Source of the DNA: Fluviicola sp.
Lineage (GTDB): Bacteria; Bacteroidota; Bacteroidia; Flavobacteriales_D; Crocinitomicaceae
Direction of reading: 5' to 3'
DNA length: 64,000 bases
Assembly (NCBI RefSeq): GCF_039596395.1
Contig: NZ_JBCNJT010000001.1
Location: forward strand, 1,027,315-1,091,314
The position numbers and the translations under genes are program-made. Below are positions 1-64,000 of this stretch, piece after piece. Under the pieces are notes generated by a model. The model was not told the origin of the DNA. It did no database searches and worked only from the letters and a program-made list of their open reading frames with translations. How positions within the stretch are numbered: the stretch's first letter is position 1; each line of letters begins with the position of its first letter.

Positions 1-10
1 GTTACATCCA

Positions 11-50
11 AAAAAAGCGAAACTTCACCTTTGTATCCGTGAAGTTTCGC
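11..50 (-). terminator. intrinsic terminator of rpsP
   Basis: A 12-bp perfect inverted repeat, GCGAAACTTCAC (17-28) and GTGAAGTTTCGC (39-50), with a 10-nt loop. Read on the minus strand it is followed by a run of seven T (11-17). It lies about 55 nt after the rpsP stop codon. Confidence 0.9.
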
Positions 51-104
51 AATATAACCAAGTTGAAAGCAATCAGAATGTTGCATGGATCAACTTTAAA
101 TGAA

Positions 105-689
105 TTAAGCCTCAGCTTCTCCTTCAGCAGCCGGAGCATCCTCTGCAGGAGCTTCAGTTGTTTCTTCAGCAGCAGCCTCTTCTGTTGTAGCTTCAGTTTC
201 CTCAGCAGGAGCCTCTACTTCTTCAACAGCCGGCGTGTTTTTAGCTTCAATAGCTTTTGCTTTAGCCTCGTTAGCTTCAGCTTCCGCTTTCAAACGTGCA
301 GCTTTATCAGCTACAGCATCTTTTCCAAGACCTTCAATTTTACCCTGGATTTTAGCAGCTTTTTCAGCTTCCCAAGCAGCAAACTTAGTTTCTACCTGCT
401 CAGCAGTTAAAGCTCCTTTTGTTACACCTTTCAACAGGTGGTTTTTGTACAATACCCCTTTGTAAGAAAGGATTGCACGTGCAGTATCAGACATTTCAGC
501 ACCTGTACCAACCCATTTTAAAGTTGATTCGAAGTTGATGTCGATTGTAGCCGGGTTCGTGTTCGGGTTGTAAACTCCCAATTTCTCGATGAACTTACCA
601 TCACGCTTAGCGCGGGAATCAGCTACTACTACGTGGAAAATTGCTTTCCCTTTTTTACCGTGTCTTTGCAAACGAATACGTGTTGCCAT
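105..689 (-). CDS. rpsP: 30S ribosomal protein S16 with long acidic C-terminal extension
   Basis: Small-subunit ribosomal protein S16, which binds 16S rRNA during 30S assembly. The first ~80 residues are a typical S16 domain: it opens MATRIRLQRHGKKGKAIFHV and contains DGKFIEKLGVYNPN. After that comes a ~110-residue extension: a Lys/Ala/Glu-rich, probably helical stretch and then a tail of Glu, Ala, Pro and Thr. Enterobacterial S16 is only about 82 residues; long tails are known in Bacteroidota, so I see this as lineage-typical rather than a fusion. The ATG at 689 is preceded by a clear promoter (763-793) and a small hairpin in the 5' UTR (704-718). No other ribosomal or rimM/trmD gene is next to it in this window. 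Confidence 0.97.
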   Translation of the reverse strand: MATRIRLQRHGKKGKAIFHVVVADSRAKRDGKFIEKLGVYNPNTNPATIDINFESTLKWVGTGAEMSDTARAILSYKGVLYKNHLLKGVTKGALTAEQVETKFAAWEAEKAAKIQGKIEGLGKDAVADKAARLKAEAEANEAKAKAIEAKNTPAVEEVEAPAEETEATTEEAAAEETTEAPAEDAPAAEGEAEA

Positions 690-703
690 AATGTTAATTG
701 TTT

Positions 704-718
704 GAGGTACGAAACCTC
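704..718 (-). promoter_or_regulatory. small hairpin in the rpsP 5' UTR
   Basis: GAGGT (704-708) pairs with ACCTC (714-718) around a 5-nt loop, 15 nt upstream of the rpsP start codon. It could influence initiation, but a 5-bp stem also arises by chance. Confidence 0.3.
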
Positions 719-762
719 GTTTAAAATGAATATTAACTTCTGTTTAGCGAATAAACAGGGTG

Positions 763-793
763 CAAAGATAGTAAAAGCTTCAGAATCTGCAAA
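763..793 (-). promoter_or_regulatory. rpsP promoter, Bacteroidota type
   Basis: On the minus strand TTTG (790-793), a 19-nt spacer, and TATCTTTG (763-770) match the Bacteroidota primary-sigma consensus of -33 TTTG and -7 TAnnTTTG. Transcription would start near 757, giving a ~70-nt leader. Confidence 0.75.
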
Positions 794-794
794 T

Positions 795-824
795 AAAAAA
801 GGGAACGATATTTCTACCGTTCCC
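795..824 (-). terminator. intrinsic terminator of the outer-membrane barrel gene
   Basis: GGGAACG (801-807) and CGTTCCC (818-824) form a stem; on the minus strand it is followed by six T. It sits 33 nt past the stop codon at 857. Confidence 0.85.
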
Positions 825-856
825 CTTCAACCAATAATATTCTTTAAGAATTCCGA

Positions 857-1687
857 TTAGTCTTTTGTAAAAGTAAATTTAACACCAACCTGTAAGAAGA
901 AGTTACTGAAGTTTGCAACTTGTCTCAAATCTTCTTTTGCAACGCCCACATTTGTTCCCGTTGGGTTTGTTCCCGCGTTGTTGGAAGTATTTGTCAATTC
1001 GTCAACATACTTGGTTTCTTTACTGTAGGTAGGAATATTACCCAATTGGTCTGTTCCGTTTACGTTATACATTTTCATCGTTGTTTCTTTCGATTTCACA
1101 CGTAAGCTGTTTGCTCCGACTTCAGCGAAGAATCCGAATTTTTTACCGAAATGTACGTTCAATCCGACAGCTCCGGTGTATCCCAAACTCACTTTCCCGG
1201 AAGTTTTCAATTGTATCAGCGTTTGAGCGGCCGGGTTTGTATTGTCAATGATCTCGGATTTAACCGATCCCATCAACGGGAAAATTAATCCTGTACGCGC
1301 ATAAACCGATAATTTCTCACCTCCTGATTTTACGATGAAAGCTGGTGTGATACGGAATTGGTTGGAAGATTGCGTGTGTTGGTAATCACCCGTTGGTAAT
1401 GTAGCCTCGTCGATTGTTGTTTTGGCTCCGAAGAATCCGTTCAGGCCTAATTCAATTCCAAAATGTTCTCCGAACATGTATCCCGGAATAATATTCGCTT
1501 GCACACCGCTTCCCAATGTTCCGTAAATGTTCTTTTCGCTGTAAGAGCTTCCGCTGGCAGTTGTGCTTGTTCCCATCACATGCCCCGGTGATCCTAAACC
1601 GTAACCTGCAGAAATGCCAAGGTTAAATTGTGCGGATGCAGTGCCCATAGCCATTACTGCCAATACAGGTAGAATTAATTTTTTCAT
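857..1687 (-). CDS. outer-membrane beta-barrel protein
   Basis: A 276-residue protein with a signal peptide (residues 1-19, cut after ...GTASA before QFNLG). The rest alternates short amphipathic strands and Gly/Asn/Ser-rich turns (for example FGIELGLNGFFG and FGFFAEVGANSL) and ends with the strand FFLQVGVKFTFTKD, as expected for a small barrel of the OmpA-barrel/porin-like class common in Bacteroidota. No OmpA peptidoglycan-binding domain follows. Substrate and function cannot be read from the sequence. It has its own terminator and stands alone, divergent from the HD-domain gene at 1751. Confidence 0.8.
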   Translation of the reverse strand: MKKLILPVLAVMAMGTASAQFNLGISAGYGLGSPGHVMGTSTTASGSSYSEKNIYGTLGSGVQANIIPGYMFGEHFGIELGLNGFFGAKTTIDEATLPTGDYQHTQSSNQFRITPAFIVKSGGEKLSVYARTGLIFPLMGSVKSEIIDNTNPAAQTLIQLKTSGKVSLGYTGAVGLNVHFGKKFGFFAEVGANSLRVKSKETTMKMYNVNGTDQLGNIPTYSKETKYVDELTNTSNNAGTNPTGTNVGVAKEDLRQVANFSNFFLQVGVKFTFTKD

Positions 1688-1750
1688 AAGAGAGATTTTA
1701 GATTTTTTTGCAATTTAGAATGTTTTAATTAATTAGGCAAGCATAATAAC

Positions 1751-2410
1751 ATGAAAAATCACACGAATTTGTTTGAGGAAGTTAAATCGGTAGTGGAAGA
1801 GAAATTCAGGAGGGAAAGCGCTGATCACGATTGGTATCACATTGAACGGGTGCTGAAACTTGCTGAATATATTCAAAATCAGGAAGGTGGCGATTTGATG
1901 GTGGTTCGCCTGGCCGCTTTGCTGCACGACATTTCAGATCACAAATTGAACGGCGGGATCAAGAACGATTGCGGAAGAGTGTCGCGGGAAATCCTGACAG
2001 CATTGGATGCCGATGAGTTCTTGATCGAAAAAGTATGCGCAATCGTAGATAAGGTTTCGTTCAAAGGCTCTGGAGTAGAAGACGAAGTGGAAAGCCTGGA
2101 ACTGGATATCGTGAGAGATGCCGACCGGCTGGATGCAATAGGGGCGATCGGGATTGCACGGGCATTTCATTACGGCGGAAAAAATAACCGCTCTTTCTAC
2201 GAACCCGATTTGGCGCCGTCGCTCCACACGGATTTTGAAGCTTATTCTTCCGATAAGTCCCATACATTGAATCATTTTTATGAGAAACTCTTATTGATAA
2301 AAGACAGGCTACGCACCAAAACGGCTCAAAAAATAGGAGAGGAGCGGCACCGGATCATGGCCGGTTTTGTGGCCGATTTTTTGAAAGAATGGAACGTTAA
2401 ATTATCATGA
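1751..2410 (+). CDS. HD-domain metal-dependent phosphohydrolase
   Basis: A 219-residue cytoplasmic protein of the HD superfamily (YedJ-like). Visible metal-binding motifs in order are His in DHDWYHIERVLKLA near residue 28, the HD pair in AALLHDISDHK near 58, and Asp in DADRLDAIGAIGIARAF near 125. The C-terminal SLHTDFEAYSSDKSHTLNHFYEKLL segment with its conserved HFYEKL is also typical. YedJ-type proteins act on nucleotides in vitro but the physiological substrate is not established. It precedes a sugar kinase but with a 62-nt gap, so operon membership is uncertain. Confidence 0.87.
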   Translation: MKNHTNLFEEVKSVVEEKFRRESADHDWYHIERVLKLAEYIQNQEGGDLMVVRLAALLHDISDHKLNGGIKNDCGRVSREILTALDADEFLIEKVCAIVDKVSFKGSGVEDEVESLELDIVRDADRLDAIGAIGIARAFHYGGKNNRSFYEPDLAPSLHTDFEAYSSDKSHTLNHFYEKLLLIKDRLRTKTAQKIGEERHRIMAGFVADFLKEWNVKLS

Positions 2411-2472
2411 AGCGCCGGGCTAAAACAATTTACTAAAAGTTAATTCTCGAAAAAAAATCCCATTTTTACAGC

Positions 2473-3420
2473 ATGATTGAACATGTTGCGTTAGGCATAG
2501 ACATCGGTGGAACCAATACTGCATATGGGTTGGTGAATCGACATGGAGAGGTGTTATTTGAAGAATCCGTTATGACAACTGATTATCCGACTCCCGAAGA
2601 TTTAGTGGAAAAGATATACGGAGACATTAAAAACAATGGGTTCATGGATAATCTGTTGGGATTGGGTGTCGGTGCTCCGAATGGAAATGTATTTACCGGG
2701 AATATTGAATTTGCTCCGAACCTGAGATGGAAAGGAGTGATCCCGATTGCGGAACTGTTCGAACAGCGGTTTCACCGGCCCACTTTATTGGCCAATGATG
2801 CAAACGCTGCTGCTATCGGCGAGCACTTGTTCGGAAACGCGAAAGACCTGAATGATTTTGTACTGATTACACTTGGAACCGGGCTCGGATCAGGAGTTTT
2901 TATCAACGGTGAATTGATTGTCGGGTCACAGGGATTTGCGGGTGAATACGGGCATATTCGTGTGGTACATAACGGACGTTCCTGCGGATGCGGAAGAAAT
3001 GGCTGCCTGGAAACCTATGTTTCAAGCACAGGAGTCGTGAGGAGTGTGGAGGAATTGGATAGTGTACATAAAGCCGGTTCAACACTGAACGGATTGGCTA
3101 AGATCACGGCAAAAGAAGTTTTCCAGGCTGCTGCTGCGGGAGATCAGTTTGCCATAGAGATCGTCGATTATACGGCGGAAATGCTGGGGGTTGCCCTGGC
3201 GGATTTCGCGGCCTTTTCAAACCCGAAAGCGTACATCCTTTTTGGTGGCCTGGCGCAAAGCGGTGCTTATTTCTCCGAAAAAGTAAAAAAACACATGGAA
3301 GAAAACCTGCTGAAGATCTACCAGGGACATATTGAAATTCGAAATTCTGCACTTCACGATATGAATGCGGCCGTATTGGGTACTGCTGCTTCCATGTTCT
3401 GGAAAGCAATTAAAAAGTAA
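2473..3420 (+). CDS. ROK-family sugar kinase (probable gluco- or mannokinase)
   Basis: A 315-residue ROK kinase that phosphorylates a hexose with ATP. The N-terminal phosphate loop is ALGIDIGGTNTAYGLV, the adenosine region is LITLGTGLGSGVFINGEL, and the ROK zinc signature is GHIRVVHNGRSCGCGRNGCLE near residues 160-180, with His and three Cys. There is no N-terminal DNA-binding domain, so it is an enzyme rather than a NagC-type repressor. It is 3 nt upstream of a GH92 alpha-mannosidase, so I infer that it phosphorylates the mannose (or glucose) that the mannosidase releases. Exact substrate is not determined by the sequence. Confidence 0.9.
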   Translation: MIEHVALGIDIGGTNTAYGLVNRHGEVLFEESVMTTDYPTPEDLVEKIYGDIKNNGFMDNLLGLGVGAPNGNVFTGNIEFAPNLRWKGVIPIAELFEQRFHRPTLLANDANAAAIGEHLFGNAKDLNDFVLITLGTGLGSGVFINGELIVGSQGFAGEYGHIRVVHNGRSCGCGRNGCLETYVSSTGVVRSVEELDSVHKAGSTLNGLAKITAKEVFQAAAAGDQFAIEIVDYTAEMLGVALADFAAFSNPKAYILFGGLAQSGAYFSEKVKKHMEENLLKIYQGHIEIRNSALHDMNAAVLGTAASMFWKAIKK

Positions 3421-3423
3421 AAC

Positions 3424-6402
3424 ATGAAAAATACCATTCTGGCAACTGCACTGATTTGTTCTTCTGCGGTTTTTTCGCAGGTTCAGGAGTTGAAAAACAA
3501 TTCCGATGCTGCAAGAGATAAGGTTTTTCAAAAAACAGCCGGTAAACCGATGGTCAAACCGTCGCAATATGTAAACCCTTTTGTGGGAACGGGCGGGCAC
3601 GGACATACATTCCCGGGAGCGGTGTTGCCGTTCGGGATGGTGCAGGTTGGACCCGACACACGCTATGAAGGATGGGATGGCTGTGGCGGTTATCACTACT
3701 CGGATTCGGTGATTTACGGATTCAGTCATACGCATTTGAGCGGAACGGGAATCCCGGATTATTCCGATGTGCTTTTAGTACCGCAGCAGGGAAAACTGAA
3801 TACGGTTCCGGGTTATAAAAAAGCCGGTGGATTCGGTTCGGCATTCAAACATTCGAAAGAAAAAGCACTTCCCGGCTATTATCATGTGGAACTGGAAAAC
3901 GGGATTACAGCAGATTTGACAGCTACTGCTCATTGTGCCGTTCACCGTTACACCTTCAACGCTCCGAAAGGAAAGCGTTACATCATCATCGATTTGGGTT
4001 ACCGTGATCGCGTGCTGGAAGTTTTTGCGAAAAAGACCTCGTCGAAAACCGTTGAAGGAAGACGTGTTTCCGAAGCGTGGGCGCCTCACCAGCACCTGGC
4101 GTTTAGTTTGGAAACTTCCGTTCCGTTTACCAAAACCAAATGGATCGAAGACAAGGAAGACGGCAATTATTTGTTCGTACTGGAATTCCCGGATGGAATC
4201 AAGGAAATCTCCGTTTGGGTTGGAATTTCCGGAACGGATGAAACCGGCGCCGGCAACAATCTGAAATCGGAATTGTTGAGTATGGATCATGACTTCGATT
4301 TTGTGCGTTTGCGTGCAGCAGGAGCGTGGGATCAACAGCTGGGAAAAATCCAGGTTGAAACGAAAAATGAAACGATACTAAATAACTTTTACACAGCACT
4401 TTATCACACTTTTATTCATCCTTCACTTTGGACGGATGTAGACGGAAGATACCGCGATTATAACGACCAGGTGCAAACTTCCGACAAGGCTTTGTATTCC
4501 GTTTTCTCTTTGTGGGATACGTATCGCGGGGCGAATCCTTTGTATACCATCGTGCAGCCTGAAAAAGTGTCTGATTTTGTAGGTTCATTTTACCAGCAGT
4601 ACAAGAATACCGGTTTACTTCCTGTCTGGACCTTGTCCAATAACGAAACGGATTGCATGATCGGTTACCATTCGGTATCGGTGATTACGGATGCGTATTT
4701 GAAAGGAATTCCGCTGGAAAACCCGGAAGGATTGCTGGAAGCGATGATAGCTTCGAGTACTGCAGACCAATTCGGGAAGAAACAATACGAAGAAACGGGC
4801 TTTATTTCTGCCAATTCACTGGCTGAATCTGTGTCCAGAACCCTGGAATACGCTTATGATGACTGGTGTATTTCCAAATTTGCAGAGAAATTGGGGAAAG
4901 CTGATATTGCGAAGAAATACCAGATCCGTTCGGCAAATTGGATGAACCTGGTTCACCCCGAAACGCGTTTCTTCCAGCCTCGTAAAGACGGAATTTTCTT
5001 ACCGTTCTTCAAACCGAATGAAGTCAATCACCACTTCACGGAGGCAAACGGCTGGCAATATTCCCTGGCTGCACCGCATCACATTCAGGCATTGATCGAT
5101 ATACACGGCGGAAACGAAGGAATGATCCATTTCCTGGATACTTTGTTCCTGGGATCGTCTTCCATGTCGGGGCGTGAGCAGGCGGACATTACCGGTTTGA
5201 TCGGGCAATATGCGCACGGAAACGAGCCTTCGCACCACATGGCGTATACCTACAATTACTGCGGAGCTCCGGATAAAACACAGTTTTTTGTCGATTCGAT
5301 CCTGAAAACATTTTACACCAATACACCGGATGGACTTTCCGGAAACGAGGATTGCGGACAAATGTCGGCGTGGTACGTATTGAGTGCCATGGGCTTTTAC
5401 CCGGTTTCGCCCGGAAGCCCTACGTACACGATCGGTCGCCCGCTGATGGATCACGTAACGATCCAGGGAGAAAAAATGCCTTTTGAGATCAAAGTGCTTC
5501 ACAACTCCGCGGAAAATAAATACGTACAAGCTGTTCAGTGGAACGGCAAGGCTTACCAGAAATTATACATTACCCACCAGATGATCAAAGAGGGTGGCGT
5601 ATTGGAAATCACGATGGGTGACAAACCGAATAAGCAAGTGGCGAATTACGAACTGGATCTGAGACACGAGATTCCTGCTGCATTTGTTCCGGTGCCGTTT
5701 TTCACCACTACCCAAACCATGTTCGATTCGGATATGGATCTGGGGATCGATGTGCTTTTCTTTGAGAAAGGGAAAATATACTACAGCCTGGACGGGGAGA
5801 AATTCCAGCCGTTTTACAAGCAGGGAGGAAAGAATATCCAACTGAAAGAAACCACCACGGTTTATGCCAAAGTAGTGCGCGAAGACGGAACGGAAAGTAA
5901 AGTGATCCGGAGCTTGTTTACGAAATATGTGCGGGATAAAAAGATTACGGTGACAACTCCGTATGCGAACCAATATTCAGGTGGTGGCACACAGGCTTTG
6001 GTCGACGGACAGCGGGGAACGGAAGAATACCGCGGAACGGAATGGCAGGGAACTTTCGGGAAAAACGTGCAGGGAACCATTGAACTGAATGAAACCAGGG
6101 AAATTTCCATGATCGAATTCTCGTACCTGCAGGACCAGAAATCCTGGATTTTCCCTCCGAAAAGTGTAAGCATTGAAGTTTCTACGGATGGCGTGAATTT
6201 CCGCAAATTGGGGAAAGTACAATCCGGGGCAACGGTGAAGGAAGGTGATAAATTGAAACTGGGAACAGTGAACGTAGAAATCGCCCCGACAACCTGTAAG
6301 TTTATTCGTTTCAGTGTGGAAAATTACGGGCCATGTCCCGACTGGCATTTAGGAAAAGGAAACCAAACCTGGTTGTTCCTGGATGAAATCACTGTGAAAT
6401 AA
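3424..6402 (+). CDS. GH92 alpha-mannosidase, secreted, with C-terminal accessory domains
   Basis: A 992-residue calcium-dependent exo-alpha-mannosidase (glycoside hydrolase family 92). A signal peptide ends at about residue 19 (SAVFSQ). The GH92 body runs from about residue 45 (YVNPFVGTGGHGHTFPGA) to about 760, with family motifs NNETDCMIGYHSVSVI, HGNEPSHHMAYTYNYCG and GNEDCGQMSAWYVLSAMGF. After it come a chitobiase/hexosaminidase-type C-terminal domain (about 770-850) and an F5/8-type discoidin-like beta-sandwich (about 855-992). These extras explain why it is longer than the usual ~750 residues. No T9SS tail is visible, so it may be periplasmic. It shares an operon with the ROK kinase 3 nt upstream and probably trims mannose from glycoprotein or yeast-type glycans. 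Confidence 0.95.
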   Translation: MKNTILATALICSSAVFSQVQELKNNSDAARDKVFQKTAGKPMVKPSQYVNPFVGTGGHGHTFPGAVLPFGMVQVGPDTRYEGWDGCGGYHYSDSVIYGFSHTHLSGTGIPDYSDVLLVPQQGKLNTVPGYKKAGGFGSAFKHSKEKALPGYYHVELENGITADLTATAHCAVHRYTFNAPKGKRYIIIDLGYRDRVLEVFAKKTSSKTVEGRRVSEAWAPHQHLAFSLETSVPFTKTKWIEDKEDGNYLFVLEFPDGIKEISVWVGISGTDETGAGNNLKSELLSMDHDFDFVRLRAAGAWDQQLGKIQVETKNETILNNFYTALYHTFIHPSLWTDVDGRYRDYNDQVQTSDKALYSVFSLWDTYRGANPLYTIVQPEKVSDFVGSFYQQYKNTGLLPVWTLSNNETDCMIGYHSVSVITDAYLKGIPLENPEGLLEAMIASSTADQFGKKQYEETGFISANSLAESVSRTLEYAYDDWCISKFAEKLGKADIAKKYQIRSANWMNLVHPETRFFQPRKDGIFLPFFKPNEVNHHFTEANGWQYSLAAPHHIQALIDIHGGNEGMIHFLDTLFLGSSSMSGREQADITGLIGQYAHGNEPSHHMAYTYNYCGAPDKTQFFVDSILKTFYTNTPDGLSGNEDCGQMSAWYVLSAMGFYPVSPGSPTYTIGRPLMDHVTIQGEKMPFEIKVLHNSAENKYVQAVQWNGKAYQKLYITHQMIKEGGVLEITMGDKPNKQVANYELDLRHEIPAAFVPVPFFTTTQTMFDSDMDLGIDVLFFEKGKIYYSLDGEKFQPFYKQGGKNIQLKETTTVYAKVVREDGTESKVIRSLFTKYVRDKKITVTTPYANQYSGGGTQALVDGQRGTEEYRGTEWQGTFGKNVQGTIELNETREISMIEFSYLQDQKSWIFPPKSVSIEVSTDGVNFRKLGKVQSGATVKEGDKLKLGTVNVEIAPTTCKFIRFSVENYGPCPDWHLGKGNQTWLFLDEITVK

Positions 6403-6403
6403 C

Positions 6404-6477
6404 ACTTCGACTCCGCTCAGTGTCCTTCATACTATTTAATCAAAAGGTGGCTGAGCGGAGTCGAAGTCACCTTTTTT
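6404..6477 (+). repeat. 17-bp inverted repeat with T-run, dispersed Bacteroidota-type element used as terminator
   Basis: ACTTCGACTCCGCTCAG (6404-6420) is exactly complementary to CTGAGCGGAGTCGAAGT (6451-6467), separated by 30 nt. An alternative shorter hairpin pairs GGTG (6446-6449) with CACC (6468-6471) around the right arm, and a T-run follows (6471-6477). It begins 1 nt after the GH92 stop codon, so it probably terminates that operon. The same 17-mer is, from memory, a frequent intergenic repeat in Flavobacteriia; I could not count copies here. Confidence 0.75.
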
Positions 6478-6596
6478 CTTTATGTATAATACATTTTACA
6501 TTTCACTTTCCCACTTTTCACTTTAAAATACATAAACGGTCAATTATTCGTCTTAAAAGTTGTTAACTTTAGCGCTCTTTTAAACTAAACTAAAGA

Positions 6597-8729
6597 ATGA
6601 AAAAAATAGTATTCGCTTTGGTCTTATTGACCTATTCATTGGGTAATATTGCTCGTGCTGATGAGGGGATGTGGCTTCCGTTTTTGATCGGAAGAAACTA
6701 CGAGGACATGAAAAAACATGGACTGAAACTGACTCAGGAGCAAATTTATTCCATCAATAAATCTTCTTTGAAAGATGCAGTTATCTCTTTCGGAGGATTT
6801 TGTACAGGTGAGATTATCTCCAACCAGGGATTGATCTTAACCAACCACCACTGTGGTTACGATGCAATTGCAGCAAATTCAACGAAAGAGCACAATTACC
6901 TGGACAATGGTTTTTGGGCTAAGAATTTCAAAGAAGAGATTGCAGTTCCCGGGTTGACAGCTACGTTCATGATCCGCATGGAAGACGTAACTTCCCAGGT
7001 TGCAAAGGAATTGAATTCCAAAATGACGCCGGAAGAACGCGCTAAGAAAATCAAAGAAGTAACGGATATCCTGGTAGCCGACGCTACAAAAGGAACAAAC
7101 TACGAAGCTTTCGTACGTGATTTCTACGATGGAAACGAATTCTATTTGTTCGTTCAGGAAGTGTTCAAAGACATTCGTCTGGTAGGAACTCCTCCGCAAT
7201 CTGCCGGTAAATTCGGTGGTGATACGGACAACTGGGAGTGGCCACGCCATACTGCCGATTTCTCCATGTTCCGTATTTACGCAGGATCTGATAACAAACC
7301 GGCTGAATTCAGCGAATCAAATGTTCCGTTGAAACCGAAGCATTCTTTGCCGATCTCTTTGAAAGGTGTGAAGCAGGGCGATTACGCAATGATCATGGGA
7401 TTCCCGGGAAGAACGAACCGTTACCTGACTTCTTACGGTGTAGACCAGGCAATTTCTTTGGAGCAACCTAAAATTGTGGATATCCGTGCGAAGAAACTGG
7501 AGATCATGAAAAAGTACATGGATAAAGACGTTGAAGTGCGTTTGCATTATTCTTCCAAGTACGCACAGGTAGCAAACTACTGGAAATACTTCATTGGTCA
7601 GACCAAACAATTGAAAGCGAATCACGTGGCTGACAAGAAACGCAAAGTAGAAGAGGAGTTTACGAAATACGCTGCCGGAAAAGCAGAATACAACAACGTA
7701 CTTTCCGATATCGAATCTTCGTTCAAAGCAACAAACAGCGTGATTTACCTGAAAGTTTACAACAGTGAATTCGTTCGCCAGGTTGGAATCAACGCATTGG
7801 TGCACATGTACAAGCAAATGTGGGACGCGAAAAGAAACGGGAACGACAAAATGTACAATGCAATCGATGCTGCTGTGAAACCAACTGCAGAAGAATTCTA
7901 CGCAGAAAGTTCCATGGAAATCGAATTGGAAACGTTGGAAGAAGTATTGAGAATGTACGTTCGCGATATCCCGATGGAACAGCGAGTAGGAATTACCCGT
8001 TCATTCGGAGCGGACGGAAGCGGTATTGATGCGTTCATGAGCCGTGTAAAAACAAACTCTGTGTTCATTTCCAAAGAGCGTTACGAAGAAGCTATGAAGA
8101 ACTTTGACCTGGAAAAAATCAGCCAGGATCCGTTGTTCATTTTGGTGAAAGACTTGGCAAATGCTTATTCAGCTGCAATGGGCCAGGATGCGGTGAAAAG
8201 TGCGAACGCGAAATTGGCTGCTGCTAACCGTGCGTTTGTAAAAGGAGTGCGTGAAATGCAGCCGAACAAGAAATTCTACCCGAATGCAAACTCAACGATG
8301 CGTTTGACTTACGGAAATGTATTGGCATATGATCCGCGTGACGGAGCTCATTACGATTACTTCACTACTCTGGACGGAGTAATGCAGAAAGAAGATCCTA
8401 CAAACCCGGAATTCGTTGTTGATCCGCGCATCAAGGAATTGTGGGCGAAAAAAGACTACGGCCAATACGGAGTAAACGGGAAATTACCTGTAAACTTCCT
8501 GTCAAACAACGATATCACGGGAGGTAACTCCGGTTCACCGGTAATCAACGCAAACGGGGAATTGATCGGAACGGCATTCGATGGAAACTGGGAAGCAATG
8601 TCCGGCGACATCTACTTCGAGCCGAACATCCAGCGCACGATCTCTTTGGACGTTCGTTACACGCTTTGGTTAATCGACAAGTGCTACGGTGCTACGAATT
8701 TGATTAATGAGATGAAGTTGGTGAAATAA
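6597..8729 (+). CDS. S46 dipeptidyl peptidase, DPP7 type
   Basis: A 710-residue periplasmic serine exopeptidase that removes dipeptides from peptide N-termini. A signal peptide ends at about residue 21 (NIARA before DEGMW), and DEGMWLP is the usual mature start. Catalytic His is His85 in TNHHCGYDAI, and catalytic Ser is Ser645 in TGGNSGSPVINANGE; the Asp region is GGDTDNWEWPRH. The residue 18 after the Ser, which separates DPP7 (Gly) from DPP11 (Arg) in Porphyromonas gingivalis, is Gly663 here (AFDGNWE). This argues for DPP7-like preference for hydrophobic P1 rather than Asp/Glu. It is monocistronic, with a strong terminator at 8751-8783. With the S9 and M1 peptidases elsewhere in the window it suggests a peptide-feeding lifestyle. 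Confidence 0.95.
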   Translation: MKKIVFALVLLTYSLGNIARADEGMWLPFLIGRNYEDMKKHGLKLTQEQIYSINKSSLKDAVISFGGFCTGEIISNQGLILTNHHCGYDAIAANSTKEHNYLDNGFWAKNFKEEIAVPGLTATFMIRMEDVTSQVAKELNSKMTPEERAKKIKEVTDILVADATKGTNYEAFVRDFYDGNEFYLFVQEVFKDIRLVGTPPQSAGKFGGDTDNWEWPRHTADFSMFRIYAGSDNKPAEFSESNVPLKPKHSLPISLKGVKQGDYAMIMGFPGRTNRYLTSYGVDQAISLEQPKIVDIRAKKLEIMKKYMDKDVEVRLHYSSKYAQVANYWKYFIGQTKQLKANHVADKKRKVEEEFTKYAAGKAEYNNVLSDIESSFKATNSVIYLKVYNSEFVRQVGINALVHMYKQMWDAKRNGNDKMYNAIDAAVKPTAEEFYAESSMEIELETLEEVLRMYVRDIPMEQRVGITRSFGADGSGIDAFMSRVKTNSVFISKERYEEAMKNFDLEKISQDPLFILVKDLANAYSAAMGQDAVKSANAKLAAANRAFVKGVREMQPNKKFYPNANSTMRLTYGNVLAYDPRDGAHYDYFTTLDGVMQKEDPTNPEFVVDPRIKELWAKKDYGQYGVNGKLPVNFLSNNDITGGNSGSPVINANGELIGTAFDGNWEAMSGDIYFEPNIQRTISLDVRYTLWLIDKCYGATNLINEMKLVK

Positions 8730-8750
8730 TTTAACCGATATGAAATAGAA

Positions 8751-8783
8751 AAGCCGCTGGTCAGATGATCAGCGGCTTTTTTT
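8751..8783 (+). terminator. shared terminator between convergent genes
   Basis: AAGCCGCTG (8751-8759) pairs with CAGCGGCTT (8770-8778), followed by seven T on the plus strand. On the minus strand the hairpin is followed by TTTTC, so it can also serve the SIR2 gene, which ends at 8812. Confidence 0.9.
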
Positions 8784-8811
8784 GATTGAGCCCATAAAAT
8801 CCACGAATTAG

Positions 8812-11265
8812 CTATTGCAATAAAGCGCTTTCTTTTAAAAGAATTGATGATAAAGCTTCAAAACAATCTTTTACGACTCTATTTCTATTTCGTTCTTCAA
8901 CGGCGCTATTATATTCATCTATTCTTCTTAAGATTTCTTGACAAGAGATCAAAAATATTTTTTTGTCCTGTTCAGGTAAATCCTTAAAAAATGAATCGTA
9001 AAATTTAGAATAATTACGTGCTACTTTAAATGGGTAATGACGATTGTTATTTTGATCGTTACGGTTGTTTAATATTGCATGAGCTTTTAGAAATTGTGGC
9101 ATACATGATTCTAAATCACCGTTAAAGATTTCATTTTCCAACAAAAATCTTGAATAGTGATTATCTAATTGAAAAGTGTCAAAATTTGCTCGTTTTTGAG
9201 CGAAAGCGTATGCCGAGTTAAAAAATTGATCAGCTACTTTATAGTCTCTAATTTCTAATCTGGCCATGGCATATTGTAACCAGAAAAATGGATTTGTCGT
9301 ACAATATTCCAGATTTTTAATTTCCTCAAAAAACTTAATAACGAGTTTTCTAAAGTCATTATGTTCAGTCGTATTAAAAAGCTTTTGTAATCTTGAGTGT
9401 GATATTATTGATTTAAGTATGTTGTGATGATTTTTATTTGCTCTGGTTTGATTTAATTTCTTTACGAGATTAACTAATAAGGGAATTAAATCATGATGAT
9501 ATTTGTTTGAATGTAAAATACTCTCAGCTAGAATTGAGGAATTGATTTTGATGGTTCTATTTTTAAAATCTATTAATTCGTTTAATTGTGAATTGTTATA
9601 AAATGAAGGGTTATTTAGGAGTTCTTCATCTAATAAATAAACTAACTCTTCAAGAGTTAAACTGAAGTCTAAGATATTACTTGAAAGAATAAGTAAACTT
9701 GCATGATAAAAAGGTTTATTGGATTTTAGAGGATCAATAAGGTTCGTTAATCTGGAACGTATATCGGGAGATTTTAAAACATCTAATAAAGTCAAACGAA
9801 TTGTGGCGTGAAAATCATCATTAATTCTTCTTCTTTTACTTTCTAGACTTAATCCGGCATCTTTTCCCCATAGTCCATAAGAAGTTAACAATTTTGAAAA
9901 CTCTAAAACTTCTGAATTATGTAAATGATTAAGATTAAATGATGTATAATTATTACCGATTTTTTCTTCTAATGCATCGTAGATTGTATCATTGACAATG
10001 CTACGTTCTGCAATTAAGAGAATTGTATTACTTTTTCTGAAACGTTCAACCGTCTCAATCAGGTCTAAATCATTGCTATATCCATCAATAATAATAAGAT
10101 TTTTACCTTTTAAATTACAAATTCTCTCTACTTCAGCATTTGTAATATCAAAATACTGCTCAAACTTGAATACATTGTACCTTTGATGTAAGGCTGTTAA
10201 GGCTACGCAATGTAAGTAACAAGTTTTACCGTTTCCTAAATTTGAATGAACAACAAAATTTAGTTGTCCTCCATTTACTTTTTCGAAGAATGTATCAACT
10301 TCCTCTCTTTTTAGAATGTAAGGATATTTATTGAAGTCAATCAGAGATTGGTGCGCTAAAGTGGAATTTAGATTGCCTTTTAACATCAATTCATAAAAAT
10401 CGTCATCCTTTAAAGAATGTAATTCATCTGATAAAGAAAATTGCTTGAATGATTTGAATATATATGTTATTTCTTCAGGAGGAGTGAAAGTTTTTTGCTT
10501 TTCTTTGATTTCATTAACGAAACCGTTTAGTCCAATTTTATATACTTCCCCGAACTTTTCAAGTCTTTTTATATTGAGTGATGATTCTTGTGGTCCGACA
10601 ATGAATAAACATTTTTCTTTAATGGAAGTTATTTTTTCAGCAATTATTCTACTAATATCTAAATCTGAAGTGGTTGAAAAACCAATAAATATGATCTCGT
10701 CACAAGTCTGAATGTCACTTCTAAATAAATCCACCCATTGTGAATTGATAAAATCAGTAGTTAAATAACTTGTATTGGTAAGTTTAAATTCATGATTTAA
10801 ACTATTGGGTGTTAAGCTATCGATATACCCATTCAAATGAACGCATAACTTTCGAAAGTCTTTGTATTGATCGATTTTATCAATTAATGAAACTGGGGTA
10901 AGAAGATTTCCGGCAGCTATATAGGAGTGTTCTAGAATTTGGTCGTAGTTCGTAGTATATATCCTTTTCCAAGGCAACGTTCCTATTAAGGAATGATCTT
11001 CTGTTATTGTTTTTAAGGTGAATTCTCTTTTTAAGATTTCGATTAGTTCGTGTTCCCCTCTGTCATCTAAAAAAAGTTCAGATGCACTTTTTAAATCATT
11101 GTCATGTTCAGTAATACCACATTCCTGATAAAGTAAATTAGACAACCCGGATCCCAAGAGAAATTCTTTATCTTGGATATTTTTTGCGCCATATCCAAAT
11201 CCGGAACCCGTAAATAGTAGGCAATTGCCAGTTAAAATTTTTTCTATTGCGTTATTTAAACTCAT
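8812..11265 (-). CDS. SIR2-domain plus P-loop NTPase protein, probable anti-phage defence effector (STAND/Avs5-like architecture)
   Basis: An 817-residue cytoplasmic protein in three parts. (1) SIR2-like NAD-binding domain, residues 1-~270: LLFTGSGFGYG (16-26), TTNYD (104-108), His143 in CVHLNGYID, and FIGFSTTSDLDI. (2) P-loop NTPase from ~310: VVHSNLGNGKTCYL (Walker A) and NLIIIDGYSND (Walker B). (3) An all-helical, TPR-like C-terminus from about residue 590. SIR2 domains in defence proteins (ThsA, DSR, Avs5, SIR2-HerA) degrade NAD+ and stop phage growth; a STAND-like NTPase with a helical sensor fits Avs5-type recognition. The gene is visibly richer in A+T than its neighbours, which suggests transfer. 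A TTG 48 nt upstream could extend it, but ATG at 11265 lies just before the conserved SIR2 start. Function in defence is inference. Confidence 0.72.
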   Translation of the reverse strand: MSLNNAIEKILTGNCLLFTGSGFGYGAKNIQDKEFLLGSGLSNLLYQECGITEHDNDLKSASELFLDDRGEHELIEILKREFTLKTITEDHSLIGTLPWKRIYTTNYDQILEHSYIAAGNLLTPVSLIDKIDQYKDFRKLCVHLNGYIDSLTPNSLNHEFKLTNTSYLTTDFINSQWVDLFRSDIQTCDEIIFIGFSTTSDLDISRIIAEKITSIKEKCLFIVGPQESSLNIKRLEKFGEVYKIGLNGFVNEIKEKQKTFTPPEEITYIFKSFKQFSLSDELHSLKDDDFYELMLKGNLNSTLAHQSLIDFNKYPYILKREEVDTFFEKVNGGQLNFVVHSNLGNGKTCYLHCVALTALHQRYNVFKFEQYFDITNAEVERICNLKGKNLIIIDGYSNDLDLIETVERFRKSNTILLIAERSIVNDTIYDALEEKIGNNYTSFNLNHLHNSEVLEFSKLLTSYGLWGKDAGLSLESKRRRINDDFHATIRLTLLDVLKSPDIRSRLTNLIDPLKSNKPFYHASLLILSSNILDFSLTLEELVYLLDEELLNNPSFYNNSQLNELIDFKNRTIKINSSILAESILHSNKYHHDLIPLLVNLVKKLNQTRANKNHHNILKSIISHSRLQKLFNTTEHNDFRKLVIKFFEEIKNLEYCTTNPFFWLQYAMARLEIRDYKVADQFFNSAYAFAQKRANFDTFQLDNHYSRFLLENEIFNGDLESCMPQFLKAHAILNNRNDQNNNRHYPFKVARNYSKFYDSFFKDLPEQDKKIFLISCQEILRRIDEYNSAVEERNRNRVVKDCFEALSSILLKESALLQ

Positions 11266-11322
11266 TAGTAGTATGTTTTCAGTTTTCAAATGATGAGTGT
11301 GAAGAGTCTTCAAAAATGATTA

Positions 11323-11346
11323 ACAGTTTTGTTTCTTGTAAACTGT
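11323..11346. promoter_or_regulatory. 7-bp inverted repeat upstream of the SIR2 gene
   Basis: ACAGTTT (11323-11329) and AAACTGT (11340-11346) form an inverted repeat 58-81 nt upstream of the SIR2 ATG. It could be an operator. I found no convincing TAnnTTTG element there, so its role is uncertain. The rest of 11350-11477 shows nothing clear. Confidence 0.25.
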
Positions 11347-11477
11347 ATAAATTATGAATATGGCTTCAGTAAATAGTGCAGCGCGTTTCGCTCCTCCAAT
11401 ACTACACAAAAAAATAAAACGAAAATACTAGTTGCTAAAATTTGTACGCAAAAAAGTAAGATGTTTTTATTATTTCT

Positions 11478-13181
11478 TTATTCCCGAACTACTTTCACCG
11501 TTTGCTGTCCTTCTTTCGTCTTCACATGCAGGAAATAAATCCCGCTTGTTTCCGGAAGTTGGATCGTGGCATTTTTCAGGGAATCATAAGATGCTGTCCA
11601 AACCACTTTTCCCTGGATATCTGTTAGAAACAATTCAGCATCAGTAAGTTCTTTCCCGGCTGAAAGGTGTGTCGCTCCATGCGACGGGTTCGGGAAAACG
11701 GTGAGTTGTATTTCGGGGTTTAATTCTTCGATACCGGCCTCACTTTGGAACAACTTCAGGATGTATGCGTCCTGGCTGCCGATCGCCGTGAGATTGCTTA
11801 CTGCCGGACTTTTGTCAAAGTCAACCGTTTGCCCGAAGAACCCGGTTGAATAGATTCTTCCCAACTCATCGACGTGCAAATCATGGCCCCAGTCCTGTGA
11901 GCTTCCACCGAAAGATTGTGCCCACAGGAAATTCCCGTTGGTGCTTAATTTTTGGATGAAGAAATCCTCAACAGCACCAGAGTTGAGAATGGTTGTGCCA
12001 CTTCCCGGATCAAAATCCCCGCTGCCGTTGAAAACACCCTGCGTATACACATTCCCGTAAAGATCTACATCCATGCTCATCAGGTATTCCGTGTAGTAAC
12101 CTCCATAAGTTCTGGCCCAAAGAAAATTACCGGCTGAATCCAGTTTCTGCACAAAAGCATCCGTTCCGCCTGCACAAATATGGCTGTCGACACTTGTTCC
12201 CGGATCAAAATCTGCCGTATCTATAAACGTTCCGGTGGTATAGACATTCCCGAGCGCATCAAGGTCAATGGAAGTCGCATAGTCTGACTCCGGACCACCA
12301 AATGTTCGGACCCACACAAAATTTCCGGAAGGATCCAGTTTTACAACGAATGCATCATGCTGGACTGAAATTGTGTTATTGGTACCCGTTCCCGGGTCAA
12401 AATCAGTTGTTCCGGCAAAAGCCCCTGCGGTATAACTATTTCCGGATTGGTCGATAGCGATGGAAGCAGCTTGTGTATATAAATCTCCGCCAAAAGTTTT
12501 TGCCCAGAGGAAATTCCCGTCAGCATCCAGTTTTTGGATAAAAGCATTTTCCGCTCCTGTTGCAGTGATGGAATAGACTCCCGAAATATGCGGATCAAGA
12601 TCTGCCGTACCTGAAAAAGTCCCTACTATATAGATATTCCCGGAATGATCCAATTCCAGGTCGTATGCGTATTCAAAACCGGTTGCCCCGAAGGATTTCG
12701 CCCAGATGAAAGTCCCGTTTGGATCCAGTTTGAGCAGGAAAAGGTCTGTATCATTTACAGCGGTGAGGTTGTACGTTCCCGGTCCCGGATTAAAATCCAC
12801 CGTTCCGAAGAAAACACCGAGTGTATAGACGTTGCCTGCCGGATCGGTGATAATGGCGTAACCGCTTTCAGGAATGCTATTGATAAATCCGAAGGATCTT
12901 GCCCAAAGGAAATTGCCGTTTGCATCCAGCTTCTGGATATAGATGTCGCCGTTGATATCGAGTGTGAGGTTATTGACGCCCGACCCCGGATCAAAATCAA
13001 TGGTCCCTTTCCCTTTTCCGGTAGTGTATACATTTCCCGAAGCATCCGTTGTAATGGACATACCTTCCTGCGAATAGTTGCTGTTACCAAATGATTTGGC
13101 CCATCCGAAGTTCTGGGCATGTAAAGGGCTGGTTGCCAAGAACAAAAGGATAAATAGAGCGGAAGTAAGGTGTTTTATCAT
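11478..13181 (-). CDS. secreted SBBP-repeat beta-propeller protein with T9SS sorting domain
   Basis: A 567-residue secreted protein. After a signal peptide (ALFILLFLATSPLHAQ) come about nine repeats of ~55 residues, each built around GNFLWA(R/K)(S/T)FGG, then D.SGN.Y..G.F.GT.DFDPG, the SBBP (seven-bladed beta-propeller) pattern. From about residue 490 follows a T9SS type-A tail: LTVFPNPSHGATHLSAG, LFLTDIQGKVVW, SGIYFLHVKTKEGQQTVKVVRE. Such proteins are exported through the type IX machinery and kept at the cell surface or released; the ligand is unknown. A TTG at 13190 could also start it, but ATG at 13181 leads directly into the signal peptide and has a -7 element (TAAATTTG, minus strand, 13207-13214) 25 nt upstream. 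Confidence 0.9.
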   Translation of the reverse strand: MIKHLTSALFILLFLATSPLHAQNFGWAKSFGNSNYSQEGMSITTDASGNVYTTGKGKGTIDFDPGSGVNNLTLDINGDIYIQKLDANGNFLWARSFGFINSIPESGYAIITDPAGNVYTLGVFFGTVDFNPGPGTYNLTAVNDTDLFLLKLDPNGTFIWAKSFGATGFEYAYDLELDHSGNIYIVGTFSGTADLDPHISGVYSITATGAENAFIQKLDADGNFLWAKTFGGDLYTQAASIAIDQSGNSYTAGAFAGTTDFDPGTGTNNTISVQHDAFVVKLDPSGNFVWVRTFGGPESDYATSIDLDALGNVYTTGTFIDTADFDPGTSVDSHICAGGTDAFVQKLDSAGNFLWARTYGGYYTEYLMSMDVDLYGNVYTQGVFNGSGDFDPGSGTTILNSGAVEDFFIQKLSTNGNFLWAQSFGGSSQDWGHDLHVDELGRIYSTGFFGQTVDFDKSPAVSNLTAIGSQDAYILKLFQSEAGIEELNPEIQLTVFPNPSHGATHLSAGKELTDAELFLTDIQGKVVWTASYDSLKNATIQLPETSGIYFLHVKTKEGQQTVKVVRE

Positions 13182-13206
13182 GTTGATCAATTCCCGGAAG
13201 GTAAAA

Positions 13207-13214
13207 CAAATTTA
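13207..13214 (-). promoter_or_regulatory. -7 promoter element of the SBBP-repeat gene
   Basis: TAAATTTG on the minus strand matches TAnnTTTG, 25 nt before the ATG at 13181. The -33 region falls near the T-run of the first hairpin repeat and is weak. Confidence 0.5.
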
Positions 13215-13230
13215 GTACTTCTCAGGTAAT

Positions 13231-13259
13231 AAAAAGTGGAACTGCCGGAACAATTCCAT
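13231..13259 (-). terminator. hairpin repeat copy 1 (terminator of parDE)
   Basis: A 24-nt element (13236-13259) with arms GTGGAA and TTCCAT around CTGCCGGAACAA; on the minus strand it is followed by TTTTT (13231-13235). It differs from copies 2 (13932-13955) and 3 (15257-15280) by only one or two bases each, and end differences preserve pairing through G:U. It lies 26 nt past the parE stop codon. Confidence 0.75.
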
Positions 13260-13285
13260 TCAGGTATCCTTAAAATGACCGGGTT

Positions 13286-13585
13286 TTATTCATTGGTCTG
13301 ACTTTCCAAATCCATTCTTTCGTGTAATATACGGATGATTTCCAGTTCATTTTCCGAAACCAGGTGGTAAAACAGGATATGTTTTCCTGATTTGAATCCT
13401 AATAAGTTCTTGCTTACTTCCCGGTAAACTTTTCCGATAGCCGGATTGTTTTCAATCTCTTTGCAGGCAGATTGGATCGTTTGATAATAGTTATCGGCTT
13501 GCTTTTCAGACCACTCCTGCAATGTGTAATTCCAAATAGCTGTCAGATCATCTATTGCTTCCTGTCTCCAAATGACTTTAGGCAT
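13286..13585 (-). CDS. parE: ParE/RelE-fold toxin of a type II toxin-antitoxin system
   Basis: A 99-residue protein of the ParE branch of the RelE/ParE superfamily. The opening PKVIWRQEAIDDLTAIWNYTLQEWSEKQADNYYQTI, and KVYREVSKNLLGFKSGKHILFYHLVSENELEIIRILHERMDLESQ with the C-terminal I-R-I-L-H-x-R-M-D strand, match chromosomal ParE proteins closely. ParE toxins block DNA gyrase. Its start codon lies inside the end of the antitoxin gene (8-nt overlap), so the pair is translationally linked. It looks intact. It is followed by hairpin repeat copy 1. Confidence 0.93.
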   Translation of the reverse strand: MPKVIWRQEAIDDLTAIWNYTLQEWSEKQADNYYQTIQSACKEIENNPAIGKVYREVSKNLLGFKSGKHILFYHLVSENELEIIRILHERMDLESQTNE

Positions 13586-13826
13586 TGCTGCTTCTTTCAG
13601 ATTTCAGTTTGGCCAGGTGTTTATCAAAGTCAAAATCCTCAACCCGTTCACTATTCAGTCCTTCCTGAATGGCACTTTTTAAAGCTGTTAATTTGCTTTC
13701 TTCGTTTTCCAATAGCCGAAGTCCCGCACGGATAACCTCACTTACGTTTTTATATCTGCCGGCTGAAACTTGTTTACTAACAAACTCATCAAAATAATTT
13801 CCAAGTGATACAGATGTGTTTTTCAT
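13578..13826 (-). CDS. parD: ParD-like antitoxin
   Basis: An 82-residue antitoxin with a ribbon-helix-helix N-terminus (NTSVSLGNYFDEFVSKQVSAGRYKNVSEVIRAGLRLLE), the pattern of the CC2985/ParD family. It binds its own promoter as a dimer and wraps the ParE toxin with its C-terminal tail (about residues 50-82, acidic/basic mixed). It is the first gene of the pair. A perfect 17-nt palindrome with an extra half-site (13848-13874) directly upstream is the likely operator, so autoregulation is well supported. Confidence 0.92.
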   Translation of the reverse strand: MKNTSVSLGNYFDEFVSKQVSAGRYKNVSEVIRAGLRLLENEESKLTALKSAIQEGLNSERVEDFDFDKHLAKLKSERSSNA

Positions 13827-13847
13827 AACCGATAACTTTTTTTAAAG

Positions 13848-13874
13848 TTACCAAAAATTGGTAAGTATTACCAG
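13848..13874 (-). promoter_or_regulatory. ParD operator: palindrome plus third half-site
   Basis: TTACCAAAAATTGGTAA (13848-13864) is a perfect palindrome, and TTACCAG (13868-13874) repeats its left half exactly 20 nt further, about two helical turns, which suits stacked ribbon-helix-helix dimers. A -7-like TAACTTTA (minus strand, 13844-13851) overlaps it. It lies 22 nt upstream of the parD start. Confidence 0.65.
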
Positions 13875-13925
13875 TCACGATTTAAAAAAAATCAAAACGA
13901 AACGCTGATTGTCGAAATCAGCAAT

Positions 13926-13955
13926 AAAAAAGTGGAGCTGCCGGAACAATTCCAC
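13926..13955 (-). terminator. hairpin repeat copy 2 (terminator of the MBL-fold gene)
   Basis: A 24-nt element (13932-13955), arms GTGGAG and TTCCAC extended by flanking AA/TT to 8 bp with one G:U pair. On the minus strand it is followed by six T. It lies 23 nt past the stop codon of the MBL-fold gene. With copy 1 it encloses the parDE pair in direct orientation. Confidence 0.8.
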
Positions 13956-13978
13956 TTACTAACTATAAAAGTGTTTTA

Positions 13979-15235
13979 TTAAACGAATCGATAGAATATC
14001 TCCCACTTTTTCCGCCACAGGAAATGAATGGTGCGGAAAGTCTGGCGGAACGATTTGGTGGACAGGAACCCGGTAGAAAGCATGTTCTGAAAGAAGAAAT
14101 ACCTGGATGTGGATTCCTGGTATTGGTGATCCAGGAACATTCCGGAAACCTGCAGCGCACCGGTTCCCCATTCAAACTGGAAGGTGTACCAGCAAACCTG
14201 GCTGCACATCGTGTAGCGGGTATTTTCCTTGCCGGTCTTTTCCCAGGTCCCGTTTTTCGGGTCGATGAGAATAGAAGCATCGAGGTCGTGGATGTAAATC
14301 CCGAACGGTTTCACCATCCGGCGGAACGGGTATTTGATCTTCTTCCTGAAAATTTTCAGGTTCGATTCCACGGCCGATACAATTTCTTCCCAGGTTTTCG
14401 GGGCAGGAGTCGGATCAATGACCATATTTTCATAATGCGTCATGTATTTCTTCACAGCCCCTTCCGAATCAAATACCGGGTTAGCAGTATCCACTTTGTC
14501 GTGCGGGTACATGAACTGAACACCCGGGATGTTCAATTTGAAAATGTCTTCCGGTGTATTTGCCCATGCGTTCATGCGCGCATTTTCCTGGTTACAGAAA
14601 TAAACGAAGCTGGCAAAGGGAACGATGTATGTGGGATCAAAAATTTGTTTCTGTAAATTGATGGTTTGGATCTTTCTCGGTGCTTCGCCCATTTCATCGC
14701 TATCATTCCCAACCCAGTTCGCAAATGAAAATTGGGTGAACAGGAAATCAACTTTCCCGATCTGGCGCGAGATGTACTTGTATTGCTTTTCACTGAACAC
14801 GCAGTCGTTCAGGTTCAGAATCGTTTGTCCGTCTGCTTTCACGGCAAGGAACGAATCCATGGAGCCGGCAGAACCGCAATACAGGTCTATTCCGTCGATT
14901 TTTGTCCATTGATAGATCGGCAATTCAATCACGTGGGCGAATCCCAGTTTTTCAAATGCTTCCTTTAATCTCAAAGACGCGTGTTTCTGGTAAAGGATTT
15001 TGATGCGTTTTCGGTCTTCTTCCGGGATACTTTTTAAAGTCGGGAAGTTGAAGTGGTCCGGGTGTTCGTGTGTGACGAAAATATAATCGATCTCCGAATA
15101 ATTGACATCGATGTTTCCTGCAAGAAGAGCCCAGCCGTCGTTGAAAGTTTTGCTCTTGATCCAGGGATCAATAAATATTTTTTTGGAAGCGGCTTCGACA
15201 ATGAAACCCGCGTGTGAGATAAATTCAATGATCAT
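13979..15235 (-). CDS. metallo-beta-lactamase-fold hydrolase (UlaG/CMAH-like)
   Basis: A 418-residue soluble protein with an N-terminal MBL fold: IIEFISHAGFIVEAASKKIFIDPW at the start and the zinc motif THEHPDHFNF (HxHxDH) near residue 60, followed by a second fold half (IKILYQKHASLRLKEAF) and a ~180-residue C-terminal region rich in aromatic residues. The overall length and SHAGF opening resemble MBL-fold proteins found in surface-polysaccharide loci and related to CMP-sialic acid hydroxylase, but there is no Rieske motif and no glycan cluster here, so substrate is unknown. ATG at 15235 is preferred over an in-frame ATG at 15280, because the earlier one lies inside hairpin repeat copy 3. It has copies 2 and 3 of that repeat on either side. 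Confidence 0.8.
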   Translation of the reverse strand: MIIEFISHAGFIVEAASKKIFIDPWIKSKTFNDGWALLAGNIDVNYSEIDYIFVTHEHPDHFNFPTLKSIPEEDRKRIKILYQKHASLRLKEAFEKLGFAHVIELPIYQWTKIDGIDLYCGSAGSMDSFLAVKADGQTILNLNDCVFSEKQYKYISRQIGKVDFLFTQFSFANWVGNDSDEMGEAPRKIQTINLQKQIFDPTYIVPFASFVYFCNQENARMNAWANTPEDIFKLNIPGVQFMYPHDKVDTANPVFDSEGAVKKYMTHYENMVIDPTPAPKTWEEIVSAVESNLKIFRKKIKYPFRRMVKPFGIYIHDLDASILIDPKNGTWEKTGKENTRYTMCSQVCWYTFQFEWGTGALQVSGMFLDHQYQESTSRYFFFQNMLSTGFLSTKSFRQTFRTIHFLWRKKWEIFYRFV

Positions 15236-15256
15236 ATTTTCAGGGAATTGGTTGAA

Positions 15257-15280
15257 GTGGAACTGCCGGAGCAATTCCAC
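15257..15280 (-). repeat. hairpin repeat copy 3
   Basis: A third near-identical copy (arms AAGTGGAA and TTCCACTT, perfect 8 bp with flanks). Unlike copies 1 and 2 it has no T-run on the minus strand (CTTCAACC follows). It lies 65 nt after the gcvT stop and 22 nt before the MBL-fold start, so it may be a decayed terminator or part of the MBL leader. Confidence 0.75.
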
Positions 15281-15345
15281 TTGAGCATATTTAATTTCTC
15301 ATTATTCGCTAACGCGGATATTCTTTTCGAAAGCGGTACTTGCTC

Positions 15346-16428
15346 TTATTTCTGGTAGAATGGCATTTTAACCACTTTTGCAGCAACGCCTTTGTCGCGG
15401 ATCTCAATAAAGATCTCACTGTCCGGAGCAGCAAATTCGGTGTTTACATATCCCATTCCGATTGCTTTTTTGACACTTGGTCCTTGTGTTCCGGAAGTTA
15501 CTTTCCCGATTACATTCCCGTTAGCGTCCAAAATACGGTAATCGTGACGCGGAATTCCACGGTCGATCATCTCGAAACCGATCAGCTTTCTGGAAACACC
15601 TGCTTCTTTTTGTGCTTTCAGACGGTCGGCATCCACAAAGTCTTTCGTGAATTTTGTGATCCATCCCAATCCTGCTTCCAACGGAGAAGTCGTATCGTCG
15701 ATATCGTTTCCGTAAAGGCAGAATCCCATTTCCAAACGCAAAGTATCGCGGGCAGCCAAACCGATGGGTTTAATTCCGAAAGCAGCGCCTGCTTCGAAAA
15801 CTTTGTCCCAAACCTGTTTTACTTCGGAATTCTTGCAGTAGATCTCAAAACCTCCCGAACCGGTATAACCTGTTGCTGAAATGATTACGTAATCAACTCC
15901 TGCAAACGGACCTACTTCAAAATGGTAGTATTTGATAGCGGAAAGATCAACCGAAGTTAATGATTGCATCGCTTCAACGGCTTTCGGGCCTTGAATTGCC
16001 AGCAACGAGTAGTCATCGGAAAGGTTTCTCATTGTCACGTTTTTCGTGTTATGGGAAGAAATCCAGTTCCAGTCTTTTTCAATGTTGGAAGCGTTCACAA
16101 CCAACAAATATTCTTCTTCTTTGATACGGTATACGATCAAGTCATCCACAATTCCGCCGTTTCCATTAGGAAGGCAAGAATACTGCGCACGCCCGATCGT
16201 CAGCGTAGAAGCATCGTTTGTGGTTACACGCTGGATCAGGTCCAAAGCATCCGGTCCTGACAACAAAAACTCTCCCATGTGAGAAACGTCAAATACACCT
16301 ACTGCGTTACGAACTGTTTCGTGTTCGGCGTTTACACCTTCGTATTGAACCGGCATATTGAATCCTGCAAATGGAACCATTTTGGCACCCAAAGCCTCAT
16401 GAACCTGGGTAAGAGCTGTGTTTTTCAT
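15346..16428 (-). CDS. gcvT: aminomethyltransferase, T protein of the glycine cleavage system
   Basis: A 360-residue T protein, which transfers the aminomethyl carbon of glycine from lipoylated H protein to tetrahydrofolate, releasing ammonia. It shows [52 protein letters not shown] and [13 protein letters not shown], with the folate-binding Asp in DDLIVY, then the barrel ends with [12 protein letters not shown] and [22 protein letters not shown]. Length is standard. The other Gcv genes are not in this window, which is common in Bacteroidota. A -7-like TACTTTTA (minus, 16449-16456) lies upstream. The flanks separate it from the MBL-fold gene by hairpin repeat copy 3. Confidence 0.97.
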
Positions 16429-16494
16429 TGATTTTCTTTTTTAGACTGTAAAAGTAACTATTTCGTTGAATTTTGGTGAAGAAGCGGGTGAAGA

Positions 16495-17178
16495 TTACTG
16501 GGCAATCAGTTTGGAACCGTGATACGGGCAAAACTCGTAATTTGCAGGGAACAATTCTCCGTCGTTTGCACATTTGGCATCTTTGTATAAGCTTGGCAAC
16601 GGCAGGTGAAAAGTATTCTTCACCGAAGCAAGGCTCAATGTGAAATCTGAATTATTGTAAGGGTTCAGGGCATTTTCACCGGAAGCATCCGTAATCTCCA
16701 CATAGAACAATTCCATTCCTGCTCCCATGTCTCCGAGCATTTGTGCAAACATCGGTTTGATGTAATCATTCAGCATGATCAGTTCATTCGACAATTTGGA
16801 TTGCGGGATCGGCTTGTATGTTTTTCCGTTAAAGGTTACTGAAAGATTGTTGCGCAGGTAAGATTCCTCTTTGGATTCAAAAGATCTCAGGGTGGTGCTC
16901 ATACTTCCGGAAATAGCAATGAAAATGGATTTGTTTCCAAGCATTCCTTTTAAAGTAGAAACTATCTCAGGGCCAAATGTTTTCGGGTCTTTTGCGGATA
17001 ATACTTCCCAATACATCACCGGGAACCAGTAAAGGATGGTGATATCTTCCTGGTCAGTGTGGGTATAAACAATGTCTTTCAGTAATTTGTTCTGGTCCAC
17101 ATCTTTCAATGCCAGCTTTTGCTGGGCGAAGGATGAGAAAGAGATAATCATAACAAGCAGGCACAAGGTATTTTTCAT
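16495..17178 (-). CDS. secreted protein of unknown function with C-terminal Cys pair
   Basis: I do not recognise this 227-residue protein. It has a clear signal peptide (MKNTLCLLVMIISFSSFAQ, cut before QKLAL) and no further membrane segment. The C-terminus CANDGELFPANYEFCPYHG looks like half of a zinc-ribbon or a disulfide-closed loop. ATG at 17178 is preferred over an in-frame start at 17208, because the signal peptide begins there and a good -7 element (TAACTTTG, minus strand, 17197-17204) lies between the two. It is followed by gcvT but separated by 66 nt. Confidence 0.65.
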   Translation of the reverse strand: MKNTLCLLVMIISFSSFAQQKLALKDVDQNKLLKDIVYTHTDQEDITILYWFPVMYWEVLSAKDPKTFGPEIVSTLKGMLGNKSIFIAISGSMSTTLRSFESKEESYLRNNLSVTFNGKTYKPIPQSKLSNELIMLNDYIKPMFAQMLGDMGAGMELFYVEITDASGENALNPYNNSDFTLSLASVKNTFHLPLPSLYKDAKCANDGELFPANYEFCPYHGSKLIAQ

Positions 17179-17196
17179 GTTCAGGTTTTTTGAACA

Positions 17197-17204
17197 CAAA
17201 GTTA
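17197..17204 (-). promoter_or_regulatory. -7 promoter element of the 16495-17178 gene
   Basis: TAACTTTG on the minus strand matches TAnnTTTG, 18 nt before the ATG at 17178. It decides the start against the upstream candidate at 17208. Confidence 0.5.
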
Positions 17205-17231
17205 TCAATTTGTCTGAATGTCAGTGGGGAA

Positions 17232-17627
17232 TTAATTCGCTCTCAGTTTCGAAAAACGGATTGTAAAATCTCGTTCTTCCGCAGCAGGATTTTCAAAGGA
17301 ACCGGAGCGCAGTGTAGCAATCGATTTGTCCATGAAATAATGTTGTTCCAGAATCGGTTTGATCGCATCGAAGATCTGGTCTGCATTTTTACCGTTAAAA
17401 TAAAGGTAACCGTCTCCGAAGTCCATTGAAATGTCGTGCCCTTCATATTTTCCAAGAGCACTGTTCGTAATGTTTGAATCCAATTGCTTTTCCAGCTCAT
17501 GCAATTCATTCAAATTCTCAATTCCATAGAAGAATTGAATAACAACCAAATGATTTTCGTCCATATGCGCGATATTTTCTTTCATTGTTTTCTCTTTCTT
17601 CCGTTGAAAAAATCCAAACAATTTCAT
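17232..17627 (-). CDS. small cytoplasmic protein of unknown function
   Basis: A 131-residue hypothetical protein. It starts MKLFGFFQRKKEKTMKENI and has no signal peptide. The body mixes acidic strands and helices (VVIQFFYGIENLNELHELEKQLD, DISMDFGDGYLYFNGKNADQIFDAIKPIL) and suggests a small alpha/beta fold. An in-frame Met at residue 15 is an alternative start. No family is recognised, and the neighbouring secreted protein gives no functional hint. Confidence 0.6.
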   Translation of the reverse strand: MKLFGFFQRKKEKTMKENIAHMDENHLVVIQFFYGIENLNELHELEKQLDSNITNSALGKYEGHDISMDFGDGYLYFNGKNADQIFDAIKPILEQHYFMDKSIATLRSGSFENPAAEERDFTIRFSKLRAN

Positions 17628-17878
17628 TTTAATATGTCTTTCAATTAAAAAGTAAGTTAGTTAAAAAAACTGAAAATTCAACAGTTAACCAGTTATTTAA
17701 CAATCTGTTAATTGGTATATGATGGATTTACTTTCTCAAGTACGAATAGACGCTTACTAAATCGGTTTTGAAAGAAAATCAAGCGTGTGATAAAAGTTAT
17801 GGATTTTGATTTTTCAGTTGTTTTTATTGTTTTGAATCAAAATTAACAGGGGGTGTTTATAAAAATTTACACTTTTTC

Positions 17879-17910
17879 TTGGGATGACCCCTTCAAAAAA
17901 TGTACTTTTG
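17879..17910 (+). promoter_or_regulatory. glnN promoter
   Basis: TTG (17879-17881), a 21-nt spacer and TACTTTTG (17903-17910) form a good Bacteroidota promoter. It lies between two in-frame ATG codons at 17884 and 17929, so the real glnN start must be 17929. The rest of the 250-nt upstream region is AT-rich without a clear site. Confidence 0.65.
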
Positions 17911-17928
17911 TCAAAAATTTTGAATTTT

Positions 17929-20115
17929 ATGGCAACAAAGCGATTACAGGCGTATCGGGATGTACTCAATCGTACACCAAAACACATTGATTATGACGGG
18001 AAAGTTTCCGAATTATTCGGGAAAAATGTATTTCATGCAGAAGTAATGCGTGAATACCTACCTTCAGATGCATACAAATCCATGATGGAGTCCATTCAGA
18101 ACGGGACACGCCTGGATCGTAAAATGGCAGATCAGGTTGCTTCGGCAATGAAAGATTGGGCTATTACAAAAGGTGCCACACATTATACACACTGGTTCCA
18201 GCCTTTAACAGGTGCCACAGCAGAGAAACACGATGCGTTTTTCAAGCCGGTAGGGCCAGGGCGTGCCATTGAACGTTTCGACGGAGAATTGCTGGTTCAG
18301 CAGGAGCCGGATGCTTCTTCTTTCCCGAACGGAGGAATCCGTAATACGTTCGAAGCAAGAGGATATACCGCTTGGGATCCTTCTTCTCCGGCTTTTGTGA
18401 TCGGGAAAACATTGTGTATCCCAACGATCTTTATTTCCTACACGGGAGAATCGCTGGATTATAAAATGCCGCTATTGAAAGCCTTGCACGCTGTTGACAG
18501 CATCGCTACGGAAGTTTGCCAATACTTCGACAAGAACGTAACAAAAGTAAATGCCACATTGGGTTGGGAACAGGAGTACTTCCTGGTAGACCAGGCATTG
18601 TTTAACTGTCGCCCGGATTTGATGATGACAGGCCGCGCTTTGTTCGGACATGCTCCGGCAAAAGGACAGCAGCTGGACGACCATTATTTCGGTTCTATTC
18701 CTGAGCGCGTAACGGCGTTTATGCGTGAATTCGAGAACGAAGCAATCTTATTGGGGATTCCGGTAACAACCCGCCACAACGAAGTTGCTCCGAACCAGTT
18801 TGAATGTGCTCCGATCTTTGAAGAGTGTAACCTGGCAAACGACCACAACCTGTTGTTGATGGATTTGCTGGAGAAAGTTGCCCGTAAGCACGATTTCCGC
18901 GTATTGCTCCACGAAAAGCCATTCGCTGGAGTAAACGGTTCCGGAAAGCACAACAACTGGTCTTTGGGAACAAATACAGGAGTAAACTTATTGCAACCGG
19001 GTAAAAACCCGAAAACAAACTTACAGTTCCTAACGTTCTTCGTTAATACGATCAAAGCAATCCACGACAATGCAGACTTGCTACGTGCTTGTATTGCTTC
19101 AGCAAGTAACGATCACCGTTTGGGAGCAAACGAAGCTCCTCCGGCAATTATCTCTACATTCATCGGTTCCCAGTTATCCGAAGCATTGGATGAATTGGAA
19201 AAGAACGTGAAGGCCGGGAAAATGTCGCCGCAGGATAAAACGGAATTGAAACTGAACATCGGTAAGATTCCTCAGATCATGCTGGATAACACGGACCGAA
19301 ACAGAACTTCTCCGTTTGCATTTACAGGAAACAAGTTTGAGTTCCGCGCAGTTGGTTCTTCCGCAAACTGTGCTTCTGCAATGATCGTATTGAATACTAT
19401 TATGGCGAAACAACTTCAGTTGTTCAAAGCAAGTGTTGATGCACGTATTGAAAAAGGAGAATCCAAAGACGAAGCTATTTTGAAAGAACTTCAGATCCTG
19501 ATCAAAGACTCCAAGAAAATCCGTTTCGAAGGAAATGGTTACGGAGACGAGTGGGTGAAAGAAGCTGAGAAAAGAGGATTGAATAACTTCAAAGATACTC
19601 CGCGGGCATTGAAAGCGTGGGGAGATAAAAAGTTCGTGAAATTATTCGACGAAATGAATGTATTGACTCCGCGTGAGTTGGAAGCACGCCAGGAAATCGA
19701 ATTCGAAAGCTACATTTTGAAAATCCAGATCGAAGCACGTTTGATGGGAGATTTGGTTCAGACGCACATCATTCCTGCAGTAGTGGAATACCAGAACAGG
19801 TTGTTGTCCAATATCCAGGGAATCATCTCTGCTTTGGGAGATAAAGCCGGAAAAGAAGCAGCCGCAGCTCAAATTGAATTGGTCACAAAGATCTCAAGTC
19901 ACCTGAACAAAATGAAAGCGACTTGTGATACGATGCTTCAGGCACGTAAAGATGCCAACAAAATTGAGCATGCCGAAGAGAAAGCAGTGGCTTACTGTGA
20001 CAAAGTGAAAATTTATTTTGACGAAATCCGTTACCACGCAGATAAATTGGAGTTATTGGTAGACGATGAGTTATGGCCATTGCCAAAATTCAGAGAAATG
20101 TTGTTTACCCGTTAA
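17929..20115 (+). CDS. glnN: glutamine synthetase type III
   Basis: A 728-residue GSIII, which makes glutamine from glutamate, ammonia and ATP; this large class is typical of Bacteroidota and cyanobacteria. Landmarks are the N-terminal LFGKNVFHAEVMREYLP, the metal/ATP site LGWEQEYFLVD, TRHNEVAPNQFECAPIFEE and GVNGSGKHNNWSLGTNTG, with the GSIII-specific C-terminal helical extension (about residues 560-728). The ATG at 17929 is chosen because a promoter lies just upstream of it and after the earlier ATG. It is monocistronic, ending in a hairpin at 20137-20167. No glnB or ammonium transporter is next to it. Confidence 0.97.
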   Translation: MATKRLQAYRDVLNRTPKHIDYDGKVSELFGKNVFHAEVMREYLPSDAYKSMMESIQNGTRLDRKMADQVASAMKDWAITKGATHYTHWFQPLTGATAEKHDAFFKPVGPGRAIERFDGELLVQQEPDASSFPNGGIRNTFEARGYTAWDPSSPAFVIGKTLCIPTIFISYTGESLDYKMPLLKALHAVDSIATEVCQYFDKNVTKVNATLGWEQEYFLVDQALFNCRPDLMMTGRALFGHAPAKGQQLDDHYFGSIPERVTAFMREFENEAILLGIPVTTRHNEVAPNQFECAPIFEECNLANDHNLLLMDLLEKVARKHDFRVLLHEKPFAGVNGSGKHNNWSLGTNTGVNLLQPGKNPKTNLQFLTFFVNTIKAIHDNADLLRACIASASNDHRLGANEAPPAIISTFIGSQLSEALDELEKNVKAGKMSPQDKTELKLNIGKIPQIMLDNTDRNRTSPFAFTGNKFEFRAVGSSANCASAMIVLNTIMAKQLQLFKASVDARIEKGESKDEAILKELQILIKDSKKIRFEGNGYGDEWVKEAEKRGLNNFKDTPRALKAWGDKKFVKLFDEMNVLTPRELEARQEIEFESYILKIQIEARLMGDLVQTHIIPAVVEYQNRLLSNIQGIISALGDKAGKEAAAAQIELVTKISSHLNKMKATCDTMLQARKDANKIEHAEEKAVAYCDKVKIYFDEIRYHADKLELLVDDELWPLPKFREMLFTR

Positions 20116-20136
20116 TAAAATTCAAGTTAGATGTAG

Positions 20137-20167
20137 CCCCGGTTCTTTCGTTAGGATCGGGGTTTTT
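20137..20167 (+). terminator. glnN terminator
   Basis: CCCCG (20137-20141) pairs with CGGGG (20158-20162), followed by TTTTT. It starts 22 nt past the glnN stop. Confidence 0.7.
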
Positions 20168-20194
20168 GTTATTAAACCGCATAGACAAATAAAA

Positions 20195-20556
20195 AACCAC
20201 ATAGGTCACATAGAACACATAGTGTTTTATTGGAGACTGGTTGTTTCGCTTCGCTCGCGTTTTTATAACCACAAGGGACACAAAGTACACGAGGATTATA
20301 GTTTTACGTTCTTTCTGCTCATATTCTTTTTACTGTCAGATTTAAAAAAACTTCGTATCCTATGATTATCGTTATTCTCCCTGATAAAACTGCACACATG
20401 TGCAAAACGTCTGGAGACCATGTGACCTATTTTTCTTTGTGGTTAAAACAGAGAGCAGCGCGAAGCCACAAATTTCTTCCCGGAAAAACCGTTTACTTTA
20501 ATCTTTTTCAAATAACAGTTAACGAAGTACTATGTGAACTATGTACCTATGTGGTT
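20195..20556. repeat. imperfect inverted repeats bounding a 464-nt gene-free gap
   Basis: The gap 20116-20579 has no gene. Its left part carries a ~28-nt segment beginning AACCACATAGGTCACATAG (20195-20222), and its right end carries a near-complementary segment ending CCTATGTGGTT (20530-20556). Inside are looser relatives such as AACCACAAGGGACACAAAG near 20269. No ORF with a transposase-like product lies between. It resembles a small non-autonomous element or a decayed member of an intergenic repeat family; similar CCGCAAAG-type repeats occur at 37530-37602. Confidence 0.5.
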
Positions 20557-20579
20557 CAAATGCGTAACTTTATAGTGCG

Positions 20580-21791
20580 ATGAAACAATTCGATATTCCA
20601 TCCATATTCCGTTCACCGATCATTTCGAAAGTGAAGGCATTCCGCAAGGCACAGGACCCGCGTAAGAAGGATTTCTCACCGACCGTTTTGAATTTTGGGA
20701 ACGTTCAGCTTTACATCGCCAGGCACTTCGGGTTTTGCTACGGAGTGGAAAATGCCATCGAAATAGCTTACCGGGCAGTGGAAGAAAACACCGGAAAACG
20801 CATTTTTCTCCTGAGCCAGATGATCCACAATCCAACGGTAAACGAAGATCTTACACAACATGGTATCGCGTTTATCCAGGATACTTCCGGGAAACAGTTG
20901 ATCCCATGGGACGAACTGAATGCCGATGATGTGGTGATTATTCCGGCTTTCGGCACAACGCTTGAAATTGAACAAAAGCTCAAAGAACGCGGAGTTTCCA
21001 CTGAAAAGTACAACACCACCTGTCCGTTTGTAGAGAAAGTTTGGAACAGGGCAGAGAAGCTTGGCACCGACAATCACACTTTGGTCATTCACGGGAAACA
21101 CAATCACGAAGAAACGCGTGCTACCTTCTCACATACGGCAGTCAATTCGGAAGCGGTCATCGTAAAGAATATGGAAGAGGCACTTTTCCTGGCGAAATGC
21201 ATTACAGGCGAAGCTTCCAAAGAAGAATTCTACCGCTTTTTTAATGGAAAGCACACACCGGGCTTTGATCCGGAAATTCATTTGAGTAGGATAGGAGTGA
21301 TCAATCAAACCACGATGCTTGCCAGTGAAACACAGGAAATAGCTGAATTCCTGAAAAAAGTGACGGAAGAATTTGCCGGGCGCACAAAAGCGGATAAAGT
21401 AGTTGCCGATACACGCGATACACTTTGTTACGCCACCAATGACAACCAGAGCGCTACAGAAGCATTGATGAACGAATCCCTGGATTTCGCAATCGTAGTG
21501 GGCGGATACAACAGTTCAAATACTTCCCACCTGGTGGAATTATTGGAGCAGCGTTGCCCGACTTATTTTATCAAGGACGAAACAGAGATCTTGGAAACGG
21601 AAACTATCCGCAGTTTCAATATTCATACGCACGAAACGGAAATCATTGGAAACTGGATCAAAGGAACAAAGATCGGTATTACTTCCGGTGCTTCCTGCCC
21701 GGATGCGATCATGGATCAGATAATCAGTAAAGTATTGGGACTGATGAACAGTCAAAAATCAATAGAGGAAGTAATCGGCAAATTGAACTAG
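20580..21791 (+). CDS. ispH: 4-hydroxy-3-methylbut-2-enyl diphosphate reductase
   Basis: A 403-residue IspH, the last enzyme of the MEP isoprenoid pathway, which turns HMBPP into IPP and DMAPP using a 4Fe-4S cluster. The three cluster cysteines are in ARHFGFCYGVENA, YNTTCPFVEKVW and TSGASCPDAIMDQII. Other signatures are LVIHGKHNHEETRATFSH, VINQTTMLASET and DTLCYATNDNQSATEAL. At ~400 residues it belongs to the longer (plant/cyanobacterium/Bacteroidota) form rather than the ~315-residue E. coli form. It ends convergently with the next small gene, overlapping by 4 nt. Confidence 0.97.
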   Translation: MKQFDIPSIFRSPIISKVKAFRKAQDPRKKDFSPTVLNFGNVQLYIARHFGFCYGVENAIEIAYRAVEENTGKRIFLLSQMIHNPTVNEDLTQHGIAFIQDTSGKQLIPWDELNADDVVIIPAFGTTLEIEQKLKERGVSTEKYNTTCPFVEKVWNRAEKLGTDNHTLVIHGKHNHEETRATFSHTAVNSEAVIVKNMEEALFLAKCITGEASKEEFYRFFNGKHTPGFDPEIHLSRIGVINQTTMLASETQEIAEFLKKVTEEFAGRTKADKVVADTRDTLCYATNDNQSATEALMNESLDFAIVVGGYNSSNTSHLVELLEQRCPTYFIKDETEILETETIRSFNIHTHETEIIGNWIKGTKIGITSGASCPDAIMDQIISKVLGLMNSQKSIEEVIGKLN

Positions 21792-22054
21792 CAGATCGTA
21801 ATCTTATTGAAATGGGTTTCATCCTCGTAATGAGCATCCTTTTCAAAGATTAACTCGCTGGCATTGCATTGAATGTGCCATTTGAACCCAACTCCTTCAA
21901 TGAAATTCTTACTGGTTTTACTGGAGCATTCGATATCTACGGTATTGCATAGTTTTTCAACACCGTTTACAATGACTCTCCATTCTTTGGAATGCGGATC
22001 TTCGGGATTATAGTTTGTGTTGAAACGAATTAAAACTTCCAGTTCTGAGTTCAT
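21788..22054 (-). CDS. small hypothetical protein
   Basis: An 88-residue protein of unknown function: acidic, no signal peptide or membrane segment, with four Cys, one of them at the C-terminus (NKITIC). It overlaps the ispH end by 4 nt and is divergent from cysC, sharing a 56-nt intergenic region. Similar small proteins seem common in Bacteroidota, but I cannot name a family. Confidence 0.6.
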   Translation of the reverse strand: MNSELEVLIRFNTNYNPEDPHSKEWRVIVNGVEKLCNTVDIECSSKTSKNFIEGVGFKWHIQCNASELIFEKDAHYEDETHFNKITIC

Positions 22055-22083
22055 GCGGGCAATACTTAGTGTGCGAAATTAAT

Positions 22084-22091
22084 TAAATTTG
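22084..22091 (+). promoter_or_regulatory. -7 promoter element of cysC
   Basis: TAAATTTG matches TAnnTTTG and ends 19 nt before the cysC ATG. The -33 region is not convincing. The sulfur motif CTATTTATCCGATAG found upstream of the cys operon is absent here. Confidence 0.45.
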
Positions 22092-22110
22092 CGATAAACG
22101 TTACTTATTT

Positions 22111-22635
22111 ATGATAATTCAATTAACAGGGATGTCTGGCGCAGGAAAGACCTCGCTTTCAATTGCTACCAAACAAATGCTTCAGGAAAAAGGAATTAAA
22201 GTTGAAGTGCTGGATGCGGACGATTACAGGCAAAACGTATTTAAAGAATTGGGTTATACAAAAGAGGACCGGAACGATAATATCCGCCGGCTGGCATTTG
22301 TAGCGAATAAATTCAGTCAGCATGGAATTGTGGCCATTATTTGTGCCATTAATCCTTACGATGCGATTCGGAATGAACTGCTTGAAAAGTACTCGGAGCT
22401 TTATACCGTTTACATCCAGTGCGATTTGGAAACGCTCACACAAAGAGATACGAAAGGTTTGTACCAGAAAGCTATGCTTCCCGACGGGCATAAGGACAAA
22501 ATCTATAACCTCACGGGTGTAAACGATCCGTTTGAAGTGCCGCAGGTTTGTCATTTGACAATCGAAACAAACAAAGAAACGCTGCATGAATCCACGCAGC
22601 GTTTAGCTCAGTTTATTGAATCAAAGAAGAATTAA
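22111..22635 (+). CDS. cysC: adenylylsulfate (APS) kinase
   Basis: A 174-residue APS kinase, making PAPS from APS and ATP. Walker A is GMSGAGKTSL, and the family core VLDADDYRQNVFKELGYTKEDRNDNIRRLAFVA, ICAINPYDAIR and the lid region KGLYQKAM follow. It is monofunctional, not fused to CysN. Its place is notable: it is about 20 kb away from the sulfate-assimilation operon, whose CysH has APS-reductase cysteines and so does not need PAPS, and it is convergent (4-nt overlap) with a gene ending in a sulfotransferase-like domain. I infer that it supplies PAPS for sulfation. Its start has no copy of the sulfur control region. Confidence 0.95.
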   Translation: MIIQLTGMSGAGKTSLSIATKQMLQEKGIKVEVLDADDYRQNVFKELGYTKEDRNDNIRRLAFVANKFSQHGIVAIICAINPYDAIRNELLEKYSELYTVYIQCDLETLTQRDTKGLYQKAMLPDGHKDKIYNLTGVNDPFEVPQVCHLTIETNKETLHESTQRLAQFIESKKN

Positions 22636-25205
22636 CTCGTTGCTTTGTCTTTTCTGTTCCGGTAAAGTTCCGCATCTACGGATGCTACCATTTTAGAAAC
22701 ATCCAGCGTATTTTCCAGGAAAATATTCACACGTTCTGCCTCGGCCATCGGGTTTTCGATGACGTCCGAGTAGTTCACAAACAATACATCCATGTGCGGC
22801 TGTGCTTCCAGCCAGGCTCTGTTTTTCTCTTTCTGTTGTTCGAAAGTAGCTTTTAGTTTCGTATTGTAAGTGTCAACCGGCTTGCCCAGCATTTTTTGCT
22901 GTGACTGCATGACTTCGTCCAGGTCTCTTTCCATGAAGATGATCTTGTAATCACAATTTAAATTCAGGCTACCTAACAGTTGCATAATGACTTTGATGGT
23001 TTTACCATCCTGATCTGCTAACCAGGAGTTTTCCTTTAACAAATTTTTCACCGGTTCGTATTCCAGGTATCCTTTCGGGTTGTTTTCATCACTCTGGCGC
23101 ACGTTGTCGGTAAGAATATCAGCTCCTCCCGCAGCAAGCATCTGCATCATCATGGATGTACCTGAACGAGGCAATCCTGAAACAATCGTTATTTTCGGTT
23201 TCATATTTGTCTTTAATATTTCCTGGTGTCTTTTAGCCAATTCAGGTTTATTCAAATGATTGGTGTAAATCTCTATCAAATGCTTTCGGGCAACACCGTA
23301 GCCTGGTTCTTGCTGAAGAGCTATTTCAAAAGCATTTGCTGCATGTTCGTATTCTTTTATATGAAGTAAAGATTCTCCTAAATGATAATGGGCAACCGGA
23401 AACCAAAATTTGATGCCGATTGCATTGAAGCCATTTTCAATTGCCTTTTGATAGGATTTTAATTTTAAAAATGTGAAACAAAGACCGTGATATGCATCTG
23501 CATTTTCATTATTGATTTTGACTGCTTTAGCAAAATTCTTATTGGCTTTTTCCCACTCCCGAAGCATGAGGTAAGTTTTACCCAGCAGGGTATACGTTTC
23601 TGAGGTGTTAATTTTATTATCACTTAATGCGTTTAATATCTTAAGTGCCTTTGCCGGATTTAAATCAAGCATGTGGATTTTACTTTCAAGAATATCAATA
23701 TACGGAGTGTTTGTATATCCGAAAATTTCCCTCATTCCTTTAAGAACCGATTTAGCCCCTTCAATATCTTTAAGTGAAACATAGGTGTTCAGTAAACGTA
23801 TCAGGATTTTTCCGTTTCTCGGAGTCAATTCTAACAATTCATTAAACAGAACAATTGCTTCATCAAGAGCCCCCCTGGAATATTTAATACGTGCGGTGTG
23901 ATATTTATATTCAAACTGCATCTGTCTTTTCTGCAACTCTGCATCTTCACCAAGTGGTTCCACATAACCCAATGCAACTAACTGTTCCAGTGATTCGTGT
24001 GCAGCCCACACATCGTCTTTTTCATTAGGATCCAGTTCTCCCCAGTCTCCTTCGCGATCAGTTTCATAACTGTCAATATACTGAATGTTCTGAGGCTTTT
24101 CAAAAGCTTGGACCAGTACTTTTCCTGACATGTCTTTTGCTACCGGCAGTCCAAAAAGGTGTAGTATTGTCGGTGTAATGTCCAGCAAGCCTGAACCATA
24201 GATTTGTTCATCTTTTTTTATTCCCGGACCCGATATGCAAACAATCCCGAACGGTGAATGCTCGTAAGCCGGTGCCATCGAATCTTTTGGAAGCTCAACA
24301 AGGCGTCTGTGATCCGAATAGAATCCGTGATCCGACACTAAAATAACATAAGTATCGTCGTCTATCAAATGAAGAATCCGGTCTAACATCATATCATGAT
24401 ATCTGTAAAACCCTGAAATTACCTCATTGAAAAGTTGATATTCATCTTCATCGATCTCCGGCAGCATCGGAGGGTGATACTTCATAAATTCATGCGATGC
24501 ACGATCAATGGCATCTAAATATAAACCTAAAAAGTTCCATTCTTTGTTTTCCAGGATCTCAGTCGCAACATTGTGAAAAGAACTGCAGCGGGCAAGAAGT
24601 AATGGAATTTGACTTAATAATTTTTGATATTTGGGATTGTCCAGCTGTTCTTGCGTTGCTTGTGGCAAAAACGGAGCAATGTGAGCCCAGGTTAATTCAG
24701 CCGGATGGATTCTTAATTGTTTTAAATTTTCCAGTTCGGATTTAGGATTTACGTGAATTTCATTTAAATCCCAGTTGTCAGCAGTGTCATCCTTTGTGAA
24801 ATCAGTAAAGTGATTTGACACCATAATTCCATTGATCGGTTCACAAGGATAACTTGGCCACCATCCGCAAACATGTGTTTTCAGCCCTTCGTGATGAAGA
24901 ATGTTCCAAATAGCTCTGCAGTTGCGCGTGTGTGATGAAACAGGTCTTCGTTCACCGGTTTCCGGATGAGGTTCCTGGAATGACAAGATTCCATGTTCGT
25001 CACCGTATTTACCGGTAGCGATAGAAGTCCATAGAATAGGAGATAGCGGGGGATCCATTGTTTGAATATTACCCATGACTCCTCTTTCAACAAGTGCTTC
25101 CAAAGCAGGCATTTCTCCCTTATCCATCAAAGGAGAGATAAATTTCCAATCAGCTGCGTCCCATCCCAGGACAAGAACTTTTTTTTTATTCTTGGAATCC
25201 GACAT
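22632..25205 (-). CDS. three-domain fusion: type I phosphodiesterase, TPR repeats and PAPS-type sulfotransferase
   Basis: An 857-residue cytoplasmic protein without a signal peptide. Residues ~8-410 are an alkaline-phosphatase-superfamily domain of the type I phosphodiesterase/nucleotide pyrophosphatase class (VLGWDAADWKFISPLMDKG, PPLSPILWTSIATGKYGDEHG with the likely Thr/Ser nucleophile region, VILVSDHGFYSDHRRL, and DITPTILHLFGLPVAKDM). Residues ~430-640 are about five TPRs (for example YHLGESLLHIKEYEHAANAFEIAL). Residues ~645-850 look like a sulfotransferase: VSGLPRSGTSMMMQML for the 5'-phosphosulfate loop and IFMERDLDEVMQSQQKML for the 3'-phosphate site. Closely related proteins may exist in other Bacteroidota, where substrate is unknown. 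Its place beside cysC suggests PAPS-dependent sulfation. A 55-residue ORF ends just upstream of its ATG and may be co-translated. Confidence 0.88.
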   Translation of the reverse strand: MSDSKNKKKVLVLGWDAADWKFISPLMDKGEMPALEALVERGVMGNIQTMDPPLSPILWTSIATGKYGDEHGILSFQEPHPETGERRPVSSHTRNCRAIWNILHHEGLKTHVCGWWPSYPCEPINGIMVSNHFTDFTKDDTADNWDLNEIHVNPKSELENLKQLRIHPAELTWAHIAPFLPQATQEQLDNPKYQKLLSQIPLLLARCSSFHNVATEILENKEWNFLGLYLDAIDRASHEFMKYHPPMLPEIDEDEYQLFNEVISGFYRYHDMMLDRILHLIDDDTYVILVSDHGFYSDHRRLVELPKDSMAPAYEHSPFGIVCISGPGIKKDEQIYGSGLLDITPTILHLFGLPVAKDMSGKVLVQAFEKPQNIQYIDSYETDREGDWGELDPNEKDDVWAAHESLEQLVALGYVEPLGEDAELQKRQMQFEYKYHTARIKYSRGALDEAIVLFNELLELTPRNGKILIRLLNTYVSLKDIEGAKSVLKGMREIFGYTNTPYIDILESKIHMLDLNPAKALKILNALSDNKINTSETYTLLGKTYLMLREWEKANKNFAKAVKINNENADAYHGLCFTFLKLKSYQKAIENGFNAIGIKFWFPVAHYHLGESLLHIKEYEHAANAFEIALQQEPGYGVARKHLIEIYTNHLNKPELAKRHQEILKTNMKPKITIVSGLPRSGTSMMMQMLAAGGADILTDNVRQSDENNPKGYLEYEPVKNLLKENSWLADQDGKTIKVIMQLLGSLNLNCDYKIIFMERDLDEVMQSQQKMLGKPVDTYNTKLKATFEQQKEKNRAWLEAQPHMDVLFVNYSDVIENPMAEAERVNIFLENTLDVSKMVASVDAELYRNRKDKATS

Positions 25206-25206
25206 G

Positions 25207-25374
25207 CTACTTCTTCTTTTTTGATTGTTTTTTGCTGGCCTCTGCTTTAGCTGCGCGCCATGTTCTCAAACCTAAAGAACCTAATGCCAATAATCCCAAT
25301 GATCCGTTTTCCGATATCACCGTTTTATGAATATCGATCGTCTCCGTAGTTGTTTTATTTGATTTCGAATCCAC
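25207..25374 (-). CDS. small basic protein just upstream of the phosphodiesterase-sulfotransferase fusion
   Basis: A 55-codon ORF with a GTG start (25374) that is too short for most gene callers. It is Thr/Ser-rich at first, then has a short hydrophobic stretch ENGSLGLLALGSLGLRTW and ends in a Lys-rich tail (AKAEASKKQSKKKK). Its stop is 1 nt before the ATG of the fusion gene, as expected for translational coupling. The hydrophobic stretch is too short for a sure membrane segment. I have no homologue in mind. The tight spacing and ordinary codon use support a real gene. Confidence 0.45.
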   Translation of the reverse strand: MDSKSNKTTTETIDIHKTVISENGSLGLLALGSLGLRTWRAAKAEASKKQSKKKK

Positions 25375-25383
25375 GTTTCTTAG

Positions 25384-25424
25384 AATAAAAAAACCTCCAA
25401 AAGTTTTACAACTAATGGAGGTTT
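25384..25424 (-). terminator. terminator of the 25441-26289 gene
   Basis: AAACCTCCA (25391-25399) pairs with TGGAGGTTT (25416-25424); on the minus strand it is followed by seven T. It lies 17 nt after the stop codon at 25441 and separates that gene from the small ORF at 25374. Confidence 0.88.
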
Positions 25425-25440
25425 AAATATGAATTAATTC

Positions 25441-26289
25441 TTAGTTAAGAATCACTTTTTTAGTTCCCATAACACCGTTGTTCTCGAACTGAACAATGTA
25501 CATTCCGGAAGTAGCATCGCTAAGGTTCATAGTAGCAGTACCGTTTTCCATTTTTCCTGTAGCAACTGTTTTTCCAGTCATATCGATAATTGTAAGGTTA
25601 CCTTCTTCTTTAGAAGTAATAGTAACGTTTTTACCGTTTACGTAAGTGTACCAAACATTAGCAGGCATTTCAGCAATACCCAATCCAGTTTGACCAGTAG
25701 TCAATCCCATGTTAGGAACTGTGCGGTAAGCGTAATCCTTGATCATTGTTGAAGTAACATCTGTAGGAACCTGGATACGAACCCATCCGTAATGAGTACC
25801 TGTAGCCAAAACAAAACGAGCACCCATATATAAATCAGCTCCTGTATTGAATTGACCGTAAGCTCCAAAAGCAACCGCATTTACAGCATTAGCAGCTTGT
25901 GATCCTCCGAAGGCTGTTGTATCGTACCAGTTTGTAGCAGCCGGATCAACAAGAGTTCCTGAAGCCAATGCAGAAACGTAAGGATATCCTGCATCGTCAT
26001 AACCCAATAATGCAGCAACGTTGTTCGGCTGAATAAGGTTAATCGATAGATTGATTTGACCAGCTTGTGGATGAACGAATCCGTAAGAAGCAACAATCAT
26101 TTCTGCATTTCCGTCGTTGTCAAAATCTACTTCGTATGCATTCAATGAATCGTTGATAACGTTCAATGTTACATCCGGGTTAACGTCTGTGTATACGATT
26201 TGTGCATCAGCAGCAGCAGCAGTTCCAAACATTGCTGTAGCCAAAGCTGAATAAGACTTCAATTTTTCTTTAAGTAATGATTTATTCAT
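25441..26289 (-). CDS. secreted T9SS-sorted protein of unknown function
   Basis: A 282-residue secreted protein. It starts MNKSLLKEKLKSYSALATAMFGTAAAADAQIVYTDVNPD, a long signal peptide cut after ADA. The middle is a beta-rich domain with an Asp/Asn-rich possible calcium loop (YEVDFDNDGNAEMIVAS) and YGWVRIQVPTDV. The last ~75 residues are a T9SS type-A sorting domain (NLTIIDMTGKTVATGKMENG, SGMYIVQFENNGVMGTKKVILN). It is monocistronic with its own terminator. Function beyond surface export is unknown; the FDNDGNAE motif recalls VCBS/FG-GAP-like adhesive proteins. Confidence 0.83.
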   Translation of the reverse strand: MNKSLLKEKLKSYSALATAMFGTAAAADAQIVYTDVNPDVTLNVINDSLNAYEVDFDNDGNAEMIVASYGFVHPQAGQINLSINLIQPNNVAALLGYDDAGYPYVSALASGTLVDPAATNWYDTTAFGGSQAANAVNAVAFGAYGQFNTGADLYMGARFVLATGTHYGWVRIQVPTDVTSTMIKDYAYRTVPNMGLTTGQTGLGIAEMPANVWYTYVNGKNVTITSKEEGNLTIIDMTGKTVATGKMENGTATMNLSDATSGMYIVQFENNGVMGTKKVILN

Positions 26290-26495
26290 ACTGTAATAGT
26301 TTTAAATAAAATAATTTCGGTAACGAATATAGGCCTTTTTTTCAGCATACGTAAATTCTGCTATGTTTTTTTTATTAAAAGAATGTTTTTAATAAGTTAA
26401 GAAACTGATTCTTATCCGGACATTTTGGTAAAACAATCGCATTACATGAAATAGTTGAATAAATTATTATCTTCATTTTTAGTTTACGAAATGAT

Positions 26496-28196
26496 ATGGA
26501 GCGCCTGATTAATATTTTAATTATTGATGAAAAAGATTCGGACCAGCTGGCATTGAAGGAAATCCTTGGTGGTGGCGGTAATATCCTGCTCTTTTGCAAC
26601 TCGATAGAGGAAGCACATGGGATACTGGATCGAAGAGAAGTGGGAATCATTCTAATCGATGTGGACAGCCCGAATTTTTCTTCCATGGATGATTTCAAGG
26701 AATTGCTGCAGGTACACGCTTCGAATACCCATTACTCCATTATCATTACCGAAAACACGCGAACAGGGTCCAAGCTTTTGAAAGGATTTAATTCGGGAGC
26801 GGTCGATTTCATTACCAAACCGTTTAATCCTTTACTGATCCAGGCTAAACTGGATGTTTACAAGTCACTATATTATAAGGATCAGCGGATTGCTCAGTTA
26901 TTGGGGAACATTCTCCCGGAAAATGTACTGGATGATCTGAACCAGTTCGGGAAATTTTCACCTAAACGGGTGGATAAAGGAGTGGTGCTTTTCACGGATT
27001 TCGTGGACTTTTCCATGAAATCGAAATCCATCAAACCGATTAAGCTCGTAAAACGCCTGGAATATTACTTCACGGCATTCGATGAAATTGTGGAGCGCTA
27101 CAAATTGGAAAAGATTAAAACCATCGGTGATGCCTACATGGCTATTGCGGGTGTGAACGAAGACAATGCCGAACCGATTCTAAGAGCCTGCATGGCTGCG
27201 CTTGAAATGCGTAATTTCATCCGGAACGAAAAGGAACTGGCAAAAGCCATGAAAAAAGATTTTTGGGAAATCCGTATCGGTGTGCATGCCGGACCACTCG
27301 TTGCCGGGATTATCGGGTCGAAAAGATATTCCTTCGATGTTTGGGGAGATACGGTAAACATTGCCGCAAGAGCCCAGCAATTTTCGGGGATAGACCAGAT
27401 TACGATCACCAAGGCCATTTACGATGAATGCCACACGTACTTTGATACGAAAGATTTGGGAAATGTGCCAATCAAAAAGCGTGGCGGGACTATGGAAACC
27501 TACGAACTGGAATCCCTGAAGCAGGAATACAGCTTGTATACGACCGGAAAAGTTCCTTCGGTGGAACTGCGTATCCTATGCCAGATCGCAACGGTGGATT
27601 TTGAGCACATGAGAAGCGATATCCTCAATAAATTAAAGTCTATGCTTCCGGATGAAGTGATCTATCACGATTTGGGACATACTTTAAATGTGGAAAAAGC
27701 AGCTATCCGCCTGGGAAAACTGGAAGGTTTGCACGATGACGAAATGCTGTTATTGCGCACGGCTGCATTATTCCACGATACGGGATTCATTTTTACGTAT
27801 GAAAATAACGAATTGCATGCGGTGCGCCTGATGGAACAAATGCTTCCGAAATACGGCTTTACTCCGGATCAGATCCGCCAGATCCGTGAAATGATCTTGG
27901 CTACTTCACTGGATATTGAACCGGTGGGATTGCTTCAGCAAATTTTGTGTGATGCAGACCACGATTATCTGGGAAGAGCCGATTATTATGTGGTTGCTTC
28001 CAAGCTGAGAGACGAAATGATCGCTTTCGGAATGAATCTTTCCGAAGAAGAATGGATGCAAATGCAAATCAGGTTCCTGGGAGAAACGCACCAGTTCTAT
28101 ACCATCACGGCATTGAATATCCGTCAAAAAGGAAAAATGAACCGCTTGGGAGAATTAAAGATTGCCCTGGCAGAATTGCAGAATCAACAGGTTTGA
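26496..28196 (+). CDS. receiver - class III adenylate cyclase - HD-domain fusion
   Basis: A 566-residue cytoplasmic signalling protein in three parts. Residues 5-125 are a response-regulator receiver (ILIIDEKDSDQ, phospho-acceptor region IILIDVDSP, and DFITKPFNP). Residues ~155-345 are a class III cyclase: metal aspartates Asp168 (LFTDFVDF) and Asp212 (KTIGDAYMA), and adenine-specificity residues Lys208 and Asp281 (FDVWGDTVNIAARA), so it should make cAMP rather than cGMP. Residues ~365-540 carry an HD domain (YHDLGHTLNVEKAA, TAALFHDTGFIF, LCDADHDYLGR), with all metal ligands visible. Cyclase plus an HD-type hydrolase in one chain is unusual; the HD part could degrade a nucleotide messenger or serve as a sensor. 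No cognate kinase is adjacent. Confidence 0.92.
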   Translation: MERLINILIIDEKDSDQLALKEILGGGGNILLFCNSIEEAHGILDRREVGIILIDVDSPNFSSMDDFKELLQVHASNTHYSIIITENTRTGSKLLKGFNSGAVDFITKPFNPLLIQAKLDVYKSLYYKDQRIAQLLGNILPENVLDDLNQFGKFSPKRVDKGVVLFTDFVDFSMKSKSIKPIKLVKRLEYYFTAFDEIVERYKLEKIKTIGDAYMAIAGVNEDNAEPILRACMAALEMRNFIRNEKELAKAMKKDFWEIRIGVHAGPLVAGIIGSKRYSFDVWGDTVNIAARAQQFSGIDQITITKAIYDECHTYFDTKDLGNVPIKKRGGTMETYELESLKQEYSLYTTGKVPSVELRILCQIATVDFEHMRSDILNKLKSMLPDEVIYHDLGHTLNVEKAAIRLGKLEGLHDDEMLLLRTAALFHDTGFIFTYENNELHAVRLMEQMLPKYGFTPDQIRQIREMILATSLDIEPVGLLQQILCDADHDYLGRADYYVVASKLRDEMIAFGMNLSEEEWMQMQIRFLGETHQFYTITALNIRQKGKMNRLGELKIALAELQNQQV

Positions 28197-28245
28197 GACA
28201 GTTCAAAGGTTCCAAAAAGTTTAAAAGTTCAAATTGTTTTATATC

Positions 28246-28293
28246 ATTGAACCATTGAACCATTGAACCATTGAACCATTGAACCATTTGAAC
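28246..28293. repeat. 8-nt tandem repeat between convergent genes
   Basis: Five perfect copies of ATTGAACC (28246-28285) and one degenerate copy (28286-28293) lie in the 101-nt gap between the convergent cyclase and anti-sigma-like genes. The 8-nt unit is not a multiple of three and no gene is crossed. Length variation between strains is likely. Confidence 0.9.
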
Positions 28294-28297
28294 ATTT

Positions 28298-29170
28298 CTA
28301 AAAACTCGGCTCAATCAAAGTCAGTAAATCACTGGTTTTGATGCTTGGTTTGTAATCGTTCACCGATTCCGCGTAGAAACCACCTGGATTTAAGTCTGCA
28401 TCCAACCCGGCTTTCATCCGGTCTTCTTTTTTACCTGCTTCTTTTTGGATTTCAGTCCAATTTTTTTGCTTGGTTGCTCTGCCGCTTGAGAAAGAATAGG
28501 TAGTTGTTGACCCATTAGCCGCTGTAGAACTTACTTTATAGGTTTCCGGCGAACTTACAGGTGAAACGCTTTTGTCGTAGGATGAAGCATCTTTAAGGAA
28601 ATAAGTTCCGCTGGCCGTTGCATTGCTGGAAACCGTTACTTTTTGCTGTACATTTTCGTCAGCCGGAATGGTTGAAGAAGCGGTAAATTCTTTTTGATTT
28701 TGATCATTCAACGGGAATTCCTTTTTGGGAGCAGCTTCTTTTTGCTTCTGGGATACGGAATCGCTGCTTGCCGTCATGGGTTCCTTTTCATTCTTTGCCA
28801 GTTGGTTGTCAGACATGGAAACCCAAACCGTAACAATTCCTGCGGAAAGCACCACTAACGCAGCTATACGGAAGATAGTGCGGTTGTAAAGCGGAACGAT
28901 CTTCGGCTTTTCCGTTTCTGTAGAAGCATTCCAGTTTTGGTTGATTCCCGGGTGCTTAGCCTGGAAAACACTGTTCAAGCTTGTTTTGACAGAAGCAGAA
29001 ACTTCTTCTCTTCCGGAAATTGCCAGCAGGCCGATCCCTGCATAAAATGATTTCATTTCATTGTATTCTTCTTCCGAAGAGACCAATTCGTGAACTACCT
29101 CCAGTTCGCTGGAATTCAGATCGCTGTAAGCTTTTGTTTGTATAATTTCATCAAATGTACTCATGGTCAT
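28298..29170 (-). CDS. single-pass membrane protein, probable anti-sigma-like partner
   Basis: A 290-residue protein with one membrane segment (about residues 103-122, FRIAALVVLSAGIVTVWVS). The N-terminal ~100 residues are cytoplasmic and helical (TKAYSDLNSSELEVVHELVSSEEEYNEMKSFY), and the C-terminal part is a Ser/Thr/Lys-rich periplasmic region. The start overlaps the stop of the ECF sigma gene by ATGA. Position and topology match anti-sigma factors, but I see no ZAS zinc motif (HxxxCxxC) or other named domain, so this role is inference. An alternative ATG lies two codons downstream. Confidence 0.7.
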   Translation of the reverse strand: MTMSTFDEIIQTKAYSDLNSSELEVVHELVSSEEEYNEMKSFYAGIGLLAISGREEVSASVKTSLNSVFQAKHPGINQNWNASTETEKPKIVPLYNRTIFRIAALVVLSAGIVTVWVSMSDNQLAKNEKEPMTASSDSVSQKQKEAAPKKEFPLNDQNQKEFTASSTIPADENVQQKVTVSSNATASGTYFLKDASSYDKSVSPVSSPETYKVSSTAANGSTTTYSFSSGRATKQKNWTEIQKEAGKKEDRMKAGLDADLNPGGFYAESVNDYKPSIKTSDLLTLIEPSF

Positions 29171-29757
29171 TTTGTATGTTCCGGTTGGTATTCTTTTAAT
29201 CCTTGTGCGAGGTATTTGGTAGCATAGAACAGGCGCGATTTGATCGTTCCTTCGCTGATTTCCAAAGCCTCGGCTATTTCTTTAATCGATAATCCATCGA
29301 AATGGCGCATTTCAAATACTTCCCGATGTTTATCTTCCAGTTGTGTGACCTGAAAATTATAAGCTTCCTTAAACATGGTATGGTGTACCTGGTTTTCGGT
29401 GTTCTTATTCACGTCACTAACAGAATAGGTATGGTCTAATCCGTTACTTGTATTTTTCCGGATCTCTTGTTTTTTGTACTCATTCTTACACATGTTATTG
29501 GCCACCGAATACATCCAGGTTTTGAAAGAACGGGTAGTGTCAAACAATTCCGGGCGGTGAATGAGCTTGGTAAAGAAATCGTGTACAAAATCTTCTGATT
29601 TTTCGCGGTCGCGCCAAAGCATGCGCATGAAATACGAAAGCAGGGCAGAGGAATAACGGCCATAGAGCTTGTCAAAAGCCCGCTGATCGCCTCCTGCCAT
29701 CGCAATGACCAATTGCTCGTCGGTCATTTGGTCGTATTCCTTTTTAATCATCCGCAT
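29167..29757 (-). CDS. ECF-type RNA polymerase sigma-70 factor
   Basis: A 196-residue extracytoplasmic-function sigma factor. Region 2 includes AFDKLYGRYSSALLSYFMRMLWRDREKSEDFVHDFFTKL and SFKTWMYSVANNMCKNEYKK; region 4 is LEDKHREVFEMRHFDGLSIKEIAEALEISEGTIKSRLFYATKYL, a complete helix-turn-helix. A linker of about 45 residues separates them. It is in the middle of a three-gene operon (start overlapping the upstream stop by 1 nt, stop overlapping the downstream start by 4 nt), so a secreted protein, the sigma factor and a membrane protein are translated together. Confidence 0.95.
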   Translation of the reverse strand: MRMIKKEYDQMTDEQLVIAMAGGDQRAFDKLYGRYSSALLSYFMRMLWRDREKSEDFVHDFFTKLIHRPELFDTTRSFKTWMYSVANNMCKNEYKKQEIRKNTSNGLDHTYSVSDVNKNTENQVHHTMFKEAYNFQVTQLEDKHREVFEMRHFDGLSIKEIAEALEISEGTIKSRLFYATKYLAQGLKEYQPEHTK

Positions 29758-30947
29758 CAGCGCTTAATTTTTGAAAGTTGAGCGGTTTTGCGAGCCCGCG
29801 TGGCTACACCCTGGATGATGTGATTGATTTCTTTCACATCTTCCGTTTTGTTGTATTCTTCGTAAAGCCTGGAAACACTCAAAAGCGCCGGAAGATAATT
29901 GGCGGAAAGTGCATCCGATTGCTGATCTTTTACGATTCCCAGTTCGTATTTCTTCCATTTGGTTTCAACCAGTGAAATATTCCAGGCATTGTAATCCAGA
30001 GAAGTTGATTGGTCGTAAGCGAAAGTGAGTCCCACCGTATTCAGCGACGAAGTGATTCCTTCGAAATATTCTTTCGGGAAGGACATGGATAAGTACAGGT
30101 TTTTGGAAGTGTTCAGGGCGCAGAACGACTGAACGAAAGCGGTGTCCACAAAAGTGGAATTCGGCATAATGAATCCTTGTTCGGCCAGTGAAGCCTGGTA
30201 TGCAGGACTTTGCAACAAATCCACGGAAACCAATTGCAAATCTGCTCTTCCCTGTACGTTCTTCTCGAAATTTACTGGGATCAATTCCGTGTAACCATGT
30301 AATAAAAGCGTTCCGTTGGCAGGAACCGAATTTACCATATCAGTGGCGTAAGTAAGTAATCCGGTGGAGATTTTGTTTTGAGCGATCATTTGACGGGCTA
30401 CGCTATCGGCCAATTCCTGGTCGTTTACCGCGACACCGAAAACAGCTAATTCCTGCTGAACTTCGGTTTTATCAGGTTCCAATTTTGCCGCCTCACGCAG
30501 TTCCGGGAATTTTTTTGGATCGTATTTGCTTAATAAATAAGTGTAAAAATGTTTTTCAAAACTTCCCGGCAGCATGTTTGCATAAATTTGCGCCCCTTGT
30601 TTCATATTCATGATCTCTTCCGGACTGGCGCTTCTGCGGGTTAATTGGTGTTTTGAATTGGAGTAATTGGATTCGAATTGGTATTTGGCGCTTTTGAGTT
30701 GCTGGATACTTGAATTGGAATCTTTGTCTGTTTTTTCGGACTCTTCTTTGAATTTCGGGCTGTAGGATTTCGCTTTTTTGCTGGTAACCTGCATTTCTTC
30801 CAATCTGGGCTCCGGAGCTTTCAGGCTGTCCGAAACAGTTTCCTGTTTATTGGAGTTGGTCGAATGATTGTAAATATTCTCCTGTGACTGAGCTTTACTG
30901 AACACAGCGCAAAAAAGCAATGAAACAAGAAGTATGAATGAGCGCAT
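29757..30947 (-). CDS. secreted protein of unknown function, first gene of the sigma operon
   Basis: A 396-residue protein. A signal peptide (MRSFILLVSLLFCAVFSKA, cut before QSQEN) is followed by a Ser/Lys/Glu-rich low-complexity segment (~residues 25-110) and a folded region with helical, TPR-like or Sel1-like texture (KHFYTYLLSKYDPKKFPELREAAKLEPDKTEVQQEL) and strands later on. No named domain is recognised. Its stop codon overlaps the sigma-factor ATG by 1 nt, so it may be the periplasmic sensor or a cargo of the sigma response. Confidence 0.75.
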   Translation of the reverse strand: MRSFILLVSLLFCAVFSKAQSQENIYNHSTNSNKQETVSDSLKAPEPRLEEMQVTSKKAKSYSPKFKEESEKTDKDSNSSIQQLKSAKYQFESNYSNSKHQLTRRSASPEEIMNMKQGAQIYANMLPGSFEKHFYTYLLSKYDPKKFPELREAAKLEPDKTEVQQELAVFGVAVNDQELADSVARQMIAQNKISTGLLTYATDMVNSVPANGTLLLHGYTELIPVNFEKNVQGRADLQLVSVDLLQSPAYQASLAEQGFIMPNSTFVDTAFVQSFCALNTSKNLYLSMSFPKEYFEGITSSLNTVGLTFAYDQSTSLDYNAWNISLVETKWKKYELGIVKDQQSDALSANYLPALLSVSRLYEEYNKTEDVKEINHIIQGVATRARKTAQLSKIKR

Positions 30948-31014
30948 AAAGCAATTTTTATCTGTTGTACATCCAGATTAAAATTAGGTTCAAAAAATGA
31001 AAGAAAAAAATTTC

Positions 31015-31695
31015 CTAGGAATTCGAATCTGCTGCGAACAGGAATTTATTGGGAGAAACCAGGTTGGTTTTTACGGCATAAATGACAATACCTGCTGTGT
31101 TTTTCACACCCAGTTTCGCCATAATGTTCTTGCGGTGCGTATTGATGGTGTGATTGCTCAGGCAAAGAGAATCGGCGATCATAACATTGGTTAGTCCTTC
31201 AGCGATCATGGTAATGATTTCCGTTTCACGTTCACTTAATGTAATCGGTTCACAAGTGAAAGAGTCGAAATCGATATCATTTACATCAATGGATGCATCA
31301 CGGATGGTTTCCAGGATTTGTCCGCAAAAGAATTTATTTCCCCGCCAGGTTTCTCGGATCGAATCAATGATTTCCGAACTGTCACAATCTTTCTTGATGT
31401 AGCTCTTTACTCCCGAACGCAAAGCGTTTACAAGAGTTTGAGCAGATTGTTCCGGGGTGATCGCCACCACACTTAAATCCGGCTTTTTCTGAAGGATTTG
31501 CGGAATGACATCAATGGAGAATCCTTTGGAGGTGTAATCAACTAAAATAATGTTCGCATCGAAGGCTTTGTTCAGGGCGATCAACTCTTCGTTGTTCCGT
31601 GCTTCCCCCACAATCTGGATGTTTCGCTCCGTAGACAACAGCGTACGCAGACCAATGCGTATGATTTCGTTACTGTCGGCTAAAATGAGCTTCAT
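31015..31695 (-). CDS. LuxR/NarL-type response regulator
   Basis: A 226-residue two-domain regulator. The receiver domain (residues 1-~120) has the acidic start MKLILADSNE, phospho-acceptor Asp in NIILVDYTS, and Lys in VKSYIKKDCDSSE. The C-terminal LuxR helix-turn-helix is LSERETEIITMIAEGLTNVMIADSLCLSNHTINTHRKNIMAKLGVKNTAGIVIYAV. It lies alone, without an adjacent kinase. A -7 element (TACTTTTG, minus strand, 31720-31727) lies 24 nt upstream. Confidence 0.95.
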   Translation of the reverse strand: MKLILADSNEIIRIGLRTLLSTERNIQIVGEARNNEELIALNKAFDANIILVDYTSKGFSIDVIPQILQKKPDLSVVAITPEQSAQTLVNALRSGVKSYIKKDCDSSEIIDSIRETWRGNKFFCGQILETIRDASIDVNDIDFDSFTCEPITLSERETEIITMIAEGLTNVMIADSLCLSNHTINTHRKNIMAKLGVKNTAGIVIYAVKTNLVSPNKFLFAADSNS

Positions 31696-31719
31696 TATTT
31701 AGATTAATTTTAAACAAGA

Positions 31720-31727
31720 CAAAAGTA
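31720..31727 (-). promoter_or_regulatory. -7 promoter element of the LuxR-type regulator
   Basis: TACTTTTG on the minus strand matches TAnnTTTG. The -33 element is not evident. Confidence 0.45.
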
Positions 31728-31784
31728 AGGAAAAAATGCTACCATGGGAACTTTATCCGGATAAAACTTTTGCATGTTGAATTC

Positions 31785-32873
31785 TCAATGAAATTCATCC
31801 GAAAATGTGTGAAAACTTTCCTGCAGAACCGGAAGGTTCCTGAAAGGAATCTGCCGGATCCGGTATGCTTTGTTGTGAATAATAATCCGGTTTTCTTTCC
31901 AGTTACAAACGAGTTCACCGTCGAGAGAAGTATATTGGTCGGCAAAGTGTGTGTCGATCTTATAATCTTTGAATGCATCGTCCCAGGATTGCAGAATGGC
32001 GTACTGTTGCCGGTGAATGAACAAATGCCGGATAGCCGGATTTCCGTAAACGCGGTAAGCCCCGTGATGTGCCAGGCGCTGATACCGGTCGTCGTTCCAG
32101 TTTTTGCTCAACAAGGTAGGTGAAATACTTTCAAGTACCACGAGCGATGCAAAAGTATATCTGATGATCCGGTGTTTACGTGATTGGTTGTAACGAACCT
32201 TTTCAACACTAAACCCGAACATGCCTTTCCAGTTTTGGGTGAAACACGAACTATAAAAAATACTGAATAAAAGCAGTGATCCGGACAGTAGTTTTACCGA
32301 GATGTCAAAGGAAAAATTAATCAGTACAACCTGTCCGAAAATAACAATCGCAAGTAACGATGCCAGGAACTGTGTGCGTTTGAACAAGAGTAAAAATGCG
32401 GCAATAACTTCGATAATTCCCAGGCTGACAGTATACGGATACGAACTTCCAACCAGCGACCAGTAAGCGATGTCTTTAGACAATTTTCCGAAAGGTGTAA
32501 ATAAGGTATTCGGTTCGGGCATGTAGAACTGGCCTTTGGTGATTTTGTCCCAGCCATATTTGAACAGGAAGAAAAACAGGATGGCGGCGAGGATCGTTTT
32601 CAAAAGTTCTGTTGGATTTAGTTTCCACTTCGAACAGATCCAATGAATGACCGGGGAAGAAACAACCCCCAGCAGAATGCTCAGAGAAATCAAAACGTAA
32701 GTTCCGTAAGTGTCGGTTTCAAAGATCAGGTCCTGGTCCATGGTTTTCAGCAAGCCGGTAAAAGGGGCCTGAATGCATTTAAAGATCCAATCGAAGAGCG
32801 AATAATCGAATGGAAGCAGGAGTATCCACCAAACCGCGATCCCGGTAAAACTGATTTTCAGGTGTTGGATCAT
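31785..32873 (-). CDS. DoxX/HTTM-like integral membrane protein
   Basis: A 362-residue inner-membrane protein with about six to seven transmembrane segments in residues 1-~240 (for example LISLSILLGVVSSPVIHWI, ILAAILFFFLFKYGWDKI, SLLAIVIFGQVVLINFSF) and a soluble ~110-residue C-terminal part (YQRLAHHGAYRVYGNPAIRHLFIHRQQ...). The layout resembles DoxX-like or HTTM-type proteins, but I do not see the diagnostic HTTM catalytic residues, so I do not name a reaction. It is the last of a three-gene operon: its ATG overlaps the stop of the small membrane-anchored protein upstream (ATGA). Confidence 0.72.
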   Translation of the reverse strand: MIQHLKISFTGIAVWWILLLPFDYSLFDWIFKCIQAPFTGLLKTMDQDLIFETDTYGTYVLISLSILLGVVSSPVIHWICSKWKLNPTELLKTILAAILFFFLFKYGWDKITKGQFYMPEPNTLFTPFGKLSKDIAYWSLVGSSYPYTVSLGIIEVIAAFLLLFKRTQFLASLLAIVIFGQVVLINFSFDISVKLLSGSLLLFSIFYSSCFTQNWKGMFGFSVEKVRYNQSRKHRIIRYTFASLVVLESISPTLLSKNWNDDRYQRLAHHGAYRVYGNPAIRHLFIHRQQYAILQSWDDAFKDYKIDTHFADQYTSLDGELVCNWKENRIIIHNKAYRIRQIPFRNLPVLQESFHTFSDEFH

Positions 32874-33415
32874 GAAATCACACGGGGTTTGAAAATGCGA
32901 CTCACTGCTCCGATGACTAATAATCCACCGCCCGTAATCCCGAACAGGAACAATAAATAGGATTTCTTCTTTTTCTTTGATGGAACAGGTGTTACTAACG
33001 GATTCGGTTGTTCTATCGGGTTAGCCTCGATACGTTTACTGTTTTCAAGTTTGAAATCTTTCTCCGGCATTTTGGATTTCACCGATTTGGAAGAATGTTT
33101 AAAATTGACATATTCAACATTTTGCAGGTGAGGCACTGATTTTTTGATGGAATCAATATTCAGGTTGTAGCTGATCGGAGAATGAATGGTGTCCGCTTCA
33201 AAATCATTTCCGAATCGGGTGTAAACGTTCAAAGTGGTAGAGTCATTCACATAAACAATCTGGACCATTTTCCTGCCGGGAATTCCAAAATTTCCAAAAG
33301 CTTCGATAGAAAAACCGGAAGCAGTTCCCGAATGGCTTTTGTGAGCAATGATGGCTGTTTGGGCTTGTGAAAGTGAAGCTGACAAACAGAAGCAAATGAA
33401 GAAAGATGTTTTCAT
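32870..33415 (-). CDS. small secreted membrane-anchored protein, paralogue 1
   Basis: A 181-residue protein of unknown family. A signal peptide (FFICFCLSASLSQAQ) precedes the motif IAHKSHSGTASGF (~residue 23). A beta-rich middle and a basic linker lead to KKKKKSYLLFLFGITGGG and a C-terminal membrane segment. Its tandem neighbour shares the two end motifs almost exactly but little in between, so both are paralogues with conserved ends. ATG at 33415 is taken because it is followed by the signal peptide; the TTG at 33427 would overlap the upstream gene. The stop overlaps the DoxX-like ATG. Confidence 0.72.
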   Translation of the reverse strand: MKTSFFICFCLSASLSQAQTAIIAHKSHSGTASGFSIEAFGNFGIPGRKMVQIVYVNDSTTLNVYTRFGNDFEADTIHSPISYNLNIDSIKKSVPHLQNVEYVNFKHSSKSVKSKMPEKDFKLENSKRIEANPIEQPNPLVTPVPSKKKKKSYLLFLFGITGGGLLVIGAVSRIFKPRVIS

Positions 33416-33419
33416 AAGC

Positions 33420-33956
33420 TTAGGCAATGGATGTTTTAGGATCAGTGGATTTCCTGAATAATCTCAGGAGGAGCATTCCGCCGCCGGTGATTCCGAAAAG
33501 GAACAACAAATAAGATTTCTTTTTCTTTTTGGTTGGAGTGGTTTCATTCAGCTTTTGCCGGGATTCCAATTGCTGTTTTTGCACTTGTTCCTGCTCTTCT
33601 AATTGACGCTTGTATTCCGCTTCCAGTTCTTTTTTACGGATAGAATCCATGTACCGTAATTCAAAAGCTAAAGGTGAAAGCTTTTGGTTATTTAAAAGTG
33701 TATCTGTTTGAATCGTATTCTTCCGATAATCGGTTTTTCGCAGGATCATTAAGGTATCATTTAATGGGATGAAATTTTTGGTTTTATAAAATGAAGCAGT
33801 ATCGATGTTAAAATCGATGCGTTCGCCAAAATTACTATTCGGATCGATAAAGAAACCGGCGGATGAACCGGAATGGCTTTTGTGTGCGATCAGGTGAGTC
33901 TGGGCAGTCGCCAGGATAGTAAATCCGGCAAAAATAATTGTGATAATTTGGTTCAT
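33420..33956 (-). CDS. small secreted membrane-anchored protein, paralogue 2
   Basis: A 178-residue protein, the first gene of the operon. A signal peptide (IITIIFAGFTILATAQ) is followed by HLIAHKSHSGSSAGFF, a variable middle with a predicted coiled coil (RKKELEAEYKRQLEEQEQVQKQQLESRQKLNE, ~residues 103-135), and the end KKKKKSYLLFLFGITGGG plus membrane segment. Stop and next start are 4 nt apart. The identical ends and different middles suggest that the ends are a sorting or anchoring pair, and that the middle carries the function. No family is recognised. Confidence 0.72.
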   Translation of the reverse strand: MNQIITIIFAGFTILATAQTHLIAHKSHSGSSAGFFIDPNSNFGERIDFNIDTASFYKTKNFIPLNDTLMILRKTDYRKNTIQTDTLLNNQKLSPLAFELRYMDSIRKKELEAEYKRQLEEQEQVQKQQLESRQKLNETTPTKKKKKSYLLFLFGITGGGMLLLRLFRKSTDPKTSIA

Positions 33957-34015
33957 GAGTTGTTGTTTGGAAGGGAATACAGCCGTGTCCGGATTTGGTT
34001 CAAATCATTATTTAC

Positions 34016-34059
34016 ACATTCATGTAGACACGCGATGCATCGCGTACCTACATGAATGT
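34016..34059. repeat. 44-nt palindromic repeat
   Basis: ACATTCATGTAG (34016-34027) and CTACATGAATGT (34048-34059) surround the 14-nt perfect palindrome CGCGATGCATCGCG (34031-34044). It lies between two minus-strand genes with no ORF. From memory, GCGATGCATCGC palindromes are dispersed in Flavobacteriia genomes; I could not count copies. A similar palindrome is at 63370. Confidence 0.7.
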
Positions 34060-34064
34060 TAAAA

Positions 34065-34092
34065 CAAAAAACTCCCGGTTGCCGCCGGGAGT
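34065..34092 (-). terminator. terminator of the CorC-like gene
   Basis: ACTCCCGG (34071-34078) pairs with CCGGGAGT (34085-34092); on the minus strand it is followed by TTTTT. It lies about 110 nt past the stop codon at 34201. Confidence 0.8.
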
Positions 34093-34200
34093 CTCGTCGT
34101 ATTCCTACAACATTGTTTTGTGTATATTTCCCTTTACACGCATACCAAATGCGGTATTTGTAAAAAGTAACAAGGGATCTAAAAAAAATCGTGATTAGAA

Positions 34201-35481
34201 TCAGTCCTCCGGCTCAATTTCGCGGATAATCAGCTTATCAATACGGGCGCCATCCATGTCCACAACTTCAATTTCAAAGTTTAGCCAATGGAATTTCTGG
34301 CCTGTAGAAGGTACGCTTCTGGATTCGTTCAACACCAATCCTCCGATAGTTGTGAAATTCAATTCGGAAGAATTGTCTTCCAGGCCGAACTGGCGGAAGA
34401 ACTCAGCAATCGGGTACTGGCCGTCAATCAGCCAGGAACCGTCTTCGCGCTGCACGAATTCAAATTCTTCGGCATAAAACTCGTGGAAATCTCCCACAAG
34501 TGCCTGCAATAAGTCGTTCAGGGTTACAATTCCCTGTACTTGTCCGAATTCGTCGGTGATGATCCCGTAATGTGTTCGTGTTTCCTTGAAATGCACCAAT
34601 GCCTCATAAGCCGAAATATTCTCCATCAGGTATTGCGGTTTCAGCATCAAATCTTTCAGGTTAAAGTCTTTGTTGTTAATGGTGCGGAAAAGGTCTTTCA
34701 ATAACACCACTCCAAGCACATTCTCGCGTTCATCATCAAAAATCGGGTATACCGAGTGCATTTCCTTTTCGACCTGTTCACGAACTTCGTCTTTCGTGTC
34801 ACTGATATCAATAAAGATTACATCGTTGCGGTGCGTCATCAGGGAACTGATGTTGCGGTCTCCCAAATGAAAAACGCGTTCCACGATATCCTGTTCGATT
34901 TCCTGCACTTCACCGCCTTCCGTACCTTCCTGGATAATTGCCTTGATTTCCTCTTCCGTAACTTTCCCTTCGGAAGATTGCTTGATGCGAAAGAGTTTCA
35001 GCAATAAATCGGAAGTGGTAGTCAATAACCATACAAACGGCGCAGTGATTTTCGAAATGATCAGCATGGGGCGTGCCATTGCTTTGGCAATTGCTTCCGG
35101 ATTGGTCAACCCGATTCGTTTGGGAACCAATTCACCCAAAACCAGCGAGAAAAAAGTAATGATAACAACTACTGAAGTTACCGCTAAGAAATGTGCATAC
35201 GGTTTAATGAATGCAAATTTCAGGTAGAAGCCTTCAATGTCCGAAGTCATTTTTTCTCCCGAGAAAATACCGGTCAAAATTCCGATCAGGGTGATACCGA
35301 TTTGTACCGTAGAAAGAAATTTATTCGGCGAATTCATGGTTTCGAGAACCAACTTAGCGCTTTTGTCACCTCTTTTTGCGGCTACGTCCAATTTGGATTT
35401 CCGGGCAGAAACCGTAGCGATCTCGGCCATCGAGAAGATCCCGTTCAGAATTATTAAAAAGAGGATTAGAAGTAGTTCCAT
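34201..35481 (-). CDS. CNNM/CorC family transporter (DUF21-CBS-CorC)
   Basis: A 426-residue membrane protein. Residues 1-~190 are the DUF21 (CNNM) domain with about four membrane segments (LILFLIILNGIFSMAEIATVSARKSKL, TVQIGITLIGILTGIFSGE, LAVTSVVVIITFFSLVLGELVPKRI). Two CBS domains follow (~205-330: MTHRNDVIFIDISDTKDEV and YLMENISAYEALVHFKETRTHYGIITDEFGQVQGIV), then a CorC_HlyC domain (~345-426). The family is linked to divalent-cation (Mg2+/Co2+) transport; older names call it hemolysin. The gene begins immediately (0 nt) after the aminotransferase stop, so the two may be coupled. Confidence 0.93.
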   Translation of the reverse strand: MELLLILFLIILNGIFSMAEIATVSARKSKLDVAAKRGDKSAKLVLETMNSPNKFLSTVQIGITLIGILTGIFSGEKMTSDIEGFYLKFAFIKPYAHFLAVTSVVVIITFFSLVLGELVPKRIGLTNPEAIAKAMARPMLIISKITAPFVWLLTTTSDLLLKLFRIKQSSEGKVTEEEIKAIIQEGTEGGEVQEIEQDIVERVFHLGDRNISSLMTHRNDVIFIDISDTKDEVREQVEKEMHSVYPIFDDERENVLGVVLLKDLFRTINNKDFNLKDLMLKPQYLMENISAYEALVHFKETRTHYGIITDEFGQVQGIVTLNDLLQALVGDFHEFYAEEFEFVQREDGSWLIDGQYPIAEFFRQFGLEDNSSELNFTTIGGLVLNESRSVPSTGQKFHWLNFEIEVVDMDGARIDKLIIREIEPED

Positions 35482-36681
35482 TTATCTGATTGTTCCGGGA
35501 TAAATTTCCAAAGCTTTTTCCAAACAAACAACTGCTTTTTTCAAAGAATCCTGATTTAATACATAAGCGATACGCGCTTCCTGCAATCCTGCGCCCGGTG
35601 TCGAGTAGAATCCGTTTGCAGGAGCCATCATTACTGTTTGTCCTTCATACTCAAATTCTTCCAATAACCACTGACAGAATTTTTCGGCATTATCTACCGG
35701 GAATTTCGCTACACAGTAGAATGCCCCGCTTGGTTTCGGACAAAATACTCCCGGGATGCTGTTCAATCCGTCGACCATGATATTTCTGCGTTGTACGTAT
35801 TCGGAAACAACGTTGTCAAAATAAGATTGCGGAGTATTCAAAGCAGCTTCTGAGGCAACCTGGTCTACTGTCGGCGGAGAAAGTCTTGCCTGTCCGAACT
35901 TCAAAGCAGCAGACATCACTTCCTGGTTTTTAGATACCAAGGCCCCTATACGAGCTCCACACATGGAATAACGCTTGGAAACCGAATCGATCATGATCAC
36001 ATTGTTCTCAATTCCTTCCAGGTTCAACACCGAGAAAGGCTGAGCTCCGTCGTAACAAAATTCGCGGTAAACTTCATCTGCAAACAGGAACAGGTCGTGT
36101 TTCTTCACGATGTCGCGCAATTGCTCCAATTCTTCTTTGCTGTATAAATATCCGGTTGGATTTCCCGGGTTGCAAATCACGATTGCCTTTGTTTTAGCGG
36201 TGATTTTTGCTTCGATCTCGGAAACCGGTGGCAAAGCAAATCCTGTTTCGATAGCAGATGTTACCGGAACAACTGTCAAACCTGCAGTTACGGCAAACCC
36301 ATTGTAGTTTGCGTAGAAAGGCTCGGGAATAATCACTTCATCGCCCGGGTTACAAGTGGTCATAAACCCGAAGATCAATGCTTCGGATCCGCCTGTAGTA
36401 ATGATGATATCTTCCGCATTTACCGGAAGACCTCCTTTTCTATACGTTTCAGCCAATTTGGTTCTGTAGGATTCAAAACCTGCAGAGTGACTGTATTCAA
36501 TAACTTTATGATCAAAATTGCGAATAGCATCTAAAGCTACTTGTGGTGTTTCGATGTCCGGCTGACCGATGTTTAAGTGATAAACGGTTTTACCGGCTTT
36601 TTTAGCTTTTTCAGCATAAGGAACCAATTTACGAATCGGCGATGCTGGCATGTCAATGGCTTTTTGGGCAATTTTTGGCAT
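35482..36681 (-). CDS. class I/II pyridoxal-phosphate aminotransferase
   Basis: A 399-residue fold-type I aminotransferase of the AAT-I class. The cofactor lysine is in MIDSVSKRYSMCGARIGALVSKNQ, near residue 235; other signatures are LNIGQPDIETPQVALDAIR at the start, ITTGGSEALIFGFMTTCNPGDEVIIPEPFYANYNGF and VICNPGNPTGYLYSKEEL. The sequence resembles bacterial aspartate or aromatic/valine-pyruvate type enzymes, and specificity is not settled by the motifs. Its stop abuts the ATG of the CorC-like gene. A -7 element (TACTTTTG, minus strand, 36706-36713) lies upstream. Confidence 0.94.
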   Translation of the reverse strand: MPKIAQKAIDMPASPIRKLVPYAEKAKKAGKTVYHLNIGQPDIETPQVALDAIRNFDHKVIEYSHSAGFESYRTKLAETYRKGGLPVNAEDIIITTGGSEALIFGFMTTCNPGDEVIIPEPFYANYNGFAVTAGLTVVPVTSAIETGFALPPVSEIEAKITAKTKAIVICNPGNPTGYLYSKEELEQLRDIVKKHDLFLFADEVYREFCYDGAQPFSVLNLEGIENNVIMIDSVSKRYSMCGARIGALVSKNQEVMSAALKFGQARLSPPTVDQVASEAALNTPQSYFDNVVSEYVQRRNIMVDGLNSIPGVFCPKPSGAFYCVAKFPVDNAEKFCQWLLEEFEYEGQTVMMAPANGFYSTPGAGLQEARIAYVLNQDSLKKAVVCLEKALEIYPGTIR

Positions 36682-36705
36682 TTCTTATCTTTATTTTAAG
36701 GACAA

Positions 36706-36713
36706 CAAAAGTA
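36706..36713 (-). promoter_or_regulatory. -7 promoter element of the aminotransferase gene
   Basis: TACTTTTG on the minus strand, 24 nt before the ATG at 36681. The -33 region is weak. Confidence 0.45.
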
Positions 36714-36756
36714 AGGTAAATGTTGACATAAGCATAAAAAACCTGATTTTTACATC

Positions 36757-37527
36757 ATGAAAAGAGCAGGTGTTTTATTTCTAACCGGATTATTGGCAGT
36801 TGGTTGTGCGCAATCGGCAGAAACCAGCGTGGAGAAAAAAGAAGAGATCGTGAAGAGTAAAGCGGATTCGGTTCCTTTGAAGGAAACGGAAGAACCGCCG
36901 GCGATGACAGGTTTTTTGTTGCACCAGGGAGATACGCTGGTAAGTGTGGATCATTTCAATGTCAACATCTGGTGGGAATTGAAATATGCTTCGACAGATA
37001 ATTTCATGAAGCGTGTTTTATACGATACGCTTACAAAACCGTATGTTCAGATAGACGTGGCAAGAAGACTGGCAAGATCGCAGGAATATTTGACCGGAAG
37101 AGATCCGGGCTATCATTTATTGGTTTACGATGCACTTCGTCCGTTGAGCGTGCAATGGGAAATGTGGAATGCACTGGACACCATTCCTGCTTTTGAAAGA
37201 GGGAAATTTGTAAGCAATCCGAGAAACGGAAGCGTTCACAACTACGGGGCCGCAGTGGATATTACCATTTGTAATGCCAAACACAAACCATTGGACATGG
37301 GAGCCGGTTATGACGATATCCGTAAAATAGCTTATCCGAGCCTGGAATCCGAATTTTTGGCAAGCGGGGAAATCACGCAGCAGCAAATCGATAACCGGAA
37401 ATTGCTTCGAAGAGCTATGAAAAGTCAGGGATTCTCCAATATCCCAACAGAATGGTGGCACTTCAATGCTTTTCCGAGACCGGTGGTCAAAAGCAAATAC
37501 CAGCTTGTAACCAAAGAATTGCAGTAA
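36757..37527 (+). CDS. VanX-like D-Ala-D-Ala dipeptidase, probable lipoprotein
   Basis: A 256-residue peptidase M15D (DdpX/VanX family), hydrolysing D-alanyl-D-alanine. A lipobox is visible at FLTGLLAVGCAQS (Cys17), so it should be an acylated envelope protein. The zinc motif is GSVHNYGAAVDITICNAKHKPLD (His and Asp near residues 164 and 171) and the catalytic EWWHF near 230. There are no VanH, VanA or two-component genes nearby, so a wall-recycling or nutritional role is more likely than resistance. It is divergent from the aminotransferase. Confidence 0.93.
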   Translation: MKRAGVLFLTGLLAVGCAQSAETSVEKKEEIVKSKADSVPLKETEEPPAMTGFLLHQGDTLVSVDHFNVNIWWELKYASTDNFMKRVLYDTLTKPYVQIDVARRLARSQEYLTGRDPGYHLLVYDALRPLSVQWEMWNALDTIPAFERGKFVSNPRNGSVHNYGAAVDITICNAKHKPLDMGAGYDDIRKIAYPSLESEFLASGEITQQQIDNRKLLRRAMKSQGFSNIPTEWWHFNAFPRPVVKSKYQLVTKELQ

Positions 37528-37529
37528 CT

Positions 37530-37602
37530 ATGAACCGCAAAGAAAAGGAGAACGTAAATTAGTTCTCATTCCCTCTGCGTTCTTCGCGCTCTTTGCGGTT
37601 AA
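37530..37602. repeat. imperfect inverted repeat of CCGCAAAG type
   Basis: ACCGCAAAG (near 37532) is complementary to CTTTGCGGT (near 37592), with a second partial pair GAACG/CGTTC inside. It lies in the 138-nt gap between two plus-strand genes and resembles intergenic repeats common in Bacteroidota, similar to the 20195-20556 region. It could fold into a weak hairpin, but there is no strong T-run. Confidence 0.45.
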
Positions 37603-37636
37603 AGAAGAAAAGGGTTTTTAGTTTGAAATGAAAGCT

Positions 37637-37644
37637 TACTTTTG
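37637..37644 (+). promoter_or_regulatory. -7 promoter element of the 37666-39042 gene
   Basis: TACTTTTG matches TAnnTTTG and ends 21 nt before the ATG at 37666. An upstream in-frame ORF start at 37642 overlaps it, which argues for 37666. Confidence 0.5.
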
Positions 37645-37665
37645 CTTCACACGAAAACGCTACAT

Positions 37666-39042
37666 ATGAAAACCGGATTTAAAACTGCTCTTTGGATGGT
37701 TTCTCTTTGCTTTACATCGCAATTGGATGCACAATACACCAAACTCCATGAATTTGATTATACAACAGGATCACATCCTTCTGCTTCACTGATCGGGGAT
37801 TCGGTATATATGTATGGCGTAACGAGAGACAGAAGCAATATTTTCCGGATCAAATACGATGGAACTGATTTCGAAAACCTGCATTTTGTTTCAGGTATAG
37901 AAGGAAATACCACCTGCGGATCACTTTATTCGGATGGCGTGTATCTATATGGAACAGCCCAGTTCGGCGGACCCAATGGAGGTGGAACCGTGTTTAAGCT
38001 CCTGAAAGACGGAAGCAATTTTTCGGTGGTTTATAGTTTAGGTGCCACAATGAATGACGGCGAAGAACCAACCGGTTCTGTAATCAGTGACGGCATTTAT
38101 CTCTATGGGATGACAGGAGGCTACGCAGGTATTTCGTACGGTACAATTTTTAAAGTAAAGAAAGACGGAACGGATTTTAGTGTGTTGCACACGTTTGCAA
38201 GCATCCCTTCAGATGGAAAAGCACCGCAAGGATCTTTGGTTAGCGACGGAACTTATCTATACGGAATGACACGCTATGGAGGAATCAATTCCAATGGAGT
38301 CATTTTCCGGATCAAACCGGATGGCAGTGATTATACGCTGATCAAAATGCTGACAACTGCGACAGGAGCACAGCCGTGGGGCGATTTGATATATGACGGA
38401 ACCTGGCTGTACGGAATGACAGGGAATTACGGTCCGGGCGGTTACGGAACGGTTTTCAAAGTGAAACCGGACGGAACGGATTACGACGTACTCAAATCAT
38501 TTACTTCCGGGAACGGCCCGAACGGGTCGGAGGCACACGGATCATTAATCCTGGAAGGAACGACTTTGTATGGAATGACGCGCCACGGCGGGCATAATTA
38601 CGCCATGGGGAATGTATTCAGCATACAAACGGATGGAACGGGCTACCAGGATATGTACAATTTCAGTGACGAGGAAGGGAGAAATCCGCTTGGATCCTTG
38701 TTGTTGAAAGACAGTAGTTTATATGGGATGACTTACCTGGGAGGAGCATACACCTATGGAGTCATTTTCAAACTGGATAAAAGTGCAAAAGTCACCTTAG
38801 GAATGTCTGAGTGGGAGAAAGAAGTTTCGCTGAGTGTTTCTCCGAATCCTGTTTCGGATGTTTTGCATGTGGATACGGAAATAGAAGGAGAGAATGCGGA
38901 ATATGCCCTTACCAACACATTAGGAGAAGTAATTTCAACCGGAGTTCTGAATACGGATCACCAGATCGTGGTTTCTGATTTGCAGCAGGGGATTTATTTC
39001 CTGGAAATCAACGGACGTTTGGTGCGGTTTGTCCGGAATTGA
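37666..39042 (+). CDS. secreted GloVer-type tandem repeat protein with T9SS sorting domain
   Basis: A 458-residue secreted protein. A signal peptide (LWMVSLCFTSQLDAQ) is followed by about nine tandem repeats of ~45 residues with the pattern LYGMT..GG....G.IF(K/R)IK.DGTD(Y/F), the 'choice-of-anchor tandem repeat GloVer' type, which probably makes a propeller or solenoid. The last ~75 residues are a T9SS type-A tail (VSLSVSPNPVSDVLHVDTE, GEVISTGVLN, QQGIYFLEINGRLVRFVRN). Start at 37666 is chosen because of the signal peptide and the promoter just upstream. Function is unknown beyond surface export. Confidence 0.88.
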   Translation: MKTGFKTALWMVSLCFTSQLDAQYTKLHEFDYTTGSHPSASLIGDSVYMYGVTRDRSNIFRIKYDGTDFENLHFVSGIEGNTTCGSLYSDGVYLYGTAQFGGPNGGGTVFKLLKDGSNFSVVYSLGATMNDGEEPTGSVISDGIYLYGMTGGYAGISYGTIFKVKKDGTDFSVLHTFASIPSDGKAPQGSLVSDGTYLYGMTRYGGINSNGVIFRIKPDGSDYTLIKMLTTATGAQPWGDLIYDGTWLYGMTGNYGPGGYGTVFKVKPDGTDYDVLKSFTSGNGPNGSEAHGSLILEGTTLYGMTRHGGHNYAMGNVFSIQTDGTGYQDMYNFSDEEGRNPLGSLLLKDSSLYGMTYLGGAYTYGVIFKLDKSAKVTLGMSEWEKEVSLSVSPNPVSDVLHVDTEIEGENAEYALTNTLGEVISTGVLNTDHQIVVSDLQQGIYFLEINGRLVRFVRN

Positions 39043-39137
39043 TGTTATCAGTTCTTGGTTTTGACAGTTAAATCACAGAATTTTCTGAATTTAAAATAAG
39101 TTAATTTGTTGTTTTACAATAAATTACATAATTATAG

Positions 39138-39154
39138 TCTATTTATCCGATAGA
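39138..39154 (+). promoter_or_regulatory. sulfur-regulon site A, upstream of the TonB-dependent receptor
   Basis: The 15-nt core CTATTTATCCGATAG (39139-39153) with arms TCTAT/ATAGA recurs exactly at 42514-42528 upstream of the cys operon. In both places it ends 28 nt before the promoter TTG. Placed about 70 nt upstream of the likely transcription start, it looks like an activator site. The binding protein is not known; the Rrf2 regulator at 42036 is one candidate. Confidence 0.72.
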
Positions 39155-39181
39155 ATTTGTAGAAAATAATTTTCAATTCGC

Positions 39182-39212
39182 TTGTTCAACCCAAAAAGTG
39201 TCCCTTACTTTG
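39182..39212 (+). promoter_or_regulatory. promoter of the TonB-dependent receptor leader
   Basis: TTG (39182-39184), a 21-nt spacer, and TACTTTG (39206-39212). The element has one base less between TA and TTTG than TAnnTTTG, but the same form with the same spacing occurs upstream of the cys operon. Confidence 0.6.
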
Positions 39213-39241
39213 TCCCGGTTAAAACAAAACACACTTCCGGA

Positions 39242-39310
39242 ATGACATGTGAAATCCTACAGATGGAAATGCATGAAGCTTGTTCGTTCAGCGAACGGCA
39301 CAGGGAATGA
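39242..39310 (+). CDS. putative regulatory leader peptide (22 codons) with Cys residues
   Basis: A 22-codon ORF starts at ATG 39242 and stops at TGA 39308-39310. It begins MTCEILQMEMHEAC and holds two Cys (codons 3 and 14) and three Met (codons 1, 8 and 10). It lies between the promoter and an intrinsic terminator, 87 nt before the TonB-receptor start. The arrangement matches a leader-peptide attenuator and parallels the Cys-Cys leader at 42628. Internal ATG codons at 39263 and 39269 are alternative starts. CTTCCGG upstream (39234-39240) can pair with CCGGAAG of the terminator right arm (39354-39360), a possible antiterminator. Confidence 0.5.
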   Translation: MTCEILQMEMHEACSFSERHRE

Positions 39311-39335
39311 TTTGTCTTAAAAGAGTTAATAGGCA

Positions 39336-39368
39336 AACCCTTCCGATGATCGTCCGGAAGGGTTTTTT
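39336..39368 (+). terminator. intrinsic terminator in the TonB-receptor leader
   Basis: AACCCTTCCG (39336-39345) pairs with CGGAAGGGTT (39355-39364), followed by a T-run to 39368. It stands between the leader peptide and the TonB receptor, 28 nt before the ATG, and there is no other gene it could end, so conditional termination is likely. The 354-nt gap 39043-39396 holds only this control region. Confidence 0.88.
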
Positions 39369-39396
39369 GTTTGCATCCTAATACGAATAAAAAGAT

Positions 39397-41934
39397 ATGA
39401 AAACACGATTACTGATTGCTTTTATTTCACTGTTTGCGGTATTTACTTCCAAAGCACAAACGGTTATACAGGGAGAAGTGGTGGACGAAACCGGCCAATA
39501 TATTCCGAATTCCCGGATTACAGTCATCTCAACGGGAAGGACTTATTTGAGTGATTCTTTGGGGAAATTTTCCATAGAAACTTCTGAGAACATTCCTTTC
39601 GCAGTCAAATTCCATACTCCCGGGTTCCAGTCCTCGGAATTGGAGATCAAAGAAGGAACAAACACGGGGATTCATGTGGTTTTGAAGGATGAAGCTTTGT
39701 CGGAAGTGTTGGTTTCGGCCAGAAGGAGGGAAGAATCTGCGCAGGATTTGCCCATTCCGATTGCGGTGATTTCCGGTGCCGCTGTTTCTGAGTCGGGTTC
39801 GTTTAATGTGAACCGCGTGAAGGAATTGGTACCATCCGTTCAGCTTTATTCTTCGAATCCCCGCAATACGACGCTGAACATTCGCGGATTGGGATCCACT
39901 TACGGGTTGACGAATGACGGAATTGATCCGGGAGTAGGGTTTTATGTCGACGGAGTTTATTACGCCCGGCCTGCAGCCACTACACTTGATTTTATAGATG
40001 TCGAACAGATCGAAGTATTGCGTGGGCCGCAGGGGACTTTATTCGGGAAAAACACGACAGCCGGTTCGTTCAATATTACTACCAAAAAGCCCGGATTTAC
40101 GCCGGGAGCGAGCTTCGAGTTGAGTTACGGAAATTACGGGTACATCCAGGCAAAAGCGTCCATCACGGGGCCGGTCAGTAAAAAAATTGCGGCAAGGGCT
40201 TCTTTTTCCGGAACACAGCGGAACGGAACGATTTACAACGTAGCAACCGGCAAATACACCAATGATTTGAATAACCAGGGAGCAAGAATTCAATTCCTCT
40301 ACAAACCGACTGAAAAAATCAACATCACACTAGCCGGGGATTATTCGCGGCAAAGACCGGATGGCTATGCGCAGGTAATTGCGGGCGTGGTGAAAACGAA
40401 ACGCGCGGACTACAGGCAATTCGACCGGATCATTGAAGACCTGAACTATTCCTTGCCAAGTGAGCAGGCATTCGACCGGAAGATCGATCACAATACCGTT
40501 TGGAAATCGAACCAGGATATGGGCGGAGTTTCTTTGAATACCGATTTTAAAGTAGGAAAAGGGAAGATCACTTCGACTACCGCCTGGCGTTTCTGGGATT
40601 GGGATCCTTCCAATGACCGCGATTTTACGGGATTAGATGTTCTGTCTATCTCCCAGGCTCCTTCCAAACACCAGCAATGGTCGCAGGAAGTGCGCTATGC
40701 CGGTGACTGGACGAAATGGCTGAGCGCGGTTGCGGGAATTTATGTCATCGGCCAGGAATTGAAAGGTTCGCAAAAAGAAGAAAGCGGCAAAGACCAATGG
40801 CGTTTTGCACAAAGTTCTACCAGTTCGCTTTGGCAAACTCCCGGGCTGTTTGAAGGTTATGGTATCAATACCCGCTCGAAATTGAACAGCTGGAGCAGTG
40901 CCGTATTCGGGCAGCTGGATTGGAAACTCTTGCGCAAAGTACATGTGCTGACCGGATTCCGTTTCAATTACGATGCAAAAGAAGTCTATTTCGACCGAAA
41001 AACTTACGGCGGGCTTCAAACAACAGACCCGGCCCTGATTGCGTTGAAAAAACAAGTGTACACAGATCAGAACTTCCATACAAAAACTGAAAATTCGAAT
41101 TTGTCGGGGCAATTGACGCTTTCTTACAAACCGGTCCGCCAAATCACAGCTTATGGTACTTTTTCAACAAGCTACAAACCGGTCGGACTGAATTTAGGAG
41201 GATTGCCCACCGAATCGGGGCGGGTAATGACAGAATTGGCAATTGTGCGGCCGGAATTTGTACAGCATACTGAAATAGGCGTCAAAACCGCCCCGCTGAA
41301 GAACTTTATAGTCAACGTGACTGCTTACAACACCGAAATCAAAGATTACCAAACGCAGGTACAGACTGCAGAGGTCGGAGTAAACAGGGGATATCTCGCA
41401 AATGCTGAAAGAGTGCGCGTATTTGGAGTGGAACTGGATGGGAATATCCGCTTCAACGAGTATGTTTCACTTTATGCAAATGCGGCTTATACGGAAGGAA
41501 AATACGTGAAATTTGAAAATGCACCCGTTCCTTTGGAGGAAACTGGAGGTTCAAGCGCATATAAGGATATTTCCGGTTCCAGGCTGCCCGGCATTTCAAA
41601 ATGGATTGGCTCGGTAGGGGCGGATTTCAGTTTGAAAGGGCAGCTGTTTAAGTGGGACGGAAGATTCTTTTTAGCACTCGATTCGTATGCAAGATCATCC
41701 TTTTCATCCAGTGCTTCCGAGTCCGCGTACTTGAATGTTTCCGGCTATGCTTTGCTCAACGGACGAATCGGGTTCAGGGCAGGTGAAGGAGTTTCCCTCT
41801 TCCTGTGGGCAAGAAACCTCCTTAACAGGGATTATTACGAGCAATTATTGGTTGCAGCCGGAAATGCCGGACAATATGCCGGTGTATTGGGAGATCCTGC
41901 AACTTACGGAGTAACGATGAAGTATGCATTTTAG
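39397..41934 (+). CDS. TonB-dependent outer-membrane receptor, predicted to be sulfur-regulated
   Basis: An 845-residue receptor for TonB-driven uptake across the outer membrane. A signal peptide (residues 1-~20, ending FTSKA before QTVIQG) is followed by a carboxypeptidase-regulatory-like domain (~22-105), a plug (~115-230: DLPIPIAVISGAAV, LNIRGLGSTYG, IEVLRGPQGTLFGKNTTAGSFNI) and a ~600-residue barrel ending with the aromatic strand TYGVTMKYAF. No SusD-like gene follows, so it is of the siderophore/cobalamin-like FecA class rather than SusC. The upstream control region is shared with the sulfate-reduction operon, which suggests an organosulfur or sulfated substrate; this is inference. Its terminator is at 41964-41992. 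Confidence 0.93.
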   Translation: MKTRLLIAFISLFAVFTSKAQTVIQGEVVDETGQYIPNSRITVISTGRTYLSDSLGKFSIETSENIPFAVKFHTPGFQSSELEIKEGTNTGIHVVLKDEALSEVLVSARRREESAQDLPIPIAVISGAAVSESGSFNVNRVKELVPSVQLYSSNPRNTTLNIRGLGSTYGLTNDGIDPGVGFYVDGVYYARPAATTLDFIDVEQIEVLRGPQGTLFGKNTTAGSFNITTKKPGFTPGASFELSYGNYGYIQAKASITGPVSKKIAARASFSGTQRNGTIYNVATGKYTNDLNNQGARIQFLYKPTEKINITLAGDYSRQRPDGYAQVIAGVVKTKRADYRQFDRIIEDLNYSLPSEQAFDRKIDHNTVWKSNQDMGGVSLNTDFKVGKGKITSTTAWRFWDWDPSNDRDFTGLDVLSISQAPSKHQQWSQEVRYAGDWTKWLSAVAGIYVIGQELKGSQKEESGKDQWRFAQSSTSSLWQTPGLFEGYGINTRSKLNSWSSAVFGQLDWKLLRKVHVLTGFRFNYDAKEVYFDRKTYGGLQTTDPALIALKKQVYTDQNFHTKTENSNLSGQLTLSYKPVRQITAYGTFSTSYKPVGLNLGGLPTESGRVMTELAIVRPEFVQHTEIGVKTAPLKNFIVNVTAYNTEIKDYQTQVQTAEVGVNRGYLANAERVRVFGVELDGNIRFNEYVSLYANAAYTEGKYVKFENAPVPLEETGGSSAYKDISGSRLPGISKWIGSVGADFSLKGQLFKWDGRFFLALDSYARSSFSSSASESAYLNVSGYALLNGRIGFRAGEGVSLFLWARNLLNRDYYEQLLVAAGNAGQYAGVLGDPATYGVTMKYAF

Positions 41935-41963
41935 ATAGAAAACGGAATAATCTTAATTAAAAG

Positions 41964-41992
41964 AGCCTGTCGGATCAGTTCGACGGGCTTTA
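41964..41992 (+). terminator. terminator of the TonB receptor
   Basis: AGCCTGTCG (41964-41972) pairs with CGACGGGCT (41981-41989) with one G:U pair, followed by only TTT. Modest strength. Confidence 0.5.
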
Positions 41993-42005
41993 ATGAGTTT
42001 TCAAT

Positions 42006-42030
42006 TCCTATTAATTTAGTAGTATATTTG
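42006..42030 (+). promoter_or_regulatory. promoter of the Rrf2 regulator with possible operator half-site
   Basis: TATATTTG (42023-42030) is a -7 element ending 5 nt before the Rrf2 ATG, so the mRNA could be nearly leaderless. TCCTAT (42006-42011) repeats the half-site of the sulfur-regulon motif at 42512-42530 (TCCTAT...ATAGGA), which would allow autoregulation. Confidence 0.4.
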
Positions 42031-42035
42031 TTTTT

Positions 42036-42491
42036 ATGATACCAAAAAGGTCCAAGTATGCCATCCAGGCATTGAAGTGTTTAGCGAAAGTTTACCGCGA
42101 TAAGAAACATTTGTCGATTGCAACCATTGCAGAAGAAGAACATATTCCGAGAAAATTCCTGGAAGCCATTTTGCTGCAACTACGGAATGGGGGAATGGTA
42201 GGCAGTAAAATGGGCGCAAACGGCGGGTATTTCCTGGTAAAACACCCGGACGAAATCGTTTTGAGCAACATCATTCGCGCAACCGGCGGACCTATTGCCT
42301 TGCTTCCTTGTGTGAGCCTGAATTTCTACGAAGAATGCCTGGAATGTCCGCATGAAGAGCTTTGCGGGTTACACGATGTGATGCTGGAAGTACGCGAAGC
42401 AAGCATTCATATTCTCTCCAAAACAAGTCTGGCTGATTTAATTTTACGTGAAAAGAAATTGTTGAGAAAAGCTGAAAGTAAGCGTAAATAG
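42036..42491 (+). CDS. Rrf2-family transcription regulator with clustered cysteines
   Basis: A 151-residue Rrf2-type regulator. The winged helix-turn-helix is KYAIQALKCLAKVYRDKKHLSIATIAEEEHIPRKFLEAILLQLRNGGMVGSKMGANGGYFL, close to IscR/NsrR/CymR. Cys92, Cys101, Cys104 and Cys110 (PCVSLNFYEECLECPHEELC) could bind an Fe-S cluster or act as a thiol sensor. The gene lies directly between the sulfur-regulated TonB receptor and the sulfate-reduction operon, so it is a good candidate for their regulator, as CymR is in Bacillus. Its own promoter has one half-site of the shared motif. This role is inference. Confidence 0.9.
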   Translation: MIPKRSKYAIQALKCLAKVYRDKKHLSIATIAEEEHIPRKFLEAILLQLRNGGMVGSKMGANGGYFLVKHPDEIVLSNIIRATGGPIALLPCVSLNFYEECLECPHEELCGLHDVMLEVREASIHILSKTSLADLILREKKLLRKAESKRK

Positions 42492-42511
42492 TCGTTTTTT
42501 TGAATTTAATC

Positions 42512-42530
42512 TCCTATTTATCCGATAGGA
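42512..42530 (+). promoter_or_regulatory. sulfur-regulon site B, upstream of the cys operon
   Basis: TCCTAT (42512-42517), spacer TTATCCG, ATAGGA (42525-42530): a 6-bp inverted repeat whose core CTATTTATCCGATAG is identical to that at 39139-39153. The core ends 28 nt before the promoter TTG, as at site A. Confidence 0.75.
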
Positions 42531-42556
42531 ATAATGGAAAATAAATTCACTTTTCC

Positions 42557-42587
42557 TTGGACCTTTCACAAACAGCCGTTTACTTTG
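42557..42587 (+). promoter_or_regulatory. promoter of the cys operon leader
   Basis: TTG (42557-42559), a 21-nt spacer and TACTTTG (42581-42587). Same sequences and spacing as the promoter at 39182-39212. Confidence 0.65.
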
Positions 42588-42627
42588 CACCATCATTGAT
42601 TCAGGATTGAATCCAACAAGTAGAAAT

Positions 42628-42705
42628 ATGATCAAGAAGAACTTCATGCGTCAAATGCCAATGCAGCTGTGTTGTATGTCCCGTATGGGACAGCGGAAGG
42701 AATAA
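42628..42705 (+). CDS. putative leader peptide (25 codons) with Cys-Cys and six Met
   Basis: A 25-codon ORF from ATG 42628 to TAA 42703-42705. It begins MIKKNFMRQMPMQLCCMSRM: two adjacent Cys (codons 15-16) and six Met in 20 codons. Cys and Met are rare amino acids and the end products of the operon that follows, so the peptide looks like a ribosome-based sensor for Cys-tRNA or Met-tRNA supply. An intrinsic terminator lies 25 nt after it and ends 22 nt before the first gene. GGAAGG near the end of the ORF (42695-42700) can partly pair with CCTTC of the terminator left arm, a possible antiterminator. Confidence 0.62.
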   Translation: MIKKNFMRQMPMQLCCMSRMGQRKE

Positions 42706-42730
42706 CTATAAACGAACAAGTGAGTTACAG

Positions 42731-42763
42731 CCCTTCTCCGTATCCAACAGAGAAGGGTTTTTT
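42731..42763 (+). terminator. intrinsic terminator in the cys operon leader
   Basis: CCCTTCTC (42731-42738) pairs with GAGAAGGG (42750-42757), followed by six T. It stands between the leader peptide and the first structural gene. Confidence 0.9.
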
Positions 42764-42784
42764 ATTGCAATCAACATTTTAAAC

Positions 42785-43663
42785 ATGAAAAAAGTATATA
42801 TCAATGAATATGGTCCGAGAGTCTCAGCTGCTATTTACGGCTTTTGGCGCTGGACGGAAGAAGATCTTCAGGGAGCACGTAAATTTGAAGATGTCGTATT
42901 GTTTACACGTGAATTGGGAATCGATACATATGACCTGAGCACGAATCACGGATCAAGTCAATTGGAAACCCAATTCGGTAAACTGATCGAATCCAAAGCG
43001 ATTAACCAATCGGAACTGATCTTGTCGAAAAAGGTCGGTTTACGCGAATATTCCGGTTCTCACGGAAGTGGTATTTACCACGATTTGAGCCCGCAGTACA
43101 TTACAAAAGAGGTGGAGCAGTCTTTGACCCGGCTGAAAAGAGATAAAATAGAGATCCTGATCCTGGAAGGTTTTGACTTCCTGTCTAATTTCGAGGAAAC
43201 AGCTTCGGCCTTATTGAAACTGCAGCGAAGCGGGAAGATCTCTTACATCGGGGTTTCCAATTTCAATGTGTTCCAGCAAAGATTGTTGTCTTCGTCACTT
43301 TCGCAGCCCATCATTACCAATCACCTGGAACTGAATTTACTGCAAACGGAAGCGCTTCACGACGGTCGATTTGATTTTATTCGCGAACAGCACAGCAGGG
43401 CAATGGCGTTTTCTCCGCTTGCCGACGGACGTATTTTGCTTAGCGAAGACGCTCAGGCGGTCAAATTGCGTCTGGCTTTGATAGAAATCGGTAAAAAGTA
43501 CGAAGCGAACGTGGAGCAGGTTGCAGTTGCCTGGCTGAATAAACTGGGAGCATTGCCTATCATTGGAAGCAAGGAAAAGCGCCGGATCCAAAATGCGGCA
43601 ACGGCACATGCTTTCGAGCTTACGCGGGAAGAATGGTATTACCTGTACAACGCTACGAACTAG
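42785..43663 (+). CDS. aldo/keto reductase in the sulfate-reduction operon
   Basis: A 292-residue NAD(P)H-dependent oxidoreductase of the aldo/keto reductase family (YdhF-like). A TIM barrel is evident: ELGIDTYDLSTNHGSSQLETQFG at the start, LTRLKRDKIEILILEGFDFL, KISYIGVSNFNVFQQ, and the C-terminal AWLNKLGALPIIGSKEKRRIQNA that binds the 2'-phosphate. The catalytic Asp is in DTYDLS; at the usual catalytic Tyr place, NHGSS shows no Tyr, so activity as a reductase should be examined. It is the first gene of the operon, 2 nt ahead of the sulfite reductase. An AKR is unusual in a cys operon and its role is unknown. Confidence 0.88.
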   Translation: MKKVYINEYGPRVSAAIYGFWRWTEEDLQGARKFEDVVLFTRELGIDTYDLSTNHGSSQLETQFGKLIESKAINQSELILSKKVGLREYSGSHGSGIYHDLSPQYITKEVEQSLTRLKRDKIEILILEGFDFLSNFEETASALLKLQRSGKISYIGVSNFNVFQQRLLSSSLSQPIITNHLELNLLQTEALHDGRFDFIREQHSRAMAFSPLADGRILLSEDAQAVKLRLALIEIGKKYEANVEQVAVAWLNKLGALPIIGSKEKRRIQNAATAHAFELTREEWYYLYNATN

Positions 43664-43665
43664 TC

Positions 43666-45759
43666 ATGGAAAGTTTCAGAACGGTATACGAAAACCAGGT
43701 CGGCGATAACAAATTGCGTGTTGAGCAGGATATCCTGGAACTGGGCGAGAAAATTGCCGCATTCAAAGAAGGTAAAATTCCCGATGATAAGTTCCGCGCC
43801 TTACGCCTTGCGCGTGGGGTTTACGGACAACGTCAGCTGGGAGTCCAGATGATCCGTATTAAATTGCCGTATGGGAAAGTAACTTCGGGTCAATTGCGCA
43901 GGATTGCGCAGGTAAGTGATGAATACAGCACCGGACGGTTGCACATTACCACGCGGCAGGATATCCAGATCCACCACGTTTCCCTGGACCGGACTCCCCA
44001 ATTGTGGGCAGATCTCGAAAAAGACGACGTTACGCTTCGGGAAGCGTGTGGAAATACAGTAAGAAACGTTACGGCAAGCGATAATGCGGGCATCAATCCC
44101 AACGAATTGTTTGACGTCACACCCTATGCGGAACAGGTTTTCCGGTACTTTCTGCGAAAACCGTTCGGACAGGAATTGGGTCGCAAGATCAAGATCGCGT
44201 TCAGTTCGGATGACGCCGACGATACGTTTACCTTTATCCACGATTTCGGCTTTATTCCACGTGTGGAAGCCGAAGTAAAAGGATTTAAAGTACTGGTAGG
44301 CGGAGGACTTGGTGCGCAGCCTTTTTTGGCTCATACTGCTTACGAATTCCTTCCTGCTACAGAAATCATCCCGTTTATAGAAGCGTCCATCCGCATTTTC
44401 GACCGCCACGGAGAACGAAACAGCCGGAATAAAGCCCGGATGAAATACCTGGTATCCAAACTCGGATTGGAATCTTTTTTAGAATTGGTTGACCGGGAAA
44501 GAGCAGCCGTTCAGTTTGAACCGGAGAAAGATAGTTTGATTGATTTAAATGGTTTTGATTATCAGAATCTTGACCCGGTTGATATCAATCAATTGTTTAC
44601 GGAAGATCCAGTTTACAATCAATGGGTAAAAACCAATGTGTTTCCGCAAAAGCAACCGGGGCATCTGGCAGTTTATGTCAAAGTTCCTTTGGGAGATTTT
44701 TACACGGACCAGGCGCGTTCCCTGGCTTATTTGCTGGATAGTTTACAACTCCCGGAATTGCGGTTTACGATTAACCAGAACATCCAGTTGCGCGGAGTAA
44801 GGAAAGATCAATTGCCAACGGTTTATTCGCAGCTTTCTTTACTGAATCTGATCGAGCCCGGATTTGGCGGATTGACGGATATCACTGCTTGTCCGGGAAC
44901 GAATACCTGTAACCTGGGAATTTCCAACAGTACGAATGTTGCTTTGGAACTCGAATCTTTTATCCGCACCAACTACCCGAAACTGATCGAAGAAACGGGA
45001 ATTTCGATCAAGATCAGCGGCTGTATGAATTCCTGCGGACAGCATGGTTTGGCGCAAATCGGGTTTCATGGAAGTTCTATTAAAACAAAAGAAGGAACAC
45101 TTCCGGCTTTGCAGGTTTTGCTCGGTGGTGGAAAAACCGGTTCTGGAACAGGAAGAATTGCTGAAAAAGTGATTAAAGTTCCCAGCAAACGCATTTTGAA
45201 AGTGGTTCAGTTCATTCTGGATGATTTCCTGGAATTCCACGAAAACGACGAGTATTTCAATGATTATTTCGACCGCAGAGGAAATGCCTGGTTCTACAAT
45301 TTGTTGAAACCGTTGGCTGATCTGGAAGAAGTTGCCCCGGAAGAATACCTGGATTGGGGGCAAAATGAACGGTTCGCAACAGCAATCGGAGTGGGCGAGT
45401 GTGCCGGTGTGATCATTGATCTCGTAGCAACTTTATTTTCAGATGCGGAAGAAAAGTGGGAATCTGCAACGGTAGCCTTGGAACAATCGCGGTTTGCAGA
45501 TGCTGTTTACTACGCCTATGCTGCCGGCATTCACGCTGCAAAAGCACGCCTGATCGAAAAAGGGATCCGATGCAACACCCAACAGGGAATCCTGACGGAT
45601 TTTGATACGCACTTGGGGGAAACATTCGGATTTTCTGAAACAAACAGCTTCAGTGAAAAAATCCTGGAAATAAACAAAGAAAAAGCCACGGAAACTTTTG
45701 CAAAAGCCTATTTGAATGAGGTGTCTGAGGTATTAACGAAATTGACAAAAAAACAATGA
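43666..45759 (+). CDS. nitrite/sulfite reductase hemoprotein (siroheme, 4Fe-4S), probable assimilatory sulfite reductase
   Basis: A 697-residue reductase that takes sulfite to sulfide with six electrons. Two ferredoxin-like half-domains alternate with siroheme/4Fe-4S domains (TTRQDIQIHHVSLDRTPQLWADLEKDDVTLREACGNTVRNVTA; later TINQNIQLRGVRKDQL). The cluster cysteines are Cys409 and Cys415 (ACPGTNTC) and Cys453 and Cys457 (SGCMNSCG). The last ~130 residues (WGQNERFATAIGVGECAGVIID onwards) form an extra helical, HEPN-like domain seen in some Bacteroidota enzymes. Place among cysHDN, siroheme genes and a ferredoxin reductase favours sulfite over nitrite. The ATG at 43666 is taken (the ORF extends to 43633, inside the AKR gene). 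It overlaps the next gene by ATGA. Confidence 0.94.
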   Translation: MESFRTVYENQVGDNKLRVEQDILELGEKIAAFKEGKIPDDKFRALRLARGVYGQRQLGVQMIRIKLPYGKVTSGQLRRIAQVSDEYSTGRLHITTRQDIQIHHVSLDRTPQLWADLEKDDVTLREACGNTVRNVTASDNAGINPNELFDVTPYAEQVFRYFLRKPFGQELGRKIKIAFSSDDADDTFTFIHDFGFIPRVEAEVKGFKVLVGGGLGAQPFLAHTAYEFLPATEIIPFIEASIRIFDRHGERNSRNKARMKYLVSKLGLESFLELVDRERAAVQFEPEKDSLIDLNGFDYQNLDPVDINQLFTEDPVYNQWVKTNVFPQKQPGHLAVYVKVPLGDFYTDQARSLAYLLDSLQLPELRFTINQNIQLRGVRKDQLPTVYSQLSLLNLIEPGFGGLTDITACPGTNTCNLGISNSTNVALELESFIRTNYPKLIEETGISIKISGCMNSCGQHGLAQIGFHGSSIKTKEGTLPALQVLLGGGKTGSGTGRIAEKVIKVPSKRILKVVQFILDDFLEFHENDEYFNDYFDRRGNAWFYNLLKPLADLEEVAPEEYLDWGQNERFATAIGVGECAGVIIDLVATLFSDAEEKWESATVALEQSRFADAVYYAYAAGIHAAKARLIEKGIRCNTQQGILTDFDTHLGETFGFSETNSFSEKILEINKEKATETFAKAYLNEVSEVLTKLTKKQ

Positions 45760-46520
45760 ATAGTAAATTAATTCCGCAGATTTCCCTGGTTGGGGCAGGG
45801 CCGGGAGATATCGAACTGATTTCCGTCAAGGGGCTCAACCGCTTGAAGAAAGCCAATGTGGTGCTTTACGATGCACTGGTGAACGAAGAATTATTGACTT
45901 ACGCTCCGACCGCGAAGAAGATCTTTGTAGGAAAGCGTTTAGGATTTAAAGCATACGAACAGGAGCAGATTAACCAACTTTTGGTAGAATCAGCCAATGA
46001 ATATGGTCATGTAGTACGCTTGAAAGGTGGAGATTCTTTTGTTTTCGGAAGAGGAATGGAAGAGGTGCTCTTTGCACAAAAGCATCAGATCTCGACGGAA
46101 GTCATCCCGGGAATTTCGAGTTCGATTGCTGTTCCTGCGTTGGCGAATATCCCGGTAACACATCGCGGGGTGAGTAATTCATTCCTGGTCTTATCAGCTA
46201 CTTTGGCTGATGGCTCTTTGAACCCGGAGTTGGAGAAAGCTGCTTCTTTGAATGCAACGATTGTGATCCTGATGGGGGTGAGTCAGCTTGAAAAGATTGC
46301 CGGTTTGTTTACGAAACACTCCAGGGCGGATCTTCCGGCAGCAGTGATTTGCAACGGTTCATTGCCTGAAGAGGAAATCATTGTGGGAACGGTTGCCACG
46401 ATTTCAGAACAATACAGAAGGTCAGAAGTAAAAGGGCCGGGAGTAATTGTGATCGGTGAAGCAGTATCGTTTGCGGAAGTCTGTAACACACCATTATCCG
46501 GTTCAATTTGTCTTTCATGA
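45756..46520 (+). CDS. cobA: uroporphyrinogen-III C-methyltransferase (SUMT)
   Basis: A 254-residue SAM-dependent methyltransferase that makes precorrin-2 from uroporphyrinogen III, the first siroheme step. Signatures are ISLVGAGPGDIELISVKGLNRLKKANVVLYDALV, VRLKGGDSFVFGRGMEE and VIPGISSSIAVPALANIPVTHRG. It is the stand-alone form, while the dehydrogenase/chelatase part is fused to a transporter in the next gene. It provides siroheme to the sulfite reductase directly upstream. Start and stop overlap neighbours by ATGA on both sides. Confidence 0.96.
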   Translation: MNSKLIPQISLVGAGPGDIELISVKGLNRLKKANVVLYDALVNEELLTYAPTAKKIFVGKRLGFKAYEQEQINQLLVESANEYGHVVRLKGGDSFVFGRGMEEVLFAQKHQISTEVIPGISSSIAVPALANIPVTHRGVSNSFLVLSATLADGSLNPELEKAASLNATIVILMGVSQLEKIAGLFTKHSRADLPAAVICNGSLPEEEIIVGTVATISEQYRRSEVKGPGVIVIGEAVSFAEVCNTPLSGSICLS

Positions 46521-47998
46521 GAGAATCGCATACCAATGAACTATTTCCGGTGTTCCTGAAAACTCATGAACTGCAGGTTTTGCTGGTCGGAGGAGGAGCA
46601 GTGGCACTGGAAAAACTCAGGGCTTTATTGCTGAATTCTCCGGAAACCAATGTGACGGTTGTTGCCCGTGAATATTTGGATGAGTTTATTGATTTTGCCG
46701 AACGCCACGAAACGGTTTACATGGAAGTACGTGATTTTGAAGAAACGGATATTGCCGGGAAACAATTGGTCATTACAGCCTTGAATGATTTGGAGTTTTC
46801 GGAGCATCTAATGAACCTGGCACACGACGCCGGAATCCTGTACAATGCGGCAGACAAACCGGAACTTTGCACTTTCTACCTGGGATCAGTGGTGAAAAAG
46901 GGGCATTTGAAAATCGGGATCTCCACAAACGGCAAATCGCCTACACTGGCAAAACGCCTGAAAGAAATACTGGATGAGAACCTGCCGGATGAATTAAACG
47001 ATTCTGCCTTGCATTTGAATGAATTCCGGAATTTTCTGAAAGGAGATTTTACGAAGAAAGTGAAGAAAATGAATCAGGCAACAGCCGGATTGATTGTCAA
47101 AGCGGAAAGGCCCTGGTATTTCTTTTCTCCCTGGAAGCTTAGCGCTTATCTATTCGGGATATTAGTGGTAATGCTTACCGGGCATTTGATCTTTACGCTG
47201 ATTCCTTTGGAAGGGATCTGGAATTCCGCTTCAGGAATGATCGATTCCCTGACAATCGATTTTGCTTATTTCATGCTGGCCGGATTCATCGCGCAAATGA
47301 TTGATGGGGCTTTGGGAATGGCCTACGGGGTCAGTGCGACTACTTTTCTGCTGTCTTACGGAATTTCTCCGGCTATTTCGAGTATGTCGGTGCACGCGTC
47401 CGAGATTTTTACCAGCGGAGTTTCAGGGATTATGCACCTGCGCTTCGGAAATGTGAATAACAGGCTGTTCAAATCGATTTTGCTTCCCGGGGTGCTGGGA
47501 GCAATTGCAGGGGCTTATCTATTGTCTGAGTTTCAGCATTTCAACTACATCATCAGGCCGGTAGTTAGCTTATACACACTGATTCTGGGCGCATTGATCA
47601 TTTACAAAGTGATCCGTAAGAAACAGGCCCGGAAAAAAGTAACGAAAGCAGGATGGTTGGGGCTTCTGGGAGGATTTTTGGATTCAATCGGCGGTGGCGG
47701 CTGGGGACCGGTCGTTTCATCAACCCTGATTGCCCGTGGAAAACACCCGAGAATGATCGTCGGATCTGTTAATTTAGCGGAGTTTTTCGTTTCTTTGGCA
47801 AGCTCTTTTACGTTCTTTACCGTTCTCGGGGCAAATAATGTATGGCAACCCATTTTCGGATTGATACTGGGAGGAGTTTGTGCAGCGCCGATAGCAGCAT
47901 ATTTGACATCGAAACTGAATATCAAGGCCATGATGTTGTTTGTTGGAATTATAGTCGTAATCGTAAGTTTGCGCAATTTTATAACGGTCTTATTTTAA
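46517..47998 (+). CDS. fusion of siroheme synthase N-domain (precorrin-2 dehydrogenase/ferrochelatase) with a TSUP (TauE/SafE) transporter
   Basis: A 493-residue two-part protein. Residues 1-~190 resemble the CysG N-domain: LFPVFLKTHELQVLLVGGGAVALEKLRALL binds NAD, VVAREYLDEF, LVITALNDLEFSEHLMNLAHDAGILYNAADKPELCTFYLGSVVKKGHLKIGISTNGKSPTLAKRL. Residues ~205-493 have about eight membrane segments of the TSUP type (FMLAGFIAQMIDGALGMAYGVSATTFLL, GLLGGFLDSIGGGGWGPVVSSTLIARG), a family that moves sulfite, sulfate or thiosulfate. No stop or frameshift lies between. The start is ATG at 46517, overlapping the SUMT stop. One chain would link siroheme making to sulfur-ion transport, and no other sulfate transporter is in the operon. 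Confidence 0.92.
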   Translation: MRESHTNELFPVFLKTHELQVLLVGGGAVALEKLRALLLNSPETNVTVVAREYLDEFIDFAERHETVYMEVRDFEETDIAGKQLVITALNDLEFSEHLMNLAHDAGILYNAADKPELCTFYLGSVVKKGHLKIGISTNGKSPTLAKRLKEILDENLPDELNDSALHLNEFRNFLKGDFTKKVKKMNQATAGLIVKAERPWYFFSPWKLSAYLFGILVVMLTGHLIFTLIPLEGIWNSASGMIDSLTIDFAYFMLAGFIAQMIDGALGMAYGVSATTFLLSYGISPAISSMSVHASEIFTSGVSGIMHLRFGNVNNRLFKSILLPGVLGAIAGAYLLSEFQHFNYIIRPVVSLYTLILGALIIYKVIRKKQARKKVTKAGWLGLLGGFLDSIGGGGWGPVVSSTLIARGKHPRMIVGSVNLAEFFVSLASSFTFFTVLGANNVWQPIFGLILGGVCAAPIAAYLTSKLNIKAMMLFVGIIVVIVSLRNFITVLF

Positions 47999-48004
47999 GA
48001 GGAA

Positions 48005-48691
48005 ATGATTGAGAAAATAAAAGAAATAGCCTACACTAACCTGGAGGATTATTTGGCTCAGCTTGCTTCTTTAGACGGAGTAAGAATAGCTTTGTCATCC
48101 AGTTTGAGTTGGGAAGACCAGGTGCTGACACATGCGGTTTATTCACAGGAATTACCGATTCGCGTATTTACATTAGATACCGGCCGGTTGTTTCCGGAAA
48201 CCTACAGCGTGATCGAAGCCACCAGGCAGCGTTATCACAAAGACCTGGAAGTGTATTTTCCGGAATACGGGGCGGTGGAACAATTGGTGACTCAAAAAGG
48301 ACCGATCAGCTTCTACGAATCGCTTGAAAACAGGAAAGAATGCTGTTTTATTCGGAAGGTGGAACCATTGAACCGGGCGTTGAAAGACGTGGATGTCTGG
48401 ATAACCGGGCTTCGTGCAGACCATTCGGAAAACCGTGCAGGTTTGGAATTGATGGAATGGGACGAACAGCGCCGGATTGTCAAGGTGAATCCGCTTGCCA
48501 ACTGGAGCCTGGAAGAAGTTAAAACATACATTAAACAGCATAACATTCCTTATAATGTATTGCAGGATCGCGGTTTTGTAAGTTTGGGATGTCAGCCGTG
48601 CACACGTGCCGTTCAGGAAGGAGAACCTTTCCGTGCTGGTCGCTGGTGGTGGGAAGACAACTCGAAAAAAGAATGTGGGCTGCATAATTAA
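48005..48691 (+). CDS. cysH: adenylylsulfate (APS) reductase, thioredoxin-dependent, 4Fe-4S type
   Basis: A 228-residue reductase that makes sulfite and AMP. Cys113-Cys114 (RKECCFIRK) and Cys196-x-x-Cys199 (GCQPC) are the 4Fe-4S ligands that mark APS reductases, and the catalytic Cys224 is in the C-terminal ECGLHN. The nucleotide part is SSSLSWEDQVLTHAV and VFTLDTGRLFPETY. PAPS-specific CysH lacks the CC...CxxC set, so the substrate should be APS. It lies 6 nt after the TSUP fusion and ahead of cysD, with a 126-nt repeat-containing gap in between. Confidence 0.95.
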   Translation: MIEKIKEIAYTNLEDYLAQLASLDGVRIALSSSLSWEDQVLTHAVYSQELPIRVFTLDTGRLFPETYSVIEATRQRYHKDLEVYFPEYGAVEQLVTQKGPISFYESLENRKECCFIRKVEPLNRALKDVDVWITGLRADHSENRAGLELMEWDEQRRIVKVNPLANWSLEEVKTYIKQHNIPYNVLQDRGFVSLGCQPCTRAVQEGEPFRAGRWWWEDNSKKECGLHN

Positions 48692-48700
48692 TTCGTTGTT

Positions 48701-48793
48701 TCCCCCTTTGAAGGGTGGACCAAGGGGGATGGTCATCCCTCTCAATCTCCTCTTGACGGAGTCTGATACTCGTCAGACCCTCCAGGGGAGAGG
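48701..48793 (+). repeat. hairpin-rich intergenic repeat between cysH and cysD
   Basis: Three inverted repeats in the 126-nt gap: TCCCCCTT (48701-48708) with AAGGGGGA (48722-48729), CCTCTC (48738-48743) with GAGAGG (48788-48793), and GTCTGA (48761-48766) with TCAGAC (48773-48778) nested inside the second. There is no T-run, so it does not end the operon. It is like intergenic repeats seen in other Bacteroidota and may affect mRNA processing or the cysH:cysDN ratio. Confidence 0.55.
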
Positions 48794-48817
48794 TGTTGAG
48801 AAATTTAATGAACAAAA

Positions 48818-49717
48818 ATGAAAGATTATTTAGACGAATTGGAGGCGGAAGCCATTTACATCCTGCGGGAAGTTGCGGGACAATTTGACCGGCCGGCTTT
48901 ATTGTTTTCCGGGGGAAAAGACAGCATTTGCCTGGTGCATCTGGCTTTGAAAGCCTTCAGGCCGGGTAAGTTTCCTTTCCCGCTGGTACATGTCGACACG
49001 GGACATAATTTCCGGGAGGCACTTGAATTCAGGGATGCTTTGGCGGCAGAACTGGGAGAACAGCTAATTGTCCGGAATGTAGCTGATACCATTGCGAAAC
49101 AGAAACTACAGGATGCAAAAGGAAAATTCCCGAGCAGAAATGCTTTGCAGACTTATACCTTACTGGAAGTGATCGAAGAATTTGAGTTCGATGCCTGTAT
49201 CGGCGGAGCACGAAGAGACGAAGAAAAAGCACGGGCCAAAGAGCGGGTTTTCTCCGTTCGTGACGAATTCGGTCAGTGGGACCCGAAGTTGCAGCGTCCG
49301 GAATTGTGGAGTATTTATAACGGAAAGATCGATAAAGGAGAAAATGTACGCGTATTCCCGATCAGTAACTGGACAGAGTTGGACGTGTGGAATTACATCA
49401 AGCGTGAAAACATTGCTTTGCCTAAAATTTACTTTACACATGAACGCGAATGTGTTTTGACCGAACACGGCCAGTTGATGGCCAACAATGAATTCCTGAA
49501 CCTGGACGAAAACGACCGGATCGTCACCAAAAAAGTGCGTTACAGAACGGTTGGAGATATGACCTGCACCGCGGCTGTTGAAAGCGAAGCATACACGGTA
49601 GATGATATTATTGCGGAACTGAAAGAAGCAAAAATCTCGGAGCGTGGTGCAACACGCATGGACGACCGTATTTCGGAGGCAGCAATGGAAGACCGGAAGA
49701 AAGGAGGATACTTTTAA
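48818..49717 (+). CDS. cysD: sulfate adenylyltransferase subunit 2
   Basis: A 299-residue ATP-sulfurylase catalytic subunit that makes APS from sulfate and ATP with CysN. The PP-loop is LLFSGGKDSICLVHLALKAF, then FPLVHVDTGHNFREALEFRD, ACIGGARRDEEKARAKERVFSVRDEFGQWDPK, VFPISNWTELDVWNYI and MTCTAAVESEA. The sequence ends RISEAAMEDRKKGGYF as in most CysD. It lies 66 nt ahead of the cysN ATG. Confidence 0.97.
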   Translation: MKDYLDELEAEAIYILREVAGQFDRPALLFSGGKDSICLVHLALKAFRPGKFPFPLVHVDTGHNFREALEFRDALAAELGEQLIVRNVADTIAKQKLQDAKGKFPSRNALQTYTLLEVIEEFEFDACIGGARRDEEKARAKERVFSVRDEFGQWDPKLQRPELWSIYNGKIDKGENVRVFPISNWTELDVWNYIKRENIALPKIYFTHERECVLTEHGQLMANNEFLNLDENDRIVTKKVRYRTVGDMTCTAAVESEAYTVDDIIAELKEAKISERGATRMDDRISEAAMEDRKKGGYF

Positions 49718-49783
49718 TTATCAATGATAAATTATCAATGGTGTAAGTCTTGATAATTGAAAATTGATCATTCATCATTAACT

Positions 49784-51025
49784 ATGGATTTACTAAGATT
49801 TTTTACGGCAGGAAATGTAGATGACGGCAAAAGTACCCTGATCGGGCGTTTGTTGTATGACAGCGAGTCCATTTCCACGGATATTATAGAAACACTCACA
49901 CGCCAGAGTAAAACAACGGGTGAGAACACGGAAATAGACCTGGCTTTGTTAACAGACGGTCTGCGTGCCGAACGCGAACAAGGGATCACGATCGATGTGG
50001 CTTACAAATACTTTTCGACAGACAAGCGTAAGTTCATCATCGCTGATACTCCGGGACACGCACAATATACGCGAAATATGTTCACAGGTGCTTCAACGGC
50101 TCAACTGGCCATTATCCTTGTGGATGCGCGAAACGGAATTACGGAGCAAACAAAACGTCACAGCATTATTTCAGCGGTGCTGGGAATTCCGCAAGTCTTA
50201 TTGTGTATCAACAAAATGGACCTGGCAGGTTACAGCGAGCAACGCTTCGACGAAATTGTCTCCGAATACGCGGATTTTTCCCAAAAGATCGGGTTGAAAA
50301 AGGTAGATTACATCCCGACTTCTGCCCTGGTGGGAGAAAACGTGGTGCATAAAAGCACACAGATGAACTGGTATCCCGGACCATCATTGCTTCATTACCT
50401 GGAAAATATTGAGATCGAAGCTTCCGAAGTTTCCGATGAAGCGCGTTTCCAGGTGCAATACGTGATCCGTCCGCAAACAGAAGAACTGCACGATTACAGA
50501 GGGTATGCAGGAAGCGTTCTGAACGGAACATTTCACACAGGAGATGAGGTAACGGTTTTACCTTCCGGTTTGTCTAGCAGGATCTCTAAGATTGAAAGCA
50601 ATTTGAAGGAAGCAGACAGTGCAGGAAAAAATCAGCCGGTAATCCTTCATCTGGAAGACGATCTGGACATCAGCCGCGGAAATACAATTGTTCCGTCAAA
50701 TGCTTTGCCGGTATCGGAGAAGTCACTGAATGCAACGATCTGCTGGATGGACAATGCGTCATTTAACGCCGGACAGAAATTCATTCTTCAGCAAAACAGT
50801 TTCCGCACGAAAGCGGCGATCAAAGAAATTTACTCAAAGATCGATATTCACAGCTTTAAGGATTTGGAAAGTGACGGAACACTTCGCCTGAACGAATTGG
50901 CTAAAGTTTCCCTTAAAACAGCTGAAGCGGTGAGTTACGATCCGTTCCAAAAGCTGGCGAAAACAGGTGCTTTTATCTTAATTAACGAAAATACCAATCA
51001 AACAGTGGCCGCGGGAGTCCTGTAA
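49784..51025 (+). CDS. cysN: sulfate adenylyltransferase subunit 1 (GTPase)
   Basis: A 413-residue EF-Tu-like GTPase that drives ATP-sulfurylase with CysD. G1 is AGNVDDGKSTLIGRLLYDS, switch II is IADTPGHAQYTRNM, G4 is CINKMDLAGY. Two beta-barrel domains follow. There is no APS-kinase domain at the C-terminus, so it is plain CysN, not CysNC. A TTG at 49757 could extend it, but ATG at 49784 starts directly before the conserved LLRFFTAGNVDDGKS. The intergenic regions before and after it (49718-49783 and 51026-51098) are built of TTGATAATT-like AT-rich repeats common in Bacteroidota. Confidence 0.96.
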   Translation: MDLLRFFTAGNVDDGKSTLIGRLLYDSESISTDIIETLTRQSKTTGENTEIDLALLTDGLRAEREQGITIDVAYKYFSTDKRKFIIADTPGHAQYTRNMFTGASTAQLAIILVDARNGITEQTKRHSIISAVLGIPQVLLCINKMDLAGYSEQRFDEIVSEYADFSQKIGLKKVDYIPTSALVGENVVHKSTQMNWYPGPSLLHYLENIEIEASEVSDEARFQVQYVIRPQTEELHDYRGYAGSVLNGTFHTGDEVTVLPSGLSSRISKIESNLKEADSAGKNQPVILHLEDDLDISRGNTIVPSNALPVSEKSLNATICWMDNASFNAGQKFILQQNSFRTKAAIKEIYSKIDIHSFKDLESDGTLRLNELAKVSLKTAEAVSYDPFQKLAKTGAFILINENTNQTVAAGVL

Positions 51026-51098
51026 TAAATTTGATAAAATTGACAATTGAAAAGACTTTTACATTTTCCATTATCAATTTTCAATTAACATAGAAATC

Positions 51099-52109
51099 AT
51101 GATCGAAACAGATATCATTATCATTGGTGCAGGGCCGGTTGGCCTCTTTACCGTTTTTGAAGCCGGATTGTTAAAATTGCGCTGTCATCTGATTGACTCG
51201 CTGCCACAGCCCGGCGGACAGTGTTCGGAGATTTATCCCAAAAAACCGATTTATGATATTCCCGGATTTCCATCCGTTTTGGCCGGAGATCTGGTAGCTA
51301 ATTTAATGGAGCAGGCAGCACCGTTTAAACCCGGGTTTACTTTGGGAGAAGCTGCTTCCGGGATTGACAAGCAGGAAGACGGTTCATTTATCGTGACTAC
51401 GGTTAAAGGAACGCAACATAAAGCCCCGGTTGTTATGATCGCCGGTGGATTGGGAGTTTTCGAACCGCGTAAACCGCCTATCGAAAGCATCGGGTTATTT
51501 GAAGAAAAAGGAGTGGACTACATCATCAAAGACCCGGAAGTTTTCCGCGGAAAGAAATGTGTGATTGCCGGAGGAGGCGATTCTGCACTGGATTGGTCGA
51601 TTTACTTGGCGGAAAACAACATTGCTTCGGAAGTGACGCTGGTACACAGAAGCGCTTCGTTTCGTGGACATTTGGATTCGGTACAGAAAGTGATCGATAT
51701 GGCCGGAAGCGGTAAAATCTCGTTGATTACAGAAGCCGAAGTAACTGATCTGAAAGGAGGAAGCTCCCTGGAAGAAGTAATCATCAGCCATTCCAAAAAC
51801 GGGGAGATAATTACCAAAGCAGATCATTTTATTCCTTTGTTCGGATTGAAGCCTTCTTTAGGACCGATCGCGGACTGGGGACTGGAAATCGAAAAAAGCG
51901 CCATTAAAGTTAATACGCTGGATTATTCCACCAACATCCCGGGAATTTATGCCATCGGAGATGTGAATACCTATGAGAATAAACTGAAACTGATCCTGTG
52001 TGGATTTCACGAAGGGACGTTAGCGGTTCAATCTGCTTTTGCACGGATACACCCGGATAAGAAAAATATCCTGAAGTATACGACCGTAAATGGGGTGAAT
52101 GGGTTTTAA
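51099..52109 (+). CDS. ferredoxin--NADP(+) reductase, thioredoxin-reductase-like
   Basis: A 336-residue FAD/NAD(P)-dependent reductase of the TrxR-like FNR class. FAD motif: IIIIGAGPVGLFTVFEAG; CHLIDSLPQPGGQCSEIYPKKPIYDIPGFP; NADP motif: KCVIAGGGDSALDWSIYLAE; and FAD-C-terminal GIYAIGDVNTY. The CxxC redox pair of thioredoxin reductases is absent, as in FNRs. As the last gene of the operon, it fits electron supply from NADPH through ferredoxin to the sulfite reductase. No ferredoxin gene is present in the operon. Confidence 0.92.
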   Translation: MIETDIIIIGAGPVGLFTVFEAGLLKLRCHLIDSLPQPGGQCSEIYPKKPIYDIPGFPSVLAGDLVANLMEQAAPFKPGFTLGEAASGIDKQEDGSFIVTTVKGTQHKAPVVMIAGGLGVFEPRKPPIESIGLFEEKGVDYIIKDPEVFRGKKCVIAGGGDSALDWSIYLAENNIASEVTLVHRSASFRGHLDSVQKVIDMAGSGKISLITEAEVTDLKGGSSLEEVIISHSKNGEIITKADHFIPLFGLKPSLGPIADWGLEIEKSAIKVNTLDYSTNIPGIYAIGDVNTYENKLKLILCGFHEGTLAVQSAFARIHPDKKNILKYTTVNGVNGF

Positions 52110-52146
52110 TAAACTCCCGCAAAAAAATACGAATAAGTCGGAATAA

Positions 52147-52186
52147 AAAAATCCCCGGTTTCCATACAAATGGGCCGGGGATTTTT
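52147..52186. terminator. bidirectional terminator between convergent genes
   Basis: AAAAATCCCCGG (52147-52158) and CCGGGGATTTTT (52175-52186), a 12-bp perfect stem with T-runs on both strands. It ends both the sulfate-reduction operon and the His-rich protein gene. Confidence 0.92.
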
Positions 52187-52201
52187 AGTTCTATGTGATT
52201 C

Positions 52202-52660
52202 TTAGTGAGAATGCCCTTCGTGGCTGTGACCGTCACCTTCTTTGTGTTCATGCTCGTGATCTTCCGTTGCAGAACAAAGTCCTACAATCTGGTGGAATAC
52301 ATCGTGCAAACCTGAAAGTGATTTCGTGATCTTTTTGTCACTAGCTCCTTTTTTGATGTCAGCTTCTAATTTCTGACTGTCAGTAACCAATTGATCAACC
52401 GCTTTCTTTACTTTTTCGTTGTCGAAATCAGCAGGAAACTTGGATGCCTGAAGTGTTTTTGCTTTTTGCACCATTTCCCCGATACGTGTTTTGATCGGTT
52501 CCAGGTTTCCTTCTTCACTTGGGTGGAATGTTTGAGCCATTACTTTGTGGAACTCTTTCAATTCAGCCCAATCCTGTAATTTGCTTTGCGCAGTTGCCTG
52601 ATTTGCCCATGCGGCAATTCCAAAACCAACTAATAGTAATAAAGCTATTTTTTTCATCAT
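52202..52660 (-). CDS. secreted helical protein with His-rich C-terminus
   Basis: A 152-residue periplasmic protein: a signal peptide (MMKKIALLLLVGFGIAAWA) cut after ...NQATA or nearby, then a helical body (residues 30-130: QDWAELKEFHKVMAQTFHPSEEGNLEPIKTRIGEMVQKAKTLQ) and a tail with eight His and several Asp/Glu (DHEHEHKEGDGHSHEGHSH). The tail suggests binding of zinc, copper or nickel. It resembles small four-helix proteins with His-rich ends, but I cannot name it. It has a bidirectional terminator downstream. Confidence 0.72.
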   Translation of the reverse strand: MMKKIALLLLVGFGIAAWANQATAQSKLQDWAELKEFHKVMAQTFHPSEEGNLEPIKTRIGEMVQKAKTLQASKFPADFDNEKVKKAVDQLVTDSQKLEADIKKGASDKKITKSLSGLHDVFHQIVGLCSATEDHEHEHKEGDGHSHEGHSH

Positions 52661-52706
52661 TGTTTTTTTAGTTCTGTAAAATTAGGGATTTTTTTACCGT
52701 TCAAAC

Positions 52707-54689
52707 TTATCTCTTAATCAACTTGCTGAACTTTTCTCCGGTAGCTTTTGAAACAACCTGCAGAATATAAGTTCCCTGTGCCTGGTTTTTCAAATCAATG
52801 GAAGTTGATCCGTTAAATTCCTTCGCAGCGATTTCACTTCCTTTGGAATCCATCAAAACCAAACTGTAATCTCCGGCAGTTGCCATTTCAATGGTTACAG
52901 GACCGTTGGAAGGATTCGGATAAACAGAAATGCGTGATTGCTCTGCATTTTCCTGGATTCCTGCAGTAAAGTTGATGTCTTTTACGATCCCGTTCGATTT
53001 GTTGCAGATCCAGTTATTCGGGTCGATTTTAGTGATGTTCACATAATTGGTTGCGTTCGGGATGATGAATTGGTTTTGAGTTCCGGTAATCTGGAAACGG
53101 ATGGTTGTATCTGCAACACCGGTTCTATCGAAAAGCAATTCCAGGTCATTCGTAAATAAAGGAGTAACCGTTGGTCTGGAGGTTGTTTGATTGATTTCCA
53201 GTAACAAATCACTGCCCACGTTGTTCCAGCGAACAGAATAAGTAGGATATCCTTCACCGAAATACCATTCTTCCAGGAAGCTGGAGAAATCTTTCCCGCT
53301 TTCATTTTCAATAACATCTACCAATTCAATACCAGAAGCAACGGAATCGGCAAACAGGACCTGATAAGCTTTCAGTGCATCGTAGAACACCTGGTCGTCG
53401 TTCACCAGGAAGCGAAGTGTGTGAACAATCGCCGCTCCTTTGTCATAAACCAACCGGCCGGAGAAAATACTTCCGTCGCTCAAAGAATCTTCTACCCAAA
53501 CCGAACCGCCCGGCTGCGACATAATGTTGTCATGGCGGTCAAGCATGTCCTGCAATTCATCTCCCGGGTACAGGTTTTCCAGCATGATGTATTCCGCATA
53601 GGAAGCAAAACCTTCGTTCACCCAGATATCAGCCCAGGAAGAACAGGTTGCATGATCTCCGAACCATTGGTGTGCCAATTCGTGACAAGTCAAAGTAGGA
53701 TTAAAGAATCCCTGTGTAGTCATTGTCTGGTGTTCCATCCCACCGGAAATCGGTGCCATGCAGTGGCCGTATTTTTCATCTGCAAAGGGGTAGGGCCCGA
53801 ACAAATCGGCATACAATTCCAAAAAGTCAACCGTTTCATCGATATCATCCTGGAAATTAGGCAACGTAGCCGGGTTGTCGTAAATGTAATTCTGGATCAG
53901 GACGGGCCCGGAACCTGCAGGATTAGCCGTTACGTTGTATTCCACGTATTTGGCTACGGCAACGGAAATCAGGTAATAATCGATCGGGTGGCGGTGTTTC
54001 CATTCAAAACGATGCGTTCCGTTTCCCAGATCAACCACTTGCTGAAGTACACCGTTCGAACCGGCTTTACAGTTGGTTGGAACCGTGATCCAAACCGAAC
54101 AACTGTCGGCCTTGTCTTTCAGCGATTGTTTGGCAGGAAACCATTCATAGGCAGCAAATGGTTCAGACAAAGACCAGGTTACCTGGTTTCCCCAGGAAGG
54201 AGAACTCTGGTTGGTCATTCCGCCGCCGCCCAAAGGATTGGTTGTTGCATTCGGAGGTGTTCCGCTGTAATTCACATGGATCACAAAATTTTCTCCCTGA
54301 AGTTTGTTCACCGGAATTTTTAAAGCGCTGTTCTGACGCGCATATGTAACGGGTGTTCCATCCACTTCAATGGAAGAAATAACGAATGTCTGGAAGAATT
54401 CAACCAAAGCGGTGTCCAAGTCTTCACGCGCTGTTGCATGAATTTCACCGGAACCTGACAACGTAGTTGTGGTGTTGGTCATATTCAGATTCAGGAAATA
54501 ATAATGGACATCGTACAATTCCGTTTGCGCAATCTGTGCAACGGTAAATGTGTTGCTCTTCAGCTGGGAATTGGCATGTCTTTTAACGGACGAACAGGAC
54601 CCTTTCGCATCTTGTGCAAAGTGAAAAAAAGGAAGGAAAAGGAGAGAGAGAATCCACCATCGCGGACTTACAGGAGTTTTGTTTTTCAT
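52707..54689 (-). CDS. M1-family aminopeptidase with T9SS sorting domain
   Basis: A 660-residue secreted zinc aminopeptidase. A signal peptide ends near residue 25 (FFHFA before QDAKG), and the mature enzyme has a beta-sandwich N-domain and a thermolysin-like domain with the zinc motif LTCHELAHQWFGDH and the downstream Glu in WVNEGFASYAEY. The usual GAMEN exopeptidase motif is read as SGGMEHQTMTTQG, with His in place of the final Asn. The last ~70 residues form a T9SS type-A tail (ISVYPNPSNGPVTIEMATAG, GTYILQVVSKATGEKFSKLIKR). It is exported to the surface for peptide degradation. Confidence 0.93.
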   Translation of the reverse strand: MKNKTPVSPRWWILSLLFLPFFHFAQDAKGSCSSVKRHANSQLKSNTFTVAQIAQTELYDVHYYFLNLNMTNTTTTLSGSGEIHATAREDLDTALVEFFQTFVISSIEVDGTPVTYARQNSALKIPVNKLQGENFVIHVNYSGTPPNATTNPLGGGGMTNQSSPSWGNQVTWSLSEPFAAYEWFPAKQSLKDKADSCSVWITVPTNCKAGSNGVLQQVVDLGNGTHRFEWKHRHPIDYYLISVAVAKYVEYNVTANPAGSGPVLIQNYIYDNPATLPNFQDDIDETVDFLELYADLFGPYPFADEKYGHCMAPISGGMEHQTMTTQGFFNPTLTCHELAHQWFGDHATCSSWADIWVNEGFASYAEYIMLENLYPGDELQDMLDRHDNIMSQPGGSVWVEDSLSDGSIFSGRLVYDKGAAIVHTLRFLVNDDQVFYDALKAYQVLFADSVASGIELVDVIENESGKDFSSFLEEWYFGEGYPTYSVRWNNVGSDLLLEINQTTSRPTVTPLFTNDLELLFDRTGVADTTIRFQITGTQNQFIIPNATNYVNITKIDPNNWICNKSNGIVKDINFTAGIQENAEQSRISVYPNPSNGPVTIEMATAGDYSLVLMDSKGSEIAAKEFNGSTSIDLKNQAQGTYILQVVSKATGEKFSKLIKR

Positions 54690-54851
54690 AGTAAAGTTTT
54701 ATTGCCTCCGAATTTAAGGAATACTTATCACAAATAGATCGAAGTACTAAAACAAGTAGTCAAATGCCTGATTCATTTCCTGTAAGGTGCAAATTATTCA
54801 TTTTCGGACCGTCGGGGAAGCCTATTTAAAGTACAGCTGAGAAATTATGCC

Positions 54852-54859
54852 TAATTTTG
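54852..54859 (+). promoter_or_regulatory. -7 promoter element of the hybrid sensor kinase
   Basis: TAATTTTG matches TAnnTTTG and ends 25 nt before the ATG at 54885. No clear -33 is seen. Confidence 0.45.
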
Positions 54860-54884
54860 CGTTAAACGGTTGTTATTCAAAGCT

Positions 54885-57800
54885 ATGGATTTCAAACCTG
54901 ACAGGGTGTCTTGCGGAAGTTTCAAATTCGGATTACTGGTGGTACTTGTTCTCCTGAATGGCCCTTTTGCGCTTGCTGATTCCATTCGGGATAAAGGCAA
55001 TTCGGCAGCAAAAATGCTTAGCCGTGCAAAAGAAATGGAGGGCTCGGATATCCATTCGAGTATTGAACTGTTGTCCCGGGCAAACAAACTGGAAGAAGCA
55101 AAAAAGAAGAAGCATTTAAAGTTTGAGATCCTTTATCATTTAAGTGCTTACAACAAGCAAACCGGGAATTTAAAATCGGCGATCGGTTATGCCTACCAGG
55201 CACTTTCCGTTGCTGAGCAGATGAACGATCATCAACGGATCGGGCAAACGGAAAAAATGATCGGGCAGATCTTCAAAAATCTGAAAGTATTCCTGAAAGC
55301 GCGCAATCATTTCGAACGGGCAATGGATGAATTCCGCCTGGTAAAAAACATGCCCGAATATTTTGTTTGCAAGAGCTATGTGGGACATTGTTTAACAGAT
55401 TATGGAGCTGAGAAAAAGAATACCTGGTATCTGGACCGTGCTGAATTGGTCTATAAATCCACTTTGTTTGAAGCAAATACCAAAAAGTTTGATCATTATG
55501 TGCTTTCGTCCAACAACAACCTTTCGAACCTGTACCTGATTTATTTCCAGGTTAGAAAACAAAAGAAAGACCTGACAACCAGCCGGAAGTATGCCTTGAA
55601 ATGCATCGAAGGTTCACTGGCCATGAAAGACACGGTCAGTTACGCAGTAGGCTATTCCAATTACGGGGAAGCTTACGGACTGGAGGGACAAATAGACAGC
55701 CTGAAAAAATACCTGGACTTTGCGCGGACGATCTATGTTCGCAAGAAAATGCCCGATTTCATTTACAGTAATTGCAGGCTGCTGATTACATCTTACCTGG
55801 ATAATAACCGGTTGGATGAAGCGGAAGCATTGTTGAATGATTATAAGACTTATATCGACAGGTTCCAATTCCTGGCGGAATATAAAAACTATTACGAGTA
55901 TTATTCGAAGCTGGAAAGCCTGAGGGGAAATTACCAGGCAGCTTATGAATACCGGCTCCTGTTCAACCGGAAATTGGAAGAATACAGCGACGAAACCAAC
56001 GCAAAGGAATTGGTCCGCTTACAGTTCCTGTACGATCTGGATAAGAAAAACGAAGAAATTGCCATGCTGAATAAGAATAAACGGCTTCAGAACGATAACA
56101 ACGAAAACCAGGTCGTGATTTTGAACCTGCTGATCGGAAGTATCGCACTTTTGGTAGTCCTGTTGATTTTTATTTATGTGCGTTACAAAGACCGGGTTTC
56201 TTCGAATGAAGTCATTTTATCCAAGAACAAGCAATTGGAAAGGTTGTCACTGGTTGCCAGTAATACCAATAACGGGATTAAAATCACGAATCCGCAAGGC
56301 GTTATTTCCTGGGTAAATGAGGGATTTGTACGCCTGTACGGATGGAACTCAGCGGAAGAATTTTTTGAGAAAAAAGGCAACAGTATTTACGACCTCAGTG
56401 GTTTGACACGGGCGGAAATTTCGGCATTTATCGAACATGCAATCGAAACGAAAGAGTCGGTGGTTTTCCAGGCGTTTAAAGAATTGAAGAACCAGGAACA
56501 GAAGTACATTCAAACTTCCCTGACGCCGGTTTTTGATGAACACGACGAATTGAAGTTCCTCGTTTTTGTAGATACCGATATTACCGATTTGCTGGAAGCC
56601 AGGGAATTGGCCATTCGTGAGAAGCGAAAAGCCGAGAACGCTTTGAAAACACAGGAACTGTTCCTGGCGAATGTGAGCCACGAGATCCGTACACCGATGA
56701 ACGGAATTATCGGTTTGACCAGGCAGCTCAGTGACGAAAAACTTTCCAAAACCCAGCAGGAAATAGTGCATACTTTGGGAGTTTCCGCAAACGGATTGCT
56801 GCACGTGGTAAACGATTTGCTGGATGTATCCAAAATCAGGGCGGGGAAAATGTCCTTTGAATACGTACGTTTTTCCCTGAAGGACCTGTTAGCCAATTTT
56901 GTGAGTTCGATTTCCTACCGGGTAGAAGAAAAAGGGCTGGCCCTGAAACTCGACTTCGATGAAAAGTTACCGGATTTCGTTATTGGCGATCCTGTCCGGT
57001 TGAACCAGATCCTGTTGAACATTGTCGGGAATGCGATCAAATTTACCATTAGCGGAAGCATTACATTGAGAGTCAATCCCGTTCATCAAAAGCACGGAAT
57101 GGAGCGTATTTATTTCGAAGTGAAAGATACCGGTATCGGGATTCCGCTGCAAAAACAGGATTTCGTGTTCGAAAACTTTACGCAATTGGAAGACCACCGC
57201 ACCAGAACGACTTCCGGAACGGGGCTTGGCCTCGGAATTGCCAAATCACTGGTAGAAGCGATGGGAGGAGAGATCAATTTGTTCAGCAAGGAAGGACAGG
57301 GAACGACACTTTCCTTCGAATTGGATTTCGAATTGCACAACAAACATGTGGAAACGAAAGACGTCACGAAAGAAGACATCGTACTGGTAAAAAACCTGGC
57401 CGGCTTGCGTGTGCTTCTGGTGGAAGATAATTCGATCAATCAGCGGGTGATTTTGTACGACCTGAACAAGTGGAATGTGGAAGTCCATGCTGTTGATAAT
57501 GCGATCGATGCCATTACGGTTCTGAAAGACCGTCAATTCGACGTGATCCTGATGGATTATTATATGCCGCGCATGGATGGGATGGAAGCTACGCGCTTTA
57601 TCCGTTCCAAATTCCCGGAACCGACTTGTTCCGTTCCGATCATTGCGATTACAGCTTCAGCCATGGTCGGTGATCAGAATAAGTTCATCGAAGCAGGAAT
57701 GAATGATTACATTTCGAAGCCTTTTAACCCTGAAAAACTTTACCAGTTATTGGTTAAATGGGGATATCAGAACAACGTACTTTTCTCAGAAATCAAACAC

Positions 57801-58169
57801 CCGGAAAAAGAAGTGGCTCCGCAATTGATGGATCTTTCCATGCTGGAAGATCGTGCTGAAGGAAGCGAGGAATATTTATTGGAAATGTATGGTGCTTACC
57901 TGGAAATGATGCCGCAGTATTCGATCGACCTGATTCACTACTTTGAAGATGAAGATTGGACAGAATTGCGCAAACAGGCACACCAGATCCTAAGCCCTGC
58001 AAGGTTGTTCGGAATGAATATCACCGCGGAACTATTGCTGAAACTGGAAAAGGAAACGCAACTCACCAAACAGGAAATGAAAGAGTTGGTTTCAAAGATC
58101 GTTGATCAGATCCAAACCTGTGGTAAAACAATCCGCGACCAGATAAAACGCATTGAAGGAAGTAGTTAA
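54885..58169 (+). CDS. hybrid sensor histidine kinase (TPR-TM-PAS-HisKA-HATPase-REC-Hpt)
   Basis: A 1094-residue kinase. After a signal peptide or anchor (FGLLVVLVLLNGPFALA, ~20-36), the periplasmic part has TPR-like helices (~45-385), and then a membrane segment (VVILNLLIGSIALLVVLLIFIYV, ~415-437). The cytoplasmic part contains PAS (~455-565), HisKA with phospho-His in FLANVSHEIRTPMNG (~596), HATPase (NQILLNIVGNAIKFT, VKDTGIGIP, GTGLGLGIAKSLVEAMGG), a receiver (LLVEDNSINQRV, DVILMDYYMPRMDG, DYISKPFNP; ~845-960) and an Hpt-like domain (~985-1090) with His in QAHQILSPARLFGM. This is a complete His-Asp-His phosphorelay in one chain without a next-door DNA-binding regulator. ATG at 54885 is chosen over a TTG at 54870. 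Confidence 0.93.
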   Translation: MDFKPDRVSCGSFKFGLLVVLVLLNGPFALADSIRDKGNSAAKMLSRAKEMEGSDIHSSIELLSRANKLEEAKKKKHLKFEILYHLSAYNKQTGNLKSAIGYAYQALSVAEQMNDHQRIGQTEKMIGQIFKNLKVFLKARNHFERAMDEFRLVKNMPEYFVCKSYVGHCLTDYGAEKKNTWYLDRAELVYKSTLFEANTKKFDHYVLSSNNNLSNLYLIYFQVRKQKKDLTTSRKYALKCIEGSLAMKDTVSYAVGYSNYGEAYGLEGQIDSLKKYLDFARTIYVRKKMPDFIYSNCRLLITSYLDNNRLDEAEALLNDYKTYIDRFQFLAEYKNYYEYYSKLESLRGNYQAAYEYRLLFNRKLEEYSDETNAKELVRLQFLYDLDKKNEEIAMLNKNKRLQNDNNENQVVILNLLIGSIALLVVLLIFIYVRYKDRVSSNEVILSKNKQLERLSLVASNTNNGIKITNPQGVISWVNEGFVRLYGWNSAEEFFEKKGNSIYDLSGLTRAEISAFIEHAIETKESVVFQAFKELKNQEQKYIQTSLTPVFDEHDELKFLVFVDTDITDLLEARELAIREKRKAENALKTQELFLANVSHEIRTPMNGIIGLTRQLSDEKLSKTQQEIVHTLGVSANGLLHVVNDLLDVSKIRAGKMSFEYVRFSLKDLLANFVSSISYRVEEKGLALKLDFDEKLPDFVIGDPVRLNQILLNIVGNAIKFTISGSITLRVNPVHQKHGMERIYFEVKDTGIGIPLQKQDFVFENFTQLEDHRTRTTSGTGLGLGIAKSLVEAMGGEINLFSKEGQGTTLSFELDFELHNKHVETKDVTKEDIVLVKNLAGLRVLLVEDNSINQRVILYDLNKWNVEVHAVDNAIDAITVLKDRQFDVILMDYYMPRMDGMEATRFIRSKFPEPTCSVPIIAITASAMVGDQNKFIEAGMNDYISKPFNPEKLYQLLVKWGYQNNVLFSEIKHPEKEVAPQLMDLSMLEDRAEGSEEYLLEMYGAYLEMMPQYSIDLIHYFEDEDWTELRKQAHQILSPARLFGMNITAELLLKLEKETQLTKQEMKELVSKIVDQIQTCGKTIRDQIKRIEGSS

Positions 58170-58233
58170 TGAATCAATTATCAATTATCAATGAATCAAG
58201 TTTTTGATCATTCAATCGTTCATAATTGATCAT

Positions 58234-58695
58234 TTACGTTAGTCCCTCTTCATCCAGGATCTTAATAAAATGAAATCCTTTCGGGGAATATCCCTGGTTG
58301 TAATAAAACCGGTGAGCCTTGAAGTTATTGGTGTAAGCATCCAGGGCCATGATGTGGCAATTCAACGCACGTGATTTTTCTTCGAGGTAATTCTGAATGA
58401 GTTTTCCGGCACCGGTTCCCCGTGCTGATTCGGATACAATTACATTATCAAGTTCCAGGTAAGGCCCGCACCACAATTTCGTTCCCAGCCAATAACCGCT
58501 TATAGCAATGCATTTATCCTCTGCAAAAACACCAATCTGTGCATAATTATGCGGGATCATATTTTGCAGCATGGACTGGTAACTCTCCAAATCCAATTTC
58601 GGGTACAGTTCCCGGAGAATATCCAGATGCGGAATCATTTCTTCCAGGGTCTTTAGTTCACGAATAACCATGGTTTTAATCATTTCGTTTGACAT
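58234..58695 (-). CDS. GNAT-family N-acetyltransferase
   Basis: A 153-residue acetyl-CoA-dependent acetyltransferase. The acyl-CoA loop is VSESARGTGAGKLIQNYLEEKSRALNC (R/Q-x-x-G-x-G/A), with LELDNVIV before and HRFYYNQGYSPKGFHFIKIL as the usual end. Substrate unknown. Two in-frame Met codons at residues 5 and 9 are alternative starts. The 58170-58233 gap holds AATTATC-type AT-rich repeats. Confidence 0.93.
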   Translation of the reverse strand: MSNEMIKTMVIRELKTLEEMIPHLDILRELYPKLDLESYQSMLQNMIPHNYAQIGVFAEDKCIAISGYWLGTKLWCGPYLELDNVIVSESARGTGAGKLIQNYLEEKSRALNCHIMALDAYTNNFKAHRFYYNQGYSPKGFHFIKILDEEGLT

Positions 58696-58760
58696 AAAAG
58701 GGCATTTCGATTTTACTCAATGTCCTGATCGTTGACTGAGTGGATCGGAGGCACCGTTAA

Positions 58761-61088
58761 TTATTTAAGATTCGCTTCAAACAACTCTAAAATTCTTCTG
58801 TACTCGTCAATCCAGGCTGGAGTAAACGTAAATCCGTGTGCTTCGGTAGGGAAGATGCTTAACTGGAAATTTGTCTTTCCAAGCTCAATGAAACGCTGAT
58901 TCAAGCGAACGATATCCTGGAATTGCACGTTATCGTCTACCATTCCGTGAAGCATCAACAATGGCTTTTTCAGATTCTCTGCAAAATAGATCGGGCTGCT
59001 TCTTTTATACGCTTTCGGGTCTGTGGCAGGATAATTCAGAATGTTGCTCGTATACTCGTGATTGTAATGCGCCCAATCCGTTACCGATCGCAAGGCCGCT
59101 CCGCAGGCAAAGGTGTCCGGCGTTTTCAAAAGTGCCATTAAAGTAATGAATCCGCCGTAGCTTCCACCATAAATTCCCACGCGATTGGAATCAATGGAAA
59201 GATTCTTAACCAGGTAATTTTTAGCATCCACGTAATCGTTCAGATCCCGGTTCCCCATATCGCGGTAAATATCCGTTCTCCAATTTCTGCCGTAACCTTC
59301 ACTGGCGCGGTAATCCAGGTCCAGAACCGTATATCCCTTTGCAATCAGCAGCTGATGGAAGAGCATTTCCCGCTGGTAATGACTCCAGTAATAATGCGCA
59401 TTTTGCAGGTATCCGGCTCCATGAACAAACAGGACTGCAGCTCCGTTCGGTTTTTCAGGAGTGTATTTACGTGAATAGATCTGCTTTCCGTCGGATGAAG
59501 GAATTTGGATAATTTCCGGCATTTGCAGCTTCAGTTGATCAAATCCCGGAAGCGTGCTTTTGGTAACCGGAACCAGTTTTTGTCCGCCGGTATTTGGAAC
59601 TACGCACAATTCCCAGGGTTGAGTAGCCGTGGAATAGCGAATTGCCCACATTTTTTCGTCGGGCGACAGCACCCATTCGATTCCGAAATTCCCTTCGAAA
59701 AGCGCTGTTATTTTTCCGGAAGCTACCTCCAGTTTATAACCGTTTCGCACTCCCGGATGAATTTTATTCCCAATAAAGTAGACCGTTTTTTTGTCGTTGG
59801 AAAGGAATGGATCGCGTACTTCCCATTTTCCTTCCGTTAACGCTTTTTTTGCTTTCGTTTGAATATTCATGGAATACAAATGTGAATAACCGCTTGCTTC
59901 GCTTTGGAAGATGAAATCGGTTGTGTTGATCCAGAAAAGCGTTCCTTCTTCTTCGTTCCATTCAGAGATTCCCGGCCCTCCGATCCATGCATCGTCGTGC
60001 TGGTGTTCCAGCTCCGTTAATTTCCCGGTAGAAAGATCAGCGATGCAGATCCAGCGGTCTTTGTTGTCGTAGGAACGGATATCTACCAAAGCCTTGTTCT
60101 CAGTGGGATGCATAATAGCCTGGTGAAAGCAGATGTCGCGGTCTTTTGCATAGTTTCCGATGATTCCATATTCTGCAAGATAGGCCGGCTTTTTGCGAAT
60201 ATCTGTCAACGCCGAAGCATCCACCAAATAAACGGTGTCTTTGCGAATGTCAAAAATTCCCATGCGTGTGGCGGGTTCCTTGTCGTTCACCTTCGGGCGG
60301 GCCTGGCGGTGATGTGTAAATCCGTCACTTGTGATGAAAGCTTCGTAATTGGTTGCCGGTTCATCTGCATCCATCACCAAAACAAAGGACACATAATTTC
60401 CGTCGGCACTGACATTGATCCGGCTTACGTATTCGTTCTTTGCATAGTAAATTCCAGCCGGAAGTTTCCTTGTCGGTTGCTTTTCCTGCCACTGTTTCTT
60501 TTGGTCCTGGAGTTGGATAAATGAGAATAACTCGCGTTGCTGCCGGTAAAGAAAACTGGTGTCGTTTTTTTCTGAAGGCAGATTTCCCTGGATGAAATTG
60601 GTCACCTGCACCATACTTCCTGCTGTTTCATTGTAACAGAAAAGGTTGTTATCGATCATGAAATAAACGAACGGGGAGTTGTTGTTTCTGAAAACGGCCC
60701 CGACTGCTTCTTTCCCGGAATAGATAGTTGTTTTCGACTTCGTTTTCGGAGTATAGCGCGTTAAATTTCCGTTGTCATTAAAATAATGATTCGTAGTTAG
60801 TTGTGTGTGGTTATCTAAAGCAGGAATCCAATCCAAACGACCGTCAATCAGTGGAACTTTGACCGTGTTTTTTTGTTTGACTTGATACGCATACAAACTT
60901 CTTCCCAATTCACTGTTCGGGTTCCAGTCAAAGAGCACGGATTCGTTATCCATTGCCCAGCGAATATTTTGCGGGGAAAACCCGACAAATTCTTCCCCCT
61001 TCATGATTTCTTCCAAACGAATAGTCTGAGCGAAAAAAGGATGAAAAACGAGAAAACTCAGGAGAGCGAAAAGAAGTTTAGTATTCAT
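58761..61088 (-). CDS. S9-family prolyl oligopeptidase / DPP IV-like peptidase
   Basis: A 775-residue secreted serine peptidase. A signal peptide (LLFALLSFLVFHPFFA) is followed by a beta-propeller (~25-500) and an alpha/beta-hydrolase domain with nucleophile GIYGGSYGGFITL, Asp in MLHGMVDDNVQF and His in PTEAHGFTF. It removes dipeptides or tripeptides, often after proline, though the exact preference is not settled here. Start at 61088 is taken because the signal peptide begins there; longer reading to 61172 lies inside the upstream gene. It overlaps the HEAT-like gene by 11 nt. Confidence 0.93.
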   Translation of the reverse strand: MNTKLLFALLSFLVFHPFFAQTIRLEEIMKGEEFVGFSPQNIRWAMDNESVLFDWNPNSELGRSLYAYQVKQKNTVKVPLIDGRLDWIPALDNHTQLTTNHYFNDNGNLTRYTPKTKSKTTIYSGKEAVGAVFRNNNSPFVYFMIDNNLFCYNETAGSMVQVTNFIQGNLPSEKNDTSFLYRQQRELFSFIQLQDQKKQWQEKQPTRKLPAGIYYAKNEYVSRINVSADGNYVSFVLVMDADEPATNYEAFITSDGFTHHRQARPKVNDKEPATRMGIFDIRKDTVYLVDASALTDIRKKPAYLAEYGIIGNYAKDRDICFHQAIMHPTENKALVDIRSYDNKDRWICIADLSTGKLTELEHQHDDAWIGGPGISEWNEEEGTLFWINTTDFIFQSEASGYSHLYSMNIQTKAKKALTEGKWEVRDPFLSNDKKTVYFIGNKIHPGVRNGYKLEVASGKITALFEGNFGIEWVLSPDEKMWAIRYSTATQPWELCVVPNTGGQKLVPVTKSTLPGFDQLKLQMPEIIQIPSSDGKQIYSRKYTPEKPNGAAVLFVHGAGYLQNAHYYWSHYQREMLFHQLLIAKGYTVLDLDYRASEGYGRNWRTDIYRDMGNRDLNDYVDAKNYLVKNLSIDSNRVGIYGGSYGGFITLMALLKTPDTFACGAALRSVTDWAHYNHEYTSNILNYPATDPKAYKRSSPIYFAENLKKPLLMLHGMVDDNVQFQDIVRLNQRFIELGKTNFQLSIFPTEAHGFTFTPAWIDEYRRILELFEANLK

Positions 61089-61623
61089 AAAAAGGATGTT
61101 TGCGGTATTTTTTTTCAAAATTGCGGGCCATTGATTGCATGGAAGCTTTCGGATGATTCGATATAACTTCAAACAAGGTTCTCAATTCCCGCATTAATTC
61201 CGGGTAGACAGGAAGATAATGTTTTTCGATCATTCGCAGGGAATGGTGTTTCAAAGCCGGAAGTGCTTCGGACTGATGTAAGAAATCAACGAGCAGGTCC
61301 AGTAATTCCCCGTTTTCAGAACAGTCGAACGGTGCATTTACCAGCGTATTTGTCAGGTTTCGCTGCACAGAATGGTTCGCTGTACGGAGCAAAACCGCAA
61401 CCATGGAATTGAACTGTTCGCGACTCATTAAACCGGGAAATTTCTCAAAAAAATGAACGGCAATCCAGGAGGCATATTCGGGAAAAGGATATTCTTCGGA
61501 TTCAATTTCTTCAAAAATGGCAGTTCTAAAGGCTTCATCTTTAGCCAAAACCGGTACCAATTCCGCAAAATTCCGCGTGGATTTGAAATCGTTTAAAAAT
61601 GCTTGTGCCTGATTCATATTCAA
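61078..61623 (-). CDS. small helical protein of unknown function
   Basis: A 181-residue all-helical protein (FLNDFKSTRNFAELVPVLAKDEAF, ALKHHSLRMIEKHYLPVYPELMRELRTLFEVISNHPKASMQSMARNFEKKY), similar in texture to HEAT-repeat proteins. No signal peptide. Its stop overlaps the start of the S9 peptidase gene by 11 nt, so the two are probably co-transcribed, but nothing links the functions. Confidence 0.68.
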   Translation of the reverse strand: MNMNQAQAFLNDFKSTRNFAELVPVLAKDEAFRTAIFEEIESEEYPFPEYASWIAVHFFEKFPGLMSREQFNSMVAVLLRTANHSVQRNLTNTLVNAPFDCSENGELLDLLVDFLHQSEALPALKHHSLRMIEKHYLPVYPELMRELRTLFEVISNHPKASMQSMARNFEKKYRKHPFYEY

Positions 61624-61684
61624 AGAAAAGCATTCTCTTTAAATTGAAACGGAATTTCAGCAAAGAGTTGAAAAAAACAGTGAT

Positions 61685-62311
61685 TCAGAACGCTTTTAAG
61701 AACAGGTTATCATTATTGGCATAAATAATTTTCAGTTGTTGGCCGGTTGTTCTCCGGGCATTTTTTTGCACACACCTGATCAGCCTTTTCGTCTGTCTTC
61801 CCATGAATCGATTCCAGTGAACGATGGCAAAATAGTCTGTTTTTCCCGGATTTTTTTCAGCCGTCCCGGAAAGCGGGCGCAAAAACTCCAGGTGCTTGCT
61901 TAAGGTTAGAAGACTGTCGACAGGAGCTTGTTGTTTGGGAGGAAATGTTTCAAAGATATCGTTCCTGTTCCATTTCAGATTCGGGAAACCTCCGGCGTAG
62001 CAATTGATCTGAAAGGATTCCGGGATTCCGTTGCTATTGTAATAAACCGCCTGAAGCGGTTGATAATGGTTTTTAATCTGAAGTTTAAATTTGGAGGTAT
62101 CCAGCGAGAAAAGGTATGCAGAATATGCGGAATGAAGCACATAGCTGTCTTCAACCGGAATGTGATATTTTCTTCCTGCTTTCAGAATGCGTTTTTCATT
62201 TATCTCTTTAGGCATTCTCATACCGTATAGACCTAAAAAGACCTGTTTACAGCTTGTAAGAGCCAGAAGGGAAAGAAAGACCAGGAGGGTGGAGGTTGGA
62301 ATTCTTTTCAT
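61685..62311 (-). CDS. lipoprotein of unknown function
   Basis: A 208-residue probable lipoprotein. The lipobox is FLSLLALTSCKQ (Cys21). The rest is soluble, with FPNLKWNRNDIFETFPPKQQAPVDSLLTLSKHL and DYFAIVHWNRFMGRQTKRLIRCVQKNAR, which has a slight look of a thioredoxin-like fold but lacks a CxxC. Function unknown. Confidence 0.68.
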   Translation of the reverse strand: MKRIPTSTLLVFLSLLALTSCKQVFLGLYGMRMPKEINEKRILKAGRKYHIPVEDSYVLHSAYSAYLFSLDTSKFKLQIKNHYQPLQAVYYNSNGIPESFQINCYAGGFPNLKWNRNDIFETFPPKQQAPVDSLLTLSKHLEFLRPLSGTAEKNPGKTDYFAIVHWNRFMGRQTKRLIRCVQKNARRTTGQQLKIIYANNDNLFLKAF

Positions 62312-62346
62312 GGGATTTAGATGAGAGAGTTTTGAAATTTAGGAAC

Positions 62347-63312
62347 TTATTTAGCTTTTAAATTCAGAAAAACCGGTAAATGGTCCGAATATCCGCCGTG
62401 ATAAGTGTCACCGCCATAGGTAGCGCTTGGTTTTTGTCCGCCGTCCGGGTAAGTAAAGACCAGTTTTTTGTTCCGGGCAATAAAGGCGTTGTTCTCGTGT
62501 ATTTCCAGTCCGGATTGTCCCTGCAACAATCCCTGCGAGACGATCAACTGGTCAAAAACGTCCCATTCGCGTTGGTGAACGGTTGTTCCGTAACCGTTTT
62601 TATGTTCTTCGATCAGGAGGTTTATCAGGTCGCCTTTGGTTTGTTCATGCTGACCTTTTGCGCGAAGGATTGTGCGGATGCTGTAATCGTTCGGAGTATC
62701 GTTGAAATCTCCCATCACGATAATATTCGCATTCTTTTCAACGTTCAGGATCTTGTCGATTTCTCTTCTCAGCGTTGTTGCAGCGGCTTTTCGCCTGCTT
62801 TCCGATTCCGAAATCCCTTCCCTGCGCGAAGGCCAGTGATTGACGAAAAAATGCACGATGAACTGATTCTGTATGCGTGCTTTCATGTACAGGATATCGC
62901 GTGTCCGGAAATGCGGCTCGTCTTCCACATGAATAACAAATCTCGTATCGATCTCGGGGAAAATAAAGCCGGCATCGTACACAAAAGCACAGTCCATACC
63001 GCGTCTGTCATCTGAATCAAAGTGCAGGATCCGGTAATTGCGTTGAGCCAAAGCGCCGGTTTTGATCAAGTCTTCCACCACTTTCCGGTTTTCAATTTCC
63101 GCCATTCCAAAAGCAAGCGGAGTGGAGCCGTTGACTAATAATAAGGCTTCCGACAAGCGGTTCAGTTTTGCGCGGTAACGCTCTTCATTCCACAGTTTAT
63201 CACCGTCCGGCGTGAATTCTTCATTTCCCAATAACGAAACATCGTCAAAGGTGTCAAAGAGATTCTCTACATTGTAAAAAACGATCGGATGGGCATGAAA
63301 AGAGTCGGACAT
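62347..63312 (-). CDS. endonuclease/exonuclease/phosphatase-family protein
   Basis: A 321-residue EEP-fold metal-dependent phosphoesterase. Motifs: FYNVENLFDTFDD (Asn), MAEIENRKVVEDLI (metal Glu), FFVNHWPSRREG (His), VMGDFNDTPNDYSI (Asp-Asn) and YSDHLPVFLNL (Asp-His). No signal peptide is seen, so it is probably cytoplasmic. The exact substrate (DNA or a phospholipid/inositide) cannot be told. Confidence 0.92.
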   Translation of the reverse strand: MSDSFHAHPIVFYNVENLFDTFDDVSLLGNEEFTPDGDKLWNEERYRAKLNRLSEALLLVNGSTPLAFGMAEIENRKVVEDLIKTGALAQRNYRILHFDSDDRRGMDCAFVYDAGFIFPEIDTRFVIHVEDEPHFRTRDILYMKARIQNQFIVHFFVNHWPSRREGISESESRRKAAATTLRREIDKILNVEKNANIIVMGDFNDTPNDYSIRTILRAKGQHEQTKGDLINLLIEEHKNGYGTTVHQREWDVFDQLIVSQGLLQGQSGLEIHENNAFIARNKKLVFTYPDGGQKPSATYGGDTYHGGYSDHLPVFLNLKAK

Positions 63313-63369
63313 TGAAAATGGATTTAATCCAAAATTAATTGAAAATTGAAAAGAGATTTAAAACATAGG

Positions 63370-63387
63370 GACGAAAAATTTTTCGTC
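63370..63387. repeat. 18-nt perfect palindrome
   Basis: GACGAAAAATTTTTCGTC lies 1 nt past the end of the 63389-63781 gene (stop on the minus strand). It has no T-run. From memory it belongs to dispersed Flavobacteriia palindromes related to that at 34016-34059. Confidence 0.6.
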
Positions 63388-63388
63388 A

Positions 63389-63781
63389 TTACGCCCTGTT
63401 CTTCTTCATAAAGTAAAGACTGACTATGTGAACGGTGAACAAAAATCCGAATGCCAAACCCAGAGCACCGGCTCCGCCCGCATTGAAGGGATAGCCTCCA
63501 TTGAAAAAGATTCCCCAAATGACAATGAGTACCCACAAAAGACTCAGACAGTTTGAAACAATGATTCCGGCAGTCCTGGGTTTTGCAAGGATCAAAAACG
63601 AAAGGGAGTAGGCCATGAATCCTCCCGATCCGATGATGCGAATAATCCCGTGGAAAGGCCAATGCATCATCCTGAAAAGATATCCGATGGCAAAAACAGC
63701 AAGCCAGATAAGAATCACCCACCATTGAAAACGGATGGTATCTTTTACTATAATTGGTTGTTCGTCTAACAGATCATTCAT
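63389..63781 (-). CDS. four-helix membrane protein with MHWP motif
   Basis: A 130-residue membrane protein with about four transmembrane segments. The motif RMMHWPFHGIIRIIG resembles the K-x-MHWPG motif of GldL and of several unnamed Bacteroidota membrane proteins; no GldM/N is nearby, so it is not the T9SS motor protein itself. ATG at 63781 is used because it follows the normal short gap; an in-frame ATG at 63796 would add five residues. Confidence 0.7.
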   Translation of the reverse strand: MNDLLDEQPIIVKDTIRFQWWVILIWLAVFAIGYLFRMMHWPFHGIIRIIGSGGFMAYSLSFLILAKPRTAGIIVSNCLSLLWVLIVIWGIFFNGGYPFNAGGAGALGLAFGFLFTVHIVSLYFMKKNRA

Positions 63782-63801
63782 AAGGTAACTATTCAAATGT
63801 G

Positions 63802-63843
63802 AAAAGGTAAATGTAAAAAGGTAAATGTAAAAAGGTAAATGTA
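63802..63843. repeat. 14-nt tandem repeat, three copies
   Basis: Three perfect copies of AAAAGGTAAATGTA (63802-63815, 63816-63829, 63830-63843) upstream of the MHWP gene, within the gap to the AlkB-like gene. A candidate for variable copy number. Confidence 0.9.
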
Positions 63844-63853
63844 AGCAATGAAG

Positions 63854-64000
63854 TTATTCAACGATGGTGCGGAAGGTTAAATTGACCCGCGGTTTTTTGG
63901 ATAATTTGGTAGGAGGAAGTCTATGTAGCCAATGCGTTTGCGTTTCCCCTTTCATAACGAGTAAACTTCCGTGCTCCAATAATACGGACACTGTTTCAGC
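63854..64000 (-). CDS. AlkB-like 2-oxoglutarate/Fe(II) dioxygenase, C-terminal end
   Basis: The last 48 codons of a gene cut by the window end. The end reads LLEHGSLLVMKGETQTHWLHRLPP and ...KKPRVNLTFRTIVE*, matching AlkB: the metal His in THWLHRLP and the 2-oxoglutarate-binding Arg pair in PRVNLTFR. AlkB enzymes remove alkyl damage from DNA or RNA bases. The gene is on the minus strand and starts outside the window. Confidence 0.88.
   Translation of the reverse strand, partial: AETVSVLLEHGSLLVMKGETQTHWLHRLPPTKLSKKPRVNLTFRTIVE

Follow-up and report, generated by a model that had tools for sequence, protein, structure and literature searches.

In Proteobacteria, CysB-type regulons induce sulfate assimilation together with outer-membrane scavenging receptors during sulfur starvation. 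For Bacteroidota it is, to my knowledge, still largely open by what means sulfur is sensed and which of its compounds are imported by the many TonB receptors. In Bacillus and Staphylococcus, cysteine regulation involves CymR, a member of the Rrf2 family (available text of PMC2869319 and PMC9338935), which acts in complex with CysK in the presence of cysteine (PMC9338935, same text). Two iron-sulfur regulators, IscR and NsrR, and the capacity of IscR both to repress and to activate are described in the accessible part of PMC5411485. In Rhodobacterales, cysS is preceded by uORFC-8-2, a short ORF with tandem Cys codons followed by an intrinsic terminator (PMC8632094, as far as its available text goes). 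No paper on the regulon described below was found among open-licence papers searched by titles and abstract openings.

The 64-kb stretch of Bacteroidota DNA analysed here (the window; all features given lie on its + strand) carries the 15-nt core CTATTTATCCGATAG twice in exact form, at 39139-39153 before a TonB-dependent receptor (TBDT) gene and at 42514-42528 before a cys operon. At both places a gap of 28 nt separates the core from TTG-N21-TACTTTG (39182-39212 and 42557-42587), which I take to be the promoter and whose consensus alone gives the presumed transcription start. An A-rich element, AAAATAA, lies between operator and promoter at 39163-39169, has a counterpart at the matching place of the cys copy (42538-42544), and is mostly kept in 16 aligned sites. 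Downstream of each core comes a short ORF with Cys codons and then a terminator. An earlier note on this DNA had reported this identity of motif, spacings and succession, and its description holds for both copies. Its worry that the motif might be a common genome repeat is removed by the genome as a whole (4,635,315 bases), in which exact copies of the core number two, both in the window, so that chance or a genome repeat is ruled out as the origin of the shared core. With up to two mismatches the core is found at 16 places, the two exact ones included, against 7 for a backwards control, and the search that the note had proposed, for the core near an element of the TACTTTG type (CTATNNATNNNATAG, 25-31 nt, TTG, 19-23 nt, TANTTTG), gave two matches in the genome and none in the backwards control. 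The promoter pattern containing TANNTTTG had no match, because the element here is TACTTTG.

The two control regions probably belong to a sulfur-starvation regulon of Bacteroidota that joins an Rrf2 operator to a Cys attenuator and takes in the receptor. What is observed is the sequence and geometry that the two regions have in common, their conservation, the genes around them and the make-up of the proteins. From these I infer that an Rrf2 protein binds, in which direction it regulates, that attenuation takes place and what class of substrate is imported, in a scheme that would run as follows. The CTA-N9-TAG operator would be bound by an Rrf2 regulator, and would activate from about 70 nt upstream in this genus while repressing at the promoter in most relatives. 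In a second layer, acting after initiation and built on a Cys-codon ORF ending at a fixed 58 nt before the terminator end, a shortage of Cys-tRNA would stall the ribosome, the 3' end of the ORF would pair with the 5' arm of the terminator, and readthrough would result. Both layers would switch on sulfate assimilation and the receptor jointly at low sulfur or cysteine, and the receptor, nearly free of Met and Cys, would then import a sulfur-containing nutrient.

Core, 28-nt gap and promoter are kept throughout the genus, at 11 of 11 loci for cys and 3 of 3 for the receptor, with the own genome counted. An alignment that adds to these a decayed locus and two from other genera holds 17 control regions from three genera, 16 of them with a gap of 28 nt. 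Among six loci with the closer Rrf2 in other genera, the 28-nt geometry is seen only at L088 and L090, with a -7 element that differs from TACTTTG. A search for CTATNNATCCGATAG across the family gave 14 places in 10 of 120 genomes. Only five of these have window genes nearby, all in this genus and all preceding the cys operon or the receptor, which indicates that this form of the core is near genus-specific while the palindrome is general. One might argue that the receptor gained its control region by a recent local duplication of the cys one, with no selected function, since leader and terminator geometry is identical within the window and yet is not kept in the two congeneric receptor orthologs, where no terminator was seen by eye. 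This is very improbable: in the genus, each of the three receptor genes retains the operator at an unchanged distance amid diverged flanks, and distant receptor orthologs too are preceded by a palindrome of this type.

The core is one form of the palindrome CTA-N9-TAG. Of 79 receptor orthologs, 64 have this palindrome upstream and 15 lack it, as against 63 with it among 678 other genes in these loci; outside Flavobacterium it occurs at 38 of 50 receptor orthologs. These counts, like all ortholog and locus counts given here, come from related sequences and are not independent samples. Spacers of 5 and 6 are also in excess (17 and 27 of 79, versus 24 and 41 of 678). In six genomes, chosen for a receptor locus with an Rrf2, TauE or ChrA neighbour, 30 TBDT loci among 190 matches were surveyed: five belong to the receptor family, each with such a neighbour, and among the other 25 the neighbour is found at none, CTA-N9-TAG at two and a well-paired palindrome at none. 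The window's own genome has 12 TBDTs, and the palindrome is present at the window receptor only. A pattern search over 16 genomes, with near-palindromes scored on both strands, yielded 54 rows and its backwards control 25, so that part of the places must be due to chance; 20 regions, corresponding to 23 of the 39 distinct places, were inspected. The strict Flavobacterium pattern was found at six places in 4 of the 16 genomes.

The first gene after the second core is not cysH but an aldo/keto reductase gene (42785-43663, from the domain search), whose product is nearly free of Met and Cys. According to profile matches, it is followed by the genes for a sulfite reductase with a HEPN domain near its C-terminal end (43633-45759), the uroporphyrinogen-III C-methyltransferase CobA (45756-46520), the N-terminal part of siroheme synthase fused to a TauE/SafE transporter (CysG-TauE, 46508-47998), and CysH, CysD and CysN (48005-51025). 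Across the family, a well-paired palindrome precedes the cys genes at 18 of 21 loci with an adjacent Rrf2 gene and at 0 of 20 loci without one, both sets having been hand-picked from longer lists. This tie suggests that the palindrome is most likely the Rrf2 operator of a sulfur regulon. At 17 of the 18 positive loci it lies on the Rrf2-cys side; three of the 21 loci lack it, and the 21 together hold six further well-paired intergenic palindromes elsewhere. Among the positives, the Rrf2 gene of L293 stands beyond the cys genes, and the palindrome of L279 touches the Rrf2 gene at its end. The common regulon put forward in the earlier note is strengthened by this tie, by the same-spacing copies in the genus and by the palindrome at distant orthologs.

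The operator is most likely bound by a regulator of the Rrf2 family, and the first candidate is the protein encoded at 42036-42491 (PF02082, 109 bits versus a gathering score of 30), whose gene precedes the cys operon in 11 of 11 cys-cluster genomes of the genus, own included. Its Cys/His pattern is C92-x8-C101-x2-C104-x5-C110-x2-H113; 84 of 84 aligned rows, in a set that counts repeats, have the four Cys with spacings of 7-9, 2 and 4-6, whereas some are without the His. It resembles CymR in belonging to the Rrf2 family and in its link to cysteine and sulfur genes (PMC2869319 and PMC9338935, available text) but scores 67 bits against the CymR model NF047409, below the curated cut-off of 195. 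Furthermore, CymR binds no cluster, according to the same part of PMC9338935, whereas the window Rrf2 has four conserved Cys. Unlike the CymR system, the regulon extends to a TonB-dependent receptor, and in this genus its site lies at -70. IscR has the C-x5-C-x2-H part of its ligand pattern in common with the window Rrf2 and, like the system proposed here, both represses and activates; the genes linked to the window Rrf2 are, however, sulfur genes, the whole IscR pattern, C92-x5-C98-x5-C104-x2-H107 in the accessible part of PMC5411485, is not matched by C-x8-C-x2-C-x5-C, and the scores fall below the curated cut-off for IscR (TIGR02010, 55.1 bits versus 207.55) and below the cut-off for NsrR.

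The genome encodes a second Rrf2, 51% identical to the first, behind lpx genes. In a tree calculated after removal of 15 near-identical Flavobacterium rows and 4 repeats, and whose deep forks are weak because few columns were available, the clade of this paralog also includes cys-linked regulators of other genera; the identity of the binder is therefore not proven. The regulon might be real and its operator bound by the paralog, or by both proteins, the neighbouring Rrf2 acting elsewhere in the former case. I consider this improbable: although members of the paralog's clade come from palindrome-bearing genera and the two proteins have a common Cys pattern, it is the neighbouring gene that precedes the cys operon throughout the genus, and the paralog's own locus is without a well-paired palindrome.

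The sign of regulation may differ between lineages. The earlier note had placed the operator about 70 nt upstream of the transcription start and had called this typical of an activator. The position is confirmed and stays fixed within the genus and at two loci of two other genera; the activator sign is less secure, since 63 of 82 sites in the relatives have a -7-like element no more than 15 nt from the palindrome. The presence of the palindrome at the promoter in most relatives suggests a repressor there, while in this genus the fixed operator about 70 nt before the inferred start is best read as an activator-type site. This contrast amounts to a natural experiment, in which an operator may have switched from repression to activation.

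The receptor (39397-41934) is an 845-residue protein with 4 Met, the first included, and no Cys. Both of its domains score over the cut-off (PF07715, 59.8 bits versus 23.9; PF00593, 112.7 versus 27), while the match to the TonB-dependent siderophore receptor model TIGR01783, 127.8 bits, is below the curated cut-off of 223.5. By sequence it comes closest to siderophore-type and colicin/pesticin receptors, and a search among sequences of solved structures returned only such receptors, at low similarity. These matches, together with four conserved Cys that make the regulator resemble the cluster-binding Rrf2 proteins of PMC5411485 (accessible part), would suit an operator that reports iron-sulfur cluster or redox state, as for IscR or NsrR, with the cys genes and the receptor answering an iron-sulfur demand. 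I regard this as unlikely, because the genes linked to the operator and to Rrf2 are those of sulfate assimilation and sulfur transport, Met and Cys are scarce in both receptor and aldo/keto reductase, and the leaders carry Cys codons.

The Met/Cys depletion is what is expected of genes expressed under sulfur starvation, and it runs through the receptor family. Mean Met+Cys content is 0.17% in 80 orthologs (the best 80 of 550 relatives) and 1.56% in 25 other TBDTs, a difference with p = 1.6e-13 when these related, non-independent sequences are compared; 26 of the same 80 orthologs have no Met or Cys past the first residue of the aligned part. The window receptor likewise has the lowest Met+Cys content of the 12 TBDTs of its genome, and thus lies, as a sulfur-sparing protein should, far under superfamily members of the same genomes. 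In other genera, receptor orthologs are found in or beside sulfate-assimilation clusters (L104, L131, L135, L138 and L144), and outside Flavobacterium an Rrf2 gene or a sulfur/anion gene was found in only 21 of 51 receptor loci, counting the genes that the scan covered. The family is patchy, with matches at E <= 1e-150 in 8 of 299 genomes of the order. Gene context and depletion both favour the role in sulfur shortage foreseen by the earlier note, and suggest that the receptor fetches a sulfur nutrient when sulfur runs out. I lean towards a wider reading, in which Bacteroidota share an undescribed Rrf2 sulfur regulon with a dedicated TBDT family, nearly or fully devoid of sulfur amino acids, as its outer-membrane arm; induction in starvation would run through the palindrome and in several lineages also through a Cys-rich leader peptide. 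The substrate would then represent a new class of TonB-imported nutrient, perhaps organosulfur in nature or else a sulfur oxyanion carrier. Regulator family and phylum set this regulon apart from the CysB-type ones, as does a receptor family with hardly any Met or Cys. Such receptors, having lost their own sulfur and being linked to a single type of operator and a single family of regulators, offer a handle on both substrate and regulator, and Met/Cys depletion provides a sequence-only marker for further sulfur-starvation genes.

Each of the two Cys-codon ORFs is followed by a G+C-rich hairpin and a T run. In the receptor leader, the ORF MTCEILQMEMHEACSFSERHRE (39242-39310) precedes an intrinsic terminator predicted by folding at 39337-39368; in the cys leader, the ORF MIKKNFMRQMPMQLCCMSRMGQRKE (42628-42705), with tandem Cys codons, precedes a terminator predicted likewise at 42730-42763. 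The distance from ORF stop to T-run end is 58 nt in both, an agreement that the earlier note had not mentioned. A short ORF is present in the cys leaders of 11 of 11 genomes of the genus. As in uORFC-8-2, tandem Cys codons in a short ORF are followed by an intrinsic terminator; the phylum and the gene are different (PMC8632094, available text), an upstream operator is added here, and the leaders stand before a receptor gene and a sulfate-assimilation operon. No known riboswitch or other RNA family was matched, Rfam giving three weak matches over 36000-52000, none above the gathering score.

The geometry fits a cysteine attenuator, which RNA folding supports only in part. With the 3' arm omitted from folding, GCGGAAGG (42693-42700), the putative antiterminator 5' arm at the end of the cys leader ORF, pairs with the 5' arm of the terminator, and each of the 11 cys leaders in the genus yields a predicted antiterminator. 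Alternatively, the short ORFs and terminators may not be attenuators at all, the hairpins setting a basal level and the Cys codons being incidental. This is a possibility I doubt but take seriously: in equilibrium folding the terminator was favoured at every ribosome position tried and the antiterminator never, the signal of compensatory changes is weak (matched by 325 of 5000 shuffles), the receptor ORF has single Cys codons and none in tandem, and a Cys-rich ORF (at least two Cys in eight residues) was found in 0 of 26 gaps between Rrf2 and the next gene in other genera. Attenuation is nevertheless preferred, since the cys leaders of the genus vary from 149 to 203 nt and yet keep both tandem Cys codons (10 of 11) and a stop-to-T-run-end distance of 57-59 nt (10 of 11). 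Cys-rich ORFs also recur at many distant receptor orthologs: one with at least three Cys in eight residues lies in 12 of 87 receptor upstream regions, versus 20 of 760 in the comparison set, the 87 counting one locus twice (L050 and L108 are one contig), leaving out L160, for which upstream sequence is lacking, and not including L195.

The receptor gene and the cys operon form one run of genes (39397-52109) in the order TonB-dependent receptor (TBDT), Rrf2 regulator, aldo/keto reductase, sulfite reductase, CobA, CysG-TauE fusion, CysH, CysD, CysN and flavin-type oxidoreductase. The siroheme synthase N-terminal domain and the TauE/SafE transporter are joined in a single fusion protein (46508-47998), and the sulfite reductase (43633-45759) carries a HEPN domain close to its C-terminal end. 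The control regions ahead of the receptor and of the cys operon had been described in an earlier note as identical, and this is borne out for both core and spacing: each consists of the 15-nt core CTATTTATCCGATAG, a gap of exactly 28 nt, TTG, a gap of exactly 21 nt and the -7 element TACTTTG. The core is not a common repeat, since the 4.6-Mb genome has just two exact copies, at 39139 and 42514. A genome search for core plus promoter with loose spacings likewise returned only these two places, and its backwards control none. Downstream of either copy lies a short ORF with Cys codons, then a terminator, the end of the T-run being 58 nt from the ORF stop codon in both leaders. Judged from the DNA, the core, a putative operator, is a variant of a more general palindrome, CTA-N9-TAG. 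Elsewhere in the same genome (L273:4064-4078, near 250563 of contig C3), a well-paired one-mismatch palindrome, AGTCTATCGAATAAATAGATT, lies about 110 nt ahead of a 143-aa gene that is followed by a large secreted-type gene; the 28-nt geometry is absent there, and the site is possibly a third operator, or due to chance.

Conservation was assessed in 14 genomes of the genus, including the present one. A close ortholog of the aldo/keto reductase accompanied by the cys cluster is found in 11 of them, the present one among these, and all 11 cys loci share the core (CTAYTTRTYCGATAG), followed after 28 nt by TTG-N21-TACTTTG. Three of the 11 genomes have the receptor gene, flanked by an M15 peptidase gene and Rrf2, the window differing by one extra gene between the M15 peptidase gene and the receptor. 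Upstream of the receptor, core and spacings are the same in 3/3 while the remaining sequence has diverged; one core has CTAG for CTAT. Six loci of other genera that carry the closer Rrf2 were also inspected: the 28-nt gap recurs ahead of the cys genes in L088 and L090, with a less typical -7 element, the palindrome is present at differing distances in L101, L102 and L104, and L089 has none. TTG lies exactly 28 nt past the core in 16 of 17 aligned sites, the 17th being a decayed locus with one base extra. Conservation of this kind argues that the control region common to both operons is real and has a function. The decayed locus (L057, about 9030-9320) belongs to a reduced congener; Rrf2 and sulfite reductase are missing from it, a piece of the aldo/keto reductase gene persists, and the operator is still there, with its extra base.

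The distribution of the receptor is patchy: at E <= 1e-150 it was found in 8 of the 299 genomes of the order. Its orthologs were taken as the best 80 of 550 relatives, from named genomes (59-83% identity; Flavobacterium, Chitinophaga, Algoriphagus, Parabacteroides and others). Sequence was sufficient at 79 of them, and 64 of these have CTA-N9-TAG in the 350 nt upstream, versus 63 of 678 other genes at the same loci; outside Flavobacterium the palindrome precedes 38 of 50 orthologs. When spacers of 4 to 14 were compared, 9 alone was in such strong excess; a smaller excess was seen for CTA-N5-TAG (17/79 versus 24/678) and CTA-N6-TAG (27/79 versus 41/678). As a stricter control, I took 30 TBDT loci of 190 matches in six of the ortholog genomes. 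Five belong to the same family and every one has an Rrf2, TauE or ChrA neighbour, a feature at the receptor locus for which the six genomes had been picked. Among the other 25, such a neighbour and a well-paired palindrome were each found in 0/25, and a palindrome of any quality in 2/25. Of the 12 TBDTs in the genome of the window, the window receptor alone has the palindrome.

Gene neighbourhood also ties the receptor to sulfur. At L104, from a different genus of the family, its ortholog sits inside a cluster of Rrf2, sulfite reductase, CobA, receptor, CysG-TauE, aldo/keto reductase and CysH. In two Flavobacterium species (L135, L138), Thermoflexibacter (L144) and a member of the Saprospiraceae (L131), the ortholog is part of a sulfate-assimilation cluster or adjoins one. 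Other neighbours are Rrf2, DUF2490, TauE, ChrA and a Cons_hypoth698 protein. Among the genes scanned, a sulfur/anion gene is near the receptor at 24/80 loci, and a sulfur/anion gene or Rrf2 at 47/80 (19/51 and 21/51 outside Flavobacterium). In Algoriphagus (L132, L136) the orthologs adjoin genes of the ChrA chromate transporter and ChrB_C types, ChrB_C having been tested in L136; these neighbours may point to a link with a sulfate-like oxyanion.

Loss of sulfur amino acids is a known trend in proteins produced when sulfur is scarce. Past the first residue, Met and Cys average 0.17% in the 80 orthologs versus 1.56% in the 25 other TBDTs of the six genomes (Mann-Whitney p = 1.6e-13, an overstatement since the rows are related), and 26/80 orthologs have none past the initial residue of the aligned region. 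The window receptor, which contains no Cys and four Met, the initial one counted, is the poorest of the 12 TBDTs in its genome (3 Met/Cys past the first versus 14.4 expected from the rate of the other 11). In the aldo/keto reductase that begins the cys operon, at most one Met or Cys follows the first residue at 10/10 congeneric loci counted; the genus has further aldo/keto reductases, and six of these, picked by eye, have 2.2-4.4%. Composition as evidence does not depend on the DNA motif. A few further proteins nearby are equally poor, for example LemA-like ones in Flavobacterium, so that depletion by itself is not proof. At many Flavobacterium loci (L186, L151 and others) the LemA-like proteins, named by eye, and adjoining ones lack Met and Cys; they lie in a conserved block upstream of Rrf2-receptor.

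In Chitinophaga-like genomes the strict palindrome precedes transporters of the TauE type, assigned by similarity to the window protein (three genomes), a putative O-acetylhomoserine sulfhydrylase gene (two genomes, named by eye) and, also by eye, dioxygenase-like and other TBDT-like genes. Single members are uncertain, since the search gave 54 rows versus 25 for the backwards control. Median Met+Cys is 1.75% in 25 site-adjacent genes versus 3.17% in 76 others of the same loci (p = 6e-5). A sulfur-starvation regulon including the receptor is well supported; a search of mainly open-licence literature found no paper on it.

That the binder belongs to the Rrf2 family is also well supported. An Rrf2 gene adjoins the cys genes in many genomes of the family, and among loci chosen by hand, 18 of 21 with an adjacent Rrf2 have a well-paired palindrome ahead of the cys genes (17 of these on the Rrf2 side; CTACTTATCCGATAG itself in L283, from another genus), compared with 0/20 of the cys loci without one. 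Six further well-paired intergenic palindromes elsewhere in the 21 loci put the background above zero. Binding of the operator by an Rrf2 protein is likely. A pattern close to C-x8-C-x2-C-x5-C is present in 84/84 Rrf2 rows, repeats counted, unlike the Cys pattern of IscR and NsrR (PMC5411485), and unlike CymR, which is cluster-free (PMC9338935). The window Rrf2 scores under the curated cut-offs of CymR, IscR and NsrR. A second Rrf2 of the same genome, downstream of lpx genes (named by eye), falls in a separate clade of the Rrf2 tree, but that clade also includes cys-linked regulators, so a choice between the two proteins is unsupported.

The earlier note took a site about 70 nt upstream of the transcription start as typical for an activator; activation and repression are both candidate signs. 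In the genus of the window the site is indeed near -70, and its fixed 28-nt distance points to contact with RNA polymerase, hence to an activator-type site. In relatives with the general palindrome, by contrast, a -7-like element is no more than 15 nt away from it at 18/18 cys sites, 24/26 Flavobacterium receptor sites and 21/38 other receptor sites (625/3200 at random positions in receptor upstreams). The palindrome is mostly directly upstream of -7 in Flavobacterium and often directly downstream in Chitinophaga-like species, positions that suggest repression. IscR both represses and activates (PMC5411485), so both signs within one regulator family are not unheard of.

Attenuation at the leaders is plausible. 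All 11 genus genomes with the cys cluster have the leader ORF of the cys operon, with tandem Cys codons in 10/11 and 57-59 nt from its end to the end of the T-run in 10/11, leader length ranging from 149 to 203 nt. When folded without the terminator 3' arm, its last codons pair with the 5' arm in 11/11, as in the receptor leader. Against attenuation, equilibrium folding formed the terminator whichever ribosome position was tried; a compensating-change test was weak (325/5000 shuffles as good). The receptor leader of the window is not conserved in two congeneric orthologs, one having a short ORF with a single Cys but, by eye, no terminator, the other no leader. Behind Rrf2 in other genera, Cys-rich short ORFs were found in 0/26 gaps. 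In favour of attenuation, many distant receptor orthologs do have Cys-rich short ORFs upstream, with at least 3 Cys in 8 residues in 12/87 versus 20/760. A Cys attenuator is known for cysS in Rhodobacterales (PMC8632094), and leader-peptide attenuation has been proposed for amino-acid operons of Flavobacterium (PMC9723704). In two Flavobacterium loci, in-operon short ORFs with no terminator visible by eye lie directly ahead of the receptor, closing with seven (L135:7840-7932) and four (L138:7844-7933) consecutive Cys codons.
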